Shown: one piece after another, positions 1 to 64,000 of the stretch
Layout: every line of letters starts with the position of its first letter
Position numbering within the stretch: position 1 is the first letter of the stretch
Assembly (NCBI GenBank): GCA_035946615.1
Contig: DASYZB010000132.1
Coordinates: 1 to 64,000 of the forward strand
DNA from: Verrucomicrobiia bacterium
GTDB lineage: Bacteria; Verrucomicrobiota; Verrucomicrobiia; Limisphaerales; UBA8199
DNA length: 64,000 nt
Reading direction: 5' to 3'
Notes under the pieces: generated by a model
What the model saw: only the letters and a program-made list of their open reading frames with translations
Databases searched by the model: none
What the model was told of the DNA's origin: nothing
Program-made: the position numbers and the translations under genes

Positions 1-1103
1 TCCGGCGGCCCTGAATAATCTCGGTTCCCAGCACGCCGACAGGATGACAGAGGAAAAATCCGGAGTCCCGTACAAAATGAAAAAATCTTCACGCTCCTCA
101 TCCACCCCTTCGCCGGCTCAATTTCGACCTGAGTAGTTACCAACTTGCAGCCATCCGCCGAAGAGGCAACCGAGGACCAGTTAGTCAACGGCGCGTCGTC
201 TTGCTTCCAGGTTAGCCCAGAATCTCTGGAACTAAAAATTCCGCTGCTTTTGGCGACAGCAACCATTTCTTTTCCATCCGTCGAAAGGGTGAGGGCACTG
301 GCCATCACCCCGGGAGCAGTAACCTGGATCCAAGAGCCGCCTCGGTCTCTTGAGAGAAAGATCGTCCCGGCTCCTCCACGGCCCGTTGCCGCCAGCATCG
401 TGGTCCCATCCCCTGAACAAGCGACAGAATACCACATTCCATTCGGCCCGATGTTCCAGGTGCCTCCAAAGTCAGTCGAGATTAGAAGGTAGAGCCCCGC
501 AGCGGCGTCGAACCCAGCCAACATTGTGCTCCCATCCCTCGAGCAAGCCAGGGAGATTGGGTATCCTTGAAGCCTGCTATAGGTCCAACTGGCGGCGGAA
601 TTTGTAGTTAGGAAAATTTGGCTCCCGTACGCTTCCCCTGCGAGGTCTGCGCTCCCGACTGCAATTGTTTTGGCGTCCGCCGAACAGGCAACTGACGCCC
701 AGTTGCCCCAAAACTCATTCGCCGCATTCAAAGCGATGGTGTCCCAGGTGATCCCCGCATTTGTAGAAATATAAAGAGGATCGGGAGGGAAATTGAAGGT
801 GCCGGCCACCAGCGTGCTGCCATCGGCAGAAGCAACAACGGAGGCCCAGTTCGCCACAGGTGCGGCGGTTAAAACCCAAGATACCCCACCATTCGTCGAG
901 ATGTAGATACTACCTGCGGCAGAAGACACGTACTCCCCAACTGCCGCCACAATCTGTTGACCGTCTGCCGAGCAGGCAACAGAAACCCAGTTGGTAATGG
1001 GCGCACTGGTTTGAACCCAGCCCTGAGCAACAGCGCCAGCGGTAAGAAATAGAAAAAGAAGAACCCCCGCTGCTTTGAAAATTTTGGAAGCAACCGTTCT
1101 CAC
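1..1103 (-). CDS. secreted BNR/Ycf48-like repeat protein, 3' end cut by window
   Basis: The minus strand is open from a GTG at 1103 to the left edge (about 367 residues, no stop seen). The first 27 residues are a signal peptide (basic start, LLFLFLTAGAVAQ). After it a unit of about 45 residues recurs, with W-x-S-V-A-C/S-S-A-D-G followed by I-Y-I-S-T-N-G-G-V-S-W, the signature of BNR/Ycf48-like beta-propeller blades. At least six blades are visible down to about position 130. Beyond that (V-E-I-E-P-A-K-G) the repeat pattern stops abruptly and the tail is basic and cysteine-containing, so the last 40 codons may be foreign sequence joined to a broken gene. Function is unknown; family members are exported and sometimes bind ligands or photosystem parts. 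No clear ribosome binding site supports the GTG start. Confidence 0.6.
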   Translation of the reverse strand, partial: MRTVASKIFKAAGVLLFLFLTAGAVAQGWVQTSAPITNWVSVACSADGQQIVAAVGEYVSSAAGSIYISTNGGVSWVLTAAPVANWASVVASADGSTLVAGTFNFPPDPLYISTNAGITWDTIALNAANEFWGNWASVACSADAKTIAVGSADLAGEAYGSQIFLTTNSAASWTYSRLQGYPISLACSRDGSTMLAGFDAAAGLYLLISTDFGGTWNIGPNGMWYSVACSGDGTTMLAATGRGGAGTIFLSRDRGGSWIQVTAPGVMASALTLSTDGKEMVAVAKSSGIFSSRDSGLTWKQDDAPLTNWSSVASSADGCKLVTTQVEIEPAKGWMRSVKIFSFCTGLRIFPLSSCRRAGNRDYSGPP

Positions 1104-1176
1104 AAGTGTATGGACCTGGTTAACTGCCAAGTCCTCTAATTTCAACTAAGGAGACTCAAAAACGTCAATACAATTC

Positions 1177-1233
1177 TCACCCGCGCAGGCGTACAAAACA
1201 ATTCGCGTGCCAAAAAGCAATTTCTTATCAATT
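1177..1233. repeat. 57-bp direct repeat, left copy
   Basis: Positions 1177-1233 match 3317-3373 at 56 of 57 bases (single difference at 1212, A against C). The two copies bracket the attC-like cassette region with the same orientation, 2140 bp apart. A short inverted element (CGCGAAT / ATTCGCG) is present in the right copy but only half conserved here. It may be a target duplication, a mobile-element end or the scar of a recombination event; the sequence alone does not decide. Confidence 0.85.
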
Positions 1234-1238
1234 ATCAA

Positions 1239-1472
1239 TTGACCGGTTCGGCATCTTCTGGTATGCTTGAATCGGATGCATCCGCTAAAGCGGCGCTCGT
1301 GCCCTGTCGCACTGTGGAGAGGCTCCAGCGAGAAGGACACCCTGCCGCGCAGGCGAAGCGGCTGGTGAAAGCCGTGATAGACCTTGAGGAAGGAAAGGTG
1401 GTCGATTATGTTAAACTTTGGTGTCACCTTGTGCGATTTTTGCCTTATTCTCCCCCGGGGGCGGAGAGGTGA
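1239..1472 (+). CDS. possible small-protein remnant upstream of tatA
   Basis: A 77-codon frame beginning with TTG (an internal ATG is at 1263). The middle part, R-L-Q-R-E-G-H-P-A-A-Q-A-K followed by L-V-K-A-V-I-D-L-E-E-G-K-V-V-D-Y, reads like a genuine amphipathic helical protein, while both ends look like non-coding read-through. It overlaps the start of the following TatA-like frame by 55 bases. I do not recognise the family. It may be a truncated gene, or simply chance; the region 1104-1417 otherwise holds only the direct repeat. Confidence 0.25.
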   Translation: MTGSASSGMLESDASAKAALVPCRTVERLQREGHPAAQAKRLVKAVIDLEEGKVVDYVKLWCHLVRFLPYSPPGAER

Positions 1473-1837
1473 TTTTGATGCTTGCTCTGGTTCTGATTCT
1501 GCTTGGGGGCAGAAAGCTGCCGGAGATTGCTCGGGGGTTGGGCCAAGGAATTTATGAATTTCATAGGAACGTGAGGGAACTCAGTGAGGATCTTGATCAG
1601 GAGGCCCGCGACGCCGGGGAGAGTTTAGGTGGAATTTTTGGAAAGGCCGCTGCCCAGGCACTGACACCTGAAAATCAGGTTGCGGAACTTTACGATCCAG
1701 CCGCCTTTCAGGATTCTCGCGCCGAGAAGCGGAGAAAGTTTCGAGGCTTGGTCCGCCTGTATCGCCTGATTTGCCATCGCCTTCGCAGGTGCTTTGATGC
1801 GTTCATTCGGGCTTTTGGGTCTGGAGGGAAACGATGA
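1418..1837 (+). CDS. tatA: TatA/TatE-like twin-arginine translocase subunit
   Basis: TatA forms the pore-like ring of the twin-arginine pathway, which exports folded proteins across the inner membrane. The 139-residue product has the expected order: a short N-terminal membrane helix (E-V-I-L-M-L-A-L-V-L-I-L-L-G), the hinge G-G-R-K-L-P-E, an amphipathic helix with G-L-G-Q-G-I, then a charged cytosolic tail that is basic at its end. The start is uncertain: TTG 1418 has no nearby ribosome binding site, whereas ATG 1408, in another frame, follows AGGAAAGG (1391-1398) by 9 bases, so a one-base indel near 1420 may have separated the true start from the body. It lies between the left direct repeat and the first attC-like element and could itself be a cassette gene. 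Confidence 0.7.
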   Translation: MVSPCAIFALFSPGGGEVILMLALVLILLGGRKLPEIARGLGQGIYEFHRNVRELSEDLDQEARDAGESLGGIFGKAAAQALTPENQVAELYDPAAFQDSRAEKRRKFRGLVRLYRLICHRLRRCFDAFIRAFGSGGKR

Positions 1838-1846
1838 GAAATGAAA

Positions 1847-1938
1847 AGCCCGAACGACCGCAGGCAGCGGACCCCGCGAGTCTGTCATGTTTGCATTCTG
1901 CACCTGTGGCGCAGGGGGCCTATACGGAGCGTTCGCCG
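1847..1938 (+). repeat. attC-like element A (degenerate)
   Basis: About 92 bp opening with GCCCGAACG and closing with GCGTTCGCC, which pair imperfectly. Its left arm (ACCGCAGGCAGCGGACC, 1856-1872) is nearly identical to the left arm of element E at 3211-3227, and it shares the internal GTGGCGC block (1906-1912) with elements B and E. The right arm is weakly complementary, so this copy is probably degenerate. The attC assignment rests mostly on similarity to elements B and E. Confidence 0.45.
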
Positions 1939-1967
1939 AACGGCAACCACGGCGATATTTATCAATC

Positions 1968-2168
1968 ATGAAATGTAATATCTGCGGCGCGGAAGAGGCG
2001 AGCGTCCACATTACGCAGACGCACCCCGCAGGGGGAAGCCCGTCTGCGTTTCATTTGTGCGAGGCATGTGCCAAGAAAATGGGCGTCAACGACCCGACAG
2101 GCTTTTCGCTTGCAGACCTACTCATCGCGGTGAGAGCGTCACAGCGGACAAATCAGAAACAAGAGTAA
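1968..2168 (+). CDS. small McsA-like zinc-finger protein
   Basis: A 66-residue protein starting at ATG 1968, 29 bp after attC-like element A. It carries two CxxC knuckles, C-N-I-C near residue 3 and C-E-A-C near residue 35, with H-I-T-Q and H-L-C between them, followed by F-S-L-A-D-L-L. This matches the N-terminal zinc-binding part of the McsA / UvrB-linked family, which in other bacteria modulates protein kinases or binds regulators. Here the UVR motif part is absent, so it is a stand-alone finger. A longer frame from 1887 exists, but it would read through the repeat. Its position between two attC-like elements suggests a cassette gene. Confidence 0.65.
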   Translation: MKCNICGAEEASVHITQTHPAGGSPSAFHLCEACAKKMGVNDPTGFSLADLLIAVRASQRTNQKQE

Positions 2169-2171
2169 GGA

Positions 2172-2369
2172 GTGTTGGAAAAAATGGAGCACTTCAAGGC
2201 GAACCACCGCAGGGAGCAGGCCCCGCGAGTCCGTCCTGCTTACATTTTAAGCAAGTGGCGCGGTGCCGCTGCTACGGATCGTTGGGGCATATGGTTGCGT
2301 GCGCTAGTCGTCGGCATAGCCTTCGCGTTTCTGTATTCGGCCATCTGGGGCGTCCGCCGCAAACTATGA
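2172..2369 (+). CDS. possible small membrane protein in a cassette
   Basis: A 65-codon frame from GTG 2172. The upstream two thirds read through attC-like element B and are probably not real protein. The end, from about 2289 to 2369, encodes one hydrophobic stretch (A-L-V-V-G-I-A-F-A-F-L-Y-S-A-I-W-G) followed by V-R-R-K-L, a plausible single-pass segment with a positive cytosolic tail. A TTG at 2295 would give a 24-residue peptide. It sits alone between elements B and C, in the position of a cassette gene. Confidence 0.3.
   Translation: MLEKMEHFKANHRREQAPRVRPAYILSKWRGAAATDRWGIWLRALVVGIAFAFLYSAIWGVRRKL
2198..2288 (+). repeat. attC-like element B
   Basis: About 91 bp. The left arm (GCGAACCACCGCAGGGAGCAGG, in two parts from 2199) pairs with the reverse complement of the right arm ending at 2288 (GCCCCAACGATCCG, then GCAGCGG). 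Both arms keep AAC / GTT at the core position, and the left arm has additional unpaired bases, as integron attC sites do. It shares the CCGCAGG, GCGAGTCCGTC and GTGGCGC blocks with elements A and E. The 3' core box GTTGGGGC deviates slightly from GTTRRRY. Confidence 0.55.
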
Positions 2370-2371
2370 TT

Positions 2372-2465
2372 CACGAACCCAACCATCCAGCTTCAGGCAA
2401 CGGCCCGGCTGCGTCTCTGTTCGATTTTGAACGCCCCAGACGCGCCGTGCCTGAGCCGGTTCGTG
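2372..2465 (+). repeat. attC-like element C (divergent)
   Basis: About 94 bp with perfect terminal complementarity: CACGAAC at 2372-2378 and GTTCGTG at 2459-2465. Inside, GCTTCAGGCAACGGC pairs with the complement of GCCGTGCCTGAGCC apart from single extra bases in the left arm. The size, position and bulged pairing fit attC, but the outer boxes do not match the usual RYYYAAC/GTTRRRY, and its sequence differs from A, B and E. Confidence 0.4.
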
Positions 2466-2487
2466 AGGCGGCATCACCGCGGCTGTC

Positions 2488-2796
2488 ATGAACAATGGCT
2501 TTTGCAAATTTCCTCAGACGCGGTTCTGGCACGAGGTTTGTCAGCATCTCGCGGAGCTTCCAGGCGTCGCAGTCACGGAAGCTACCGACGCTCCGGTTGT
2601 TGGCTCGTGGATCGATTTCACTTTTCGTGATCATTCCTTTACCATTAATGCGGAGTGTGGAGAATTCGTGTTTTTCGTCGAGGACCCAGGCTGCCCCGAG
2701 CCCGTGAGCGCTGAGGTCAGGGCGTACTTTGAGCCGTTCTTTGCAGAGCGGACAGACCACGGAGACAGCGGTGACATCACTTTGAGACGAGTATGA
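2488..2796 (+). CDS. 102-aa hypothetical protein (cassette-type)
   Basis: ATG 2488 opens a 102-residue acidic cytosolic protein with no signal peptide or membrane segment. Visible features are a tryptophan-containing start (T-R-F-W-H-E-V-C-Q-H-L), a middle with alternating hydrophobic residues (W-I-D-F-T-F-R-D-H-S-F-T-I-N), and E-F-V-F-F-V-E-D-P-G-C-P, which suggests a small alpha/beta domain. I do not recognise the family. Small orphan proteins of this size are typical of chromosomal integron cassettes. It begins 22 bp after element C and ends 42 bp before element D. Confidence 0.6.
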   Translation: MNNGFCKFPQTRFWHEVCQHLAELPGVAVTEATDAPVVGSWIDFTFRDHSFTINAECGEFVFFVEDPGCPEPVSAEVRAYFEPFFAERTDHGDSGDITLRRV

Positions 2797-2838
2797 CTAC
2801 GCCCAATGGAGCGGCGATTGAGGGATGAACCAGAGAGC

Positions 2839-2931
2839 GCCGAACAATCGTTTTGGAGCGGATGCTGACCGGGCATTGTGCTCATGTTCGGTGCTTGATC
2901 CGCCCGGCACGGCTCAAAACGGTCGTTAAGT
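2839..2931 (+). repeat. attC-like element D
   Basis: 93 bp from GCCGAAC (2839-2845) to GTTAAGT (2925-2931). The 3' box fits GTTRRRY exactly. The left arm AACAATCGTTTTGGAGC pairs with the complement of the right arm (AACGACCGTTTTGAGCC) with one extra base in the left arm. Internal sequence is unlike A, B and E, as expected when cassettes of different origin are joined. Confidence 0.6.
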
Positions 2932-2944
2932 TTGGAGGGAGATT

Positions 2945-3195
2945 ATGACACGAAAGGAGATCAATCAGGCAGAGTGGAGCAATCCAAAAACTGGTCTGGG
3001 CCCAAATGGTGCAAGCTGTATTTCAGCCGACGAGACATACGCGCATGGGTTCCAAAGTGGCACCAGGCTTTTGGGTGGACGATCAACATGGGAAACGCCC
3101 GTGGAGCCGTTTGCCTTGTCGGAGTTGTGATTGCTGCGATTGCATTTGTGGTGCTTTCAAACATTATTGTGCTGAACTTAATTGCAAGAAAATGA
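2945..3195 (+). pseudogene. DUF5808-like membrane protein, frameshifted
   Basis: ATG 2945 is well placed after GGAGGGA (2934-2940) and starts M-T-R-K-E-I-N-Q-A-E-W-S-N-P-K, but this frame closes at 3130 with an unlikely tail. From about 2986 another frame, open to 3195, continues convincingly as N-W-S-G-P-K-W, Y-F-S-R-R-D, W-V-P-K and F-G-W-T-I-N, matching the DUF5808 pattern, then one hydrophobic helix (V-V-I-A-A-I-A-F-V-V-L) and a basic end. Adding a single A to the A-run at 2986-2990 would join the halves into about 83 residues. This is therefore either a frameshift mutation or a homopolymer error in the assembly. It occupies the last cassette position, between elements D and E. Confidence 0.65.
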
Positions 3196-3202
3196 CCATT
3201 GA

Positions 3203-3292
3203 GCTTAACCACCGCAGGCAGCGGACCTCGCGATTCCGCGCCGTGTGCATATCACGCCAGTGGCGCGGGGCCGCTGCTGCGGGGCGTTAGGC
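3203..3292 (+). repeat. attC-like element E (best match)
   Basis: 90 bp from GCTTAAC (3203-3209, fits RYYYAAC) to GTTAGGC (3286-3292, fits GTTRRRY). The arm ACCGCAGGCAGCGG pairs with the complement of CCGCTGCTGCGG, leaving a single extra G in the left arm, the extrahelical base that sets strand choice in integrase recombination. A second inner stem, CCGCGCC / GGCGCGG, surrounds the loop. All features of a functional attC are present by eye. Confidence 0.72.
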
Positions 3293-3316
3293 CAGGACAA
3301 AATGACTAATCGCGAA

Positions 3317-3373
3317 TCACCCGCGCAGGCGTACAAAACAATTCGCGTGCCCAAAAGCAATTTCTTATCAATT
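3317..3373. repeat. 57-bp direct repeat, right copy
   Basis: Second copy of the repeat at 1177-1233 (56 of 57 identical). Here it runs directly into the transposase remnant at 3375 and starts 24 bp after attC-like element E, marking the right border of the cassette patch. Confidence 0.85.
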
Positions 3374-3374
3374 T

Positions 3375-3530
3375 GGCTGGCTCGAGGAAGACCTGGCGAA
3401 CCGACCCAAGAACGACCCGCTTAAACTTGATATGGCCGCTCGCTTGCGCCGGCAAACCACCCTGTCGATCAAAGCGATTGCAGCTCGGGTTCACCTTGGC
3501 AGTTCCAAAGCGGCCAAGCGGGTCATGTGA
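3375..3530 (+). pseudogene. 3' stub of a REP-associated (Y1) transposase
   Basis: A frame ending at TGA 3528-3530 encodes G-W-L-E-E-D-L, N-D-P-L-K-L, A-A-R-L-R-R-Q-T-T-L-S-I-K-A-I-A and H-L-G-S-S. This is the C-terminal helix-turn-helix extension commonly attached to REP-associated tyrosine transposases in Verrucomicrobiota. The catalytic HUH and tyrosine part is missing: upstream lies only the 57-bp repeat. It is therefore a remnant that can no longer mobilise anything. Confidence 0.6.
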
Positions 3531-3619
3531 GCCACCTGCTCTATCGTGAACACCGATGCTATGATACAGCTATGATACCGATGTCAGTCAAAATAAGCTG
3601 TTCTGACCCCCACTCGATT

Positions 3620-5383
3620 ATGAAATCATTCTTGCCCGCCGCGGCGCTGGTTCTCGTCACCCTCACCGCCGGCGCGAAGCTGGCCAGCAGCGGCGCCGCC
3701 GAGACGCCGCCGGCGCACGCCGCCCCGGAATACCAGCCGCCCGCCATCAAGCCGGCGGACATTCTGCCCGGCGCCACGAAGCAGTTCACGTTCACTCAGA
3801 GCCGGTTCTTTCCCGGCACGGTGCGGGAGGTCACGGTATTCATCCCGGCGCAATACGACGGCCGGTCGCCTGCGTGCGTCTATGTGAAGACCGATGGGTT
3901 CAACCCGCGCGAAAAGATCCTGCTGGAGACGATGATTGCGACCAGGGAAATGCCGGTGACCGTTGGCGTGTTCGTGCAACCCGGCGACCTGCCCGCGCCG
4001 ATGAAAGGCACCCTCGGCCGGCGCAACCGTGATTTCGAATACGACGGCGTCAGCGACAACAACGTGCGGTTTCTGACCGAGGAACTGCTGCCTTTCGTTG
4101 CCGAGAAGTACAACCTCAGCCTCTCGACCAACGGTAATGACCGCTGTATGTCCGGCGGCAGCAGCGGCGGAATCGCGGCCTTCACCGCGGGGTGGAACCG
4201 GCCCGAGGCCTTCAGCCGGGTGTATGCGGCCAGCGGCAGTTGGGTCGCCTTCCGCGGCGGGCATGAATTCCCGGCGATGCTGCGCAAGTTCGAGGCCAAG
4301 CCCATCCGCGCCTTTCTCACGACGGCGACGCATGACATGGAGAACTGCGCCGGCGACTGGTTCCTGCTCGACCAGGAGATGGAAAAGGCGCTGCAGTTCT
4401 CCGGCTATGAGTATCAGTTTCGCGTGGTCGACGGCCCCCATGTCGCCGGCTACCTCAAACATTGGCGCGAGGCGATGGCCTACCTGTGGCGGGGTTGGCC
4501 CGAGCCCGTGAAGCCCGGCCCCAGCGCGCCGCGCGCGCGGGAGATTTTGGTTCCGGGCCAGGATTGGCAACTGGTGGCCGAAGGGTTCAAGAGCACCCGC
4601 GGCCCGGCGTGCAACGCGAGCGGCGAAGTCTTCTTTGCCGACACTTCGGCGAACAGGCTTTACCGCATCGGCCTCGATGGCAAAGTCAGTGTCTTTGCCG
4701 CAGACGCCGCCCAAGCCCACTGCGTCACTGTCGGCGCGGATGGCACTTTGTTCGCCGTCTCGGAAACGTCCGGCAAGCTGATGCGCTACGACGCGACAGG
4801 TAAGGGCCGCGTGGTGATGGAGGGCATTTTTGGCCACTCGATTCTCGCGCGACCGGATGGCGGCCTTTACGTCACCAGCAACGACGCGAAAGCCGGCTTG
4901 CCCGGGGCCGTCTGGCTCATTAAGGATGGCCAGAAGATGCTGGTGGACCGCGGCCTCAAATTCGCCACCGGCATGGCCTGCCGGCCCGACCGCTGGCTGC
5001 TCTCGGTCGCCGAAGGCCACTCGAAGTGGGTCGATAGCTATCAGATCCAGCCCGACGGCACGCTCACCAACAAAGAGCGGTTCTTCCACCTGTTCGTCAC
5101 CGATTGGGATGACGATGCCGGCCCGGAAAGTCTCTGCTATTCGGTTGAAGGCCGTCAATTCATCGCCACCCGCAGCGGCATCCAAATCAGCGCCGACGAT
5201 GGTCCAACGCAAATCATCCTCCCCGTTCCCGACCGCAGTCGTGTCCTGGGTGTCGCCCTCGGCGGCCCGGACAAGGACATGCTGTTCGCCTTCTGCGGCA
5301 ACCGAATCTGGAAGCGCAAGATCCAGCAACATGCGATGGGCGCGTCCTCGCCCTGGACCAAAGTCAGCGGCACGCCCTTGTGA
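3620..5383 (+). CDS. secreted esterase / SMP-30 gluconolactonase-like fusion
   Basis: A 587-residue protein from ATG 3620, chosen because a clean signal peptide follows (M-K-S-F-L-P-A-A-A-L-V-L-V-T-L); upstream in-frame codons to 3527 look non-coding. Residues 35-300 form an alpha/beta hydrolase of the enterochelin-esterase (esterase D) type with the nucleophile elbow S-G-G-S-S-G-G at about 178-184 and a histidine region near G-P-H-V-A-G. Residues 305-587 are a six-bladed SMP-30/gluconolactonase-like propeller (repeated G-L-D-G-K-V, G-A-D-G-T-L, A-R-P-D-G-G-L). The pair would act in the periplasm or outside on sugar esters or lactones. It precedes another secreted protein by 37 bp, so the two are probably co-transcribed. 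Confidence 0.8.
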   Translation: MKSFLPAAALVLVTLTAGAKLASSGAAETPPAHAAPEYQPPAIKPADILPGATKQFTFTQSRFFPGTVREVTVFIPAQYDGRSPACVYVKTDGFNPREKILLETMIATREMPVTVGVFVQPGDLPAPMKGTLGRRNRDFEYDGVSDNNVRFLTEELLPFVAEKYNLSLSTNGNDRCMSGGSSGGIAAFTAGWNRPEAFSRVYAASGSWVAFRGGHEFPAMLRKFEAKPIRAFLTTATHDMENCAGDWFLLDQEMEKALQFSGYEYQFRVVDGPHVAGYLKHWREAMAYLWRGWPEPVKPGPSAPRAREILVPGQDWQLVAEGFKSTRGPACNASGEVFFADTSANRLYRIGLDGKVSVFAADAAQAHCVTVGADGTLFAVSETSGKLMRYDATGKGRVVMEGIFGHSILARPDGGLYVTSNDAKAGLPGAVWLIKDGQKMLVDRGLKFATGMACRPDRWLLSVAEGHSKWVDSYQIQPDGTLTNKERFFHLFVTDWDDDAGPESLCYSVEGRQFIATRSGIQISADDGPTQIILPVPDRSRVLGVALGGPDKDMLFAFCGNRIWKRKIQQHAMGASSPWTKVSGTPL

Positions 5384-5420
5384 GCTGAAGCCAATCTCGA
5401 CTCTCACTTGGAAGCAATCT

Positions 5421-6407
5421 ATGTGTAAGCCCCGAAAGCTGGTCCGGTTGTTTGCCCTGAGCCTGACTCTGTGTGCCTGCGCCATCTCCTGCCTGGCGCA
5501 GACCTCCCCGGCGCGACCGGAGGTGTGGATGGGGCCTCCGAGCTGTGACCAGGGACGATGCTTCCGCGAGCTCTTTCAAAAGCCGGACGAGTGGAAGGAG
5601 ACGCGCTCCTCTATCGACGTGGTCTTCTATGCCGATCACAACCTGAAGCGGCAGTTCACCGATGACGAGCTGCGAACCTGGTTTGGCCAGTTGAACGGGT
5701 GGACGCTCAAGTTCGGGATGGAGGTCGGCGCAATTAAGCCGTGGGGCCAGACCGGCGAGGCCTGCTTCAAGGCAGAGAAGCCCATTTGGGACCGGCTTGA
5801 GCAGCTCGGCGCCAACCTCTACGCCATTGCGATGGACGAGCCGCTGCTGTGCTGCCGCATGCACATCCACAAGCCCGACGACTACGCCGTCCAGGAGACG
5901 GCGAACTACATCGCCCTGGTCCGCCGGCATTTTCCGCAGATGAAAATCGGCGATATCGAGACCTATCCCTCCATCCCGCTCGCTGATCATGTCTGGTGGC
6001 TCGATGCGCTCCAGAAGAGGCTCGCCGAAATGAGCGTGCGCGGCTTGGACTTCTACCGGCTGGACGTGAACTGGGCCAACTTCATTGTGCAGGACCGTGG
6101 GAGTTGGGGTGAGGTGCGGCAGATCGAACTGGCCTGCCGCCGTCGCAAGCTGCCTTTCAGCCTCATCTACTGGGCTTCCGACCTTCCCGAACTCGAGCGC
6201 AAAGGCATCGCCGACGAATCCTCCTGGTATCTGTCCATCCTGCACCAGGGCACTGCTTACGCGATGGTGGATGGCCGGCCCGACCAGCTCGTCATTGAGA
6301 GCTGGCTTCAGTCGGGCAACCCCAAATGCCTGCCGGAAACCGAGTCGTGGACGTTCACCCGCTCGGCCCTGGATTTGACCCGCTTGCTTATGAGGGCCAG
6401 GCGATGA
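5421..6407 (+). CDS. secreted protein of unknown function, TIM-barrel-like
   Basis: 328 residues from ATG 5421; a longer frame to 4830 only overlaps the preceding gene. Residues 1-26 are a signal peptide (L-F-A-L-S-L-T-L-C-A-C-A). The mature part is rich in W, D and E, with strand-helix alternation typical of (beta/alpha)8 barrels: V-V-F-Y-A-D-H, L-Y-A-I-A-M-D-E-P near residue 150, I-G-D-I-E-T-Y-P near 178, and Y-R-L-D-V-N-W near 213. The acidic residues at strand ends resemble glycoside hydrolase catalytic positions, but I cannot assign a family. It follows the esterase/propeller gene closely, which suggests a shared substrate. Confidence 0.65.
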   Translation: MCKPRKLVRLFALSLTLCACAISCLAQTSPARPEVWMGPPSCDQGRCFRELFQKPDEWKETRSSIDVVFYADHNLKRQFTDDELRTWFGQLNGWTLKFGMEVGAIKPWGQTGEACFKAEKPIWDRLEQLGANLYAIAMDEPLLCCRMHIHKPDDYAVQETANYIALVRRHFPQMKIGDIETYPSIPLADHVWWLDALQKRLAEMSVRGLDFYRLDVNWANFIVQDRGSWGEVRQIELACRRRKLPFSLIYWASDLPELERKGIADESSWYLSILHQGTAYAMVDGRPDQLVIESWLQSGNPKCLPETESWTFTRSALDLTRLLMRARR

Positions 6408-6494
6408 AGTGCGCCTGCCCCCTGATGTGCCGACAGGCTTTGAGCGTGCGACCAGGGCTAAGCGATGGACGCCAGGCTGCCGGCTAATTCGACG

Positions 6495-7742
6495 CTAGGG
6501 CGGCCTCTGGCGCTGGTCTGCGGCATCAAGCGCTTCGAGGACTGCGGCCGTAATGGCTGAGGGGGTGATGCCGGTCATGCAACGCAAGTCGATTGGGCAG
6601 GAGCGGCGGAAACAGGGCGAACAAGGGGCCTGAGATGTAAGCAAGTGGTGGCGTGGCTCGCCCGGCAGGCCGGGGCCGGTCAGTTCGGGGGAGGTGCTTC
6701 CGAAAGGGACAACGACGGGTGTGTCCAAGGCGGCGGCGGCATGCATGGGACCGCTGTCGTTGGTGAGTAAAACCCGGCACAATTTGAGCACCGCCAGCAA
6801 TTCGCGCAGGGAGGTCTTTCCACTAAAATTAATGGCCTGACCGCCCGTTTGCCGGGTGATCTCCTCGCATAATTCAGCGTCCTGCGCATTCCCCAGCACC
6901 ACCCAAACCCGATTCGGGTCTCGGCGGGAGACCTCCCGGCCCACCGCAGCAAAGTTCTCCACCGGCCAGCGTTTAGCCGGTCCGTAAGCGGCCGAGGGGT
7001 TCAAGCCAAGCCACACCGGTTTTGATTTTGTTGCCATTGCGCCGGAGAGTTTGAGCCGAGCCGAAAGGAGCTTGCTCTCGACGGCTTCGACTTCACCGCG
7101 CAGCACCTCCAGCCGGGGAGAAAGGGGTTCAGGGGAAGCGCCCAGGGTGGCGGCCAAATGCAAGTAATCATGGATTTGGTGTGTGCCGGCCACCAGAGCC
7201 GGCGGCTCGGGAATTCTGGGCGGATTGAGCCGAATCAGTTCCTTCACTTCCCTGGCGGACCGCTTATGCATCGGGCGCCGGCCAAGCCGGGCGGGGACGC
7301 GCTCAGTGAGAAACCAGTTGCGCAGTCGATGTGCGTAACCGACCCGCCGGGGGATGCCAGCCAGCCACATTTCAAGGGCGGACCTGGGCGAATTAGGCAA
7401 CACCAGGGCAAGGTCAAAGGGGGCCTTTGCGTCGGACTGGAGGCGCCGGATGTTGGAAGCGACCGTCCAAGGAGTCGAGCCGCGTGGGGCTTCGAGGACC
7501 GCATCCAGGAGGGGCTGTGCGCGCCAAAGGGGGCCGAGGTGTTCGGGGGTGAGCAGGGTGATTTTGGCCTGGGGAAAGCGCTCGCGAATTCGCTGCAAGG
7601 CAGGCAGGGTCATCACGGCGTCCCCCAGCCAATTGACGCCACGCACCAGAACCCGGCAGGGGTCGGTTAGTGGGGAGGCCCTAACATGAACTGGATTACA
7701 CACGGAGGAAGAAGCATCGAGATTTCGTTGAACATTGAACAT
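6495..7742 (-). CDS. waaF: ADP-heptose:LPS heptosyltransferase II-like
   Basis: WaaF transfers the second heptose to the inner core of lipopolysaccharide at the cytosolic face of the inner membrane. The product (415 residues from ATG 7742) has the GT9 family pattern: R-G-V-N-W-L-G-D-A-V-M-T near residue 35, A-L-V-L-P-N-S near 110, G-L-N-P-S-A-A-Y-G-P-A-K-R-W-P mid-protein and N-D-S-G-P-M-H-A-A-A near the C-terminus. The first 30 residues are not conserved-looking, and the ATG lies in a low-complexity TTCAATG duplication, so a GTG at 7703 may be the true start. It is the last of three minus-strand envelope genes after lpxK and an acyltransferase. Confidence 0.85.
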   Translation of the reverse strand: MFNVQRNLDASSSVCNPVHVRASPLTDPCRVLVRGVNWLGDAVMTLPALQRIRERFPQAKITLLTPEHLGPLWRAQPLLDAVLEAPRGSTPWTVASNIRRLQSDAKAPFDLALVLPNSPRSALEMWLAGIPRRVGYAHRLRNWFLTERVPARLGRRPMHKRSAREVKELIRLNPPRIPEPPALVAGTHQIHDYLHLAATLGASPEPLSPRLEVLRGEVEAVESKLLSARLKLSGAMATKSKPVWLGLNPSAAYGPAKRWPVENFAAVGREVSRRDPNRVWVVLGNAQDAELCEEITRQTGGQAINFSGKTSLRELLAVLKLCRVLLTNDSGPMHAAAALDTPVVVPFGSTSPELTGPGLPGEPRHHLLTSQAPCSPCFRRSCPIDLRCMTGITPSAITAAVLEALDAADQRQRPP

Positions 7743-7790
7743 TGAATATCGAAGAGATTACAGGAGGACCGTGGTTCAATAAACCAATCA

Positions 7791-7925
7791 TGTGGGGGCA
7801 AGGTAAAGGGCCTCCTCTCCCCGGCCCTCTCCTCCAAGGGAGGAGAGGGGGGGCAGACTGCCAGTCAGCCCAACCGGCGGTACCGCCGCAAGCGCTTGTA
7901 CCGAGTTCGTCACTGGCCGTTGCAA
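7791..7925. repeat. dispersed intergenic repeat, copy 1
   Basis: About 135 bp shared with 14826-14962: AGGTAAAGGGCCTCCTCTCC, then CCGGCCCTCTCCTCC with an inverted GGAGGAGAG arm forming a hairpin, then AGTCAGCCCAACCGG, GGTACCGCCG and CAAGCGCTTGTA. Differences are small substitutions and short indels. It fills the gap between the waaF-like gene and the acyltransferase gene. Confidence 0.85.
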
Positions 7926-7940
7926 CATGGTGGCATCTGG

Positions 7941-8915
7941 TTAGGGGCGGCCTTGGGTTTCCACGTTCGCAGATTTAATGTCCTGACCAAGTGCCTGGGT
8001 TGCGGGGGGCTGGATGGAAGTCCCTGCCGCCTCGCCCTGGCCCTTGCTTTTCCACCGGTTATGGACCCAAAACCAGTTGGCCGGGTCCCGCCGTACGGCG
8101 GCTTCAAAGGCGCGGTTGACATCGAGCATAATGGCGCTGGGGGACCTGTGCTGGCCATTTTCGCGGGTGGAGATTTCAGCGCCTGCCTCGATGCGCCAGC
8201 GGGCCAGGCCGGTGCGGTAGCAGATGCCCGTGTAGAGAGAGCACTCGTAGCGCAGCGCGAAAATTGCCGGGGCAGGGGAAGTGGAACAATCACGCCCCAG
8301 GAACGGGAGACAGAGCCCGTTTCTGCCCGCGTGCTGGTCGGACAAAAGGCCCAGCAGCACTCCTGGCCGATGCATAAAGTTTCTCAACGCCGCCCCATCA
8401 AAGCGGCGCTCGAAGAAAAGGCAGCCCGAGCGCTCGCGCAAGGACTGCAGGAGTTGGTCCAGCGAGGGCAATTCCAGGCCACGGTAGGTTGTCGCGCACT
8501 GAAAGGCGGGCAGGAATTGCCCGAAGCGCGCGTATAACTCGAAATTGCCGAAGTGACCGATGGCGGCAACGACCCTCGAAGGAGCTGGTGAAGCGGCGCT
8601 ACCCGCCAGGGCCGGCGGGGGGATGAATTCAACATGCGGTCGCAGCTCTTCCATGGTCATGGCGGCGGTCTTGACCGCGCAGGCAAAGTTCTCTCCTATC
8701 CGGCGGAAGTTCTCGCGAGCCAGCGCGCGTATCTCCGCCTGTGATTTTTCCTGGAAGCACAGGGTTAGGTTCCGCAGGGCGACCCGCCGGTGCCGCGCAT
8801 CGAGCCAATAAACCAAAGCGCCCCCGGCGCCCCCCAAGCGGGCGACCCATTCCAGGGGCAGGCCCTGTATAAAGGCAACCAGCCCTCGGGCGATTAACGA
8901 AAGCAGCGCGTCCAT
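7941..8915 (-). CDS. lpxL: lipid A biosynthesis lauroyl/myristoyl acyltransferase
   Basis: Adds a secondary acyl chain to the lipid A precursor at the inner membrane. The 324-residue product starts at ATG 8915, 10 bp after the lpxK stop; the longer frame to 8993 would overlap lpxK. The family pattern is visible: an N-terminal membrane helix (L-I-A-R-G-L-V-A-F-I-Q-G-L), G-H-F-G-N-F-E near residue 120 in place of the usual HxxxxD/E catalytic box (H and E are both present), and Q-H-A-G-R-N-G near 195. The last 40 residues are a variable tail. Either LpxL or LpxM specificity is possible. Confidence 0.82.
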   Translation of the reverse strand: MDALLSLIARGLVAFIQGLPLEWVARLGGAGGALVYWLDARHRRVALRNLTLCFQEKSQAEIRALARENFRRIGENFACAVKTAAMTMEELRPHVEFIPPPALAGSAASPAPSRVVAAIGHFGNFELYARFGQFLPAFQCATTYRGLELPSLDQLLQSLRERSGCLFFERRFDGAALRNFMHRPGVLLGLLSDQHAGRNGLCLPFLGRDCSTSPAPAIFALRYECSLYTGICYRTGLARWRIEAGAEISTRENGQHRSPSAIMLDVNRAFEAAVRRDPANWFWVHNRWKSKGQGEAAGTSIQPPATQALGQDIKSANVETQGRP

Positions 8916-8925
8916 GGGGCTGTCC

Positions 8926-10095
8926 TTACCGGAAACAAATCTTGCGCACGCAATCCTGGAAATCATCGGCGCCGTGCAGGATTTTAATTTCAACGCGCAT
9001 GAAATAGATCGGCAGGTCGCGCCGGTCGATCTTTGGAAAACGGACTGCGTCTTTCTGTGTTGTGATAATGGCTTCGGCCTGGCGCTTTTTGCTTCGGTTA
9101 ATCACGTTGAGGATTTCCTGCTGGGTGAACCGGTGATGGTCGGCAAAGCGCCGCGAGAAGACCAGCTCACCCCCGAGCTGGACGAGGCTGCCTTCGAAGC
9201 TTTCGGGCTGGGCAATACCGCTCAAGGAGGCCACCTTGCGCCCGCGCAACAGGTCGAGTCCGCAGCGCTGGCCTGTAAAGACGTCTTCCAGGTAAAGCGG
9301 GTGATGAATGCACTCAATGATTCCGGCAGTCGGATTGACGGCAGCAATGCGCCGGCGCAGGGCGGCGGTGTTGCCATCGCTTTTGGTAATGAAAATCGTG
9401 CTGGCCCGGGCCAGGTGCGAGGGCGGTTCCCGCAGCGTGCCGCGCGGGAGCAGCCGCTCGTTGCCGAAGGGTTGCTGTCGATCGATGAGCACGATGTCCT
9501 GGCGGCGCCCGCGCAACTTCCAATATTGAAAGCCGTCGTCGAGCAGGAGCGTGTCGCAACCAAACTTTTCAATGGCATAGCGCCCGCTCTTGACCCGGTC
9601 CTTATCCACCAGCACAACGACATCTTTCAGGTTGGAAGCCAGCATGTACGGCTCGTCCCCGGCCATTTCCGAATCCAGCAGAAGGGATTTGCCGTCCGAA
9701 ACCACGCGCGGTGGGGTGGTATCGTCCCGGAGAAAGAGTTTGTTAACGAACCATTGGTGGATGGGGGTCGGCTTGGAGCGGTAGCCGCGCGAGAGGATAG
9801 CCACCGTGCGGCCCTGATCGCGCAGTTCGCGCGCAAATTTCTCCACAACCGGCGTCTTTCCCGTGCCACCCACGGTCAAATTGCCGATTGCAATGACCTG
9901 AACACCCAGCGTCGAGTCGCGTAAAATGCGCACGTTGTAGAGAAAACGCCGGGTTTTGACCGCCACTTGGAAGAGTTTGGAACAGCCGTACAGGGCGCAA
10001 CGCACGACGGCTTCTTTAAAGCCGCGCCGTTCTTCAAGAATGACCTCCAACAGAAAGGTCTCAATTGTTTCGATCCAGGGAAGCCTTTCGCGCAT
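8926..10095 (-). CDS. lpxK: tetraacyldisaccharide 4'-kinase
   Basis: LpxK phosphorylates the 4' position of the lipid A disaccharide, using ATP at the inner membrane. The product is 389 residues, close to the family norm plus a short N-terminal extension. The Walker A is G-N-L-T-V-G-G-T-G-K-T-P near residue 85, followed by L-S-R-G-Y-R-S-K, D-G-D/E-P-type region (A-G-D-E-P-Y-M-L-A) and the Walker-B-like L-L-L-D-D-G-F-Q-Y, all diagnostic. It heads the minus-strand run lpxK, acyltransferase, waaF-like gene. Confidence 0.93.
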   Translation of the reverse strand: MRERLPWIETIETFLLEVILEERRGFKEAVVRCALYGCSKLFQVAVKTRRFLYNVRILRDSTLGVQVIAIGNLTVGGTGKTPVVEKFARELRDQGRTVAILSRGYRSKPTPIHQWFVNKLFLRDDTTPPRVVSDGKSLLLDSEMAGDEPYMLASNLKDVVVLVDKDRVKSGRYAIEKFGCDTLLLDDGFQYWKLRGRRQDIVLIDRQQPFGNERLLPRGTLREPPSHLARASTIFITKSDGNTAALRRRIAAVNPTAGIIECIHHPLYLEDVFTGQRCGLDLLRGRKVASLSGIAQPESFEGSLVQLGGELVFSRRFADHHRFTQQEILNVINRSKKRQAEAIITTQKDAVRFPKIDRRDLPIYFMRVEIKILHGADDFQDCVRKICFR

Positions 10096-10137
10096 CTGCC
10101 CTCAGTTTGCCAAGCGGGCGCCCTCTGGGCAAGGAAC

Positions 10138-10172
10138 TCGTGGGAAGGTAAAGGGCCTCTTCTCTCCGGCTC
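10138..10172. repeat. dispersed intergenic repeat, partial copy
   Basis: GGAAGGTAAAGGGCCTCTTC and the following CTCCGG match the first 30 or so bases of the repeat at 7791 and 14826; the hairpin and the distal part are missing. It lies 43 bp upstream of lpxK in the gap towards the glutaredoxin gene. Confidence 0.6.
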
Positions 10173-10329
10173 TCAGCAGGTTCTGAGGTTCAGCGAGGTT
10201 GGGCTTTGACAAGTTTCCGACAAAGTTTCCGATAAAGGGAGATGAGATCGTTATTAAGATGCCCAAACTCCAACACGAATGGCTTGGACTTACGCCGGTT
10301 ATGTGGCAGTATAGGGTTGAATCTAAAAT

Positions 10330-10668
10330 ATGAGTAAACCAAATATAATCGCTTATCTGAAACCGAGCTGCGGCTGGAGCCAGGGTGTGCGGGCCGTGCT
10401 GCGCAAATACGACCTGCCGTTCGAGGACCGAGACATCATCAACGACCCGGCGCAGCGGCAGGAGATGATTGAAAAGAGCGGTCAGATGCTGAGCCCCTGC
10501 GTCGAGGTCAATGGGCGTATGCTGGCCGATATCAGCGGCGAAGAGGTGGAGGCCTATTTGATGAGCCAGGGCCTGGTCCAACCCAATGAGCGCTCCCCTG
10601 AAGCGCCTACCAACCAGCCTTGCGCGCACGAGATGCCCTCCGAGAGCCCGGTCACCCTCCGGCGTTAG
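10330..10668 (+). CDS. glutaredoxin family protein (CGWS type)
   Basis: A 112-residue thioredoxin-fold protein. The N-terminal strand I-I-A-Y-L-K-P-S leads to the active site C-G-W-S at residues 14-17, so only one cysteine is present in the motif, as in monothiol glutaredoxins that reduce glutathione mixed disulphides or carry Fe-S clusters. The cis-proline region is S-P-C-V-E-V-N-G and the C-terminal helix S-G-E-E-V-E-A-Y-L. The last 30 residues are a proline-rich tail outside the fold. It is a single gene with no operon partner. Confidence 0.85.
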   Translation: MSKPNIIAYLKPSCGWSQGVRAVLRKYDLPFEDRDIINDPAQRQEMIEKSGQMLSPCVEVNGRMLADISGEEVEAYLMSQGLVQPNERSPEAPTNQPCAHEMPSESPVTLRR

Positions 10669-10754
10669 CGGCGCGGTTTGCGGCGTCCTTCGACAAAAGA
10701 TTTCAAGATTTCAAACAGAATCTAACGAAGGGAACGAAGAGGGTCATTGCGGGG

Positions 10755-13700
10755 TCATTGCGCGAGTACGCGGTAGAAGCGCATGGCGTTGGTGGCACTC
10801 GAATCGGCGATCTGCATATTTGTGCCGTTGCCGTATCCGGTGCTGATGGTCTGCCAGGTCACGGGTGGCGCCAGGTTGGTTGTCTGTTCCACAATGTAAT
10901 AGATGCCCGGCTGGCTGGTGAAGCTCAGGCTGAAGTTGCTCCCGCTCAGACCACCAACGGAGACCGTCGGCGAAACCAACGGCAACACGGTAATGCCCAG
11001 ATTGGTCGAGACCCCACCGGGATTATCCGCGTTATAGGCTGTGAATGTAATGGTGTAGTCGCCGGGATTAGTCCAAATATGGGAATAACGCAGCTCACTT
11101 GCGTTCGTAAGAAACGACCCATCGCTAAAGAACCAGGCCACGCGGCTCGCCCAGCCAGTCACCAAGCCAGAGAGCAAATCACGGGCTGTCTGAACGACCG
11201 GAGACGGATAAACAACGGCGCTCACCGATAAGGGCCCTTTGATGTTTGCCGGCCAGACCTCATCGCAACCCATCGAGGGCGGATTGGTCCATGGCTCGCC
11301 GTCAATGTCTATGCCCGAGGTATTAGCCGCAGTGCCTGCGCCGCGGCAGGGCGAGGTGGTCGCCAGATGGATGCCGTCCATCAACTGGGGATCGGAGGAG
11401 ATATTGCTTGCGCCGCCCGAAAGAGGAAAGGAACAAGAGTAATAAAACACCGCTCCGTATGAGTCGGCGGGGAACCCTGAGAGGGGGCTACCGCCTTCCC
11501 AATTGCCGGACACTATGGAATTGGTAACGCTGGTGAAATTGCCATAAAGACCGCCTGCGCCGCCATACGTCTTGATGAAGTTGCCGCTGACTGTGCAGTG
11601 ATTCAACCCGCCCCCATTCTGCCATATACCGCCGCCCAGAGAGACCGCCCAGTTGCCAACCACGGCCGAGTTGACCAGCGCCGAAGCGTAAGCCCCGCCA
11701 CCGGACTGATTGCTTGTGTTGCGCAGCACGCGGCAGTTTTGGACCAGCCCCCCATACACCCCTCCGCCGCCGTAATTGGCAGCGTTGGTGCAGATGACGC
11801 ATTGCGTGAGAGTTGCTTGAGGCGAAGCCCAAACCCCCCCGCCGCTTTGCAAGGCGATTTGGTCGCCCGTGTTTCGAGTTGCGCCGCCTTCAAGTGTGAA
11901 CGCGTTGAGAATTGCGCCATCGGCAACCCAGGCGCAGCGGACCGCTCCGGGGCCATTGGTGGCAGGATCCCACGCCCCTTGAATCGTTGTGAATGCGCTC
12001 CCATTAACACTGCTGAGAGTCAGTGGTTGAGTCACTGCCACGCGGTTGGTTAAATCGCCCGCCATGACGCGGCCACCGCTTGCATAAAGCCCGTTAGTGA
12101 CCAGCACGAAATCACCCGCCCCGGCGGCATCGATGGCGTCCTGGATATTCGTCGCAGCAGTTGTCCAGTCTGAATATGGTGTCGTTGGATTTACCCCCGC
12201 CGCATCGGCGCAATGAACGACTACTTGGGCCACCACACTGGTCGCCATGCCGAAGGCGTTGCTGGCCACAACCTGGTAAGCCCCGGCATCACCCGGGCCA
12301 AATCCGTTCAGCGTGAGGTTTGGAGTCTGTGTCGAAGTAAAATGAGTTCCATCCACGAGGAGCCCGCCGTCTTTTAGCCAAGAGTAGGCAAACGGTCCCT
12401 GGCCGGCGACCACCGCCCCGCTGAAAACAAGCCCCAGGGGCGGCCCGGTAAGTTGCGGGGAGGCAGCCACGGTGACCAGAGGGACTGGCAGCCACTCATC
12501 ACAGCCCATCGAGGGCGGATTGGCCCAGGGCTGTCCGTCAATGTCGGTACCGCTGACCACGCTATTTGTTCCTGCGCCGATGCAGGGTGAAGCCGCTCCC
12601 AGATGTATGCCATCGGGCAGAAGCTGCGGGTCCGCGGCGATGTTGCCTGCACCCGAGGCGAGAGGCGTCGCGCAACAGAAGGCCAACGTGGAAAGGGAGT
12701 CGTAGTTCATCCCGCGGTTTCCGAACACGAGGCAATTAGTGAGTTTGGCCGAATAGACACCGGCTAAGCCATAACCAGTAAGCGTGACTGCCGAATTACT
12801 GGAAATCGTACAATTGACGGCTGTCCCAAGATAGACGGCCCCGCCACTGCTTTGGATAGCTGGGCTTTGGTTGTGTGTGACCGCGCAATTTCTGAGATTG
12901 CTGAATGCGGCTCCTCCCCCGCCCAGGTTGGCGAAATTGGCGTTCAAGAAACAATTGGTCAGATTACACGAATCGGCCCCACCGCCGGACCCTGGCGTCG
13001 AGTTGCTCGACAAAGTGCACTTTATCAACTTGGCCTGATACACTCCTCCTCCTCCTTTGGCTGCAGCATTCCCTGCCAAAACGCAATTGACCACTGTCGC
13101 GTTCGTGCTGGAAGCTCCCCAAGCCCCGCCACCATAGCCCTGCATATCGGATGAGCTGTTACCTACCCGAGTCGCCCCGCCTTCCAACGTAAAGCCGCTC
13201 AAGACGGCCCCATTGGTCAACCAGGCGCAGCGCACGGCCAGAGGGCCATTGGTCGTCGCAGGGTCCCATGCCCCTTGAATCATCGTCAACGTCGGGCCAT
13301 TCACACTTTCCACCAAGAGGGCTTTGTTGAGCGCGACGCGGTTGGTCAGGTCACCCCCAATCGCTCGGCCGCCGTTGGCATAAATGCCGTTGGTCACAAG
13401 CACAAGCTCTCCCGGCAAAGCAGCGTCGATCGCATCCTGGATATTCGTCGCGGCACTTGCCCAATCGAGGTAAGGAGCCGTTGGGGTCGAGTTGGCCGCA
13501 TCCACACAATGGATGACCAGTTGGGCCACGATGCTGGTGGTCATCCCAGATGCATTGCTCACTGCAACCTGGTAAGCGCCCGCGTCGTCCAAACTAATCC
13601 CGCTGGCCGCCAGATTTGTTGTGTGCGAGGCACTCCAATGCGCATCGTCCGCTATCGGCGCGCCATCTTTAGTCCACCAGCAGGTGAATGGCTCCTGGCC

Positions 13701-14717
13701 CGCTGCCACGACGGTGAGATTGAACCCTACCGGATAGCTGCTGAACTGGATTTGTGGAGCCATGGTAACCACCGGCTCAGACAGCCACTCATCGCAACCA
13801 ATCGACGGTGGGTTTGCCCAGGGTTGCCCGTCAATGTCCGTGCCGGTCACCACATTGGTGCCTGCGCCCCGGCAAGGAGAGGTGCTGGCCAGGTGGATGC
13901 CATCGGGCAGCAATTGCGGAGCAGTGGCGATGTTTCCAACTCCAGAGGGCAAGGGAGTGGTACAACAGAACGAAAGCCTTCCCCCCGAGTAATTGGCCGC
14001 TCCGCTGAAGCGGGGCATTGTATTGAAATAAACAATGCAGTTAGTCACCGCGCAGTTGAATGTCCCATACGCGAGATTGCTGACTATGGTGCAACTGGCC
14101 AAATTGCACAGGTAAGCGCTTCCTGAGCCAGGAGCCCAATTGCCTTGGAGAACTGAATTCCTTATGGTCCCCAGATAAACGCCTCCCCCATCGCTGGTCG
14201 CTGCATTCGATTGGATAATGCAATTAAGCACTAATGCGTTGGAAGAGGCGCACCAAATCCCGCCCCCGCTTTCAAGGGTAAAGACAGCCCCGCTCGCGCG
14301 GGTCGCACCGCCTTGCAGGGTAAAACCCGCCAGTGTCGCTCCATTCGTCATCCAGGCGCAGCGCACTGCCAGCGGCCCATTGGTCGTGGCTGGGTCCCAA
14401 GCCCCTTGTATCACGGTCAACCCCGGGCCGTTGACGCTTTGAACTGTCAATGCCTTGTCCAGGGTCACACGGTTGGTTAAATCCCCAGCCATCACCTTGC
14501 CGCCGGTGGCATAAATGCCGTTGGTGACCCAGATCAGGTCGCCCTCACTGGACGCATCGATTGCATCCTGAATATTTGTCGCCGCACTGCTCCAATCGGT
14601 AAAAGGAACAGTGGGATTCGAGCTGTTGAGGTCCACAAAGCGCACCGTGGCGGAGGCAGCCGCCAATGCGGTAAAGAGGATGATTGATGCTAAAAGCGCG
14701 GGACGTTTCATAATCAA
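10755..14717 (-). CDS. giant secreted triplicated beta-helix protein with PKD domain
   Basis: 1320 residues with a signal peptide at 1-24 (L-L-A-S-I-I-L-F-T-A-L-A-A-A). Three modules of about 390 residues follow. Each begins V-x-D-x-x-x-x-N-P-T-x-P-F/Y-x-D-W, continues A-T-N-I-Q-D-A-I-D-A and I-Q-G-A-W-D-P-A-T, then enters a right-handed parallel beta-helix with repeated G-G-G-V-Y and N-C-x-x-x-x-N-x-A, and closes with G-T-D-I-D-G-Q-P-W-x-N-P-P-S-x-G-C-D-E. Ig-like segments join modules 1-2 and 2-3. The C-terminus has a PKD-like domain (Y-S-H-I-W-T-N-P-G-D-Y-T-I-T-F) and ends with a domain closing F-Y-R-V-L. It is probably a surface or extracellular polysaccharide-binding or lyase-like protein; no catalytic residues are identified. 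Confidence 0.8.
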   Translation of the reverse strand: MIMKRPALLASIILFTALAAASATVRFVDLNSSNPTVPFTDWSSAATNIQDAIDASSEGDLIWVTNGIYATGGKVMAGDLTNRVTLDKALTVQSVNGPGLTVIQGAWDPATTNGPLAVRCAWMTNGATLAGFTLQGGATRASGAVFTLESGGGIWCASSNALVLNCIIQSNAATSDGGGVYLGTIRNSVLQGNWAPGSGSAYLCNLASCTIVSNLAYGTFNCAVTNCIVYFNTMPRFSGAANYSGGRLSFCCTTPLPSGVGNIATAPQLLPDGIHLASTSPCRGAGTNVVTGTDIDGQPWANPPSIGCDEWLSEPVVTMAPQIQFSSYPVGFNLTVVAAGQEPFTCWWTKDGAPIADDAHWSASHTTNLAASGISLDDAGAYQVAVSNASGMTTSIVAQLVIHCVDAANSTPTAPYLDWASAATNIQDAIDAALPGELVLVTNGIYANGGRAIGGDLTNRVALNKALLVESVNGPTLTMIQGAWDPATTNGPLAVRCAWLTNGAVLSGFTLEGGATRVGNSSSDMQGYGGGAWGASSTNATVVNCVLAGNAAAKGGGGVYQAKLIKCTLSSNSTPGSGGGADSCNLTNCFLNANFANLGGGGAAFSNLRNCAVTHNQSPAIQSSGGAVYLGTAVNCTISSNSAVTLTGYGLAGVYSAKLTNCLVFGNRGMNYDSLSTLAFCCATPLASGAGNIAADPQLLPDGIHLGAASPCIGAGTNSVVSGTDIDGQPWANPPSMGCDEWLPVPLVTVAASPQLTGPPLGLVFSGAVVAGQGPFAYSWLKDGGLLVDGTHFTSTQTPNLTLNGFGPGDAGAYQVVASNAFGMATSVVAQVVVHCADAAGVNPTTPYSDWTTAATNIQDAIDAAGAGDFVLVTNGLYASGGRVMAGDLTNRVAVTQPLTLSSVNGSAFTTIQGAWDPATNGPGAVRCAWVADGAILNAFTLEGGATRNTGDQIALQSGGGVWASPQATLTQCVICTNAANYGGGGVYGGLVQNCRVLRNTSNQSGGGAYASALVNSAVVGNWAVSLGGGIWQNGGGLNHCTVSGNFIKTYGGAGGLYGNFTSVTNSIVSGNWEGGSPLSGFPADSYGAVFYYSCSFPLSGGASNISSDPQLMDGIHLATTSPCRGAGTAANTSGIDIDGEPWTNPPSMGCDEVWPANIKGPLSVSAVVYPSPVVQTARDLLSGLVTGWASRVAWFFSDGSFLTNASELRYSHIWTNPGDYTITFTAYNADNPGGVSTNLGITVLPLVSPTVSVGGLSGSNFSLSFTSQPGIYYIVEQTTNLAPPVTWQTISTGYGNGTNMQIADSSATNAMRFYRVLAQ

Positions 14718-14825
14718 TGTTGCCTTGCCTTAATCCAGGATGACGCCCGAAATAGCGTATTGTTCCGAAAGTGTCAAGGAAATTCAAACGGGATTTCAAC
14801 GGGTGAGGCTTCTCAAATTCTGGGC

Positions 14826-14962
14826 GTGGGGGGAAGGTAAAGGGCCTCCTCTCCCCGGCCCTCTCCTCCAAGAAGGGAGGAGAGGGAGGCCGACCGTCAG
14901 TCAGCCCAACCGGTGGTACCGCCGCCGCAAGCGCTTGTAATGACTTTGTCACTGCCCGTGGC
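14826..14962. repeat. dispersed intergenic repeat, copy 2
   Basis: About 137 bp matching 7791-7925 in the same orientation, including the hairpin CTCTCCTCC / GGAGGAGAG and the terminal CAAGCGCTTGTA block. It accounts for most of the 330-bp gap 14718-15047 between the beta-helix gene and the UbiB-like gene; I see nothing else in that gap. Confidence 0.85.
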
Positions 14963-15047
14963 AATCACGGGTATTCACCCCCTTGAGTCTGGAGTGCGAA
15001 CAACTACGGTATTTTATGTTCTGTACTGGATTAAGCAGGAGAGCCCA

Positions 15048-16721
15048 ATGAAGTTGTCGCCCCATTGTCTAAAGCGCTATAAAGACATTACGCTGCTGCT
15101 GCTGAAATACGGCCAGCCGAGCCTTGCCTCGCGATTTGTCCAGGAAGAAGAAACAAACCATCGCGGGGGCAACGGCTCGCGCAATGCCGAGGAATTGCCT
15201 GGGGACCTCGAACGGCTCGGCCCCACGTTTGTGAAGTTGGGCCAGTTGCTTTCAAGCCGCTCGGACCTGCTCCCCCCGCTGTTCCTCAAGCCTTTGGCGC
15301 GCTTGCAGGATAAGGTCAAACCATTCCCATTCGAGGAAGCGGTGTCCATCATCGAATCCGAACTGGGCACCAGGATTAACAAGGCGTTCGCCTCATTTGA
15401 ACACGAGCCGCTGGCGGCGGCCTCTCTGGGCCAGGTCCATCGGGCTGCGCTCCATGATGGCAGGCCGGTCGCGGTCAAAGTCCAACGTCCCGGCATCGTC
15501 AAGCAGATCGAAGAAGATTTCGCGGCGCTGGAAGAAATCGCCCGGTTCCTCAATCGGCACACGAAGGTAGGCCAACGGTATCAGTTGCAAAAAATGCTTG
15601 AGGAATTCCAGCACACCCTCAGCCACGAACTGGATTACCGGCGGGAGGCCTCCAACCTGCAAACCATCGCCCGCAACCTCGAGAAGTTCCCTCGCATCCA
15701 ACTGCCCTTGCCGGTGGCGGACTACACGACCCGCAAGGTGCTGACGATGGACTACCTCGAAGGGTTCAAGATAACCGAGCTTTCGCCCCTGGCCCGGCTG
15801 GACCTGGACGGCAAGGACCTGGCTGAGCAACTCTTTCAGGCCTATCTGCACCAGATTCTCGTGGACGGCATCTTCCACGCCGACCCGCACCCGGGGAATA
15901 TCTTTGTGACGCCAGACCACAGGATAGGGCTGCTGGACTTGGGGATGGTGGGCCACATGACGCCGGGGATGCAAGAGAGCCTGCTCAAACTGTTGCTGGC
16001 GGTCAGCGAAGGGGAGAGCGACGAGGCGGCCGATATGGCGGTGCGCATTAGCACTCCGAGCTTTGATTTTGATGAGCCGCATTTCCATCACAAAATCGGT
16101 CAACTCGTTGCCGAGCAAAAGAATGCCACTTTGTCCGAGATGGATGTCGGCAAAGTCATCCTCGAAGTGGGCCGCAGCGCCGCAGAGACTGGCCTGTTCG
16201 TGCCTCCCGAGCTTTCGTTGCTGGGCAAAACCCTGCTCCAACTCGATGAGGTCGGCCGGACCCTCGACCCGGATTTCGACCCCACCGAATCGGTCCGGCG
16301 CAATGCGCGCAAGCTGCTCAATGACCGGCTCAAGTCGTCCCTGACCGAAAACCGCGCTTTTGCGGCGCTGCTGGAGGCCAAGCAGTTCGTGGGGGCCCTG
16401 CCGGCGCGGCTGAATAAAATCCTGGATACAATCGGCGAGGCGGAGTTGAATGTGAATGTCAAGCCGGCGGAGACCGAGTTCCTGGTCGAGAGCGCGCGCA
16501 AGGTGGCCAACCGCATCACGACCGGTCTGGTTTTGGCGGCGCTCATTATTGGGGCGGCGCTTTTGATGCGCGTGCCGACCAGCTTCGAACTGTTCGGCTA
16601 TCCGGGCCTGGCGATGATCTGTTTCCTGGTCGCTGCAGGCGGCGGCTTTTGGTTGGTGGTGAGCATTCTTTGGCAGGACCACAAGTCCAAACAAAAAAGC
16701 CACTCCCCTCGCGCACCCTGA
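15048..16721 (+). CDS. ubiB: ABC1/UbiB-family atypical kinase
   Basis: 557 residues from ATG 15048, preceded by GCAGGAGAG. UbiB-type proteins are membrane-anchored atypical kinases or ATPases that support quinone synthesis or lipid distribution. Diagnostic motifs are K-L-G-Q-L-L-S-S-R (KxGQ box) near residue 65, the alanine-rich loop A-A-A-S-L-G-Q-V-H near 125, V-A-V-K-V-Q-R-P with the ATP lysine, and H-A-D-P-H-P-G-N-I-F with L-L-D-L-G-M near 280-305. Two C-terminal hydrophobic helices (L-V-L-A-A-L-I-I-G-A-A-L and A-M-I-C-F-L-V-A-A) give the membrane anchor. No ubiquinone genes lie nearby. The next gene converges, with 16 bp between stop codons. Confidence 0.88.
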   Translation: MKLSPHCLKRYKDITLLLLKYGQPSLASRFVQEEETNHRGGNGSRNAEELPGDLERLGPTFVKLGQLLSSRSDLLPPLFLKPLARLQDKVKPFPFEEAVSIIESELGTRINKAFASFEHEPLAAASLGQVHRAALHDGRPVAVKVQRPGIVKQIEEDFAALEEIARFLNRHTKVGQRYQLQKMLEEFQHTLSHELDYRREASNLQTIARNLEKFPRIQLPLPVADYTTRKVLTMDYLEGFKITELSPLARLDLDGKDLAEQLFQAYLHQILVDGIFHADPHPGNIFVTPDHRIGLLDLGMVGHMTPGMQESLLKLLLAVSEGESDEAADMAVRISTPSFDFDEPHFHHKIGQLVAEQKNATLSEMDVGKVILEVGRSAAETGLFVPPELSLLGKTLLQLDEVGRTLDPDFDPTESVRRNARKLLNDRLKSSLTENRAFAALLEAKQFVGALPARLNKILDTIGEAELNVNVKPAETEFLVESARKVANRITTGLVLAALIIGAALLMRVPTSFELFGYPGLAMICFLVAAGGGFWLVVSILWQDHKSKQKSHSPRAP

Positions 16722-16737
16722 CAACAGGTCGAGTGAG

Positions 16738-17391
16738 TCACTCGCTTGGCTTAGGCACGATGATCAACTTTCCGTCACTGACCTGGATGCTCGCAATCCG
16801 GCTGAGCGCCGCGGCGGCGCGCGGGTTCGCATTGACGCGGGCTGCGAGATTCTGTCTGCGGATAGCATCCATATAGCCGCTGGGCAGGGGCTTGCCTTTC
16901 ACCACGCACTCTTGCATTCTCAGCCGCAACACCCCGTTCTCGATGGCAATTTGAAACGTTCCGGTCCCGTTCAGGTAACGCCCGCGAAAGTGGTCCAGGC
17001 CAACCTCGGCCATCGGCAAGCTGAACTGACCGCTGAGGCGGTCTCCGTCGATCATGACGTATAATTTGTCTTTGAAACCCCGGAATTCAGGTTCACTCGC
17101 AATCAACGCATTGACGTCATCCGCGCTCAGGGCCAGAGGAGCGGTGGGGCGCCCGGTTCGCACCGCATCACGGAAGCTGTCGAAACGGTCCTGGACCTGG
17201 GCGATTTGCTGCGGTGTCAGCTTGAGAGCCGGCAGCGGCATCGGTTTGGTGTCGGTGTAGTTATTGAGCAGTTTCTTAAACTGCTGGATGCCAAGCAAGC
17301 CGGCTATCAGAATGGCCACCAGGCAAACGACCCCGGTAATGCACCCATAAAAAAAGCAGCCCCGGCGTCGAGGCACCTTTTGGTCAGTCAT
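16738..17391 (-). CDS. hypothetical single-pass membrane protein downstream of eno
   Basis: 217 residues, 11 bp downstream of eno and so probably in its transcript. A basic N-terminus (P-R-R-R-G-C-F-F-Y-G-C) precedes one membrane helix (I-T-G-V-V-C-L-V-A-I-L-I-A-G-L-L-G), after which about 180 residues lie in the periplasm. That part has a charged helical region (L-T-P-Q-Q-I-A-Q-V-Q-D) followed by a beta-rich region resembling lipid- or ligand-binding modules (L-Y-V-M-I-D-G-D-R-L-S-G-Q-F). The family is not recognised beyond similarity of layout to verrucomicrobial hypothetical proteins. Confidence 0.7.
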   Translation of the reverse strand: MTDQKVPRRRGCFFYGCITGVVCLVAILIAGLLGIQQFKKLLNNYTDTKPMPLPALKLTPQQIAQVQDRFDSFRDAVRTGRPTAPLALSADDVNALIASEPEFRGFKDKLYVMIDGDRLSGQFSLPMAEVGLDHFRGRYLNGTGTFQIAIENGVLRLRMQECVVKGKPLPSGYMDAIRRQNLAARVNANPRAAAALSRIASIQVSDGKLIIVPKPSE

Positions 17392-17402
17392 TTATTGCGA
17401 TT

Positions 17403-18716
<1,314 letters not shown>

Positions 18717-18781
18717 TCAGGGGCTCGGACGGCCAGGTTCCTTCCTGATTTGCGTCCAGCTCAGTTCTTAACAGCGGGCGC

Positions 18782-18809
18782 ATGATAGAACCCCCGAAAT
18801 GGGAGTCAA
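18782..18809 (-). promoter_or_regulatory. putative sigma-70 promoter of eno
   Basis: Read on the minus strand: TTGACT (18809-18804), a 16-bp spacer, then TATCAT (18787-18782), about 80 bases upstream of the eno start codon. It is divergent from the rpmE promoter at 18842. Confidence 0.5.
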
Positions 18810-18841
18810 GCGATGGCTCAACAACCATTCATAAAAAGAGG

Positions 18842-18869
18842 TTGTCATCCTGCCGGTACATGCTATTTT
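18842..18869 (+). promoter_or_regulatory. putative sigma-70 promoter of rpmE
   Basis: TTGTCA (18842-18847), 16-bp spacer, TATTTT (18864-18869), 13 bases before the rpmE ATG, so the leader would be very short. An AACAACC / GGTTGT inverted pair overlaps the -35 side (about 18820-18845) and could be a regulator site. Confidence 0.4.
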
Positions 18870-18882
18870 TCACGGCCTTTCT

Positions 18883-19128
18883 ATGAAAGAAAAAATCCAT
18901 CCAAAATATGTGGATGCGGAGATTCGTTGCGCCTGCGGCAACGTGATTAAGACCCGCTCGACCAAGCCGGTGATTATCGTGGGCATTTGCAATGCCTGCC
19001 ATCCGTTCTACACCGGGCAGCAGAAGTTCGTCGATACGGCGGGACGCGTGGACAAATTCCAGCAGCGCATGGCCAAAACCCAGGCCGCCCAGGCGGCAGC
19101 CGCTTCCGGCAAGAAGAAGAAACACTAG
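18883..19128 (+). CDS. rpmE: 50S ribosomal protein L31 (zinc type)
   Basis: 81 residues with the L31 pattern M-K-E-K-I-H-P-K-Y, four cysteines in C-A-C (16 and 18) and C-N-A-C (36 and 39), [10 protein letters not shown] and D-T-A-G-R-V-D-K-F. The cysteines make it the zinc-binding (C+) form. A lysine- and alanine-rich tail ends K-K-K-K-H. It is followed by prfA 99 bp downstream on the same strand, a known arrangement in several phyla. Confidence 0.95.
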
Positions 19129-19227
19129 CAGCTTCCCCTTTAATCCGCCTGCATGGTCCCCGGACTGTTCGGGCGGATTTTCTTTTGTGTTGAACCCATT
19201 TCGTATCTGGGATTTCGCCTTAGCCGC

Positions 19228-20307
19228 ATGGAGCTGAAGCCATATATTGAGAAGTTCGCCCGGCGATTCGGCGAAGTGGAAGCCGCTTTGAGCGAGCCAA
19301 AGGCCTTTGCCAACCCGCAACGCGCGCAGGAACTCTCCAAGGAATACGCCCGGTTGAAAGAACTGGTCGCCCAAGGCCAAGCTTACCAAAAGACCGTGTC
19401 CGACCTGGCGGAGAATCGGGCCTTGCTCGAGGCTGAGCCCGCCGAATCCGAGCTGGCCCAGATGGCCCGCGAGGAGGTCGCCCGGCTCGAAGGGGCGGAG
19501 AAGAACCTCGCTCAGCAACTCCAGCGGGGAATCATCCCGCCTGACCCGGCTGATTCCCGCAATACTATCTTTGAAATCCGCGCGGGGGCCGGCGGGCAGG
19601 AGTCCGCCTTATTTGCCGCCGACCTCTACCGCATGTACACCCGCTACGCCGAGCGGCGCGGATGGACATTCGAAGACCTCGATTCCAGTCCCTCGGACCT
19701 GGGCGGATATAAGGAAGTGATTTTTCAAATCCAGGGACAGGACGTGTATAAGCGGCTTAAGTATGAGAGTGGCGTCCATCGGGTCCAGCGCGTGCCCGCC
19801 ACCGAGGCCCAGGGCCGCATTCACACCAGCACCTGCACGGTTGCTGTCTTGCCGGAAGCCCAGGAAGTGGATGTCGAGTTGAAACCCGAAGACCTGGAGA
19901 TCACTGTCTGCCGCGCCTCGGGCCCCGGCGGCCAGGGAGTCAATACCACCGATTCCGCGGTCCAGGTGATACATAAACCCTCGGGCCTCATCGTGCGTTG
20001 CGCCGATCAACGCTCGCAGCAGAAGAACAAGGCCCGGGCCTTAACCGTGCTGCGCTCGCGCTTGCTCGAGCGCAAGACCGAAGAGGAAAACGCCAAGTAC
20101 GCCGCGCAGCGCAAAGCGCAGGTCGGCACGGGCGAACGCAACGAACGCATCCGAACCTACAACTTCCCGCAGAACCGGGTCACCGACCACCGAATCGAAC
20201 TGACACTGTATAATCTGCCCGTGGTGCTCGAAGGGGTCATCGATCCTATCATCGAACCGCTGATGATACATGATTTGGAGGAAAAGCTGACTGCATTGAA
20301 ACTCTGA
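19228..20307 (+). CDS. prfA: peptide chain release factor 1
   Basis: RF1 recognises UAA and UAG stop codons and triggers peptidyl-tRNA hydrolysis. From ATG 19228 the product is 359 residues, the family length; an upstream frame to 19153 has no family similarity. The stop-recognition tripeptide P-A-T is at 190-192, which marks RF1 and not RF2. The catalytic G-G-Q is at 234-236 in G-P-G-G-Q-G-V-N-T-T. The C-terminus (Y-N-F-P-Q-N-R-V-T-D-H-R) is standard. It is 5 bp upstream of the HAD phosphatase gene. Confidence 0.96.
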   Translation: MELKPYIEKFARRFGEVEAALSEPKAFANPQRAQELSKEYARLKELVAQGQAYQKTVSDLAENRALLEAEPAESELAQMAREEVARLEGAEKNLAQQLQRGIIPPDPADSRNTIFEIRAGAGGQESALFAADLYRMYTRYAERRGWTFEDLDSSPSDLGGYKEVIFQIQGQDVYKRLKYESGVHRVQRVPATEAQGRIHTSTCTVAVLPEAQEVDVELKPEDLEITVCRASGPGGQGVNTTDSAVQVIHKPSGLIVRCADQRSQQKNKARALTVLRSRLLERKTEEENAKYAAQRKAQVGTGERNERIRTYNFPQNRVTDHRIELTLYNLPVVLEGVIDPIIEPLMIHDLEEKLTALKL

Positions 20308-20312
20308 ACGGG

Positions 20313-20891
20313 ATGATCAAAGGAATCATTTTCGATTGCGACGGCACCTTGGCCGATACGATGCCCTTGCACTGGCGGGCCTGGCAGGTCATTGCCGCCC
20401 GGCACCGCTTTCACCTGCCCATCGAACGATTCTATTCATTGGGCGGGGTGCCTTCACGCGACATTCTGAAGATGCTCAGCGAGGAACAGGGCCTGGGCTT
20501 GGACCATCTGGCCGTCGCCCGCGAAAAGGAAGCCGAGTACCTGCCGCTCATCGCCCAGGTCGAACCCATTAACGCGGTCGTGGCAGTTGCCCGCGAAAAT
20601 TTCGGCAAGGTCCCCCTGGCAGTGGCCTCGGGCGGCACCCATAGCGGCATCGGGCAGGTCCTCGGCCATTTGGGCATCCGGCACTTGTTTCAGGCTATCG
20701 TCACCAGCGAGGATGTCCCCCGGCAAAAACCGGCCCCGGACATTTTCCTGGAAGCAGCGCGGCGTCTTGGGATTCCGCCCCAGCACTGTCGCGCCTACGA
20801 AGACACTGATTTAGGCATGCAGGCCATCCGCGCGGCGGGCATGGAGGCGGTGGATGTCAGAAAATTGCTGGAGCAGCGTCAGGGAAGTTAG
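20313..20891 (+). CDS. HAD-family phosphatase, beta-phosphoglucomutase-like
   Basis: 192 residues. The HAD motif I is F-D-C-D-G-T-L-A-D at 7-15 (nucleophile D8, acid/base D10). Motif II lies in A-V-A-S-G-G-T, motif III is the lysine in P-R-Q-K-P-A-P-D, and motif IV is Y-E-D-T-D-L-G. A helical cap sits between motifs I and II, as in subfamily I (beta-phosphoglucomutase or phosphoglycolate phosphatase). The substrate cannot be assigned. It is probably translated with prfA (5-bp gap) and converges on proC with one base between the stop codons. Confidence 0.88.
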   Translation: MIKGIIFDCDGTLADTMPLHWRAWQVIAARHRFHLPIERFYSLGGVPSRDILKMLSEEQGLGLDHLAVAREKEAEYLPLIAQVEPINAVVAVARENFGKVPLAVASGGTHSGIGQVLGHLGIRHLFQAIVTSEDVPRQKPAPDIFLEAARRLGIPPQHCRAYEDTDLGMQAIRAAGMEAVDVRKLLEQRQGS

Positions 20892-20892
20892 G

Positions 20893-21774
20893 TTAAACCG
20901 CCTCTTTCTTTCTGCCCTCCCCCAGTCGTTTAGATTTTTCAGTCGCGGCGCGCACCGCGTTCATGAGTACGGCGCGCAGTTTGCCTTTCTCGAGTTCGTG
21001 TATCCCCTCGATGGTCGTGCCTCCGGGACTGGCGACCATGTCCTTGAGCGAGCCGGTGTGCAGGCCCGTTTCAAGGACCATCCGGGCGCTGCCCAAGGCG
21101 GTTTGAGCCGCCAGCTTGGTCGCCACCTCGCGCGGCAATCCGGCGGCGACGCCCCCGTCGCTTAAGGCCTCGATGATCATATACAAGTAGGCCGGACCGC
21201 TCCCGCTCAAACCAGTTACCGCATCCAGGAGCCCCTCGTTGACCTCAATCGCAAGTCCCACCGCAGAAAATAGCCGGTGCGCCAGCTCCCCGTCTGCCGG
21301 ACGCGCATTGTTGCCCAATGCAAAGGCTGTTGCCGAGGCTCCGACCAGCGCCGGCGTGTTAGGCATGACCCGGATGAGCCTTGCGCCGTTTTTCAAACCT
21401 GCTTCGAGCTTTGCCAGGGGCACCCCTGCTGCAATTGAAATGAGAAGATGTTTGTCAGTTATTTCCTCATGGATGCTTGCCAGGACGGGGCTGACCTGAT
21501 CCGGTTTCACGGCAAGAATCACCACCCCTCCAAACCGCGCCACTTCCGCATTCGAGTCCGTTGCGCGGGCCTCAGTATTTTGGGCAAAGGCTGAGCGGGC
21601 GGCTTGGCTGGGGTCGCTGGCGATGACCCGGCTTGGAGAGATCAACCCGGCGCCAATGAAGCCTTTGGCCAGGGCAGTTGCCATTTTGCCCGCCCCAAGG
21701 AAACCGATGGTGAGTGTTTCTGTCACTGCGAGGTTTCTAGCAGGTCCGCCAGGCCAGTAAAGGTCAAATGACAT
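20893..21774 (-). CDS. proC: pyrroline-5-carboxylate reductase
   Basis: Last step of proline synthesis: NAD(P)H reduction of pyrroline-5-carboxylate. The N-terminal Rossmann motif is I-G-F-L-G-A-G-K-M-A. Later signatures are A-V-K-P-D-Q-V, V-M-P-N-T-P-A-L-V-G, and the family block D-A-V-T-G-L-S-G-S-G-P-A-Y. From ATG 21774 the protein is 293 residues; a GTG at 21726 would give 277, nearer the norm, and the first 16 residues are not conserved, so the start is open. Confidence 0.93.
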   Translation of the reverse strand: MSFDLYWPGGPARNLAVTETLTIGFLGAGKMATALAKGFIGAGLISPSRVIASDPSQAARSAFAQNTEARATDSNAEVARFGGVVILAVKPDQVSPVLASIHEEITDKHLLISIAAGVPLAKLEAGLKNGARLIRVMPNTPALVGASATAFALGNNARPADGELAHRLFSAVGLAIEVNEGLLDAVTGLSGSGPAYLYMIIEALSDGGVAAGLPREVATKLAAQTALGSARMVLETGLHTGSLKDMVASPGGTTIEGIHELEKGKLRAVLMNAVRAATEKSKRLGEGRKKEAV

Positions 21775-21910
21775 GTTGCCTGGTTTTCACAATTATTCGC
21801 TTGCCAATTAAGTTTTCCTTAGGTAGTTTTTCGGCGTTGGATACAATGGCTTTATTTGCCTGTGTCCTGGTAAATGAATGCATGAATAAGCTTCAACCGA
21901 CGAGGGTGTC

Positions 21911-22642
21911 TTGAGCCGCCCTTTCTCCCCACGTTCTTCTTCTTCTTCCGTTCCTTTCGTCAGGGTTAATGGAAAAATCCGCGCCCGCGAGGTCCGGGTT
22001 ATCGGCGTGGACGGCAATCAGCTTGGTGTGCTGTCCCTGGGCGATGCCCTGACTTTGGCCCGTACCAACGCCGTGGACCTGGTCGAAATCGCACCCAATG
22101 CGATTCCCCCCGTCTGCCGCCTGGTGGATTTCGGAAAATTCCGCTATGAACAGGCCAAGCGGGACAAAGAATCGAAGAAGCACCAGCACGCCAACAAAGT
22201 TAAAGAGGTCCAACTCAGCCCGAAAATTGACCCCCATGATCTAGGCGTCAAAATCGGACACGCCATCGATTTCCTCTGCGAAGACATGAAAGTCAAGGTG
22301 ACCCTTAAGTTCCGAGGCAGGGAAATGGCCCATACGGAGTACGGCTTTCAAGTCATCCGGAGATTCCTCACGGAGATTACTGCTTACGGCCATCCGGATT
22401 TTGATCCCAAACTCATGGGCCGCGCCATCAATGTCATGATTAGCCCGCTGCCGCGCAACAAACGCGCCCGTCATCCGCAACAAGGCGCCCGCAGCCCCAG
22501 CGCTACCGCCGCGCCACCCCACCCGGAGGGCGATCATCAGCCCGCGACGGCGCAACTCGAACAAGAAGCGCGCCGGGACGAGCCCCGGCGCTCGAACGAG
22601 TTCAGCAACAATCCCTTCGCCCAGCTGGAGATAAAACGATGA
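21911..22642 (+). CDS. infC: translation initiation factor IF-3
   Basis: IF-3 keeps the 30S subunit free and proofreads initiation codons. The start is TTG 21911, since upstream ATG codons run into stops; GAGGG lies 5-6 bases before it. A rare start codon is a known device for IF-3 self-control. The N-domain (V-N-G-K-I-R-A-R-E-V-R, P-P-V-C-R-L-V-D-F-G-K) and C-domain (K-E-V-Q-L-S-P-K-I-D, H-D-L-G-V-K, K-F-R-G-R-E-M-A-H) are complete by residue 180. The remaining 60 residues are a low-complexity A/P/Q/E-rich tail. The usual rpmI-rplT genes do not follow. Confidence 0.95.
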   Translation: MSRPFSPRSSSSSVPFVRVNGKIRAREVRVIGVDGNQLGVLSLGDALTLARTNAVDLVEIAPNAIPPVCRLVDFGKFRYEQAKRDKESKKHQHANKVKEVQLSPKIDPHDLGVKIGHAIDFLCEDMKVKVTLKFRGREMAHTEYGFQVIRRFLTEITAYGHPDFDPKLMGRAINVMISPLPRNKRARHPQQGARSPSATAAPPHPEGDHQPATAQLEQEARRDEPRRSNEFSNNPFAQLEIKR

Positions 22643-22721
22643 GGCTTAGTGCCATCCGCCAGGTGAATAAACCACCATCGACGGGGTCTAATCTTTCGAA
22701 TTGAATAAGCAGTTTCAGCTT

Positions 22722-24521
22722 ATGAAAAAGAAGAATCTATTGGCCATCGTTGCAACGCTCCTGCTGCCGCTGTGTCTTGGCCGGGCCCAAGTTCCGGTAA
22801 CCGATGCCTCCGTGGCCCAACCCCCGGGTCCCGCCGCAGTCCCCACAGACCTTTCCCCCACTGTCAACGAAGTGGTCCGCCTCTCCGAGGCAGGCACGAC
22901 AGAAGACGTCATCCTGGCTTACATCCAAAATGCCAATTCCCCCTTCAATCTCTCAGCCGACCAAATCCTTTATTTGCGGGACATAGGGATTTCATCGCCG
23001 GTCCTTGCGGGGATGCTCAACCGCGACAATGCGCTGCGGAATCAAACCGCGCAATACTCGTACAATCAAACGCTGTATCCCCCATCAGCGCCGCCTCCGG
23101 CCAGCCCCCCGCCTGCCGACAACGAAGCCGTCGCGCCCCAACAAGTCGCCCCTGTCCCGGAGGCCCCCGCACCCGTGGCGGTTCCCGTTTCCGCCCCGGT
23201 TTATGTCAGCAGCCCTCCACCGGATGTGACCTACTTTTACAATGACCTCGCGCCGTATGGGACTTGGGTGGACTTGGACGGAGTGGGTTGGTGCTGGCAG
23301 CCTCGGGCGGTGAGGATAAACGCCGGCTGGCGCCCTTATTGCGACTCCGGCCATTGGGATTACACCGACGCCGGCTGGTACTGGCAATCGGATTATTCCT
23401 GGGGTTGGGCCCCGTTCCATTATGGCCGCTGGTATATGCATCCGGGCTGCGGCTGGGTGTGGAGCCCCGACCGGGTCTGGGGACCAGCCTGGGTTGTCTG
23501 GCGCAGCGAGGGCGACGCTTGCGGTTGGGCCCCACTGCCGCCTCACGCCGATTTCGATCTGCACCTGGGCTGGCGGTTCAATGGCGCCCGGGTGGGGGCT
23601 GATTTCGGTTTCGGACTCGGCCCGGCTAATTTCACTTTCGTCGCTCTGCGTGATTTTAACGATCGCGATTTGGGACATCGTCGCTTGGCTCAGGCCGACG
23701 TGACGCGGATTTACAACCACACAACAATCATCAACAACTACACCGTGGTGAACAACACCATCGTCAATAACGGCCTGAAAGTTGACCGGATCGCCGCGGC
23801 GACCCACACTCAAATCCATAAGCTTCCCATTCGCGATGTGCCCGCCCCCGCCCAGAGAGGGTTGCAACGAAACCTTTCCGGAAAATCCGAGCTGGCAGTG
23901 TATCGCCCGCCATTGAAAGCGCCTCCTGTTCAGACCCCGAGGATGGTTGCCCAGAAGATTGATCAACGTCACCCGGTAATCCAACACGCGCCGGTTGCTC
24001 CGGCCATGACTACCTACCGAGCCGCCCCGGCTGGCAACAACGCGACCCCATGGGCCACCCCCATTCGGAATCAGCCGCGGTCTGGTTCCGCCCAGCCTCC
24101 CGCCGGCAATCCGGCGCGTAGCGCTCCCAGGTCGGCCCAGGCGCAGCCTGCCCCCACATTTGCGGCGCCCTCATCGCGCCCCAGCGAGCAGGCGCAATCC
24201 GTTCCCCGCTCGACAAGCAGCTACCAATCCAGGCAGGGTTCAACCTATCCGGCGGCGCCCAACCGCCAAACCCAAACCCTGACCTCACCGCGATACACTT
24301 CGTCCGCCCGGCCCCAGGAACCAGGCAACCTTTACCCGCTGCGCAGCAGCAGCCGTTCCGAAGTCGCTACGCAAGCCCAAAGAAGCGCCCCGGCCCAATC
24401 CGCCTACTTTCCCAAAGGCTACCATCAGGCTGCGGAGGTCCGCTCGATTCCCCCGGCCAATGCTCCCCAGTCATTGCCACCGCGCGAACCGCGAAATCAG
24501 CAGCCACCACAATCCAGGTAA
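22722..24521 (+). CDS. DUF6600-type tryptophan-rich exported protein
   Basis: 599 residues from ATG 22722, chosen for its lysine-rich signal peptide (M-K-K-K-N-L-L-A-I-V-A-T-L-L-L). Residues about 45-110 form a helical domain (V-N-E-V-V-R-L-S-E-A-G, V-L-A-G-M-L-N). A proline-rich linker precedes the DUF6600 core at about 165-290, with repeated Y-G-x-W-V/W-x-P and W-G-W-A-P-F-H-Y-G-R-W. A poly-asparagine region (Y-N-H-T-T-I-I-N-N-Y) follows, and the last 200 residues are low-complexity P/Q/S/A. Function is unknown; the family is thought to be envelope-associated. Confidence 0.75.
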   Translation: MKKKNLLAIVATLLLPLCLGRAQVPVTDASVAQPPGPAAVPTDLSPTVNEVVRLSEAGTTEDVILAYIQNANSPFNLSADQILYLRDIGISSPVLAGMLNRDNALRNQTAQYSYNQTLYPPSAPPPASPPPADNEAVAPQQVAPVPEAPAPVAVPVSAPVYVSSPPPDVTYFYNDLAPYGTWVDLDGVGWCWQPRAVRINAGWRPYCDSGHWDYTDAGWYWQSDYSWGWAPFHYGRWYMHPGCGWVWSPDRVWGPAWVVWRSEGDACGWAPLPPHADFDLHLGWRFNGARVGADFGFGLGPANFTFVALRDFNDRDLGHRRLAQADVTRIYNHTTIINNYTVVNNTIVNNGLKVDRIAAATHTQIHKLPIRDVPAPAQRGLQRNLSGKSELAVYRPPLKAPPVQTPRMVAQKIDQRHPVIQHAPVAPAMTTYRAAPAGNNATPWATPIRNQPRSGSAQPPAGNPARSAPRSAQAQPAPTFAAPSSRPSEQAQSVPRSTSSYQSRQGSTYPAAPNRQTQTLTSPRYTSSARPQEPGNLYPLRSSSRSEVATQAQRSAPAQSAYFPKGYHQAAEVRSIPPANAPQSLPPREPRNQQPPQSR

Positions 24522-24624
24522 GTCGGCCATCCCATCTCGGGCTGCAAGGGTTTGGGACGGCCTTCACAATAGACGCGCCCCACTCGAACCTTCGATGGAC
24601 TCGATGACTCGATGGAGATTATGC

Positions 24625-24653
24625 TTTACACGCAGGCAATGCTGGTGTAGTTT
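24625..24653 (+). promoter_or_regulatory. putative promoter of the prepilin-like gene
   Basis: TTTACA (24625-24630), 17-bp spacer, TAGTTT (24648-24653), 48 bases before ATG 24702. Spacing is ideal, but the -10 is a weak match. Confidence 0.4.
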
Positions 24654-24701
24654 AGCCGCCATCACCACCCCAGTTGTATGCCGTGCGTGAAGGAAACAAC
24701 A

Positions 24702-25655
24702 ATGCAAATCACCTCAAATATCCAGAACACTGCAGAAGGAATCGCGCCCACCTTTTCGCAAGGAGACAAACCGCGGGGTTTTACCCTGATTGAATTGTTG
24801 GTGGTCATAGGCATCCTCGCCTTTCTGGCGGCTATGCCGTTGCCGGCCCTTACGCGGGTCATGTCCAAGGACAAGCAAGTTCAATGCATGAACAATTGCA
24901 AGCAGATGGCCTCGGCCTGGCATCAATACGCGACGGATTACGGATGGTACCCACCCAACCCGGATGACCCGGGCAATTCCATCAAGTACTATCATTGGTG
25001 TCCCAATGCCGAAGGAGCCAGTACCCCCGACGTTTTCAATCCCGACCTCTATTACGATCCAAGCTATTGCCTGGTCGATCTATACATCGCCAACAACATA
25101 AAATTATTTCATTGTCCAGCCGACCTGCGGACGGGGCTCTACTCAGGCACTCAGCAACCGAGTCTTAAGGGGCAAACCATCTCAGCCGTGCGAACCATTT
25201 CCGCGAGCGGCGCTGTCGGCAGCACTGATGATACCTTCTGGTCCAGCGGCGGCGGCCACGGTGGCCTCATCCGCCATGCGGTCAATGGCCCATGGTTGGA
25301 TGGACTTCACGACGCCCTGAATGGCCGAGGTGCTTACGCCACTTTCGGCAAACCTTCAGCCTTCAGCGTTATTGCGCCATCAATGGTGTTTATGATCGGC
25401 GATGAAAATCCCCAGAGCATTAACGATGGCGCGCTGAGCACCGTTGCCGCCCTGAATACTCTTGAGTTTATCGATTGGCCTGCTTCACTCCACGCTGGCG
25501 GGGGCACCTTTTCATTCTGTGATGGCCATGCCGAGATGCACAAATGGGGTGGCAAGATATTGCAGGGTCCTTTCACCGCCACCGTCCACGCCACGATCCC
25601 GGCCGACCGGGCCGACTTCATCTGGCTCGCACAGCATTCCTCAACACATAAATAG
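24702..25655 (+). CDS. prepilin-like protein with H-X9-DG C-terminal domain
   Basis: 317 residues from ATG 24702 (AAGGAAAC upstream; ATG 24678 also possible). The type IV prepilin cleavage site is P-R-G-F-T-L-I-E-L-L-V-V-I-G-I-L-A near residue 25, with E5 conserved and a following membrane helix. The C-terminal part has H-A-G-G-G-T-F-S-F-C-D-G-H, the H-X9-DG pattern of the large prepilin-like families of Verrucomicrobiota and Planctomycetota. They are processed by a prepilin peptidase and sit in the cell envelope; the exact role is unknown. It is followed by the PD40 gene at 6 bp and another prepilin-like gene. Confidence 0.9.
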   Translation: MQITSNIQNTAEGIAPTFSQGDKPRGFTLIELLVVIGILAFLAAMPLPALTRVMSKDKQVQCMNNCKQMASAWHQYATDYGWYPPNPDDPGNSIKYYHWCPNAEGASTPDVFNPDLYYDPSYCLVDLYIANNIKLFHCPADLRTGLYSGTQQPSLKGQTISAVRTISASGAVGSTDDTFWSSGGGHGGLIRHAVNGPWLDGLHDALNGRGAYATFGKPSAFSVIAPSMVFMIGDENPQSINDGALSTVAALNTLEFIDWPASLHAGGGTFSFCDGHAEMHKWGGKILQGPFTATVHATIPADRADFIWLAQHSSTHK

Positions 25656-25661
25656 ACTCCT

Positions 25662-28600
25662 ATGAACGCCTGCTTTTCAATCCGCCGCCTGTGCCGCGTG
25701 CTCCTGGGTATCGGCTGTCTCTCAGGCCGCGTCCAAGCAGGCGACTTTCAACTTATTTCCACCGTTGCTCCCGCACAGGGGCCGGTCTCAGGGGGTGGTG
25801 GAGATTCCTGGGCGCCCATCATCAGCCCCGATAGCCGGTTCATTTTATTTGCAAGCACGGCGAACAACCTCTTGCTCGCGAGCAACAATGCCACCATCCC
25901 TCCCTCATTCCCATCGGTATTGAACCTCTACCTGCGCGACCTGCAAAGCGCTACAATCGCCCTCGTGAGCGTGAATCTGAGCGGTGTGGCCGGTGGCAAC
26001 GGCGATTCGCTTCCAGCAGACCTCTCGACCAATGGCCGCTACGCCCTCTTCGTCAGCAGCGCGAGTGACCTGGTTTCGGGCGATACCAATAGTGCCACAG
26101 ATGTTTTTGTGCGCGATCTCGTCAGCGGCACAACCACCCTCGTGAGCGTCAACACCAACGGTGTGGCCGGCAACGGGGCCTCGCGCAGCCCTGCCATGAC
26201 TCCGGATGGACGCTACGTCGCATTCGTCAGTGATGCGACTGATTTAGTTCCAGGCGACACAAACAAGATTGCGGACGTTTTCGTGCGGGACTTGCAGGCT
26301 GGAATGACCATGCTTGCCAGCGTCGGGGCGGTGTCCACAAACCGCTCATCGCCTACAGGCAATGGCAGTTCCGAATCGCCCGCTCTCAGCGCTGATGGCC
26401 GGTACGTGGCGTTTTTCAGCACCGCGACGAACCTGGTGCAGGGGGTTCCCCCCGGCGGCGATGTGTATGTTCGCGACTTGGCTGCTGGCGCTACCACCTG
26501 GGCCAGCAGCTATGCCCGAACCGTGCTCAACACAAACAAGGTGGTTTCTTTCAACCTTGCCTTGAGCGCTGATGGCCAGTTCGTCGCTTATGAAGCCAGC
26601 AAGACCTCCGGTGTGGGGACCATTCTGCGCTATAGCCTCGCCTCCGGCCTCACCGACATCGTGCATACCAATGGCGCCGTTCCGATTACCGCATACCAGG
26701 ACATTCAGACGCTGGATATGAGCCCGGACGGGCGGTTCATTGCGTTTGTCGCCAATACCAACGACACGAGCACGAGCTGTATCCTCTTGTGGGATGCCAA
26801 CAGCGGTATGGTCTCGCTTATCAGCGGTGACACTAATAACCAGGTGCCCGCCGGCGCCACCTGCGATCAGCCCAGCCTGACGCCCGATGGCCGCTTTGTT
26901 GCCTTCGTCAGCACCTCCTCGAATCTGACCAGCAACCCGCTTATCGGCGATTATCACCTTTACGTGCGCGATACGCAGGCTGGCGCCACAACCATGTTGG
27001 ACGCCGATACCAACGGCGTGGGTTCGCTCATCAGCCCCGCCGTCACACTCCGCATTACACCCGATGCCCATTTCGCCGCTTTCGATTGCGACGATGCCTA
27101 TCTGGTCCCCAATGATCGCAACCGCGGTTCGGATGTGTTCCTGCGCGACATTACCAGCGGCGCTGTCCAAATGATTTCGACGCATGACCCGGCATTGCCC
27201 TCAGCCACCGCGAATGGGTCCAGCACTATTGCATCCACGTCGATGACGACAGATGGCCATTTCATCGCCTTTGCAAGCGATGCCGATAACCTCACGTCCA
27301 ACGACACCAATGAGTGCAGCGAGGTGTTTGTGCGCGACTTGGCCTCCGGCGCAACGGTTCTGGTCAGTGTCAATACCAATGGCTGGAGTGGGGATGCGGT
27401 CTCCTTTGACCCGGCCATCAGCCCCGATGGGCGGTTTGTCGCCTTCACCAGCAGCGCCGACGACCTGATCAGTGGCGCTACAAACAAGGTTCAGCAAGTC
27501 TTCCTTCGCGACTTGCAGAACGGGACCACAACCCTGGTAAGCATTAGCAGCGCGGGCAATGCCCCGGGCAACAAGGATTCCTACTCGCCCTTCGTGAGCA
27601 CTGGTGGCCGCTATGTGTTATTCCGCAGTCAGGCCTTAAACCTGGCTGCCGTCTCCGGCTCGATTGCTTACCCGGCGGAGAACCTTTTTCTGCGCGACAT
27701 GCAAGCGGGCGTAACGCACGCGCTGACAACCCAAGGCCAATCAGGCTTTGTTGCCATGTCGGCGGATGGTCATTACGTTGCCCTGGGGGCGCCGGCGACT
27801 GGAAGCGCCTGCTACCTTTACCTTTGGAACTCTCAAAGCGAGGCCTTCATTTATACCAATAGCTTCGCCGGGACTTTAGCCACCAGCATTTATGGCGCAG
27901 CCATTACACCCGACGGGAGCCGCGCGGCCTTTGCTGGGACTCCTGGGCTGTACCTGATGGATACAACCACAGGAAGCGGCTCTCTGCTGGCTCCAGCCAG
28001 CACCAACTACGAAGACCTGCGCTTCAGCGCTAATGGCCTCTGGCTGGCCTGCGCACAGAGAGGGCGGGACTTCATCAACCAAATCTACCTGTACGATCTC
28101 CAAAACGGCGGCAGCACCCAGGTTACCCACAACTTGAATCCTTCGAGCGCCCCCAGCGCCGATTCCGACTCGCCTGCTATCAGTGCCGATGGCCGCTTTG
28201 TCGCTTATCGCAGCAGGGCAACGAACCTGGTGGCCGGCGTTGCCACTGGATTGCCGGAGGTCTTCCTGTATGATCGGCAGACTGGGCTAAACTCCCTCCT
28301 CAGCGCCAGCCTGCTCAACGGCCTCAACCCGAATAACCGCTCGCTTCCACCCGTGTTCAGCGGCGACGGCGATACCCTCGCCTTCGCAAGCTGGGCTTCG
28401 GACCTTGTCTCTGGTGATTTCAACCAGAACAGTGATGTCTTCACCTACACCTTCCTCAATCTGACACTTGCTCCTGCCGCCTCTCCCGGCCAGGGCCCTT
28501 GGCTCACGTGGCCTTGGGTCTCCGGAAATAGCTATCAAGTCGAATTCAAAGACGATTTGAACGCGGCGGCCTGGCAAGCTCTTGGCGGAACTTACACCAA

Positions 28601-28676
28601 CCTGGGCACCAAGGCCTGGCTGCAGGACCCTGCGCCCCCACCCAGCCAGCGCTTTTATCGTGTCGGGACCTACTGA
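25662..28676 (+). CDS. secreted TolB/PD40 beta-propeller repeat protein
   Basis: 1004 residues with a signal peptide (I-R-R-L-C-R-V-L-L-G-I-G-C-L). The body consists of a dozen or more PD40 (WD40-like, TolB-type) blades, each with P-A-x-S-x-D-G-R-Y/F-V-A-F, S-x-A-x-D-L-V, G-D-T-N and V-F-V-R-D-L-x-x-G-x-T-x-L-V-S. Two or more complete propellers are implied. It ends with a verrucomicrobial C-terminal domain, Y-Q-V-E-F-K-D-D and R-F-Y-R-V-G. Likely a cell-surface or secreted binding protein. It lies between two prepilin-like genes, with 6 and 23 bp spacings, in one probable operon with the GH5 gene. Confidence 0.85.
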   Translation: MNACFSIRRLCRVLLGIGCLSGRVQAGDFQLISTVAPAQGPVSGGGGDSWAPIISPDSRFILFASTANNLLLASNNATIPPSFPSVLNLYLRDLQSATIALVSVNLSGVAGGNGDSLPADLSTNGRYALFVSSASDLVSGDTNSATDVFVRDLVSGTTTLVSVNTNGVAGNGASRSPAMTPDGRYVAFVSDATDLVPGDTNKIADVFVRDLQAGMTMLASVGAVSTNRSSPTGNGSSESPALSADGRYVAFFSTATNLVQGVPPGGDVYVRDLAAGATTWASSYARTVLNTNKVVSFNLALSADGQFVAYEASKTSGVGTILRYSLASGLTDIVHTNGAVPITAYQDIQTLDMSPDGRFIAFVANTNDTSTSCILLWDANSGMVSLISGDTNNQVPAGATCDQPSLTPDGRFVAFVSTSSNLTSNPLIGDYHLYVRDTQAGATTMLDADTNGVGSLISPAVTLRITPDAHFAAFDCDDAYLVPNDRNRGSDVFLRDITSGAVQMISTHDPALPSATANGSSTIASTSMTTDGHFIAFASDADNLTSNDTNECSEVFVRDLASGATVLVSVNTNGWSGDAVSFDPAISPDGRFVAFTSSADDLISGATNKVQQVFLRDLQNGTTTLVSISSAGNAPGNKDSYSPFVSTGGRYVLFRSQALNLAAVSGSIAYPAENLFLRDMQAGVTHALTTQGQSGFVAMSADGHYVALGAPATGSACYLYLWNSQSEAFIYTNSFAGTLATSIYGAAITPDGSRAAFAGTPGLYLMDTTTGSGSLLAPASTNYEDLRFSANGLWLACAQRGRDFINQIYLYDLQNGGSTQVTHNLNPSSAPSADSDSPAISADGRFVAYRSRATNLVAGVATGLPEVFLYDRQTGLNSLLSASLLNGLNPNNRSLPPVFSGDGDTLAFASWASDLVSGDFNQNSDVFTYTFLNLTLAPAASPGQGPWLTWPWVSGNSYQVEFKDDLNAAAWQALGGTYTNLGTKAWLQDPAPPPSQRFYRVGTY

Positions 28677-28699
28677 AGGCGATCGTCAAGGCTCGAGAA

Positions 28700-29566
28700 A
28701 TGGATTGGATTAAAATGCCGAAACCTAGCTCGAAGTCGCGCGGGTTTACGCTCCTCGAATTACTCGTGTTGCTCGTGATGGTTGCGATTTCGGCGTTCAT
28801 CGCTGCCCCCGGCTTCACCCGTGTCAAATCCAACGGCAAAGCCGTCCAATGCCTCGACAATCACCGGCACCTCGCGCTCGCGTGGCAAATGTACGCGCAT
28901 GACGATCTCGACCAAGTCATCAACAATTTCTCCGTTTCGGGAACCATGCAGACTATTTCCAGCGGCCAGTTTCTGAACTGGGCCAATAACATCATGGATT
29001 GGAGTACCAACGACCAATGGGGAAACTTCAATCCCACTAATCTCCAGACCGGATTGTTTGCTCCTTACACCGCGGGCAAGGTGGGCCTTTACAAATGTCC
29101 GGCGGATAATTACCTCTCAGCGGCTCAACTTGCGGCCGGGCACATTGCTCGCACCCGCAGTGTTTCAATGAATGGGTTCTTCGGACCATACGATACCTTG
29201 GGGCCTTCTACTTGGGAGACGGGCAGAAACACCTTCTTTTCTTCCTACAGGCAATGGCTAAAAGTCAGCCGGGTTGCTCAACCCGGCAATACCTTTGTTT
29301 TTCTCGATGAGCATCCTGATTCGATGAACGACGGCTATTTTCTAAACAATCCCGTCTCGGCTGCTTATTGGGGTGATATTCCGGCTTCCTTGCATAACGG
29401 CGGGGCAGTGGTTACCTTCGCTGATGGCCACTCCGAATTGCACATCTGGCTGAGCAGCAGGACCAAAATCCCCGTCCAGTTCTCCTATTTCTCTCCTGCG
29501 TTTGATTCAGCAGGCCGCGTCGATTACCAGTGGCTCATCACCCGCAGCGCGGCCCAGTACCAATAA
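28700..29566 (+). CDS. second prepilin-like protein with H-X9-DG domain
   Basis: 288 residues from ATG 28700 (ATG 28715 is an alternative). The cleavage motif S-R-G-F-T-L-L-E-L-L-V-L-L-V-M is near residue 14, with the conserved glutamate and a membrane helix. The mature part has W-x-x-Y-A-H-D-D and the H-N-G-G-A-V-V-T-F-A-D-G-H motif (H-X9-DG) near residue 235. It is paralogous to the gene at 24702 but clearly diverged. It is followed by the GH5 gene after 17 bp. Confidence 0.88.
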   Translation: MDWIKMPKPSSKSRGFTLLELLVLLVMVAISAFIAAPGFTRVKSNGKAVQCLDNHRHLALAWQMYAHDDLDQVINNFSVSGTMQTISSGQFLNWANNIMDWSTNDQWGNFNPTNLQTGLFAPYTAGKVGLYKCPADNYLSAAQLAAGHIARTRSVSMNGFFGPYDTLGPSTWETGRNTFFSSYRQWLKVSRVAQPGNTFVFLDEHPDSMNDGYFLNNPVSAAYWGDIPASLHNGGAVVTFADGHSELHIWLSSRTKIPVQFSYFSPAFDSAGRVDYQWLITRSAAQYQ

Positions 29567-29583
29567 CAACCTTTTTGAGCTCA

Positions 29584-30678
29584 ATGATTATTGTTTCCGC
29601 CAAGGCCATTGTTTTCGCGCTCACCTTAGTTGCGTTATCCGCAGGCACTGCAAACAGCCGAGCGGCCAACCCGGCTCGAGACGATGACCTTGTACCGAGC
29701 CAACCCCTTCCCATGGCTCCCAACCGTGCTCCGATGCGCCTGCGTGTTGAAGGAACCCGCCTTCTCAACGCGAGCGGCGAGCCTGTCTTGCTGCGCGGGG
29801 TAAACATCGCTTCGCTCGAATGGACAACCCAGGGCGAGCACATGGAGCAGGCCTTCGACCAGGCCATCCATGTGTGGAAAGCCAATATCATCCGCATGCC
29901 CCTGGCGCAGGACCGTTGGTTCGGCAAAACGAGCGGACAACAGGACGCTGGCGCCGGCTATCGCGCGCTGGTGGACAGGTTGGCCGAAGCCGCCGGAGCC
30001 GCCGGGACTTACATCGATCTCGATCTTCACTGGTCGGATTGCGGCGGGTGGGCCAATGAAGGCGCCAGGCTCTCTCAGCACTCCATGCCGGACGCGCATT
30101 CCATTCTCTTCTGGAAAGACGCCGCCACTCGCTACAAAAACCAGCAGAACGTCATCCTCGGCCTGTACAATGAGCCGCACGACATTAAATGGACAATTTG
30201 GCGCGACGGCGGCACCGTCACGGAGAAACCTTCGAAGAAGGCCGCCCAGCAAGCGCCCGTTGTTTACCAGGCCGTCGGTATGCAGACACTCTACGACACC
30301 GTGCGGGCAGCCGGAGCCGGGAACGTGGTGACGGCCAGCGGCAACCAGTGGGCTTATGATTTGCGCGGTGTCCTGCAAGGCTATGCCATTGCCGGCACCA
30401 ACATCATTTATGAGACCCACCCCTATCCCTGGAAAAAGGATTGGGACAAAAGCTTTGGCGATGTCAGCAAACAATATGCGGTATTCATGGGCGAATGGGG
30501 CGGCTCTTCCAAAGACCTTGAATACGCCCGGCGTCTCATGGATTACGCCCAGACTCATCACTTGAACTGGACGGCCTGGTGTTTCCATCCAAGCTGCGGT
30601 CCACCGTTGCTCAAGAACTGGGCTTTCGAGCCCAACGACTTTGGCCGCTTCGTCAAGGAGTCGCTGGCAAAGAAGTAA
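29584..30678 (+). CDS. secreted glycoside hydrolase family 5 (cellulase-like)
   Basis: Cleaves beta-1,4-glucans or mannans outside the cytosol. 364 residues from ATG 29584 with a signal peptide (I-V-F-A-L-T-L-V-A-L-S-A-G). GH5 landmarks: L-R-G-V-N-I near residue 75, L-D-L-H-W near 145, the acid/base glutamate in N-E-P-H (E197), H-P-Y-P-W, and the nucleophile in G-E-W-G-G (E304), then W-T-A-W-C-F-H. Catalytic residues are intact. It is the last gene of the prepilin-PD40-prepilin cluster. Confidence 0.92.
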   Translation: MIIVSAKAIVFALTLVALSAGTANSRAANPARDDDLVPSQPLPMAPNRAPMRLRVEGTRLLNASGEPVLLRGVNIASLEWTTQGEHMEQAFDQAIHVWKANIIRMPLAQDRWFGKTSGQQDAGAGYRALVDRLAEAAGAAGTYIDLDLHWSDCGGWANEGARLSQHSMPDAHSILFWKDAATRYKNQQNVILGLYNEPHDIKWTIWRDGGTVTEKPSKKAAQQAPVVYQAVGMQTLYDTVRAAGAGNVVTASGNQWAYDLRGVLQGYAIAGTNIIYETHPYPWKKDWDKSFGDVSKQYAVFMGEWGGSSKDLEYARRLMDYAQTHHLNWTAWCFHPSCGPPLLKNWAFEPNDFGRFVKESLAKK

Positions 30679-30881
30679 CCGCCCAAATTTACGGGCTGAC
30701 TCGCTAGCGCTCGTCAACGCCTAAACTTCCGGGTGAGACAATGGGGGCAATGGGGTGGCCAAAGAGCGCCAGCTTGGCGCGCAGAGGCGGCGAGCCGGCG
30801 GATTTCGAATGACGGCATTACCAACAAGCGCATGAGTTCTGGAAGCGCGCCCGGATTAAAGCGACTGTTACCAACGAAACA

Positions 30882-32723
30882 TTACGAAATTGCGTCAAGC
30901 GAGGCGGGTTCGCGGAATTGCAGCGCGGCCAGGCGCCGGTACACACCTTCCTCCATGGCTTGCAGTTCTTCGTGGGTGCCGGACTCGACCACCCGCCCAC
31001 CGGCGATCACGATAATGCGGTCCACATGCCGCACGGTGGCCAGCCGGTGGGCGATAATAAACGTGGTGCGCCCTTGCATCAGGGTCTCCAGCGCTTCCTG
31101 AATCAGGCGTTCGCTCTCTGAATCCAGCGAGCTGGTGGCTTCATCCAGAATGAGGATGGCCGGATTTTTCAAAATCGCGCGGGCTATGGCCACACGCTGA
31201 CGCTGCCCGCCCGAAAGCTTGATGCCGCGGTCGCCCACTAGTGTGGCATAACCTTCCGGAAAGCCCTGGATGAACTCATGCGCGTTGGCCTGTCGAGCCG
31301 CCCCTTCGATTTCCGCCATGCTCGAGCCCGGTTTTCCATAGGCGATGTTCTCCGCAATGCTTCCGCCGAACAGCAAGACCTCCTGCGGGACCATGGACAT
31401 TTGGCCCCGCAACTCGGTGAGCCGGTAATCGCGGGCATCCCTGCCATCCACCAACAACCGCCCGGCTGACGGATCATACAGCCGTAGCAGCAGCGAAATG
31501 AGGGTGGACTTTCCCGCCCCGCTCGGGCCCACCAGGGCGATTCTTTGCCCCGAAGCCGCTTCCAGGTGGATCGTCTGAAGCACTTCAACTCCGGGTCGCG
31601 AAGGATAGGTGAAGTGCACATTCTCGAACATCACGTCTCCGCGCAGCCGCGGCAGCCTCGGGGCTGGCCGGGGGCCAAGCAACGCTTCCACCTCGCCGGT
31701 TTCCCGCAGCAACTCCCGAACCCGCTGCGTGGCGCCGATGGCCTTTTGGAGCTGGCTGTAGAGTTCCGCGAATTGCCCCATCGCTCCTGCAATAAATGTC
31801 GTGTAAAGCCCGAAACGGGTGAGGTCGCCAAAAGTGATCCTTCCCTGCTGCAAAAGACGAGCCCCGGACCACAGCACCAGAACGATGAACCCGAACAAGG
31901 CGAGGACTATAAAGGCATTGAACGCCGCGCGCAGCCGGGCGCCGCGCAACGTGGCGGTCAGGAACCTTCCCAACCCGTCGTGGTAGCGATTGAGTTCATA
32001 ACCTTCATTGGAAAAGGCCTTCACATTCACGATGCCCTGCAACGTCTCCTCCACGATCGTCGCCGTATCAGCCAGCCGATCCTGCGCTTCCCGGTAAATC
32101 TTGCGCGTTTTGCGGCCAAACACCACCGCCACCACAATCACCAACGGCAGACTCGCGAGCATGATAGCGGTCAATTGCAGCGAAGTGACCGCAATGAGCG
32201 CAATGCCCCCCACGAGCAAGGTGGTTTGGCGCAGAAACTGCGGCACTACACTGATGAGCGTGTCCTCGATTTGAATCAGGTCGGCGGAAAGACGGCTGGC
32301 TAACTCCCCCACGCGGCGTTGGGCAAAAAAGGTCATCGGCAGCGAGATCAATCTCGCATAAGTCGCCCGGCGCAAATCGACCAGACTGCGCTGGCCGACC
32401 GTGGCAAAGGAAAGGGAATGGAAATAAGACAGGCCGGCTTGCAGTGCCAGGATGCCCATCAGCATCAGGGCCGTGCGGTCCGCGCGCGCCATGCCGCCGC
32501 CCCGGGACCCGTGCATGGCCGCATCGATGATGCTCCCCGCCAGGTAAGGAAAGGCCAGGCTCAACAGGCTGCCGATGAACATCGACACCAGGGCCGCCCC
32601 AAACCGAACCCGATACGGACGCAGATACTGGAACAGCTCCAATGCCTGCCGCAGCGATTCACGGTCCAGCTTGGCCTTCGGCAGTTCGACTCCGGCCTGG
32701 TCATTGCGTGAATAGCGCGCCAT
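30882..32723 (-). CDS. ABC exporter, MsbA-like (fused permease/ATPase)
   Basis: 613 residues. The first 330 form six membrane helices of the type I exporter fold; the remainder is an ATPase with Walker A G-P-S-G-A-G-K-S-T, signature L-S-G-G-Q-R-Q-R-V-A, Walker B I-L-I-L-D-E-A-T-S-S-L-D and the H-loop A-H-R-L-A-T-V. This half-transporter form is used for lipid A core flipping (MsbA) or other lipids and drugs. No other lipid A genes lie beside it, so the substrate is open. It is divergently oriented to the two-partner secretion locus. Confidence 0.88.
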   Translation of the reverse strand: MARYSRNDQAGVELPKAKLDRESLRQALELFQYLRPYRVRFGAALVSMFIGSLLSLAFPYLAGSIIDAAMHGSRGGGMARADRTALMLMGILALQAGLSYFHSLSFATVGQRSLVDLRRATYARLISLPMTFFAQRRVGELASRLSADLIQIEDTLISVVPQFLRQTTLLVGGIALIAVTSLQLTAIMLASLPLVIVVAVVFGRKTRKIYREAQDRLADTATIVEETLQGIVNVKAFSNEGYELNRYHDGLGRFLTATLRGARLRAAFNAFIVLALFGFIVLVLWSGARLLQQGRITFGDLTRFGLYTTFIAGAMGQFAELYSQLQKAIGATQRVRELLRETGEVEALLGPRPAPRLPRLRGDVMFENVHFTYPSRPGVEVLQTIHLEAASGQRIALVGPSGAGKSTLISLLLRLYDPSAGRLLVDGRDARDYRLTELRGQMSMVPQEVLLFGGSIAENIAYGKPGSSMAEIEGAARQANAHEFIQGFPEGYATLVGDRGIKLSGGQRQRVAIARAILKNPAILILDEATSSLDSESERLIQEALETLMQGRTTFIIAHRLATVRHVDRIIVIAGGRVVESGTHEELQAMEEGVYRRLAALQFREPASLDAIS

Positions 32724-32826
32724 GCCCTGATTCTAAAGAAACCGCACCCTCGCGCGAGCGGCAAAATGCGAATATGGAATCGGGAAGAAAAACGCGCGCA
32801 AAACAACAATCTGTCACAAATAGGTA

Positions 32827-32854
32827 TTGACCTTCCTTCGCGTTTCGGTTAGAA
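32827..32854 (+). promoter_or_regulatory. weak putative promoter of tpsA
   Basis: TTGACC (32827-32832), 16-bp spacer, TTAGAA (32849-32854), 83 bases upstream of the tpsA ATG. The -35 is good and the -10 weak. Confidence 0.3.
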
Positions 32855-32936
32855 AACCCCTCAGAGCATCCACTATTTTTGTCACGAGGAGCGCTTGTGC
32901 GCGTGTACGAGTGGGGCTCGGTCCGAGGTGAAGGTT

Positions 32937-35900
32937 ATGAGAATCAATGTTGCGGGGCTGTTGGCTTTTTGTTGCGCGTCGTTTATTCATCAGGCCCATG
33001 CCAACCCGCTTGGGGGCAGCGTGGTAGGGGGCAATGCTAATGCCACTATCAAGGGGCAGGGCACTTCACTGGTTACCATCAACCAGAACAAAGGCCAGGC
33101 CATTATCAATTGGCAGAGCTTTTCCATCAATGCAGGAGAGATGACCAAATTCATTCAGCCATCCGCAACAGCCGCCATCTTGAACCGGGTCATGACCCCC
33201 ACTCCCTCGTTGATTTATGGAAACCTCGAGGCCAATGGCAAGGTTTACCTGGTCAATCCAGCGGGTGTCTTTGTGGGGCCAAGCGGAGTGATAAACACCC
33301 GGAGCTTTCTGGCCTCAACTTTTGATATTGGCAATGATGCCTTCCGCTCAGCCGCTGCGCTGACCCTCTCTGGGTCTTCAACCGCCTCCGTCCGCAACGA
33401 GGGAACCATTCAGGCCTTGGGCGGGGATGTCTTCCTCATAGCCAATACAGTCGAAAATGCCGGCAAAGTACAGGCCTCGGGCACAGTCGGTTTAGCCGCA
33501 GGCTCAAAAATACTCCTGGCCCAATCGGGGGCTGAGCGGATTGTCGTGCAGGCAGGAAATCCAGCCCAGCATGGGACCGGCACCGGCGTGAACAACCAGG
33601 GGCAAATCCAGGCGGCAACAACCGAGATAAAAGCCGCCGGCGGCAATATTTATGCCCTGGCCATTAATAATGGCGGGGCAATTCGAGCCACAACCGCCAT
33701 CAATGAGGGCGGCAGGATTTATTTGCGCGCTTCAGGCGGCAATATTCAGAACTCCGGCGCCATCGATGCCAGTGGCGCCAACGGCAACGGCGGCGCCGTC
33801 ATCCTGGAAGGCGGCCACAATGCGACGGCCCCAGCCACTGTAGTCAGTTCGGGGACAATTGACGTCCAAGGCAACAGCTCTGGCGCAAAAGGCGGCATGG
33901 TCCAGGTGACAGGAGACCACGTCGGCCTCTTTGGCAATGGGCTCATTGATGCCAGTGGCCAGGGCGGAGGCGGCACAGTCTTATTGGGCGGCGATTATCA
34001 TGGACGCAATCCTGCCGTCCTGAATGCCGAGGCCACGGTGGTCGGAGCCAATGCCTCCATCCGTGCCGATGCCCTGACCCTTGGGAATGGCGGCAAGGTC
34101 GTCTTGTGGTCCGAGGACACTACCCGGTTCCAAGGCTCGATCTTCGCCCGAGGCGGGTCCCAAGGCGGCAATGGCGGCTTCGTCGAAACTTCAAGTGGCA
34201 ATTCTTTGGCCTTTAACGGCCTCGTGAATACCCTGGCGCCAGCCGGGCGCGGGGGCGAACTGCTGCTTGACCCGAAAAACATCGTTATCAACGCATCGGG
34301 TTCCGATGTCGTGGCGAATAACGAGACCTTCGCCCAGAACCCGACCGCTACCGCCAACTTGAGCGCAGCAAACTTAGTCACCGAGTTGGCCAATAATGCC
34401 TCCTTAACCCTGAAGGCTAACAATGACATTGCCATCGAGACGGACCTCAACTTCGCGTTGAACGCCGGCACGGCAGGGAAAAACTTCTCACTCGAGGCGG
34501 GACGCAACCTCATCTTTGCCCAAACTCCGGATTTCACCACACCGGCTAATAGCAGCGGGGCTGTTACGCTCACAATGAATGGTGGGGATTTTAGCGCAAC
34601 ATACAACGATGCGGCGGCCACACTAGCCAATCGCGATGCCGGTACTGCGCAGTTTTTCATGACACCCGGTTCGTCCATTCTGACCAGGGGCGGCGCGGCG
34701 AACATCACCGGCAGCACGTTATCGGGCGCAGCGGGCGACGCGACGCTGGGAACGCTAACAACCAGCGGTCCCGCCGATACCACGGCCACAGCCGGAGGTA
34801 ATCTTTCCATTAATACGGGAGCAGGCGGAGGCAACATTATCGCTGCCGGCGCATTGACCACTGCCGGGGCGGCGCTGACTTCGGGCAACGTAGCGGGAAA
34901 TAGCGGCGGCACCCTCAGCCTGATCGGTGGCACTCTTAATTTAGCAGCCGTGGACAGCTCCGGCAGCAGTGCGCGGGGTAGTGGAAACCACAACGGCGGC
35001 AGCGCCGGCTCTATTGCGCTGACGGCGAATAGTGCCACGCCATCAATCACTTTAAACGGCGACTTGAGTGCGAGCGGCGGCGTTGCGGTCGGCGGTACTG
35101 GGGTTGGCGGCGCCGGGGCCGCTATTACCCTCTCTGGACCAGTCATCCTTGCTCAGAACGTGACCGTGAACGCATTGCGCGGCACCGGTAACACCTTGTT
35201 GACGAGCGGCAAAGTATGGTTTCAGAGCACAGTCGATGGAGACTTGGCCGCTAATGACCGCACTTTAAAAGTGAACACCGGCGGCATCACTGAATTCGAT
35301 GGCGCCATTGGCGGCCTCCAGAGTCTGGGTAGTCTGACGACCGATGTGACCGGCGAAACCGGCGAGCAGACTCAAATCGGTGGCAATGTGACCTCCAGCG
35401 GCACTCAAACCTATAACGATGCGGTCGTTCAGTCTGCAGACTCCCACCTGACAGGCTCGGCCCTGGCGCTGGGGCCCAGTTGGGATGCGGCTAACCACAA
35501 TCTGCAACTGACCTTCAATAGCTCGGTCACTGTCCCAGCCGCTTTGGTCAATGTGAACAACTTCGCCTCCGACGGCGCCGGCGGCACCGTCATTAACGGG
35601 GATTTTACCACTGCAGGCAGTCAAACATACGGCTCTCCAGTGACTATTTCCGGTCCGGCAGGTGCTCGGACCCTCACCAGCACCGCTGTCTTGCCCGCCA
35701 ATGGAAAGATTTGGTTTCAAGGCACAGTCGATGCCCTGACCGCCGGAAGCCAGGGCCTGGTGGTGAAAACAGATGGCACGACCGAGTTTGACGCAGCAGT
35801 GGGAGCAACCAGTCTCGCGAGCCTCGACATCAAAGGCAATTCCATCGCTACGGCGGGCAATACAGACCTCAACACGCCCAGTATCGCAACTAGCGGAAGC

Positions 35901-38900
35901 CAAACCTTTGAAAACGCTGTATCACAATCCGCCGGCGCGCACCTGACCGGAACGACTCTGACCCTCGGGCCAACCTGGAACGGGGGCAACCAGAACCTCC
36001 AGTTGTCCTTTAGCAGCGCTGTGACTGTCCCAGCGGTTTTTGCCAACCTCAATAACTTCACTTCCGATGGCGTGGGCGGGACGCTGGTAAACGGGGATTT
36101 CGCTGTGGCCGGCAGCCAAACCTATGTTCATGCGGTAACAATCGGCGGCGCTGCCGGCGCCCGCACACTCAGCAGCACGGCAACCTTGCCCGCCAACGGC
36201 AAGATTTGGTTCCAGAGCACGGTCGATGCCGCGAGCGCGGGGGTGCAGGGCCTGTCCATCAAAACCGACGGAACGTCTGAGTTTGATGCCGCTGTGGGAA
36301 TCACTCCTTTGGCCAGCCTCGATGTGCGCGGCAACTCGGTCGCCAGCGCAGGCAATGCCGACTTGAACGCCCCGACAGTGACAACCAGCGGCGGCCAGAC
36401 CTATGAGAACCCCCTCACGCTAAGCCAGGACAGCGTCCTCAAAGACTCCGCCGGACAGAACATCATCTTCGACTCGACGTTGGACGGCAACCACCGACTC
36501 GAAGTGGACACGACCGGAAACGAAATCTTCAATGGTGTCGTCGGTGGCGTTACCCCGCTGATCAGCCTGACAACTGACGCCAGCGGCGGAGTGGGCGGGC
36601 AGGCTCAGTTCAATATGACCGCGCCGGGCGGTGCCAATCCTGCAGGCGTTAATGTGGGTTCGCTGGTCATCAACGACGTCGCGGCGATGAATGTCGCCGG
36701 AAGCACCGGCCTCAAGCCGAGTGTCGAATCCAGCAGCGGCCAAACTTATAAAGGCGCCGTGGTCTTGAGCGCCGGGACTGTGCTGCGTGATTCGGCAGGA
36801 CAAGACATCGTCTTTCAAACCACAGTAGATGGGAGTTTTGGTCTCGAGGTCGATACCACCGGCAATGAGGTATTCAATGGTGTGGTCGGCGGCGCAACGC
36901 CTTTGGCAAGTCTCACCACCGATGCTTCTGGCGGTACGGGCGGCCAGGCCCAGTTCAATATGGCAGCTCCGGGCGGGGCCAATCCTGCGGGCGTCAATGC
37001 GGCCGCCCTGACCATTGCAGACACGGCGGCTTTCCAGGTCTCCGGCAGCACCGCTGCCACCCCCACAGTTCAGTCCACCGCCGGCCAAACCTATAATGGC
37101 GCCGTCGTGTTAAATGCCTCAACCGTTCTTAAGGATGCCGGCGGTCAGAACATCTCGTTGACCTCAACCGTGGATGGAGCAAAAACGCTTGAAGTCGATA
37201 CCGGCGGCAACGTGGCTTTGGGCGTGTTAGGCGGAGGGACGCGGCTCACGGGCCTGAAAGTCACAGGGAACATCCTCACATTAAATGGCAACATTAATAC
37301 CGAAGATGCCGCCGTGGATTTTACAGGCATCACAGCGGTGAATTTGGTCAATAATGTAACCATCGATACGGATAGCATCCAGGATGGCGGCGCGGCGGGG
37401 TCGATCAGTTTTGGTCCTGCCACTGCTATTAATGGCAGCCACGCCCTTGTGCTGGATGCCAGCGGCCAGGGCAGCGATGGTTGGGGCAACATCTCCCTGG
37501 GTGTCATCGGGACGACCACACCTTTATTGAGCGGCTTAACCCTTAAAGGGGCAACCCTGAACTTGAACGGCGCCATAGCGATTAGCTCGACCGGTGTAAT
37601 TGATTTGGAATCGGTCAATAATATTGCAATCGGCGCAAACATTACGGCCGGCACGTTCGACGCCCATTCTGGTCTCACAGGTTTGGGCAACATCACCTTC
37701 GGTCCAGCCGTGGTTGTAAAAGCCGATACCCAATCCTATCAGGCTGGGGATGGCCATGGCGGCGGCGCCACATCCACCGCCGACCTGCTCAGCAATGGCC
37801 CTCTCTTCGAGAATACCGCCGGCCTGGCCGCGCCCGTCAGTTTCACCTATCAGCAGGATGCGGCGATTCTCGCCGGGAATCTCCCGCCGTCAGCCCAATT
37901 CATCGGCGGCCAGCCCTTGGCTTACGTTATCCGTTCCGACGACGGCGCCGTCCAATTACCGGCGCTGACTCTTCCGGGGAGCTTGCAGGTTATCTCCGCA
38001 GGTGACATCACCCAGTTGGGCGCTCTGAGCGTGATGAGCGGAGGCAGTTCCTTCAGCATCGAGGACGTAACCGCCAATATACTATTAGGCGGCCAGCCCA
38101 ATCATTTCGCCAACCAACCGCTCAGCGTCGGCGCAATCAACGGTGGCTCTGTGCAGGACTTGAACTTGCGTAACGTGGACCCCGGCGCATCAGTATTGGC
38201 TTTGCCCGCAAACCTGCGAAACCTGACATTGTATTTTGACACCGCACCAGTAGCACTGCCGGCGGTCACCTTGAGTGGGGCCTTGAGCGTGACGGCTGGT
38301 GGCACGATTAGCCAGAGCGGAGCGCTCAACGTGATGGCCTTTCCCAGCACCTTCACCATCAATGGCGCTGCCGCCAGCGTCCTCCTGGGCAGCAGCCCCA
38401 ACAATTTTGGTAATCAGCCCATCACCATCAGCGCCATCAACGGCGGCTCGGTGCAGGATGTGGCGCTGTGGAATGTCTTCGCCACTCCTACCGCCCTCTA
38501 CCCGGCACTCCCCGCGGCCCTGCGCAACCTCACTCTGCGATTCGACAATGCCGGAGTGAACCTGCCCGTTCTGACGTTGAGCGGAAATCTGAATGTGAAA
38601 GCCGGCGGGTTGGTGGATTTCACCGGCGCGGCAGCTAGTGTTATTGGCGGGACGATGGCCCTTTCGACCACCGCCGGTGGGATCAGCCAGAGCGGTACCG
38701 GCCCTTTGACTGTTACCGGGACCAGCACACTGGCAGCGGGTCCAGCAAATAACATCGCTCTCAATCAAAACAACAACTTTAGCTCGGTCGGCATTACCAG
38801 CGGCCATAACGTCGTCCTCAATGACATCAATGGCCTGATTGTAGGTGGCACGATTAGCGGCAACCTCAATGCAACCGCAGGAGGTGTTCTGGGATTCAAT

Positions 38901-41900
38901 AACTTGAATATAAGTGGCAACCTGAATGCCACGGCCAATGGATTGATTAATGATAACGGAGCCGTTCACGTGGCAGGTCTATCAAGCCTGGGGGCCGGCC
39001 CGCTCAACGATATTCAACTCACTCATGCAGACGATTTCGGCGGAGCCGTAACCATCGTGAATGGCCGGAATGTGGTGCTAACCGACGTGAACGGGTTGAC
39101 CGTAGGGGGGGCGGTCAGTGGTAACTTGGGTATCAGCGCAGGGGGCGCCACTATCTTGAATCCCCTCAGCGTGGGCGGCTTTCTCAATGCAAACGCCACC
39201 GGCCCCATCAGCGATAACGGCGCGGTGACGGTCGCCGGCACCACGGCCTTGGCCGCGGGCCCCGCAAATGACATCACGTTGAATCATGCCGACTCCTTCC
39301 AGGGCGCGGTGACCATTGTGAGCGCCGGGAACGTCAACCTGAATGATATTATAGCGCTGACGCTCGGCGGGACGATCAGCGGTGATCTGGCCACCACCGC
39401 CGGAGGAGCAACGGCATTTGGCACGCTGAGCGTCGGGGGCAACCTCAGCACCGTGGCAAACGGTCCCATAACGCAGACCGGTCCGATCATCGCTAATGGA
39501 CTGGGCAAGACCGCCACTTTTACTGCCGGTCTGGCCAACGACATTACGCTGGCCAATCCTGCCAATGATTTCACTTCCGTAGGGATCGTTTCCGCTAATA
39601 ACGTGGCGTTGTCCGACCTAAATGGCATCGACCTTGCCGCGTCCACCCTGGCTGGCAATTTATCGGTCGCTGCTAACGGCCCGATTACCCAGGGCGGGGC
39701 CATTCTTGCGAATGGAACTGCCAAGGTCGCCACGTTCGCAGCGGGAGCAGCCAACGATATTACGCTCGGAAATTCCGCCAACGATTTTTCAGCCGTTTCA
39801 ATTACCTCAGGCAACAATGTGACTTTGGCGGATGCCAACGCCCTGATCCTGGCGGCCTCGACGGTGAGCGGGAATTTTAATGTGTCTGCCAATGGACCCA
39901 TTACGCAGAGCGGGGTTATTTTGGCCAATGGGCTTGGCAAAGTGGCCACCTTCGCCTCCGGCCCTCTCAACGACATCCTGCTGGGCAATCCCGCCAATGA
40001 TTTTACAACCGTTGCTATAGGGTCGGCTAACAACGTCACCCTGGCGGATGCCAACGCGCTGAACCTGGGCCCCGCAAATATAAGCGGCAATTTCAGTGTG
40101 ACGGCTAACGGCCCGATGACTCAGAGCGGGAGCATCATCGCCAACGGCTCGGGTAAGACCGCAACATTTGCCGCTGGAGCAGCCAATGACATCAACCTGG
40201 CCGACCCCGCTAATGATTTTTCCACGGTATCCATAGGGTCCGGCAATAACGTCACGTTGGCGGATGCCAACGCGCTGAACCTGGGCGCCTCGGCCGTCAG
40301 CGGCAATTTTAACGTCACCGCCAGCGGGCCCATCACACAAACCGGGATCATTATAGCCAACGGGCTGGGTAAGATCGCCACTTTTGCTGCCGGACCTGGC
40401 AATGACGTTACCCTGGCGAATCCCGCCAATGATTTTACAACGGTATCAATTGTCTCGGGCGCCAATGTCCTGCTGGCCGATGCCAATGCCCTGGATTTGG
40501 GGAACTCGACCGCAAGCGGTAACTTGAGCGTAGCTGCCGCCGGACCCCTAACGCAGAGCGGCGCGCTGAATGTGACCGGTTTGGGCTCATTCACCTCGAC
40601 TGCCAGCGGGGCGGCCGGGAACATCACTTTGAATAACGCCGCCAATAATTTCGGGTCAATCACTTTGGTGAGCCCGAATGGGGCGGCGGCGTCAGTCAAT
40701 GAAGCAAGTGCTTCAGCCTTGGATACGATTGCAGTCAACAACGGAGCCCTGACGGTCATTTCCGCTGGAGCCATCAGCCAGGTTTCTGGCAAGACCATCA
40801 CCGTAGGGCAGTTGGCTTCCTTCACTTCCTCAGGCAGCGGGGCCAGTGGCGATATCACCCTGAACAATGCCGGTAACAATTTTGGTTCTGTGGGTTTGAA
40901 CACCGCCAATGGGGCGGCGGCATCGCTGACTGAGGCGAGCGACACCGCCTTGGATACCGTGGCAGTGAACAACGGCGCCCTGGCGGTCAACTCGGCCGGC
41001 GCTATCAGCCAGGTGGCTGGCAAGAGCATCACGGCGGGACAATTGGCTTCGTTTACCTCGGCAGGCAGCGGGGCCAGCGGAGACATCACCCTCAATAACC
41101 CGGCAAATAATTTCGGTTCCGTGAGCTTAAACTCGGCTAATGGCGCTGCGGCATCCGTGACTGAGGCCAGCGCTACGGCCTTGGACGCCGTTTCGGTGAA
41201 CAATGGGGCGCTAAGCGTTAACTCGGCAGGGGCCATCAGCCAGGTGGCCGGCAGGAGCGTCACGGTCGGCCAGTTGGCTTCCTTCACTTCAACTGGCAGC
41301 GGGGCTGCTGGCGATATCACGTTGGACAATGCCGGGAACAATTTTGGCTCGCTCAGTTTGAACTCCGCCAATGGCTCTGCCGCATCCGCCACCGAGGCGA
41401 GCGATACCGCCCTCGATACTGTGGCCGTAAACAATGGCGCGCTGACGGTCAGTTCAGCCGGCGCCATCAGCCAGGTGGCTGGCAAGAACATTACGGTAGG
41501 GCAGTTGGCCTCCTTTAGTTCCACCGGGAGCGGGGCTAGCGGAGACATCACCCTGAATAACACCGGGAACAACTTCGGTTCCGTTAGCTTGAACTCGGCT
41601 AATGGTTCCGCGGCATCCGTCACTGAAGCGAGCGACACCGCCCTGGACACAGTGGCGGTAAACAATGGCGCGCTGGCCGTCAATTCCGCCGGGGCAATCA
41701 GCCAAGTGGCTGGTAAAAACATCACCGTCGCGCAGTTGGCCTCATTTACATCGACCGGCAGCGGGGCCAGTGGCGACATCACCCTGAACAATGCCGGTAA
41801 CAATTTTGGTTCTGTGGGTTTGAACACCGTCAATGGCGCGGCGGCATCGCTGACCGAGGCAAGCGACACTGCCTTGGATACGGTGGCGGTGAACAATGGC

Positions 41901-44900
41901 GCGCTCACGGTCAATTCGGCCGGAGCAATCAGCCAGGTCGCTGGAAAGAGCGTCACCGTGGGCCAGTTGGCTGCCTTTTCTTCAACGGGCAGCGGCGCCA
42001 GTGGCGATATCACGCTCAATAACGCCGGCAATAACTTTGGTTCTGTGGGTCTGAACACCGGTAATGGCTCTGCCGCATCGGTTACCGAGGCGAGCGACAC
42101 GGCCCTGGATACGGTTGCGGTGAACAATGGCGCCCTGACAGTCAATTCGGCTGGGGCCATCAGCCAGGTGGCTGGGAAGAGCATCACGGCCGGCCAGTTG
42201 GCCTCATTTACATCGACTGGCAGCGGCGCCAGTGGCGACATCACGCTCGACAACGCCGGGAACAATTTTGGCTCGGTGGCTCTGAGCACAGCCAATGGCG
42301 CGGCGGCATCTGTCACTGAAGCGAGCGACACCGCCCTGGACACCGTTTCAGTGAATAATGGCGCGCTGATGGTCGATTCGGCCGGAGCCATCAGCCAAGT
42401 GGCTGGCAAGAGCATTGGAGTCGGACAGTTGGCCTCTTTTACCTCCACCGGCAGCGGCGCCAGTGGCGACATCACTTTGAATAATGCAGGAAATAACTTC
42501 GGCTCAGTGGGTTTGAACACCGCCAATGGTTCAGCGGCATCAGTCACTGAAGCGAGCGACACCGCCCTGGACACCGTGTCAATGAATAATGGCGCGCTGA
42601 CAATCAATTCCGCCGGGGCCATCAGCCAGGTTTCCGGTAAGAGCATCACGGTCGGCCAGTTGGCTTCCTTTACCTCCACCGGCAGCGGCGCCAGTGGCAA
42701 CATCACGCTGAACAATGCGGGGAATAACTTCGGTTCCGTCGCTCTGAACAGCGCTAATGGCGCCGCGGCATCAGTTACTGAAGCGAGCGACACCGGCCTG
42801 GACACTGTTTCAGTGAATAATGGCGCGCTGACAATCAATTCCGCCGGGGCCATCAGCCAGGTGTCTGGCAAGAGCATCGCCGTCGGCCAGTTGGCTTCGT
42901 TTACCTCCACCGGCAGCGGCGCCAGCGGAGATATCACACTCGACAATGTCGGGAACAATTTCGGCTCTGTGAGTTTGAACACCGCCAATGGTTCAGCGGC
43001 ATCAGTCACTGAGGCCAGCGACACCGCCCTGGACACCGTTTCAGTGAACAATGGAGCGCTAACGGTCAATTCTGCCGGAGCCATTAGCCAAGTGGCCGGC
43101 AAGAGCATCGCCGTCGGCCAGTTGGCTTCGTTTACCTCCACCGGCAGCGGCGCCAGAGGAGACATCACACTGGACAATGCCGGAAATAACTTCGGCTCAG
43201 TGAGTTTGAACACCGCCAATGGTTCGGCGGCATCAGTCACTGAGGCCAGCGACACCGCCCTGGACGCTGTGGTGGTCAACAATGGCGCGCTGACGGTCAA
43301 TTCGGCTGGAGCAATCAGCCAGGTTTCTGGCAAGAGCATCTCGGTAGGGCAATTGGCTTCGTTTACCTCAACCGGCAGCGGCGCCAGCGGCGACATCACA
43401 CTGGATAATGCCGGGAATAATTTCGGTTCGGTGGCTCTGAACTCCGCCAATGGTTCAGCGGCTTCGGTCACTGAGGCCAGCGACACCGCCCTGGATGCCG
43501 TGGCGGTCAACAATGGCGCGCTGACGGTTAACTCAGCCGGAACGATCAGCCAGGCGGCTGGCAAGAGCATTACAGTCGGCCAATTGGCTTCCTTTACCTC
43601 CACCGGCAGCGGCGCTAGCGGCGACATCACGCTGAACAACGCCGGGAATAATTTCGGGTCCGTGGCTCTGAACACAGCCAATGGCCTGGCAGCATCAATC
43701 ACCGAGGCGAGCGACACTGCCCTGGATACTGTCTCTGTGAACAATGGCGCACTGACGATCAATTCGGCCGGAGCTATCAGCCAGGTGGCCGGCAAGACCA
43801 TGACGGTCGGTCAATTGGCCTCATTTATTTCGACCGGCATTGGCGCCAGCGGCGATATCACACTCGACAATGCCGGAAATAATTTCGGCTCAGTGAGTTT
43901 GAACACAGCCAATGGCTCAGCGGCATCACTGACTGAGGCGAGCGACACGGTCCTCGACATCGTCGCGGTGAACAACGGCGCCCTGACACTCAATTCCGCC
44001 GGGGCTATCAGCCAGGTTCCTGGCAAGAGCATCTCGGTAGGGCAGTTGGCTTCCTTTACCTCCACCGGCAGCGGCGCCAGCGGCGACATCACTCTTAACA
44101 ATGCAGGCAATAATTTTGGGTCCCTTGGTTTGATTACCGCCAATGGCACAGCGGCGGCAGTCACCCAGGCGGGCGATACCGCACTCGATACGGTGGCCGT
44201 CAACAATGGCGCGCTCACGGTCAATTCGGCCGGCGCTATAAGCCAGGTCTCGGGCAAGAACATCACGGTCGGACAATTGGCTTCGTTTACCTCCACCGGC
44301 AGCGGCGCCGGCGGAGACATCACACTGAACAATGCCGGGAACTACTTTGGCTCGCTCAGCTTGAACACGGCCAATGGCGCAGCCGCGTCTGTCGCTGCGG
44401 CAAGCGCCGCGGTGCTGGATACAGTCGCTGTGAATAATGGGGCGCTCTCGATCAACTCGGCGGCCGCAATTTCCCAGGTCCCCGGCAGGAGCATCACCGT
44501 TGGGCAACTGGCCTCCTTTATTTCAGCCGGCAGCGGCGCCAATGGCGACATCACACTGAACAATGCCGGGAACTACTTTGGGTCCTTGAGCCTAAACTCC
44601 GTCAATGGCGCCGCCGCATCCGTCACTGAAGCCGGGGATGCCCTGTTCGATACTGTCTCTGTCAATAGCGGTTCTCTGGCCCTGGTTTCTCCCGGCGCGA
44701 TTAGCCAGGTCCCTGGAAAAGCTATCACCGTGGGGACATCCACCACCCTGAATGCCGGCGGCAACATCACCTTGGATGGCCCGGGCAATTATTTCGGTGG
44801 CTTGGTCACCGTCGCCAATGGCCAGGCAGTCACTCTCGTGGACATCAGCACCTTGACGGTGGGTGGGGCTTCGCGAAGCCTCGAAGCCCACGCCAATGGC

Positions 44901-46328
44901 GGTGACCTCGTCTTTGCCGGATACAACGTCGTCAATGATTTGATGGGAACTGCCAGCGGGAACATTTCCCAAACCGCCCCGGTCTCGGTTGGGGGCAGCG
45001 CGAATCTCGATGCTGGCGGCAACATCACTTTGAATAACCCCGCCAATACTTTCAGCCGCGTCGCGCTCTCGAGCACCAACGGGACTCAGGTCCAGGTCTC
45101 CCAAAGCACCGATATGCACTTGGATGATGTCCTGGCCCCAATCGCCACCGTCATGCTCAACTCGGCCGCGGGCATCTTCCAGGAACCCGGCGCCAGTCTG
45201 GTTGCCAGGGAATTGGCCCTTAACGGCGTCAGCCAGGTATCCCTTGTCGGCACCAATAACCACGTGCAGAATCTCGCCGGAATCCTCACCGGCCCCGGCG
45301 CCTTCCAGTTTACCGACCAGGATGCCCTCACCGTGACCACCGTCGGCGGGGTGCCGGGTATCACCGCGTTGAGCCCAGGCAGCCTGGTCACCCTCAACGC
45401 CAATAACATCGGCATCACGGCCATCGGCATCACCGCCCCCCGCAACCAGGTCACCCTCCAGCCCATCTCCACCTCAGGCACCCTCTTTATCGGTGGTCCT
45501 TATATCGCCGGGCCCAACCCGCTTGAATACGCCGGGCTCAACAACGTCAAGGCCGGCATACTCCAGATCGGCAACAAAACCACTTTCAACGGCAACATTG
45601 TCGTCAATCAGACCATCACCTTGACCAATAGCTCGGGCCTCCCATTCCAGCCTACCCCGGTCGCCTCCTCCACAAAGGATTCTACCACCCTCTCCTTGCA
45701 GACGATGCGCGGGACCATTACAAACGCGTTCGCCGGCGGGGCCTGGGCTGTCGTGAATGTGCCCCGCTTGAGCCTCGTCGCTTCCAATGTCGCCTTCCTG
45801 GGAAATCTGGCTAATTCGAGCGACGTCAGTTTCCTGGCATGGCAGACCGGAAAGCCTATCACATTCGTCGATGCCAACACCCTCGACCTGCTCTGGGCCG
45901 ACCCCGCTAAGATCGGTGTCAATACCCCGCCCGTTTCCCCCTACCCGGCTAATCCCCAGGCCTTTTATACTGGAATAGACGGGGTGTTCGGAGCCAACCC
46001 GCCTACGGGCAATGACATCCTTTTCAACGGCGGCGGTGTGCCGGCGCAGCAATTCGCCAACTCCCTCGCTCCATTTAATTCCATCGAGCTGCCGACCAGC
46101 CGTTTGACTCTCTCCGCCGTCACCACCGCTTTCGACCTTAAAGCATACGGAGCAAAAATCGATTCCATTCTCGGTCCCGGCTCGATTTGGATGAGCTTCG
46201 CCGCCATCCCGTTCACCACGACCACACCTGTGGAACAGATGCTCAAACCCGAGGTCACTTCCAAATGGATTCGTGGCGTCACCGGCATCAGCGGCTCCAC
46301 CGCCGGCCCCCAGCAATCTTCATATTAG
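32937..46328 (+). CDS. giant two-partner secretion adhesin (TpsA, FHA-type)
   Basis: 4463 residues from ATG 32937, after GAGGTGAAGG. Signal peptide at 1-22 (L-L-A-F-C-C-A-S-F-I-H-Q-A-H-A). The TPS domain follows, with V-T-I-N-Q-N, W-Q-S-F-S-I-N and N-P-A-G-V-F-V-G-P-S-G-V-I-N-T, the landmark of the filamentous-haemagglutinin export signal. L-L-D-P-K-N-I-V-I near residue 443 is also a family mark. A long beta-helical shaft contains several repeat sets: two copies of about 160 residues near 820-1150, five 72-residue units at 2175-2534, and seventeen 77-residue units at 2612-3920. The C-terminal 300 residues are non-repetitive. It is exported through the TpsB pore encoded 67 bp downstream and probably mediates attachment. 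Confidence 0.9.
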   Translation: MRINVAGLLAFCCASFIHQAHANPLGGSVVGGNANATIKGQGTSLVTINQNKGQAIINWQSFSINAGEMTKFIQPSATAAILNRVMTPTPSLIYGNLEANGKVYLVNPAGVFVGPSGVINTRSFLASTFDIGNDAFRSAAALTLSGSSTASVRNEGTIQALGGDVFLIANTVENAGKVQASGTVGLAAGSKILLAQSGAERIVVQAGNPAQHGTGTGVNNQGQIQAATTEIKAAGGNIYALAINNGGAIRATTAINEGGRIYLRASGGNIQNSGAIDASGANGNGGAVILEGGHNATAPATVVSSGTIDVQGNSSGAKGGMVQVTGDHVGLFGNGLIDASGQGGGGTVLLGGDYHGRNPAVLNAEATVVGANASIRADALTLGNGGKVVLWSEDTTRFQGSIFARGGSQGGNGGFVETSSGNSLAFNGLVNTLAPAGRGGELLLDPKNIVINASGSDVVANNETFAQNPTATANLSAANLVTELANNASLTLKANNDIAIETDLNFALNAGTAGKNFSLEAGRNLIFAQTPDFTTPANSSGAVTLTMNGGDFSATYNDAAATLANRDAGTAQFFMTPGSSILTRGGAANITGSTLSGAAGDATLGTLTTSGPADTTATAGGNLSINTGAGGGNIIAAGALTTAGAALTSGNVAGNSGGTLSLIGGTLNLAAVDSSGSSARGSGNHNGGSAGSIALTANSATPSITLNGDLSASGGVAVGGTGVGGAGAAITLSGPVILAQNVTVNALRGTGNTLLTSGKVWFQSTVDGDLAANDRTLKVNTGGITEFDGAIGGLQSLGSLTTDVTGETGEQTQIGGNVTSSGTQTYNDAVVQSADSHLTGSALALGPSWDAANHNLQLTFNSSVTVPAALVNVNNFASDGAGGTVINGDFTTAGSQTYGSPVTISGPAGARTLTSTAVLPANGKIWFQGTVDALTAGSQGLVVKTDGTTEFDAAVGATSLASLDIKGNSIATAGNTDLNTPSIATSGSQTFENAVSQSAGAHLTGTTLTLGPTWNGGNQNLQLSFSSAVTVPAVFANLNNFTSDGVGGTLVNGDFAVAGSQTYVHAVTIGGAAGARTLSSTATLPANGKIWFQSTVDAASAGVQGLSIKTDGTSEFDAAVGITPLASLDVRGNSVASAGNADLNAPTVTTSGGQTYENPLTLSQDSVLKDSAGQNIIFDSTLDGNHRLEVDTTGNEIFNGVVGGVTPLISLTTDASGGVGGQAQFNMTAPGGANPAGVNVGSLVINDVAAMNVAGSTGLKPSVESSSGQTYKGAVVLSAGTVLRDSAGQDIVFQTTVDGSFGLEVDTTGNEVFNGVVGGATPLASLTTDASGGTGGQAQFNMAAPGGANPAGVNAAALTIADTAAFQVSGSTAATPTVQSTAGQTYNGAVVLNASTVLKDAGGQNISLTSTVDGAKTLEVDTGGNVALGVLGGGTRLTGLKVTGNILTLNGNINTEDAAVDFTGITAVNLVNNVTIDTDSIQDGGAAGSISFGPATAINGSHALVLDASGQGSDGWGNISLGVIGTTTPLLSGLTLKGATLNLNGAIAISSTGVIDLESVNNIAIGANITAGTFDAHSGLTGLGNITFGPAVVVKADTQSYQAGDGHGGGATSTADLLSNGPLFENTAGLAAPVSFTYQQDAAILAGNLPPSAQFIGGQPLAYVIRSDDGAVQLPALTLPGSLQVISAGDITQLGALSVMSGGSSFSIEDVTANILLGGQPNHFANQPLSVGAINGGSVQDLNLRNVDPGASVLALPANLRNLTLYFDTAPVALPAVTLSGALSVTAGGTISQSGALNVMAFPSTFTINGAAASVLLGSSPNNFGNQPITISAINGGSVQDVALWNVFATPTALYPALPAALRNLTLRFDNAGVNLPVLTLSGNLNVKAGGLVDFTGAAASVIGGTMALSTTAGGISQSGTGPLTVTGTSTLAAGPANNIALNQNNNFSSVGITSGHNVVLNDINGLIVGGTISGNLNATAGGVLGFNNLNISGNLNATANGLINDNGAVHVAGLSSLGAGPLNDIQLTHADDFGGAVTIVNGRNVVLTDVNGLTVGGAVSGNLGISAGGATILNPLSVGGFLNANATGPISDNGAVTVAGTTALAAGPANDITLNHADSFQGAVTIVSAGNVNLNDIIALTLGGTISGDLATTAGGATAFGTLSVGGNLSTVANGPITQTGPIIANGLGKTATFTAGLANDITLANPANDFTSVGIVSANNVALSDLNGIDLAASTLAGNLSVAANGPITQGGAILANGTAKVATFAAGAANDITLGNSANDFSAVSITSGNNVTLADANALILAASTVSGNFNVSANGPITQSGVILANGLGKVATFASGPLNDILLGNPANDFTTVAIGSANNVTLADANALNLGPANISGNFSVTANGPMTQSGSIIANGSGKTATFAAGAANDINLADPANDFSTVSIGSGNNVTLADANALNLGASAVSGNFNVTASGPITQTGIIIANGLGKIATFAAGPGNDVTLANPANDFTTVSIVSGANVLLADANALDLGNSTASGNLSVAAAGPLTQSGALNVTGLGSFTSTASGAAGNITLNNAANNFGSITLVSPNGAAASVNEASASALDTIAVNNGALTVISAGAISQVSGKTITVGQLASFTSSGSGASGDITLNNAGNNFGSVGLNTANGAAASLTEASDTALDTVAVNNGALAVNSAGAISQVAGKSITAGQLASFTSAGSGASGDITLNNPANNFGSVSLNSANGAAASVTEASATALDAVSVNNGALSVNSAGAISQVAGRSVTVGQLASFTSTGSGAAGDITLDNAGNNFGSLSLNSANGSAASATEASDTALDTVAVNNGALTVSSAGAISQVAGKNITVGQLASFSSTGSGASGDITLNNTGNNFGSVSLNSANGSAASVTEASDTALDTVAVNNGALAVNSAGAISQVAGKNITVAQLASFTSTGSGASGDITLNNAGNNFGSVGLNTVNGAAASLTEASDTALDTVAVNNGALTVNSAGAISQVAGKSVTVGQLAAFSSTGSGASGDITLNNAGNNFGSVGLNTGNGSAASVTEASDTALDTVAVNNGALTVNSAGAISQVAGKSITAGQLASFTSTGSGASGDITLDNAGNNFGSVALSTANGAAASVTEASDTALDTVSVNNGALMVDSAGAISQVAGKSIGVGQLASFTSTGSGASGDITLNNAGNNFGSVGLNTANGSAASVTEASDTALDTVSMNNGALTINSAGAISQVSGKSITVGQLASFTSTGSGASGNITLNNAGNNFGSVALNSANGAAASVTEASDTGLDTVSVNNGALTINSAGAISQVSGKSIAVGQLASFTSTGSGASGDITLDNVGNNFGSVSLNTANGSAASVTEASDTALDTVSVNNGALTVNSAGAISQVAGKSIAVGQLASFTSTGSGARGDITLDNAGNNFGSVSLNTANGSAASVTEASDTALDAVVVNNGALTVNSAGAISQVSGKSISVGQLASFTSTGSGASGDITLDNAGNNFGSVALNSANGSAASVTEASDTALDAVAVNNGALTVNSAGTISQAAGKSITVGQLASFTSTGSGASGDITLNNAGNNFGSVALNTANGLAASITEASDTALDTVSVNNGALTINSAGAISQVAGKTMTVGQLASFISTGIGASGDITLDNAGNNFGSVSLNTANGSAASLTEASDTVLDIVAVNNGALTLNSAGAISQVPGKSISVGQLASFTSTGSGASGDITLNNAGNNFGSLGLITANGTAAAVTQAGDTALDTVAVNNGALTVNSAGAISQVSGKNITVGQLASFTSTGSGAGGDITLNNAGNYFGSLSLNTANGAAASVAAASAAVLDTVAVNNGALSINSAAAISQVPGRSITVGQLASFISAGSGANGDITLNNAGNYFGSLSLNSVNGAAASVTEAGDALFDTVSVNSGSLALVSPGAISQVPGKAITVGTSTTLNAGGNITLDGPGNYFGGLVTVANGQAVTLVDISTLTVGGASRSLEAHANGGDLVFAGYNVVNDLMGTASGNISQTAPVSVGGSANLDAGGNITLNNPANTFSRVALSSTNGTQVQVSQSTDMHLDDVLAPIATVMLNSAAGIFQEPGASLVARELALNGVSQVSLVGTNNHVQNLAGILTGPGAFQFTDQDALTVTTVGGVPGITALSPGSLVTLNANNIGITAIGITAPRNQVTLQPISTSGTLFIGGPYIAGPNPLEYAGLNNVKAGILQIGNKTTFNGNIVVNQTITLTNSSGLPFQPTPVASSTKDSTTLSLQTMRGTITNAFAGGAWAVVNVPRLSLVASNVAFLGNLANSSDVSFLAWQTGKPITFVDANTLDLLWADPAKIGVNTPPVSPYPANPQAFYTGIDGVFGANPPTGNDILFNGGGVPAQQFANSLAPFNSIELPTSRLTLSAVTTAFDLKAYGAKIDSILGPGSIWMSFAAIPFTTTTPVEQMLKPEVTSKWIRGVTGISGSTAGPQQSSY
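39459..40538 (+). repeat. five tandem 216-bp units in tpsA
   Basis: Five in-frame copies of 72 codons with no length change, each starting N/S-G-P-I/M-T-Q and containing A-N-G-x-x-K, A-N-D-F, N-N-V-T-L-A-D-A-N-A and S-G-N. A partial sixth copy starts at 40539 and merges into the next repeat set. Confidence 0.9.
40770..44696 (+). repeat. seventeen tandem 231-bp units in tpsA
   Basis: 17 in-frame copies of 77 codons, 3927 bp in total, with no insertions or deletions: copy 1 starts at GCC 40770 and the next sequence of this type (copy 18, partial) starts exactly at 44697. Each unit has A-I-S-Q-V, V-G-Q-L-A-S-F, G-D-I-T-L-N-N-A-G-N-N-F-G-S, A-A-S-V-T-E-A-S-D-T-A-L-D and V-N-N-G-A-L. A related partial unit precedes copy 1. 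Confidence 0.95.
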
Positions 46329-46395
46329 GGAACTCTGAGCAGGGCTATGCGGGCATCGTCAGAAATCGGATGAGGGAACCTTTTAAAGTAAGCCT

Positions 46396-48183
46396 ATGAA
46401 ATTGCAAAAAATCCTGAAAGTGTGGTCGGGGCTGGCGCTTCTCTTGCTATTGAGCGCCTTGTTCTGCCCGGTGGGCATGCAAGCACAGGGATTGGGAGAA
46501 GAGCGATTGCCCCAGCGCTCTCCCAAGGTCCCCAAAAAGCCGCCCACCCCCGCCCCTTCGGTCCAGAGCCCCACCCCGCAAACCAATCCGGAAGATGACA
46601 ACGTCCTCATCCCGCGCTTGACGGGAATCGTCATCGTTAAGTCACGCGACGAAATCAAGGAGGAGGGCGTCTCGGGCGTGACCGGCATCAAGGTCGTCAA
46701 TATCCCCTTATTAAGCGGACCGGATTTTCAGAAGCTCGGGTATTGGTATCTCAACCAGAGCGTCTCGATCAACGATATCCGCAGCCTCGAAAACGACATT
46801 ATCCTTTATTGCCGCGCCAAAAACAGGCCATTGGTGGACATCATCCTCCCGCCGCAAAACCTCAGCACCGGCGTCATTCAGCTTTGGTTCCTCGAAGGCA
46901 AGGTCGGCAAAATCACCGTCAATAATCCCGGGCACAAATGGTTTTCCGACCAGTTTATCACCCGCCAAATCCGTTTGCGCCCAGGCGACGTCGTCGATAT
47001 GCAGAAGCTCACCGACGATTTGGATTGGGTAAACCGCAACCCCTTCCGCCAGGTCAACACCGTCTTCAAAGCCGGCGACGACCTGGGCAAGTCCGATATT
47101 GACCTGCAGGTCGAAGACCGGATTCCGCTGCGCGCCTACTTCGGCTACGAAAACACCGGCACCGAGTTCACCGGACAGGACCGCTTGCTGGCAGGGTTCA
47201 ATTGGGGCAACGTCTTCGGCTTGGACCAGCAGTTGAATTACCAATACACCACCGATGTGGACTTCCGGGACATCAGCGCCCACTCCGCCAGTTACCTCAT
47301 CCCGCTGCCCTGGCGCCACAACCTCGCCATCATGGGCGCCTATGCCGATGCAACCGCTGAGTTTCCCAATACCTCGGCGCTTTCCAAGGGCAACAGCTAC
47401 CAGGCCAGCTTGCGCTATTCGATCCCGCAACGCGTGGGCAAAAATTATATCCAGGAAATCACTGGCGGCTTTGATTTCAAGAGCACCGATAACAATCTCG
47501 AATTCGGCGGCCAAACCGCCCTCAGCACCACCCGCATCCAGGTCGATCAATTCGAGTTGGGCTACAGCGGCTTGCTGCTCGACCGCGCCGGCCAGACCTC
47601 CCTCGGCCTCGAGGGCTATTACAGCCCGGGCGGCTTAACCAGCCAGAATAACGACGCGACCTTCGACCAGTTGCGCCCCGATTCCAAGGCCCATTACCTG
47701 TATGGCCGTCTGACCGCAGAGCGCCTCACCCGCTTGCCCGCTGATTTTAGCTGGGTCCTCCACTTCTTCGGCCAGTATTCCAGCCAGCGGCTCACCCCGA
47801 GTGAAGAAATCGGCATCGGCGGCTTCGGCACCGTGCGCGGCTATTTCGAACGCTTCGTCAACGCCGACAACGGCTGGATCGTCAATAATGAACTCCGCAC
47901 GCCCACCTTTCCCGTGCTGAAGCGATTCGGGTGGTTTCCCTACGATGACCGCTTGCAATTCCTGGTTTTCTTCGATTACGGCACCGTGCAGATCGAAGAC
48001 TTCAATATCACCGACGCCGGGGCTGGGCTGATGAAAAACACCAGCCTGGCCTCCTATGGCGCCGGCCTGCGCTATGACCTGCGCCAGAACCTCTCCGTTC
48101 GCTTCGACTACGGCATCGAACTCATGAACAAGGAGCAAGGCAGAGACTCCGGCGGCCACATCGGCGTCCTGCTAAGCTTTTGA
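46396..48183 (+). CDS. two-partner secretion pore TpsB (ShlB/FhaC family)
   Basis: Outer-membrane beta-barrel that translocates the TpsA partner. 595 residues with a signal peptide (L-A-L-L-L-L-L-S-A-L-F) and a proline-rich linker. A POTRA_2 domain spans about 90-175 (S-L-E-N-D-I-I-L-Y-C-R-A-K-N-R-P). It is followed by the second POTRA region and a barrel of about 16 strands with alternating hydrophobic residues. The L6 motif V-R-G-Y lies at 480-483 in G-G-F-G-T-V-R-G-Y and the C-terminal residue is F, the barrel assembly signal. It lies 67 bp downstream of tpsA on the same strand. Confidence 0.92.
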   Translation: MKLQKILKVWSGLALLLLLSALFCPVGMQAQGLGEERLPQRSPKVPKKPPTPAPSVQSPTPQTNPEDDNVLIPRLTGIVIVKSRDEIKEEGVSGVTGIKVVNIPLLSGPDFQKLGYWYLNQSVSINDIRSLENDIILYCRAKNRPLVDIILPPQNLSTGVIQLWFLEGKVGKITVNNPGHKWFSDQFITRQIRLRPGDVVDMQKLTDDLDWVNRNPFRQVNTVFKAGDDLGKSDIDLQVEDRIPLRAYFGYENTGTEFTGQDRLLAGFNWGNVFGLDQQLNYQYTTDVDFRDISAHSASYLIPLPWRHNLAIMGAYADATAEFPNTSALSKGNSYQASLRYSIPQRVGKNYIQEITGGFDFKSTDNNLEFGGQTALSTTRIQVDQFELGYSGLLLDRAGQTSLGLEGYYSPGGLTSQNNDATFDQLRPDSKAHYLYGRLTAERLTRLPADFSWVLHFFGQYSSQRLTPSEEIGIGGFGTVRGYFERFVNADNGWIVNNELRTPTFPVLKRFGWFPYDDRLQFLVFFDYGTVQIEDFNITDAGAGLMKNTSLASYGAGLRYDLRQNLSVRFDYGIELMNKEQGRDSGGHIGVLLSF

Positions 48184-48247
48184 CGAATATCCACTTGCTC
48201 CCCCAGAAGGACGAGCCTAGAATGCTGCATATCACATCCACGGTATT

Positions 48248-48544
48248 ATGGAAATCCGAAATGTCGTGACCGGAGACTCTTGCGAGGTGCTCGTCTTCGG
48301 GCGCGTCGATGGCACCGGGGCTAATCAACTGGAGGTCGAACTGCTCAAGCTGATCCGCTCGGGTCCGAAAAGCAACCTGAGCAGCGCAACTTTTCTTTGT
48401 TCGGCCGGCCTGCGGGTGCTCCTCCAGTAATGGCGGCAAATGAAAAACTCTCAGCGGGTGCTGCTGGCGACACGGCCTTCGCCGGAAGTCGATGCGGTGC
48501 TGGCTACCTCGGGTTTTCGCGAGGCACTGGTCGAAAAGGTCTGA
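48248..48544 (+). pseudogene. STAS-domain anti-sigma antagonist, broken by a stop codon
   Basis: The first frame (48248-48430) codes 60 residues ending L-C-S-A-G-L-R-V-L-L-Q, then TAA at 48428-48430. The same frame continues W-R-Q-M-K-N-S-Q-R-V-L-L-A-T-R-P, which is the expected second half of a STAS domain, to TGA 48542-48544. Near residue 46 a few residues of the central strand also seem to be missing. STAS proteins bind anti-sigma factors or phosphorelay partners; this one is almost certainly non-functional. It overlaps the 3' end of the convergent HisKA gene by 41 bp. Confidence 0.75.
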
Positions 48545-49517
48545 AAGTGTCCTTCAGGCCCTGGTGCGTTGCCTTTTCCTTGTCCCTGAGCCGCCTCTTT
48601 TCCAGGCAGGCGCCAATCCGGGCGCGCAGGAATACGGGACTGAAAGGCTTAGCCAGGTAATCTTCGGCGCCCATTTCTATAGAGCGGGCGACGCCATTTT
48701 CGTCATCCAGCGCAGAAAGCATCAGGATGGGGATGTCGCGCAGTGCCAGGTCGGACTTGAATTTTGCAAGCACTTGAAACCCATCCAGGCCCGGCATGAC
48801 CATATCCAGCAAAATGAGATCGAACTGTTGCCTGCGGGCAAGCGCCAGGGCCTGCACGCCGTTGCCTATGGCCGAAACGGTGTAGCCGCTGCGCCGCAAC
48901 CGCCGGGCCAGCATCTCGCGGCTGCTTTCATCGTCATCCACCACCAGAATCGCCCCTTCGTCCTTAAACAAAGGCCGGCCAGTTTTGGGTTCCGGCACTT
49001 TAAAACTGAAGCCAAGATTCAAAGACAGAGGTTGACCGCGCGAGCCGGCAGGCTGGAGGGTGTCAGGCGCCGCCGCCAGGACCGGCTCGATTAAATAGGC
49101 CTCCATCAAGGACAACCAGTCGCTGGCGGCATCTCGTATTTTCTTGAGGTCGGCAACAGCCGCCTGGATGGCCGCGTCCTCGGTTTGTTCGATGAGCAAG
49201 TCCGTGTAGCCGATGATGTGGTTCACCGGTGTGCGCAGTTCATGGTAGAGCTGGTGCAAGTCCCGGTGCTGGAGAAACTGTTCCTCGTCAAAGTACCTCG
49301 CAATTAGTATTTGCAGCTCGCGTCCTCCGGCGTGAATTCTGCGCAAATCCTCCAAAGCCTGTTCCGAGAGCTGCGCCTCTTCGAGCAGCAATTCGCAATA
49401 GCCCAGAATATGATTGATAGGCGTGCGCAGCTCGTGCCGCATGCGGGTCCAGCTTTCCCACCGCCGCCTCGGTTGAAGCTGAGCCTGAAGCAGAGGCCGG
49501 CTGCTTAATTCCCTCAA
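48504..49517 (-). CDS. HisKA-HisKA-REC signalling protein without ATPase domain
   Basis: 337 residues from TTG 49517. Two histidine kinase dimerisation segments, R-H-E-L-R-T-P-I-N-H (H28) and Y-H-E-L-R-T-P-V-N-H (H92), are followed by a complete receiver domain (about 187-310; acidic pocket V-V-D-D-D, phospho-acceptor D238 in L-L-D-M, K290 in L-A-K-P-F). No HATPase_c domain is present, so it cannot autophosphorylate by itself. ATG 49530, overlapping the upstream receiver's stop codon (ATGA), begins a more natural N-terminus (M-S-L-P-V-E-G-I-K-Q-P) in a frame one base off, so a frameshift at about 49450-49500 probably separates it from the body. Confidence 0.7.
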   Translation of the reverse strand: MRELSSRPLLQAQLQPRRRWESWTRMRHELRTPINHILGYCELLLEEAQLSEQALEDLRRIHAGGRELQILIARYFDEEQFLQHRDLHQLYHELRTPVNHIIGYTDLLIEQTEDAAIQAAVADLKKIRDAASDWLSLMEAYLIEPVLAAAPDTLQPAGSRGQPLSLNLGFSFKVPEPKTGRPLFKDEGAILVVDDDESSREMLARRLRRSGYTVSAIGNGVQALALARRQQFDLILLDMVMPGLDGFQVLAKFKSDLALRDIPILMLSALDDENGVARSIEMGAEDYLAKPFSPVFLRARIGACLEKRRLRDKEKATHQGLKDTFRPFRPVPRENPR

Positions 49518-49526
49518 CAGGCAGGC

Positions 49527-49845
49527 TCATGCAGAGGTGGCGGGCGCCAGCAACTTCTCGATTTTGACCAGCAGCCGTTCAAGCTCTATCGGTTTCGTGT
49601 CGTAATCATCGCACCCGGCTTCCCGCGCCCTGCGCTCGTCGCCTTCCATGGCGTGGGCGGTCAGCGCGATGATCGGCACCGATGGTTTAGTGGCCTTGAT
49701 TCGTTTGGTAGCCTCCCAGCCGTCCATGACCGGCAGGCTCATGTCCATCAGAATGAGCGCCGGCGCCTCCGCTTCGGCCATTTTGACCGCCTCCTCTCCG
49801 TCCATGGCGCAGACCACCGCATAGCCCTTGATCCTGATGGGCTAG
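49527..49845 (-). pseudogene. response regulator receiver, N-terminus missing
   Basis: The receiver domain is readable from about 49845 (R-I-K-G-Y-A-V-V-C-A-M-D-G-E-E-A) through L-I-L-M-D-M-S-L-P-V-M-D-G to T-K-P-I-E-L-E-R and the stop. The first 30-40 residues, which should hold the acidic pocket V-V-D-D-N, are absent, and an in-frame TAG sits directly upstream of the homologous part. The insertion sequence begins 84 bp further on. Unlike the rest, the phospho-acceptor aspartate remains. Without its N-terminus the domain should not fold as a receiver. Confidence 0.75.
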
Positions 49846-50014
49846 GTGAACAGGTTGACGTGGCTCCACTGCCGTGCGCGGAGGATGCCCGGAACCTGCA
49901 GCCGTTGAACCACCTTTTGCCCGAGAATTGCGCCAAAAGTATTGTTACCCGGGAGGGGGTTGAAAGAGCGGTGAAACGATACGTTGTGCCAAAAGTGGGG
50001 TTACCCTGGCCGGA

Positions 50015-51184
50015 ATGGATAAAAGCATGAGTAACTCGACACGAAAGCAGGTTTTGGAGAAGTTGCGGCGGCGTTACAAAACGGCCGGTGCGCAGCACAA
50101 GACCAAGCGTATTGACCAGGCGGTGCAGTTGCTGGACTACCATCGCAAGGCAGCGATTCGGGCCTTGGGTCAAGCAGTGAGGAGGTCCGTGAAGGGACCT
50201 GTGGTGCTGACGGGGCGTCCGATGAAGTATGAGCCCAACTTGTTGTTGCCGTGGTTACGGCCCATCTGGCAAGCCAGCGATTACGCCTGTGGGCGGCGGC
50301 TGGTGGCGATGTTGCCGGAATGGGTTCCGGCCTACGAGCAGCATGAGAAGCGCATGCCTGGGGAGGTGCGAGAGAAGTTGCTGTTGGCCAGCGCACGGAC
50401 GCTGGACCGGTTGCTCGAACCCTTGCGGGGCCAAGGGAAGGGCCGCTCGCTAACGCGCCCGGGGACATTGTTGCGGCAGCAGATCCCCATTCGCGGGAGC
50501 CTGTGGGAAGAAGGCAAAGCAGGCTGGTTGGAGGTCGATACCGTGGCGCTGTGCGGCGGTAGTGTGGCCGGGGAATTTGTGTGGATGGTCGATGGCGTGG
50601 ACTACGCGACAACCTGGGTGGAAGTGCGGGCCATGTGGGGACGGGGCCAGGCCGGCACCTTGACGGCCCTGCAGGATATCGAGGCCAGTCTGCCCTTTAG
50701 CTTGTTGGGCCTGGACAGTGATAACGGGGGAGAGTTCCTCAATCATCACGTGCTGCACTGGCTGCAGAAGCGCCCGCGGCCGGTGTTCATGACGCGGAGC
50801 CGGCCTTACAAAAAGGATGACAACGCGCACGTCGAGCAGAAGAACTGGACGCACGTGCGACAGTGTTTCGGGTATGAGCGGCACGATAATCCCGAGTTAG
50901 TTGAGCCGATCAATGGGTTGGTTAAAGGGGCCTACGGGCAGTTGCTTAACTACTTCCATGCCAGCCTCAAGTTAGAAAGCAAGGAGCGCGTCGCGGGCAA
51001 GTTACGCCGCATTTACGGCGAGGCCCAAACGCCGCTGGCGCGGGTGTTGGCCAGCGCCGAGGTGACTGCGGCCGCCAAAGCACGCTTGGTGAAACATAAG
51101 GCAAGCTTAAATCCATTTGCTTTGAAGCAAACGGTGACACAAAGCCTGAAGGCCATCTCTGCCCTGCGTCGAGGGCCTCGTTGA
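50015..51184 (+). CDS. DDE integrase-type transposase
   Basis: 389 residues from ATG 50015 (ATG 50027 alternative). An N-terminal basic helical DNA-binding part (R-K-Q-V-L-E-K-L-R-R-R-Y, with a helix-turn-helix pattern) is followed by an rve-type catalytic core: D175 in L-E-V-D-T-V, D236 in S-D-N-G-G-E-F and E274 in A-H-V-E-Q-K-N, a D-D-E triad with 60 and 37 intervening residues. The reading frame is intact, so the element may be active. The C-terminal part is basic (K-A-R-L-V-K-H-K). Confidence 0.88.
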   Translation: MDKSMSNSTRKQVLEKLRRRYKTAGAQHKTKRIDQAVQLLDYHRKAAIRALGQAVRRSVKGPVVLTGRPMKYEPNLLLPWLRPIWQASDYACGRRLVAMLPEWVPAYEQHEKRMPGEVREKLLLASARTLDRLLEPLRGQGKGRSLTRPGTLLRQQIPIRGSLWEEGKAGWLEVDTVALCGGSVAGEFVWMVDGVDYATTWVEVRAMWGRGQAGTLTALQDIEASLPFSLLGLDSDNGGEFLNHHVLHWLQKRPRPVFMTRSRPYKKDDNAHVEQKNWTHVRQCFGYERHDNPELVEPINGLVKGAYGQLLNYFHASLKLESKERVAGKLRRIYGEAQTPLARVLASAEVTAAAKARLVKHKASLNPFALKQTVTQSLKAISALRRGPR

Positions 51185-51270
51185 GCGCAGAGCTAAAAAC
51201 TGTGAATAACTCGATGGAGCAAACCTCCCCCCCGGTGCCCCCCTCCGCTAATGCGCGTCCGTGTTCCACC

Positions 51271-51311
51271 GCAGGGGGGCGCGAGCTAAGGCTCGAAGCC
51301 CGCCCCCCTGC
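51271..51311 (+). terminator. GC-rich hairpin downstream of the transposase
   Basis: GCAGGGGGGCG at 51271-51281 pairs perfectly with CGCCCCCCTGC at 51301-51311; the loop carries a nested CGAGC/GCTCG stem. TCGTTTTAG follows, so it may end transposase transcription, although the T-run is short. Confidence 0.5.
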
Positions 51312-51484
51312 TCGTTTTAGCTCGCTTCCTACGCAAAGAACGGTTAACCAAAAACAAGGCCATCGGGTAACACCCTTTTGGCACAACGATACCCGTCCCT
51401 CGGGTAACAGTTACTTTTGGCGCACGGCGGGGTGACGAAGATAGAAGGGCCGGAGCTGAAGAATTCGCAGACTGAATAAAAACC

Positions 51485-52504
51485 TTGAAGCCAAAACCCG
51501 GCACATCCAAAGCGCGGTCAGGGTCGAACGCTGCAGGGCATGTTCTTGTTACTGGCGGGGCCGGTTTCATCGGCTCGCATTTGGTGGAACGCTTGCTGGC
51601 GGAGGGCGAAAGCGTGGTCGTGATTGATGATCTTTCGACCGGCAGCCTCGAGAACCTCTCCCGCGCCTCCAGCCACCCTCGATTCGCTTTTGTTCAATCG
51701 CGCATTTCGACCTGTCCGGACCTTTCCCGGCTGGTGGGGCAGGCACAGGCCGTCTATCACCTGGCAGCCGCTGTGGGCGTGGAATTGGTTGTGAACACCC
51801 CGATCCGTGTCCTTGAAACCAATCTGCACGAAACGGAAGTTCTGCTTGAAGCAGCCGCCCCGCAGAGGGTTCCCGTGCTGTTGACTTCGACCTCGGAAGT
51901 GTACGGCAAGAGCCAAAAGGCCGCTTTCGGCGAAGAGGACGATTTGCTCATCGGCCCACCCCACCAGGCCCGCTGGAGTTATGCCTGCTCGAAGCTGATG
52001 GATGAATTCCTCGGGCTGGCTTATGCCAAAGAACGCGCGCTACCGGTTGTCATCGCCCGGCTGTTCAATACGGTCGGCCCTCGACAGACGGGCCGCTACG
52101 GCATGGTTTTGCCGCGCTTTATCTCCGCAGCCAAATCCGGCCAGCCGCTCAAGGTGTTTGGTGACGGCCAGCAGACCCGCTGTTTTTGTTACGTCATCGA
52201 CACGGTCGAAGCGCTGGTGCGCCTGCAGAACTGCCCGGCAGCGCGGAGCCAGGTCTTTAACGTGGGCGGTTCAGAGGAGGTTTCCATCAAGCAGCTCGCG
52301 GAGCTGGTAATTGAAATCCTTCACTCAAAAGCCAAGATAGAAATGGTCCCTTATCGCGAAGCTTACGCCCCCGGCTTTGATGACATGCTCCGGCGCAAAC
52401 CAATTGTCGATAAACTCGCCGCCATAACCGGGTTCCGTCCCGCCACGCCGTTGCGAAGGATCATTGAATTGACGGCAGACGCAACTGCGGCCCGCAGTTG
52501 CTGA
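51485..52504 (+). CDS. NAD-dependent nucleotide-sugar epimerase/dehydratase
   Basis: 339 residues of the extended short-chain dehydrogenase family (UDP-glucose 4-epimerase or UDP-glucuronate decarboxylase type), used for surface polysaccharide precursors. The dinucleotide motif is V-T-G-G-A-G-F-I-G-S-H near residue 22. The catalytic Y-x-x-x-K is Y-A-C-S-K, with the serine in S-T-S-E-V-Y. R-L-F-N-T-V-G-P-R and G-D-G-Q-Q-T-R support the nucleotide-sugar subgroup. Only TTG 51485 is available as a start, since a stop lies 12 bases upstream, and the first 17 residues are unusual; the true N-terminus may have been lost beside the insertion sequence. Confidence 0.85.
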   Translation: MKPKPGTSKARSGSNAAGHVLVTGGAGFIGSHLVERLLAEGESVVVIDDLSTGSLENLSRASSHPRFAFVQSRISTCPDLSRLVGQAQAVYHLAAAVGVELVVNTPIRVLETNLHETEVLLEAAAPQRVPVLLTSTSEVYGKSQKAAFGEEDDLLIGPPHQARWSYACSKLMDEFLGLAYAKERALPVVIARLFNTVGPRQTGRYGMVLPRFISAAKSGQPLKVFGDGQQTRCFCYVIDTVEALVRLQNCPAARSQVFNVGGSEEVSIKQLAELVIEILHSKAKIEMVPYREAYAPGFDDMLRRKPIVDKLAAITGFRPATPLRRIIELTADATAARSC

Positions 52505-52664
52505 AGTCTCGGCTGGTTTCAATGCGATCAGCGTATTTGCCGCGCGCTGGCATGCATTGTTTGGAGGAACAGCGGAATACGTGGATTTTTCTTTCCGTCG
52601 AGGAATCCCTTTGGCAGCTTGACGCCTGAAATATTCTGATTCAGACAGCCCAACATAGAAGCCT

Positions 52665-53735
52665 ATGCCAGAGAAACCAGTTGTCACAAGAAAGCTCTCG
52701 GACAAAAGCACCAAGCAGGAAATGCTCGATGCATACCAGGCCCTTGCCAAAGAGCTCGAAGAAAAACGCGCTGCCGCGTTGGCTCCTGAACGCCGCCTCG
52801 AGGAGAAGAAGGCCGCCGAAGCCGTGAAAGTGGCGACGGGAATTGCGCCGGAAGGCGTTGACCGCGAATTAGGCGGGCTCAGATCGGAGATCGGCAGAAT
52901 GCTGGCCAGCATTTCCGACCAACTGGCGGCGGAATCCGCCAGGTTCCGCAATGTCCAGAAGGCTGTGGAAAGCAAAGAGCAGGAGCTGAAGGAGCTGTAT
53001 GGGATTGAAAAAGCGGCGGTGAGCCTGGCGGCATTGATCGAAGCCCAGAATCAAAAGCGGACGGAATTCGAAACTCAGATGGCCCAGGAACGGGACGAGC
53101 TGGAAAAGGAGATTGAGACCAAACGCGCTGAGTGGGAAGAGGAGAAAAGAACCCACGATGCCGAAGTCAAGGAGCGGGATGGCGCCGAGAAAAAAGCGCA
53201 AGACCGCGCCCGGGAAGATTTCAATTATGCCTTTAAGCGCGAACAGCAATCCATCAAAGACAAGCTCAACGACGAAAAGGCTGCGTTGGAAAAGGAGATT
53301 AAGATTAAGCGCGAGACGTTTGAACGGGAATTCGTTGAGAGAGAGAAAGCCATCACCGGGAAGGAGCACGAGCTGGCCGAGCTTCGCGCCAAAGCCGCCG
53401 ACTTTCCCAAAGAACTGGAAGCCGCCGTCAACCACTCGGTCAAAGAGGCCAGCGAGCGGCTCAAGCTGGAAGCCAAGAGCCGGGAGGATGTCGCCCAGAA
53501 GCAATTCGAAGGCGAGCGCAACGTTCTGACCGCCAGGAACGAAGCGCTGGAACGAACCAACAAGGACCTTGTCACCGCGAATTCAAAGCTCGCACAGCAA
53601 CTCGAAGCCGCCTATCAAAAAGTCCAGGAAATCGGCGAGAAAACTGTCGAAGGCGCCTCGCAGTCCAAGTCCTATGCGGAGTTGCAAAAGCTTTTCCTGG
53701 ACCAGAGCCGGAAAGCGCGTGAGGAAAAAACCTGA
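52665..53735 (+). CDS. coiled-coil hypothetical protein
   Basis: 356 highly charged residues with no signal peptide or membrane helix. From about residue 70 nearly the whole chain shows heptad-like spacing with long K/E/R/Q runs (E-L-E-K-E-I-E-T-K-R, K-D-K-L-N-D-E-K), so it is predicted to be a long coiled coil. The N-terminal 60 residues are less regular (K-S-T-K-Q-E-M-L-D-A-Y-Q-A-L). Similar proteins are found in many bacteria without a known role; a cytoskeletal or DNA-binding role is only possible. Single gene. Confidence 0.75.
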   Translation: MPEKPVVTRKLSDKSTKQEMLDAYQALAKELEEKRAAALAPERRLEEKKAAEAVKVATGIAPEGVDRELGGLRSEIGRMLASISDQLAAESARFRNVQKAVESKEQELKELYGIEKAAVSLAALIEAQNQKRTEFETQMAQERDELEKEIETKRAEWEEEKRTHDAEVKERDGAEKKAQDRAREDFNYAFKREQQSIKDKLNDEKAALEKEIKIKRETFEREFVEREKAITGKEHELAELRAKAADFPKELEAAVNHSVKEASERLKLEAKSREDVAQKQFEGERNVLTARNEALERTNKDLVTANSKLAQQLEAAYQKVQEIGEKTVEGASQSKSYAELQKLFLDQSRKAREEKT

Positions 53736-53857
53736 GGCGGCATCGACCCCAAGCGCTCCACAAGGGCTGAAATCCCCGACCCGCGCAATTCGCGACCAAC
53801 GAAGCAGACCTTACAGCCGCCGCGTCAAAGTGTAAGAGGTTAGCTTTTGTTAGCTGC

Positions 53858-54586
53858 TCAATGGCTGTGCGGCACTGAGGCGGCGTGTTCCCAGCAGTGC
53901 AGGACCTGCTCGGCTATCTCGTCCACACCCATCCCATGTTTGACCTGTGCAAAGATAATCGGTCCATCGCCGCGCATGGCATGGGCGTCGCGGCGCATGA
54001 TTTCCAGGTCGGCGCCGACGGCCACAGCGAGATCGGTTTTGTTAATCACCAGAAGGTCGGATTGAGTAATGCCGGGGCCGCCTTTGCGGGGTATTTTGTC
54101 GCCGCCAGCCACATCGATGACGTAGATGGTGAAATCAGCTAATTCGCGGCTGAAATGCGCGGCGAGGTTGTCACCTCCGGATTCGATCAGCAGGAGCTGG
54201 GTGTTGAAACGTTGGTGAAGGTCTTCCAAGGCGAGCAAATTGGCAGAGGTATCCTCACGGATAGCCGCATGGGGACAACCGCCTGTCTCGACCGCCCGGA
54301 TGCGGTCGGGTTCGAGGGCCTGGTGGCGCACGAGGAACTCGCCATCCTCTTTAGTGAAGATGTCATTTGTGACAGCCGCCATCCGAAGTTGATGGCGCAG
54401 TTTCAGACACAATGCCAGCATGAGGGCGGTTTTGCCGCTGCCGACCGGGCCGCCCACGCCGACGGTAAAGGCGCGGCGGCTGAAATCGCGGGCAAGTGGC
54501 TTAGGGCGCTGGTCGAAGTAGCCTGGGTATTCGAGGTGTTCGTGAGTATGGCCCTCGGGCCCGTGTTGGTGATGTTCCAAGTTCAT
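53858..54586 (-). CDS. ureG: urease accessory GTPase UreG
   Basis: UreG is the GTPase that drives nickel insertion into urease. 242 residues with [12 protein letters not shown] (Walker A) near residue 45, [21 protein letters not shown], and I-E-S-G-G-D-N-L, and the guanine motif N-K-T-D. The first 35 residues are an extra histidine-rich extension (H-H-Q-H, H-T-H-E-H), and the C-terminus ends H-S-H. Since no ureE is present, this may serve as the nickel store. It is the last gene of the urea operon. Confidence 0.95.
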
Positions 54587-54588
54587 GC

Positions 54589-55269
54589 TCAGCTTTGGAA
54601 TAATCTCGAATAAAGGCGGTCTTGATTAGCCTGGAATAATTCCAGCAATGGCGAGGGTTGAGCGATTTGTTCGCGAGTCAGGTTTCGACAACGGAGCAGG
54701 ACCTCCTCGGCCTGTGCGGCGAAACTGTGCAACAAAGCCTGTCCTTCGAGAGGGCCAATGATTCCAAGGCGGATCGCCCCAGTCACAAGCCCGCGCAAAT
54801 GGATAAAGAAGAACAACCGCGCTGCCGGCATAAAGTCGATTCCAAGCGCGTTAGTTGTCACGCCGAACACGGGAGCGAAATGATAAAAGGCTCCGGTTTG
54901 CCGGGCGCTTTGGCGAAGCTGTTCCAGTTGGTGTGTGGCAAAGATGCGCTCGGCCGATGCAAGGAGGGCCTGGCCTTGGAGGCGGCTAGCGCGATTGGCG
55001 ACATGATTGGTGTTAAAAGTGTCGCACAGCCGATCCAGTTCAAGCCAATTCCCGGGATTAGCGTGGGCTGCGGTCACAAACGGCAGTGAAGCGCGCCCGA
55101 GTTGGCATAGACTCGCTCGAATGAACGAGGCCAGTTCCCCAGGATTGGCCAACTCGCCCTGCTGCCAGGCGGCCTCCAACCCGCCAGAATGGGCGAAGCC
55201 GCCCGTCGGAAAGGCTGAATCAGCCAATTGACATAACAACCATTCATTGTTTGGAGACTCGGAACTCAC
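54589..55269 (-). CDS. ureF: urease accessory protein UreF
   Basis: UreF works with UreD and UreG in urease nickel insertion. GTG 55269 gives 226 residues, the usual length, and starts 43 bp downstream of ureC; the longer frame to 55434 would overlap ureC. Family marks are [18 protein letters not shown] near the start and the helical body [12 protein letters not shown]. It ends 2 bp before ureG. Confidence 0.92.
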
Positions 55270-55312
55270 ACATCCGAAGATTGAGAAGAACAAGCCATTA
55301 TACCAAGATTCT

Positions 55313-57028
55313 CTAAAAGAGAAAATAGCGCTGAGCCAACGGCAGAACGCTTGCCGGCTCGCAAGCCAACAACTCACCATCCGCTTTAACCTCGTAGGTT
55401 TCAGGATCGACAGTAATGCGAGGCGTTGCGTCATTCCATTTCATTGCTTTTTTGCCGATGTTCCGGCAATCGCGAACGGCCTCGACGCGTTTGGTCAGGC
55501 CGTAGGTTGCGGGGACGCCCTTCTCCTCGCAAAGCCGGCTGACAAAACTCACTGAGATGGGAGATGCGGCCGAGCCGAAAGCGCCGAACATCGGACGCAT
55601 GAAGACAGGTTGGGGCGTCGGAATCGAGGCGTTCGGGTCGCCCATCTGAGACCAGGCGATTATCCCACCTTTAATGACCATCTCGGGTTTTGCGCCAAAG
55701 AAGCCGGGTTTCCAAAGAACGAGGTCGGCAAGTTTGCCGGTCTCGACAGACCCAACCAGATGGCCAATGCCATGCGAAATGGCGGGGTTAATGGTGTACT
55801 TGGACACGTAGCGCTTGATTCGAAGGTTGTCGTTGGACCCTGTTTCGCCTTCGAGACGGCCACGTTGTTGGCGCATCTTATTGGCCGTCTGCCATGTCCG
55901 CGTAATGACCTCGCCGATGCGGCCCATGGCCTGCGAGTCCGAACTCATCATGCTGATTGCCCCGAGGTCATGGAGAATATCCTCCGCCGCGATGGTCTCG
56001 CCCCGTATCCGGCTTTCGGCAAAGGCGACATCTTCCGGGAGCTTTGGGTCGAGATGGTGACAGACCATCAGCATATCGAGGTGTTCATCTAGCGTGTTGA
56101 CTGTAAAAGGGCGGGTAGGGTTCGTGGAACTGGGCAGAACGTTGGGTTCGCCGCAGATGCGAATAATATCCGGGGCATGGCCGCCGCCGGCGCCTTCCGA
56201 ATGGTAGGTGTGAATCGTGCGGCCTTTGATAGCAGCTATGGTTGCATCGACAAACCCGGACTCATTGAGCGTGTCTGTGTGGATGGTCACCTGCACGTCC
56301 TGCTCGTCAGCCACGCGCAGGCAGCAGTCAATGGCCGCGGGGGTTGTGCCCCAATCCTCGTGCAACTTCAGGCCGATGGCCCCGCCAAGAATCTGCTCAG
56401 GCAATCCCGCCGGCAAAGCCGTGTTCCCCTTGCCCGTAAACCCAAAGTTCAGAGGCAAAGCGTCGGTGGCTTGCAACATCATCCGCAGATGATTTGCGCC
56501 TGGCGTGCACGTCGTGGCGGAGGTGCCGGTCGCCGGGCCTGTCCCCCCACCGATCATCGTGGTCAGACCGGCGGAGATAGCTTCGAACACTTGTTGCGGG
56601 CAGATAAAATGAATGTGCGCGTCAATACCCCCGGCAGTGACGATGAGCCCTTCGCCTGCGATGACTTCTGTTGTGACACCGACGACCATGCCCATGGTCA
56701 CGCCGGCCATCACGTCCGGATTGCCCGCTTTGCCTATGCCCGAGATGAGGCCGTCTTTGAGGCCGATATCGGCTTTGTAAATGCCCGTGTAGTCCACGAC
56801 AAGCGCATTGGTTATCACGCAATCCAGCGCATCGGCCTGGGCGACCCCTGCGGCCTGGCCCATGCCTTCTCGCAGCACCTTGCCCCCGCCGAACTTGCAC
56901 TCGTCCCCATAAACCGTGAAATCCCGTTCAACCTCCAACACCAGCGAAGTGTCCCCCAACTTGACCCGGTCGCCGGTGGTTGGCCCGAACATTTCTGCGT
57001 AATGCCGCCGATCAATCTGATGTGCCAT
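55313..57028 (-). CDS. ureC: urease alpha subunit (catalytic)
   Basis: Catalytic subunit that hydrolyses urea to ammonia and carbamate, in the cytosol. 571 residues, the standard length. Seen: the N-terminal pattern [14 protein letters not shown], nickel ligand H-I-H in G-I-D-A-H-I-H, the carbamylated lysine K221 in [23 protein letters not shown], the flap histidines C-H-H-L, and [12 protein letters not shown]. All catalytic residues are present. The gene starts 3 bp after the fused ureAB. Confidence 0.98.
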
Positions 57029-57031
57029 AAG

Positions 57032-57796
57032 CTATTCCTCCTGGTGGGCAAAGCCGCGTTCCGTTACCCGGCCCAATGCGGCCTTTTGGTTCTCTGCCGA
57101 TACTGAACCCTCAGCCAGGTTATTGCCTCCATGAATAATCCGCCTCCCGGAAATCTCCACCAAGCGGACCGTTTTGGTCTCACCGGGCTCGAACCGGACG
57201 GCTGCCCCGGCGGGTATATCGAGGCGTTTGCCATAAGCCTTCAGCCGGTCGAACCGCAGGGAAGCATTCGTTTCGATAAAATGATAATGGCTGCCCACCT
57301 GCACGGGCCGGTCTCCGAGATTGGTCACTGTCAGGGTCACTGTTGGGCGGCCAGCGTTCAGGTCCAGCTTGCCCGGAGCTACTTCATACGCGCCCGGTTC
57401 GAGTTCGCCCTCCGCCGGAACGGATTCGAAGACCGAGGGAGGCGGAATCGGCAGGAAACTCCCGTGCAATGCCAGTTCGAGGTTCCCATTCTCCGAAGCA
57501 ATAGGATGATGAACGGTGACAAGCTTTGTCCCGTCCGGAAACGTCCCCTCGACCTGCACCTCGCTGATGAGTGCTGGCACGCCGGCCATTACCTGGTTGC
57601 GCCCCAGAAGTCGTCTTCCTAAATCCATGAGTTCCGCCACTCGCTTTCCTTCGCGAATGAATTCGAGAAGTTGAGAGGCGATGAGGGCGACGGCCTCCGG
57701 ATAGTTCAGGCGCAGACCGCGGGCGAGGCGTTTTTGGGCCAGAAAGCCGGCGTTATGGAGCAGGAGCTTGTCAATTTCGCGAGGGGAGAGGTGCAT
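57032..57796 (-). CDS. ureAB: fused urease gamma-beta subunit
   Basis: 254 residues. The first 100 are a complete gamma subunit ([32 protein letters not shown]). The next 120 are a beta subunit (F-L-P-I-P, then [28 protein letters not shown]). In many bacteria the two are separate genes; fusion is known from Helicobacter and some others. It sits between ureD (162-bp gap) and ureC. Confidence 0.95.
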
Positions 57797-57958
57797 AGGG
57801 GACCCTGGGTGTGGAGTGTGAAGCGTCGAGCGTCGAGCTTAGGGCGTGGGCTGGATTGATCCTTAAAATGGCAGTTGAGCCGCCCTGCGGGCGCGATGCA
57901 GAATCCTCTGGGATTGAAGAGTTCATCTTTCCGCGTTCGTTTGCCGTTCTTTGGCCTG

Positions 57959-58789
57959 CTACCATTTTCTAGCCCATGGGTCATCATGCAGAAACTGCGG
58001 AACGAAGGAAAGCAGCCGCCGGACCTCGTGGCTGACGGCTTCGACGGACTCACCGGCGATGCGAATCAAGGAACCCTGGGTGATGGGGCTGGCGCTGCAG
58101 ACCAGCGGCGCGTGGCGCGGCATTGGCAGGCGGGCGACCTCTTCCAATAAGCGGGCGCTCACAGCGGCAAGGGTGTCTCCAATCACCACCACCAAGGCGA
58201 GACAATTGAACCGCCCCATGCGATGAGAGGCCTCAAGCGGCCCGTCGGCAGGCTCCAACAGCAGCGAATCGAGCAGCACACGCGATTCTCCCAAAAAAAT
58301 TTCATTCTGGCTGTGGAACCGGTCGAAGGCCCAGCGCTCCCCACGCGCTGCGCGGCCCGAACAGAGCCAATCGACCAACACCAACCCGCTTTTGGGTTGC
58401 AGATGAAACTCCTGGCGCTGCCGATAGCGCGATTGAGCAAAGGCTTGGACCGGGTCGGGCGCCAAAGCCAGGAGCGCCTCGCGGGCCAAGTGAGCCCTGA
58501 GATAATGGCTGCACGGCTGAGAATCTGGATTGCGATAAACCTTGGTTGATGCCTGGGTGCTCAAAAAACAGCGCGCTCCCTCCCCAACATTTAACGTCAG
58601 GCTGATTTCGTCCCCGGCAACCAACCCCCCGCCAAAACTGCTCAAGCAGGCCCAAACACTCGGACCGCGAGGACGCGGAGTCAGGATTTTGAGGGGGCTG
58701 GTGGCCCAAACAGAAGTGGCCGTGCTTTGGCCGGCCGCTAATTCTACACTCAAATGGCCGGTGCCCGGCTGCAATTGGTCCAAGCTCAT
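57959..58789 (-). CDS. ureD: urease accessory protein UreD
   Basis: UreD (UreH) is the scaffold that binds apo-urease and UreF-UreG. ATG 58789 overlaps the urtE stop codon (ATGA), giving 276 residues. The central pattern G-E-G-A-R-C-F-L-S-T-Q-A-S-T-K-V-Y and F-G-G-G-L-V-A-G-D are family signatures. The C-terminal third is typical of UreD (L-L-L-E-P-A-D-G). Confidence 0.92.
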   Translation of the reverse strand: MSLDQLQPGTGHLSVELAAGQSTATSVWATSPLKILTPRPRGPSVWACLSSFGGGLVAGDEISLTLNVGEGARCFLSTQASTKVYRNPDSQPCSHYLRAHLAREALLALAPDPVQAFAQSRYRQRQEFHLQPKSGLVLVDWLCSGRAARGERWAFDRFHSQNEIFLGESRVLLDSLLLEPADGPLEASHRMGRFNCLALVVVIGDTLAAVSARLLEEVARLPMPRHAPLVCSASPITQGSLIRIAGESVEAVSHEVRRLLSFVPQFLHDDPWARKW

Positions 58790-59499
58790 ACCGTCAAGTA
58801 TTGCTTCACAAGATTTTGATTCAAGTCTGCTATGGCCCCTTCGGCGGCAATCGCGCCGCGGTCCATGACATAAAAGTAATCGGCGACGCTGAGGCAAAAA
58901 TCCAGGTACTGCTCGACCAAAAGGATGCTCATTTGACCTTCCTTTTTAATCTTCAGCAGCGTCTCACCTATGTGGTCGATTATGTTGGGCTGGATGCCTT
59001 CGGTCGGTTCATCCAGTAGCAGCACCTTTGGGGCGGTCAGCAAGGCGCGCGCGATAGCCAACTGTTGCTGCTGTCCGCCGCTGAGGACCCCGCCCTTTCG
59101 TTTGAGCATGGTCTTAAGAATCGGGAAAAGTTCGAGGATCCGGTGCACCTGGCCGTTGGCCGTTGCGCCGTGCGCCACGAGGCTAATCCGCAGGTTTTCC
59201 CACACCGTCAGGTTCGGAAAAATATCGCGGCCTTGCGGCACGTATCCAAGCCCTTGGCGGGCGCGTTCGTCGGGGCGCAAGCCGTTGAGCAGCCGGTCGC
59301 CCAAACGGATATTGCCGCTCATTGGTTTGAGCAGGCCAGTCACGCATTTGAGGGTGGTGGTTTTGCCAACGCCATTGCGACCCATCAAGCAAACGACCTG
59401 GCCTTGCGGAATGGACAGCGAAACATTACGCAGGATTTGTGACCCTTCATAGGCAGCGTTGAGCTGGGAGAGCGTGAGGATGTCCGGCGCGGCATTCAC
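58786..59499 (-). CDS. urtE: urea ABC transporter ATPase UrtE
   Basis: 237 residues from GTG 59499, which overlaps the urtD stop (GTGA). Walker A G-R-N-G-V-G-K-T-T, signature S-G-G-Q-Q-Q-Q-L-A-I, Walker B V-L-L-L-D-E-P-T-E-G-I-Q. Similar to LivF-type ATPases; with UrtD it powers the urea permease UrtB-UrtC. Confidence 0.93.
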   Translation of the reverse strand: MNAAPDILTLSQLNAAYEGSQILRNVSLSIPQGQVVCLMGRNGVGKTTTLKCVTGLLKPMSGNIRLGDRLLNGLRPDERARQGLGYVPQGRDIFPNLTVWENLRISLVAHGATANGQVHRILELFPILKTMLKRKGGVLSGGQQQQLAIARALLTAPKVLLLDEPTEGIQPNIIDHIGETLLKIKKEGQMSILLVEQYLDFCLSVADYFYVMDRGAIAAEGAIADLNQNLVKQYLTV

Positions 59500-60272
59500 A
59501 GTTGGCGTTTCGGCTCGTGTTTGCGGCCCAGGTAAACCTCGATGACCCTTTCGTCGTTTTGCACCTCCTCGACCGAGCCTTCGCAAAGAACGGAGCCCTG
59601 GTGGAGCACCGTGACCTTTCGGGCGATTTGGCGGACGAATGCCATGTCATGCTCGATGACGATGAGGCTATGGTGGGCGGCCAGGTTGACCAGCAGTTCG
59701 CCCGTGCGGACCGTTTCGTCATCGCTCATCCCGGCCGTCGGTTCATCGACCAGCAGCAGCCTGGGGTCCTGGGCCAGGAGCATGCCAATTTCGAGCCATT
59801 GCTTTTGGCCATGGGCCAATGCTCCGGCCCGCCAGTGCTGGCGGTCAGCCAGACCTACCGTTTCGAGGACCTGTTGGATGCGTTCACGCTGAGCCGGGGT
59901 GACCCTTGAGAACAGCGCCTCCCAAACGCTCCGCTTGCTCGGGAGCGACAGCAGGATGTTTTCAAACACCGTGTGCTCGACATAAACCGACGGGGTTTGA
60001 AATTTGCGCCCGATCCCCAACCGGTTGATCTGATATTCATTGAGCCGCGTCAGGTCGGTGTCCCTGCCAAATTCGATTTTGCCCGAATCGGGCCGTGTGC
60101 GGCCAGAGATCAAATCGAGCATGGTGCTTTTGCCGGCGCCGTTTGGGCCGATGATGACGCGCAGCTCGCCGGCATCCATGTAAAAGTTCAATTCGGAAAT
60201 GGCCTTGAACCCGTCAAAGGTTTTGTTCACGCCTTCGAGCATCAGGATGAACTCTTTGCGCTGCGCGCTCAT
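59496..60272 (-). CDS. urtD: urea ABC transporter ATPase UrtD
   Basis: 258 residues; the start overlaps the urtC stop (ATGA). Walker [10 protein letters not shown], the UrtD-typical signature A-H-G-Q-K-Q-W-L-E in place of LSGGQ, and Walker [12 protein letters not shown]. Forms the cytosolic ATPase pair with UrtE. Confidence 0.95.
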
Positions 60273-61426
60273 TCGCTTTTGACGAGGGTTTCGCTGGGCT
60301 TGGCCGCAGGTGCTGGTTGCGGGGTGGGTTCAAGCTTGCCACGAAAATGGCGGCGGAGCGATTTCAACTGTCCGGGCAGGCCAACGATTCCTTTGGGCAT
60401 GAAAACGGTCACGAAAACAAACAGAGCGCCCAGGATCAGCAGCCACATATCCGGGAAGGCGCGGGTGGTCCAGCTCTTGAGGGCATTGACACCAATCGCA
60501 CCCAGGATGGGACCAATCAATGTGCCGCGCCCACCGACGGCGACCCAGACAACCGCTTCGAGCGATTTATCAGGGGCCATCTCGCTGGGATTGATAATGC
60601 CGACCTGGGGGACGTACAGCATGCCCCCGAGCGCGCCAATGACTGCGCAAAGAACGAATACAAACAGCTTGTAGTTGGCAGCGGCGTACCCACTGAACAA
60701 CACACGGTCTTCCCGGTCACGAATGGCCTGCTGGACCAGGCCGAATCGGGTTTGGCTCAACCAGCGGCATCCAATATAAACCAGCGCCAATAGAAGGGCC
60801 GTGGCGATATAAAGGCCCCGCTGAGTGGCCGGCTCGCGTAGATCGTGGCCAAGGAGGAATTTGAAATCAGTAAACCCATTGTTCCCGCCCATCAAGAGGC
60901 TATTGCGGAAAAACAGCAAACAGGCGGCGTAGGTGAGGGCCTGGGTCAAAATGGAGAAGTAAACGCCACGAATGCGGGAACGAAAGGCGAGATAGCCGAA
61001 AATCAGGGCCAGCAGACCCGGCACCACCACGACCATCAGCAGGGCGAAAGCAAAGCTCCCGAAGGGCCGCCAGAAAGGGGGCAAATTATGCCAGCCCAAA
61101 AAGACGAGAAAATCGGGGATAGGCTGATGGTACTGCCCGAGGTCGCCGATCATGCGCATGAGGTGCATGCCCATCATGTAGCCGCCCAAGGTGAAGAAAA
61201 GGGCCTGGCCCAGGCTCAGCAAACCGGTATAACCCCAAAGGACATCGACGCTGATAGCCAGGACGGCGTAACAAAGGTACTTGCCGTAAAGGTTGATGCT
61301 GAAATCGCTGACATGCAAAAAGCTGCCGGCGGATGTGAAAGCATTGAGGGCCGGCAGCACAATGATTAAGACGATGGCCGCGATAGCCAGGGCACATTTT
61401 GATGATTTGCTGGCGGTGCCCCACAT
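60269..61426 (-). CDS. urtC: urea ABC transporter permease UrtC
   Basis: 385 residues from ATG 61426 (4 bp after the urtB stop; the frame extends to 61501, overlapping urtB). Eight to ten membrane helices of the LivM type, e.g. [14 protein letters not shown], and the loop [11 protein letters not shown], which belongs to the EAA-like contact with the ATPase. Pairs with UrtB. Confidence 0.93.
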
Positions 61427-61430
61427 ACTG

Positions 61431-63179
61431 TCAATCGAGGCTGCGACTACGGCTGCTGAATAAACCGCCTGGCTTCCACTGTAAGAACAGGATGATGGCA
61501 ATCAGCACAACGATCTTGCCCGTAACCGGCGAGCCGGTGGTTTGTTGGAGCACCTGGTCGGCAGTGCCGATGCCCAGAGCGGAATAGACCGTGCCGACGA
61601 TGCTGCCGATCCCGCCAAGGACCACCGTCATGAAACTATCCACGATATACGTTTGCCCAAGACTGGGGCCGACGTTGCCGATTTGCGATAGGAACGCCCC
61701 CGCCAGTCCGGCCAGGCCGGAGCCAAAGGCGAAGGTCACCATGTTAATGCGGCTGGTGCGCACGCCCAGGCAAGCGGCCATACCCCGATTTTGCATCACA
61801 GCCCGAATCAGCAAACCCAGGGGGGTCTTGGTCAACAGGAGCCACGTCCCGATGACAATGACAACGGCAAAGCAGATCACGAATACCCGGTTATAACCGA
61901 AGTTAAGGTCGCCAATGGAGAAATGGCCCAGAAGCCAGGACGGGGAATTGACCTGAACATTGTTAGCGCCGAATACCATGCGGAAACACTGTTGCATAAC
62001 CAGTGAGATTCCCCAAGTGGCCAGCAGCGATTCCAAAGGGCGGCGATACAGGAACCGGATCACCGTCCGTTCGATGAGAAGCCCCGCCAGGGCGGCGGTG
62101 ACAAAGCTCAATGGGATAGCGAAGAGGAAATAGCTCTCATAAAGCCATCCAGAGGCGTTTAGGCCCGGAAGATGCATGCCGAAGCCGATCGGTCTGCCTG
62201 CAAAACTGAATGGCAAGATAATAGAGAATCCGAAGCCGGCGCCGAACAGGTTCTGGACGACGTAACAGGCGTAGGACCCGACGGCAATCATCTCGCCATG
62301 AGCCATGTTGATGATGCCCATCAGCCCAAAGGTGATCGCCAGCCCAAGCGCTACCACCAGCAGAATCGAGCCGAGGCTCATTCCATGAAAGATGGTGCCA
62401 AGAAAGTTGAGCCACCAAATGTGTTCCTGGATTGCGTGGATGGCCTGCCTGGCGGACCGGGCGACATCAGGCGGGCAATTCGGCGCCGATGCCAGGCTCG
62501 TGAGAGTATCGAGGGCGCCCATGGCCTGAAGATGCTCCAGTTGCTGAACGGCTTTGAGTTGTACTTTGGGGTCGGTATCAACGAGTTGAAGCAGAGCGAT
62601 AGCTTCTCGAATGCCCTTCCTGACCTGAGAATTTTTTTCTTTTGGGAGCTTGGCCTCCAGGACCGGGATATACCGGGGCTTGCGCGAATTGCCCAGCTTC
62701 AAAATTGCCGAGTGCCGGGCCTCAGGCTCAGGGTCTGACAAGGCCAGGGCATCGAGGGTCTGCTGAATAGCGCTGCGCAGACGCATATCCGTGTCCGCTG
62801 TATTCAAATCGTTGTCGCCGAAGCGAAGTTCAGCGCCTTTGGCATCCTTCAGGTAAGTCCCGTCATCAACGCGGATGGCGCGCTTTTTGCCATTGGCATC
62901 CTCAGCGTCCTCAAGCAGCACCGGGACTTTGGAACCGTCCGGCGCGACATACAGGTAAACTCCGTCGCGGTTCCAGAGGTTCAAAACATCCGCGGCTACC
63001 TTCGAGCCGGACCCGGCCAATTCGCTGAGGAGTTTTTGCTGGTCCTGCCCTTGGCTCAGGATGGCTTGGTCGAGCTTGTGCCGGACGGCAGAGGCCTCCT
63101 CGCTGGCGGAGTCACGGGCGAGCGCGCACGAGAAAAGGCCCAGTGACAGCCAAACCAGCCATGTCAGACCACGCTTCAT
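61431..63179 (-). CDS. urtB: urea ABC transporter permease UrtB
   Basis: 582 residues. Signal-like N-terminus ([14 protein letters not shown]), then a periplasmic helical-repeat domain of about 240 residues typical of UrtB, then eight membrane helices of LivH type ([26 protein letters not shown]). Last helices end [19 protein letters not shown] perfect hairpin separates it from urtA. Confidence 0.95.
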
Positions 63180-63190
63180 AAATAGATTAA

Positions 63191-63216
63191 GGGGCGGAGC
63201 ATCGACGCTCCGCCCC
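63191..63216 (-). terminator. perfect hairpin between urtA and urtB
   Basis: GGGGCGGAGC (63191-63200), six-base loop, GCTCCGCCCC (63207-63216). A ten-base-pair GC stem with no long T-run after it on the minus strand, so it may attenuate read-through or protect the urtA transcript end from nucleases. Confidence 0.65.
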
Positions 63217-63245
63217 GTTGTCGAAACTCAGGCAGCAGCAGACGG

Positions 63246-64000
63246 TCACTTATTCAAGGCTGTCAGTTTTTGATCCAATCCATTGAGCAGGAACGGTTCG
63301 CCAAAAACCTGGTCATACGATTTCAGAATTTTGAACTGCCCGTTGGCGCGGGTCTCGCCGATATAAACGTTTTTTGTCGCATGGTGGTTCTTCTGGATAG
63401 TAATCTTTCCGCCCGGACCGTCAAAACTTATTTCGCCGCTTTCGAGGGTCTTACGGACCTTGTCCACGTCGAAGCTGCCGGCCTTTTCCGCTGCCGCCTT
63501 CCAAAGATAAGCGCCGTCGTATGAAAGCACCATCGGGCTGTCCACCGCCCGGTTCTCTTTCACGACGCCCGGGTGGTTTTCTTCCTTTAGCCACGTATTC
63601 CAGCGGGCTAGAAAATGCTTGTTCTCGGGCGTTTTGAGGGACATGAAGTAAGTCCAGCAACCCAGCTCGCCCACGAGGTCTTTGGTGGGCAGGGAGCGCA
63701 GCTCATCTTCCGCCAGGCTGAATGAAACGACCGGGCAATCCGCCGGGGTGAGCCCCGCAGCAGCCACTTCCTTGAAGAACGGGACGTTCGAGTCACCGTT
63801 GATGGTGTTGATCACGCACGCGTCGCCGCTGGCGGCAAACTGCTTAATCTCGGCAACGATTTGCTGATAATCCGTGTGTCCGAAGGGGGTGTATTTGCCG
63901 GCCGAAATCACCTTTCCGGAATCATCTTTGCGCAACCCGCCGCCGATGTCCTCGAGCCGGATTCCGTGCAGCAACAAATATTTATAAAGGATCAAATTTG
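63246..64000 (-). CDS. urtA: urea-binding protein UrtA, N-terminal part outside window
   Basis: The frame is open to the right edge; 63246 is the stop. The visible 250 residues are the C-terminal two thirds of a periplasmic type I binding protein: [37 protein letters not shown]-x-Y-F-M-S, [10 protein letters not shown] and [13 protein letters not shown]. These are signatures of UrtA-type urea-binding proteins. The first gene of the operon. Confidence 0.95.

Follow-up and report, generated by a model that had tools for sequence, protein, structure and literature searches.

A cluster of attC cassettes without detectable integron integrase in a Verrucomicrobiia draft genome

The array and its flanks

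Contig C132, of 100 kb, belongs to the draft assembly (5.6 Mb, 161 contigs, 96% complete) of an uncultivated Verrucomicrobia bacterium. The array is located near the beginning of this contig, with 1.8 kb between it and the contig end on the upstream side, and was analysed within a 64-kb window, a term that here denotes the whole stretch of DNA under analysis (64,000 nucleotides). Between 1.8 and 3.3 kb of the window, five palindromic elements (A to E) of 90-93 bp each, all in a single orientation, alternate over approximately 1.45 kb with small plus-strand ORFs, giving about four to five cassettes that each close with an attC hairpin. The five inverted-repeat elements of the initial annotation are real, with a length of 90-93 bp where 90-94 bp had been given, and their coordinates stand except for element C, which begins at 2377 and not at 2372 when placed by the covariance model R1. 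This model, described below, is the source of the bit scores and of the E-values for attC sites in the following list.

1178..1233, plus strand: dispersed repeat, upstream copy (56 bp), 98% identical to the copy at 3318
1418..1837, plus strand: TatA/B-like ORF, 139 aa (Pfam TatA_B_E, E 1.6e-12), with its stop 10 bp before attC A
1848..1937, minus strand: attC A, 24.0 bits (E 3e-4 in the window), with a decayed stem and an off-consensus R' box GTTCGCC
1968..2168, plus strand: McsA-type zinc-domain ORF, 66 aa (NCBIfam McsA, E 6.3e-7), a stand-alone N-terminal domain
2172..2369, plus strand: small ORF whose start precedes attC B and whose frame runs through this site into the B-C cassette, with a hydrophobic C-terminal part
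2198..2287, minus strand: attC B, 37.4 bits (E 5.7e-8), with R'' GGCGAAC and R' GTTGGGG
2377..2469, minus strand: attC C, 65.1 bits (E 1.2e-15), with R'' ACCCAAC
2488..2796, plus strand: cassette ORF, 102 aa, with no match in Pfam or NCBIfam
2839..2931, minus strand: attC D, 35.8 bits (E 1.6e-7), with R'' GCCGAAC and R' GTTAAGT
2932..3195, plus strand: DUF5808-like cassette ORF, 87 aa (E 0.05, below the gathering score), with a C-terminal membrane segment
3203..3292, minus strand: attC E, 64.2 bits (E 2.1e-15), with exact R'' GCTTAAC and R' GTTAGGC
3293..3317, plus strand: start of the next cassette, 25 bases, with an ATG at 3301, cut off by the dispersed repeat
3318..3373, plus strand: dispersed repeat, downstream copy (56 bp), in direct orientation with the copy at 1178
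3373..3530, plus strand: C-terminal part of a REP-associated (Y1-type) transposase remnant, matching the 3' part of a frame on contig C59 at 92% identity

The upstream flank of the array is a minus-strand gene region. Downstream, the repeat interrupts the next cassette 25 bases past attC E and is followed by the transposase remnant, of which a longer copy is present on C59 (L185; a 360-aa open frame) and another fragment on C27. The dispersed repeat occurs in some 30 copies in the genome. Its 5' edge is sharp, with a T before nearly every copy (T^CACCCGCGCAGCGTACAAAACAATTCGCGTGCCAAAAAGCAA), and its 3' end is ragged and AT-rich (TTTCAATTTCAAT...); in five copies a further common stretch (AGTGGCGGAAAATGCTCGAAAATGCGCCCGGACAC...CTCCTT) lies ahead of the repeat, and weak relatives of the repeat are found in another genus (G138). 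The two copies that bracket the array have in common an extra G (GCAGGCG) that no other copy examined contains, as though one of the two had given rise to the other.

Identification of the elements as attC sites

The covariance model R1 was built from 18 attC candidates situated beside IntI genes of relatives at eight loci, and contains no sequence from the window. The training sites were aligned as bottom strands, and a structure worked out manually for one of them (L083:2201-2293) was applied to the alignment. In this alignment 88% of the cells are paired, two-sided changes occur in 18 of the 25 stem pairs, and the covariation score is 0.54, whereas shuffles give 0.16 and slid structures no more than 0.10. 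A bulged (extrahelical) T is invariant, with a second bulge six bases away; two extrahelical positions at this spacing are the published attC pattern (PMC2727003). When R1 was run over the full 64-kb window with filters off, its top five places were exactly elements C, E, B, D and A, in that order, all on the minus (bottom) strand, and the best place outside the array scored 12.2 bits. The initial annotation had named, in advance, a lack of attC covariance-model hits together with a lack of similar elements elsewhere as a ground for refutation; the model instead matched five times in the window, at approximately 15 further sites in the genome, and hundreds of times in the family.

The box motifs agree with this assignment. 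Element E has exact RYYYAAC and GTTRRRY boxes on its two sides and element D an exact 3' (R') box, both as initially claimed, and the bottom strand of E carries an extrahelical T and C, six bases apart. The AAC/GTT cores are also present in A, B and D, and element C has AAC but GTG (R' GTGAGGC, with a degenerate third core base); in all, the R' boxes are degenerate in three elements, A, B and C. In 300 dinucleotide shuffles of 1791-3320, boxed palindromes reached a maximum of 8.6, compared with 13.2 for D and 13.3 for E. Bottom-strand folding gave z-scores of -0.98 (A), -2.2 (B), -2.8 (C), -1.6 (D) and -2.3 (E), only a modest separation of the elements from shuffles, and the bottom strand is not favoured in E; folding energy being weakly discriminating, it is the R1 model that carries the argument for attC. 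At the scale of the whole genome, element A has an E-value of 0.03 and is marginal when taken alone. An Rfam scan of the array region gave nothing at E up to 1, and a DNA similarity search of 1800-3400 against the organism's own genome returned the dispersed repeat and a McsA paralogue only, with the other attC sites not recovered. On structural and sequence grounds, the five elements are genuine attC sites in a common orientation.

Elements A, B and E have sequence blocks in common (CCGCGA...GTGGCGCGG), which had been proposed to mark a lineage-specific attC family. The blocks do not define a private family: close matches adjoin IntI in G209 (L065:2200-2292) and in G129 (L072:15096-15188), and one such match lies in an array of another family, so that the blocks belong to a lineage-wide attC form.

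Cassette ORFs

The ORFs at 1968-2168, 2172-2369 and 2488-2796 are as initially annotated, and the fourth (2945-3195) is not a single frame. Ahead of them, the TatA/B-like ORF is preceded immediately by a GTTRRRY site (GTTAAAC, 1410-1416) and may represent the first cassette, or else a chromosomal gene that adjoins the array. Its position fits a cassette, but clear flanking attC sites were not found for long-form TatA-like relatives elsewhere.

The product first described as a zinc finger can be specified as a stand-alone McsA N-terminal domain. Most genomes of the order contain the longer form of McsA, and the organism's own chromosomal paralogue, on C62, is full-length (182 aa). A stand-alone relative (74 aa, 58% identical) occurs in G192:C39, where it is preceded by attC-like boxes (GAAC...GTTCGCC) that match those of element A; an R1 search of this locus did not recognise an attC. 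The start of the following small ORF of the array (2172-2369; MEHFKAN) resembles the start of a small ORF located after the McsA-like gene of G192 (MKHLKAN).

The 102-aa protein had been described as an orphan, and indeed matches no Pfam or NCBIfam family; it does, however, have relatives in two other genomes of the order (G261, 48%; G169, 34%), and the one in G169 (UBA6176) lies inside an array of eight attC sites, with an attC on either side. It is thus the ORF found as a cassette elsewhere, the corresponding evidence for the McsA-like ORF being the attC-like boxes in G192 only. No attC was found near the relative in G261. Further relatives are present in two records of Methylovulum sp. (L183, L184), a gammaproteobacterial methanotroph, a distribution that suggests a possible transfer between phyla; neither the model nor a boxed-palindrome search found attC within 3 kb of them.

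The resemblance of the last product to DUF5808 is weak, with a match under the gathering score and a split reading frame: the natural-looking start, ATG 2945, is out of frame with the DUF5808-like part, which is open from 2932. Because the two lie in different frames, the gene is probably broken, or else the sequence contains a small assembly error. Ten other genomes of the order contain relatives of this ORF, and clear attC sites were not found near these.

Integrase search and attC sites in the genome and family

A search of the whole assembly with the integron-integrase family model returned no IntI, the best match reaching 88.5 bits against a cut-off of 265. The matches below the cut-off are fragments of XerC and XerD (the two best) and one other tyrosine recombinase, and an alignment with IntI of three relatives shows that XerC and XerD lack the IntI-specific insertion that these relatives have. 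Searching the attC-bearing stretches of the genome by tblastn with the IntI of relatives gave nothing better than E 0.78, and no IntI relic. An intI gene with the specific additional domain, as a complete integron would contain, is thus not found in the assembly, and we infer that IntI is truly absent rather than undetected, whether it was lost or never possessed. The attC sites are dispersed through the genome in groups of 1-5, with 18 sites on 8 contigs detected by R1 at E < 0.03; unfiltered searches added two more, namely D itself and one on C121, for a total of approximately 20.

IntI is widespread in the order, scoring over the family cut-off in 91 of the 293 genomes (96 of 293 at E <= 1e-60). 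The family was sampled with 13 genomes, with no second member of the genus among them and some of them sources of R1 training sites; every one contains attC matches, and six contain IntI. The numbers of attC matches are 69, 47, 9, 85, 94 and 22 in the six IntI-bearing genomes, and 16, 1, 2, 4, 24, 5 and 3 in the seven IntI-less ones, a difference with an exact one-sided p of 0.004 (kinship being ignored, completeness varying and the genomes few), suggesting that attC number follows IntI presence within the family. One family member, G156 (86% complete), with 24 attC matches and no IntI detected, is a larger case of the same situation as that described here.

Interpretation and alternative explanations

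The term CALIN denotes a group of clustered attC sites with no integron integrase (Cury et al., summarised in PMC8618304). The array very probably belongs to this class, as initially proposed, consisting of genuine attC cassettes in a Verrucomicrobia genome without detectable integron integrase: five attC sites recognised by the relatives' model are co-oriented with cassettes between them, and IntI is absent from both the window and the assembly. Decay is visible in three of the R' boxes (A, B and C), in the stem of A, and in one cassette ORF, which suggests that selection for mobility has ended for part of the array. The likeliest account of such a partly decayed array is that it was left behind by an integron lineage whose members in sister genera remain active.

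In integron recombination, attC is bound by IntI as a folded bottom strand, which is cleaved within the R' box and then linked to attI or to a second attC. Each cassette of the array consists of a small ORF followed by attC, whose single-stranded bottom strand folds into the hairpin that would serve as IntI substrate, and the array itself would have been assembled by IntI in the past. Lacking a resident IntI, the cassettes would be immobile in cis, and could move only if the genome acquired an IntI, or once their DNA was taken up by a cell possessing one. CALIN cassettes are generally usable by IntI supplied in trans (PMC9668308).

Three origins have been proposed for CALINs, namely insertion at off-target sites, loss of intI, and rearrangement (PMC8618304). 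The first of these, in which IntI acting in trans dropped the cassettes at secondary sites, is a possible alternative to IntI loss beside the cassettes. The distribution of attC in groups of 1-5 on 8 contigs is in keeping with it, as is the GTTRRRY-like GTTAAAC that precedes the first possible cassette, and the route has been put forward for CALINs (PMC8618304); yet GTTRRRY occurs by chance about once per kb, and rearrangement via dispersed repeats would likewise scatter fragments. It is unlikely, by comparison, that IntI is present in the organism and missing from the draft, with the array forming part of a living, dispersed chromosomal integron. The assembly is in 161 contigs and 96% complete, the array is near a contig end, as are several other attC clusters (e.g. 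on C116 and C15), and six family members have IntI. On the other hand, both flanks of the array are non-cassette (the minus-strand gene region upstream, the repeat and transposase remnant downstream), several attC sites are decayed, and the genome has some 20 attC, fewer than most IntI-bearing genomes of the family.

The direct 56-bp repeats around the array, with the extra base that they alone have in common among the copies examined, could be taken as the ends of a 2.2-kb composite unit that was moved in or duplicated by homologous recombination. A repeat copy lies near only one (C91) of the eight other attC-bearing stretches checked, most copies of the repeat are without cassettes, and the transposase remnant that follows the second copy is not a continuation of the sequence that precedes the first. 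The repeat-flanked composite was rejected on these grounds and is very improbable; in our reading, the repeats reflect damage or rearrangement of later date and did not carry the array. A resemblance to attC of unrelated palindromes, REP-like or terminator-like, is scarcely credible, even with a REP-associated transposase remnant adjoining the array and an element A that folds no better than many shuffles. R1 gives E 1.6e-7 or better for four of the five elements, so that B-E are refuted as mere palindromes, elements and ORFs alternate regularly in a single orientation, and a relative of one cassette ORF lies inside a bona fide array (G169). Returning to the CALIN, a broader scenario is distinctly unlikely, namely that cassettes persist long-term, scattered in small groups, without a resident IntI, that their exchange in trans with sister genera possessing an IntI continues, and that the dispersed repeats help to move whole arrays.

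Relation to known systems and significance

CALINs are a common type of element, and the listed integron carriers already include Verrucomicrobiota (PMC8618304). The present array resembles other CALINs in its five co-oriented attC, the small ORFs between them, and the absence of an integrase both nearby and in the assembly, and differs in nothing basic, being located in a Verrucomicrobia draft, partly decayed, and bracketed by a dispersed repeat. With the sedentary chromosomal integrons of relatives (G209, G200, G067, G192 and G129) it has in common the same attC form of approximately 93 bp, with its stem, extrahelical positions and core motifs; these integrons differ in having IntI (with the specific insertion in the three aligned) and, in most cases, more attC. 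One cassette protein family of the array is common to the array in G169. A further parallel is provided by the IntI-less attC remnants of Treponema phagedenis, in which attC were likewise kept after apparent loss of intI and relatives keep intI, and which belong to another phylum and have a different attC form (PMC3607928).

The kind of element is ordinary and well known, and the principles of integron biology are unchanged by it. The 11 published taxon-specific attC models do not include Verrucomicrobiota (PMC8352920), and the sites described here add a well-supported attC set from this little-studied lineage, together with a small within-family comparison of attC number with IntI presence, and connect a 102-aa protein family, for which no other annotation exists, with integron cassettes.

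Follow-up and report, generated by a model that had tools for sequence, protein, structure and literature searches.

An old, protein-constrained tandem array as the probable youngest stalk segment of a predicted two-partner-secretion adhesin in a Verrucomicrobiia bacterium

Introduction

Do exact-length tandem repeats in a bacterial surface protein record recent amplification and continuing change in copy number, or long-standing selection on the protein that they encode? The repeat arrays of surface proteins are commonly taken to be recent and variable in length. The window analysed here, a 64,000-nucleotide stretch of a Verrucomicrobiia contig (GCA_035946615.1, DASYZB010000132.1), contains such an array, which a first-pass annotation had read as highly similar DNA units prone to copy-number change, their constant length implying either recent amplification or strong in-frame selection. 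We asked which of these histories the copies retain, how they compare with related arrays and what fold they are predicted to adopt.

Results

The array lies in a predicted two-partner secretion gene pair

The host gene encodes a TpsA-type exoprotein on the forward strand (32937-46328; ATG start, 4463 codons). Upstream of its ATG (32937) is a GAGGTGAAGG stretch that, judged by eye, resembles a ribosome-binding site; an N-terminal signal sequence was also read by eye, and all 5 cysteines of the open frame fall before or within it. A TPS secretion domain occupies 33030-33767 (+) (PF05860, 98.4 bits, over cut-off; TIGR01901 adhes_NPXG, 70.1 bits), and the solved relatives of the N-terminus among PDB sequences are EtpA, HMW1 and HxuA, with EtpA the best (E 4.8e-49). 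Downstream, 46396-48183 (+) encodes a TpsB outer-membrane transporter (ShlB PF03865, E 2.8e-33; POTRA_2 PF08479, 24.2 bits at a cut-off of 24) whose PDB relatives are FhaC and CdiB. Two features of a TpsA exoprotein, a TPS domain behind a signal sequence and a cognate TpsB encoded nearby, are present; judged by their families and gene order, the two genes form a putative two-partner secretion pair, with secretion and adhesion as the predicted functions.

The middle of the protein is made up of repeats of DUF5649 (PF18886), which part of PMC8286594 lists as a stalk domain. The Pfam model scores 701 bits on the whole protein, with 30 stretches over its cut-off, and these 30 repeats delimit a stalk region at 37938-45062 (+) that includes the array. 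The 77-residue array units score about 35-41 bits, compared with 45-63 bits for older 72-residue units of the same protein. The part of the gene 3′ of the array (44697-46328, +) contains two DUF5649 stretches, and in a general Pfam scan its 543 C-terminal residues matched no other family, with no CdiA-type toxin domain among the matches.

Several features surround the pair. An ABC-transporter gene on the opposite strand (30882-32723) starts 213 bp upstream of the TpsA gene; right behind TpsB, a 200-codon open frame (48492-49094) matches nothing in Pfam or NCBIfam; and further downstream (53858-57028) lie genes for a CobW/HypB/UreG-type GTPase, UreF and the urease alpha subunit. The same genome encodes a second TPS-domain protein (G000:C105:119321-120397; L002, L004), in an open frame of 1433 codons.

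Seventeen units of exact length and moderate similarity

Repeat finding and frame reading place 17 tandem units of 231 bp (77 codons) at 40770-44696 (+). Tandem Repeats Finder returned a period of 231, 16.9 copies and 0% indels at 40716-44629, and in the register that begins at 40770 all 17 units are open in the TpsA frame, the last base being 44696; the count, exact length and absence of indels initially described for this array are thereby confirmed. Identity at an offset of 231 is 0.71-0.88 within the array versus 0.25-0.37 beyond it. A degenerate partial copy adjoins each end, at 40566-40769 (+) 5′ of unit 1 (unit-profile positions 10-77) and at 44697-44852 (+) 3′ of unit 17 (positions 1-58). 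Across the whole 5.6 Mb genome the unit profile gave 19 matches, the 17 full and these 2 degenerate partial copies, all of them within the TpsA gene and none outside it.

The similarity of the copies as DNA is moderate rather than high, as had first been supposed. Over all 136 pairs, DNA identity between units is 66-90% (mean 78%) and protein identity is 68-94%. The closest pair, units 10 and 11, reaches 90% DNA identity and shares an uninterrupted run of 59 bases. As this 59-nt stretch is the longest exact repeat within the array and no 61-mer recurs, collapse or inflation of copies during assembly is unlikely. An antisense open frame of 1226 codons (40121-43801, minus) crosses most of the array; the three antisense frames contain 3, 31 and 110 stops across the 17 units, and the long frame is probably a by-product of a stop-poor frame arising from unit length and GC-rich third positions.

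Self-comparison of TpsA revealed at least five tandem layers. Besides the 77-codon array there are four older ones, all on the forward strand, with periods of 115 codons (36345-37262, about 2.7 copies), 100 codons (37956-38501, about 1.8 copies), 87 codons (38769-39491, about 2.8 copies) and 72 codons (39378-40646, about 5.9 copies, of which 5 compared units average 0.63 in DNA identity). Identity within the 77-codon layer is 0.82 for protein, 0.78 for DNA and 0.56 for third positions, versus 0.51-0.63, 0.55-0.65 and 0.30-0.44, respectively, in the other four. Because its copies are the most alike by all three measures, the 77-codon layer is probably the youngest in the protein.

Silent sites argue against recent amplification

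Differences between array units are concentrated at third codon positions (1393, 715 and 4757 at positions 1, 2 and 3; 4757 of 6865 at the third). Median dS is 1.11, dN 0.08 and dN/dS 0.075, with dS defined for 134 of the 136 pairs by the NG86 method, which is imprecise near dS 1. Where two units encode the same residue they use the same codon in 55% of 8668 codon pairs, versus 37-39% expected by random draw, a range that reflects the codon table used. As a yardstick for age we measured how far the adjacent ABC-transporter gene has diverged from its counterpart in each of three other genera of the family, obtaining dS of 0.99, 1.08 and 0.87, same-residue codon identity of 0.56, 0.54 and 0.58, and dN/dS of 0.05, 0.08 and 0.10. 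UreC, compared with a further genus, is more diverged than the ABC-transporter gene (dS 2.1, codon identity 0.44).

Silent divergence between array units is thus about that of the ABC-transporter gene between genera of the family, and protein-level selection on the units is about as strong as on that gene. It follows that the amplification was not recent by this yardstick, which consists of one gene in three comparisons and to which local mutation rates may not transfer exactly. Of the two histories proposed in the first-pass annotation, recent amplification is not supported by the silent sites, whereas strong in-frame selection gains support from the dN/dS of about 0.075 between copies. Neighbouring copies are also highly diverged, which is one half of the outcome that the annotation itself had named as counting against its reading. 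Exact unit length need not mean recency; silent sites give a different age.

The strength of this constraint stands out. In the other arrays that we compared, dN/dS is roughly 0.12-0.6, taken from medians of which some represent one to three pairs; at 0.075, the present array is unusually constrained among them. For repeats of the same protein in one proteome, a figure legend of PMC5120217 gives a median dN/dS of 0.52.

Instead of drifting in the ordinary way, synonymous sites might have been scrambled by selection against DNA repetition, making the array resistant to slippage and recombination. The low share of codons common by descent, at 55% over a random 37-39%, is in keeping with such a force, but silent divergence equals that of a single-copy neighbouring gene between genera, which makes an extra force unneeded, and survivorship, in which arrays that stay alike collapse, predicts the same pattern. 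We therefore regard selection against repetition as improbable and ordinary silent divergence as the better account.

Neighbouring units have probably exchanged sequence

The units are not equally related to one another. Similarity is higher between neighbours than between units far apart, both over units 1-16 (Mantel r 0.37, p 0.0004) and within units 3-14 alone (r 0.39, p 0.0034), and units at the centre of the array are more alike than those at its ends. In a site-compatibility test with windows of 3, 8 and 15 sites, 6, 8 and 21 of 1000 shuffles were as low for all 17 units, and 4, 11 and 82 of 1000 were as low for 16 units. This mosaic signal and the neighbour effect together reveal some old exchange between array copies.

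A simpler history, a single burst without later exchange that would leave a pure star, was rejected. For units 1-16, with unit 17 left out, identity correlates with unit distance at -0.41 (as low in 0 of 1000 column shuffles), and the spread and maximum of identity lie beyond the null (0 of 1000 shuffles); within units 3-14 alone, however, the spread of identity looks binomial. The duplications cannot be ordered because the unit tree is nearly unresolved, with 1 of 14 inner branches starred and 11 open.

The same mosaic signal, in both the 17-unit and the 16-unit tests, and the same neighbour effect could be cited for continuing gene conversion, rather than selection on each copy, as the process that keeps the protein copies alike. 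Conversion, however, copies silent and replacement sites equally, whereas in this array silent sites are mostly randomised and residues are kept. Gene conversion is a possible contributor but is insufficient alone for the contrast between silent and replacement sites, and we consider it unlikely to be what maintains the protein copies; selection on the protein is the reading that we carry forward.

Related proteins show homogenisation without a net change in unit number

DUF5649 matches occur in 3 of 13 genomes of the window's family, the source genome counted; across the order the figure is 15 of 320, with 11 over the cut-off. When 293 genomes of the order were scanned with the 77-residue unit profile, 3 gave matches, namely the source and two others with a single weak match each; the units form a lineage-specific DUF5649 subtype, well matched in the source genome alone among those 293. 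In named genomes the profile found two distant loci, L014 and L015, whose array units are 102 and 68 codons long; scans of viral sequences and of plasmids gave no match. Homologous giant proteins have other periods as well (68, 73 and 77, among others, in genome G061, 70 in G098 and 69 in G159), and a TpsB gene follows the TpsA gene in L014 and G061. Beside the conserved ABC transporter, a TpsA ortholog is absent in three other genera (L096, L097 and L098), which reflects either gain in the source genome or loss in the three relatives.

A comparison between two sister species of another genus, G061 and G098, bears on copy-number change. Over 2038 aligned codons their TpsA proteins are 75% identical with a dS of 1.08, and because internal gaps do not exceed 3 residues, the two have the same unit number over the aligned part, about 2040 shared residues, the G098 contig ending before the C-terminal part. 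G061 units 3-5 are nevertheless 85-92% identical to one another in DNA versus 66-72% to their positional counterparts, and two neighbouring unit pairs in G098 are 87-89% identical (2 of 5 neighbour comparisons, the three left out being out of register at identity 0.35-0.37). Middle units in this pair of species have thus been homogenised without net change of number over the compared part. The unit length is 68 residues in G061 (L037/L038) but 70 for the final units of G098 (L076), a pattern that small indels spreading from copy to copy would produce.

These observations touch on a further alternative, in which the array was recently amplified and actively changes copy number as a length switch of the kind seen in Periscope Proteins. 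Its units are tandem, exact in length and in frame within a surface protein, the greater likeness of central and of neighbouring copies is as expected of unequal exchange, and the middle units of the G061 and G098 proteins are homogenised. Yet no pair of array units exceeds 90% DNA identity, silent sites stand at genus-level divergence and the longest exact repeat is 59 nt, whereas Periscope Proteins require highly identical repeats, as described in parts of PMC8201768 and PMC9704523. We give a length switch little credence. Proneness to copy-number change, as first attributed to the array, likewise finds no support in copies whose longest uninterrupted identity is 59 bases or in homologous G061 and G098 proteins with equal unit numbers over their shared part.

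Array units are predicted to form a beta solenoid

Three units were modelled as an all-beta solenoid with high confidence (pLDDT 93.7, pTM 0.90) from an alignment of 31 rows that combined the 77-residue units, older units of the same protein and L015 units; the model from 77-residue units alone was poor (pLDDT 46). Foldseek found no PDB match to the three-unit model at E ≤ 0.001 (best 0.07), and the array region had no meaningful match among PDB sequences. When the 97 best Foldseek chains were aligned structurally, the best was the EtpA secretion domain (Z 13.1, rmsd 3.8, 210 aligned), followed by the HMW1 secretion domain (Z 12.5, rmsd 3.5, 206 aligned), with HxuA at Z 11.6 and 11.4. Unrelated solenoids reach Z 10-12, so the EtpA and HMW1 values indicate fold type, not close kinship.

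The part of PMC11463764 that describes the 228-residue EtpA repeat gives 9 strands per side, which corresponds to about 25.3 residues per rung. By analogy, each 77-residue unit would make up about three EtpA-like rungs, and the array, scaled from about 25 nm for EtpA residues 66-1534, would span about 22 nm.

Discussion

We consider it probable, at roughly 0.8, that the array is an old, tandemly duplicated and protein-constrained segment, the youngest of the stalk, in a two-partner-secretion adhesin. The TPS domain would direct TpsA to the TpsB pore, whose gene comes next, and once exported the polypeptide would form a long beta-helix, extended by about three rungs with every unit. The units would have arisen by old tandem duplication, at roughly the depth of genus splits in the family as gauged from one neighbouring gene; they would then have exchanged some sequence between neighbours and diverged silently while selection held the protein nearly constant. 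Purifying selection would account for the exact unit length because an indel would shift the rungs of the beta-helix.

Copy-number change needs stretches of perfect homology, most of which silent divergence has now erased, so the length of the array is probably fairly stable, with little present-day change in copy number. With equal faces on all 17 units, the array may bind one partner repeatedly, be it a glycan, a matrix polymer or another copy of the protein itself, as others have demonstrated for the EtpA repeats. More tentatively, and with less than even odds, the stalk may be locked in length, silent divergence having removed the homology for copy-number change while selection kept 17 near-identical binding faces. 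Were that true, near-identical protein repeats would have been kept for genus-level time without homogenisation of their DNA, the opposite of a Periscope Protein. The array is in any case a counter-example to the presumed recency of such arrays, and offers a test case for selection that keeps many equal beta-helix units and for when arrays stop changing length; the G061 and G098 pair adds homogenisation alongside an unchanged unit number, within the compared part.

Among known systems, CdrA of Pseudomonas aeruginosa is a two-partner-secreted, TpsA-type biofilm-matrix adhesin, and we liken it to the array protein by description, not by sequence. Variation in CdrA repeat number is mentioned in part of PMC8201768. 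Periscope Proteins resemble the array protein in being surface proteins of bacteria with a rod-like stalk of tandem repeats. According to PMC8201768 and PMC9704523, what defines them is highly identical tandem repeats together with variation in length, and high DNA identity is the proposed cause of length change. The array differs on both counts, its DNA identity averaging 78% and its protein being without known length variation; in addition, units of a continuous beta-helix may not fold individually.

A close parallel in architecture is EtpA (PDB 8vba, 8cpk), a TpsA adhesin from enterotoxigenic E. coli, in which a TPS domain likewise precedes a series of imperfect tandem repeats. The enzyme EtpC glycosylates EtpA, whereas Pfam scans of selected neighbours found no such glycosyltransferase beside the array's TpsA gene, and a genome search for the HMW1C-type glycosyltransferase PF18254 gave no match, as in the control genomes. 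EtpA repeats form a three-sided beta-helix, to which we liken the array units by their predicted solenoid. In the parts of PMC11463764 that deal with the repeats, efficient binding to blood group A depends on the EtpA repeat region, which comprises three 228-residue repeats and a partial fourth, compared with seventeen 77-residue units in the array described here.
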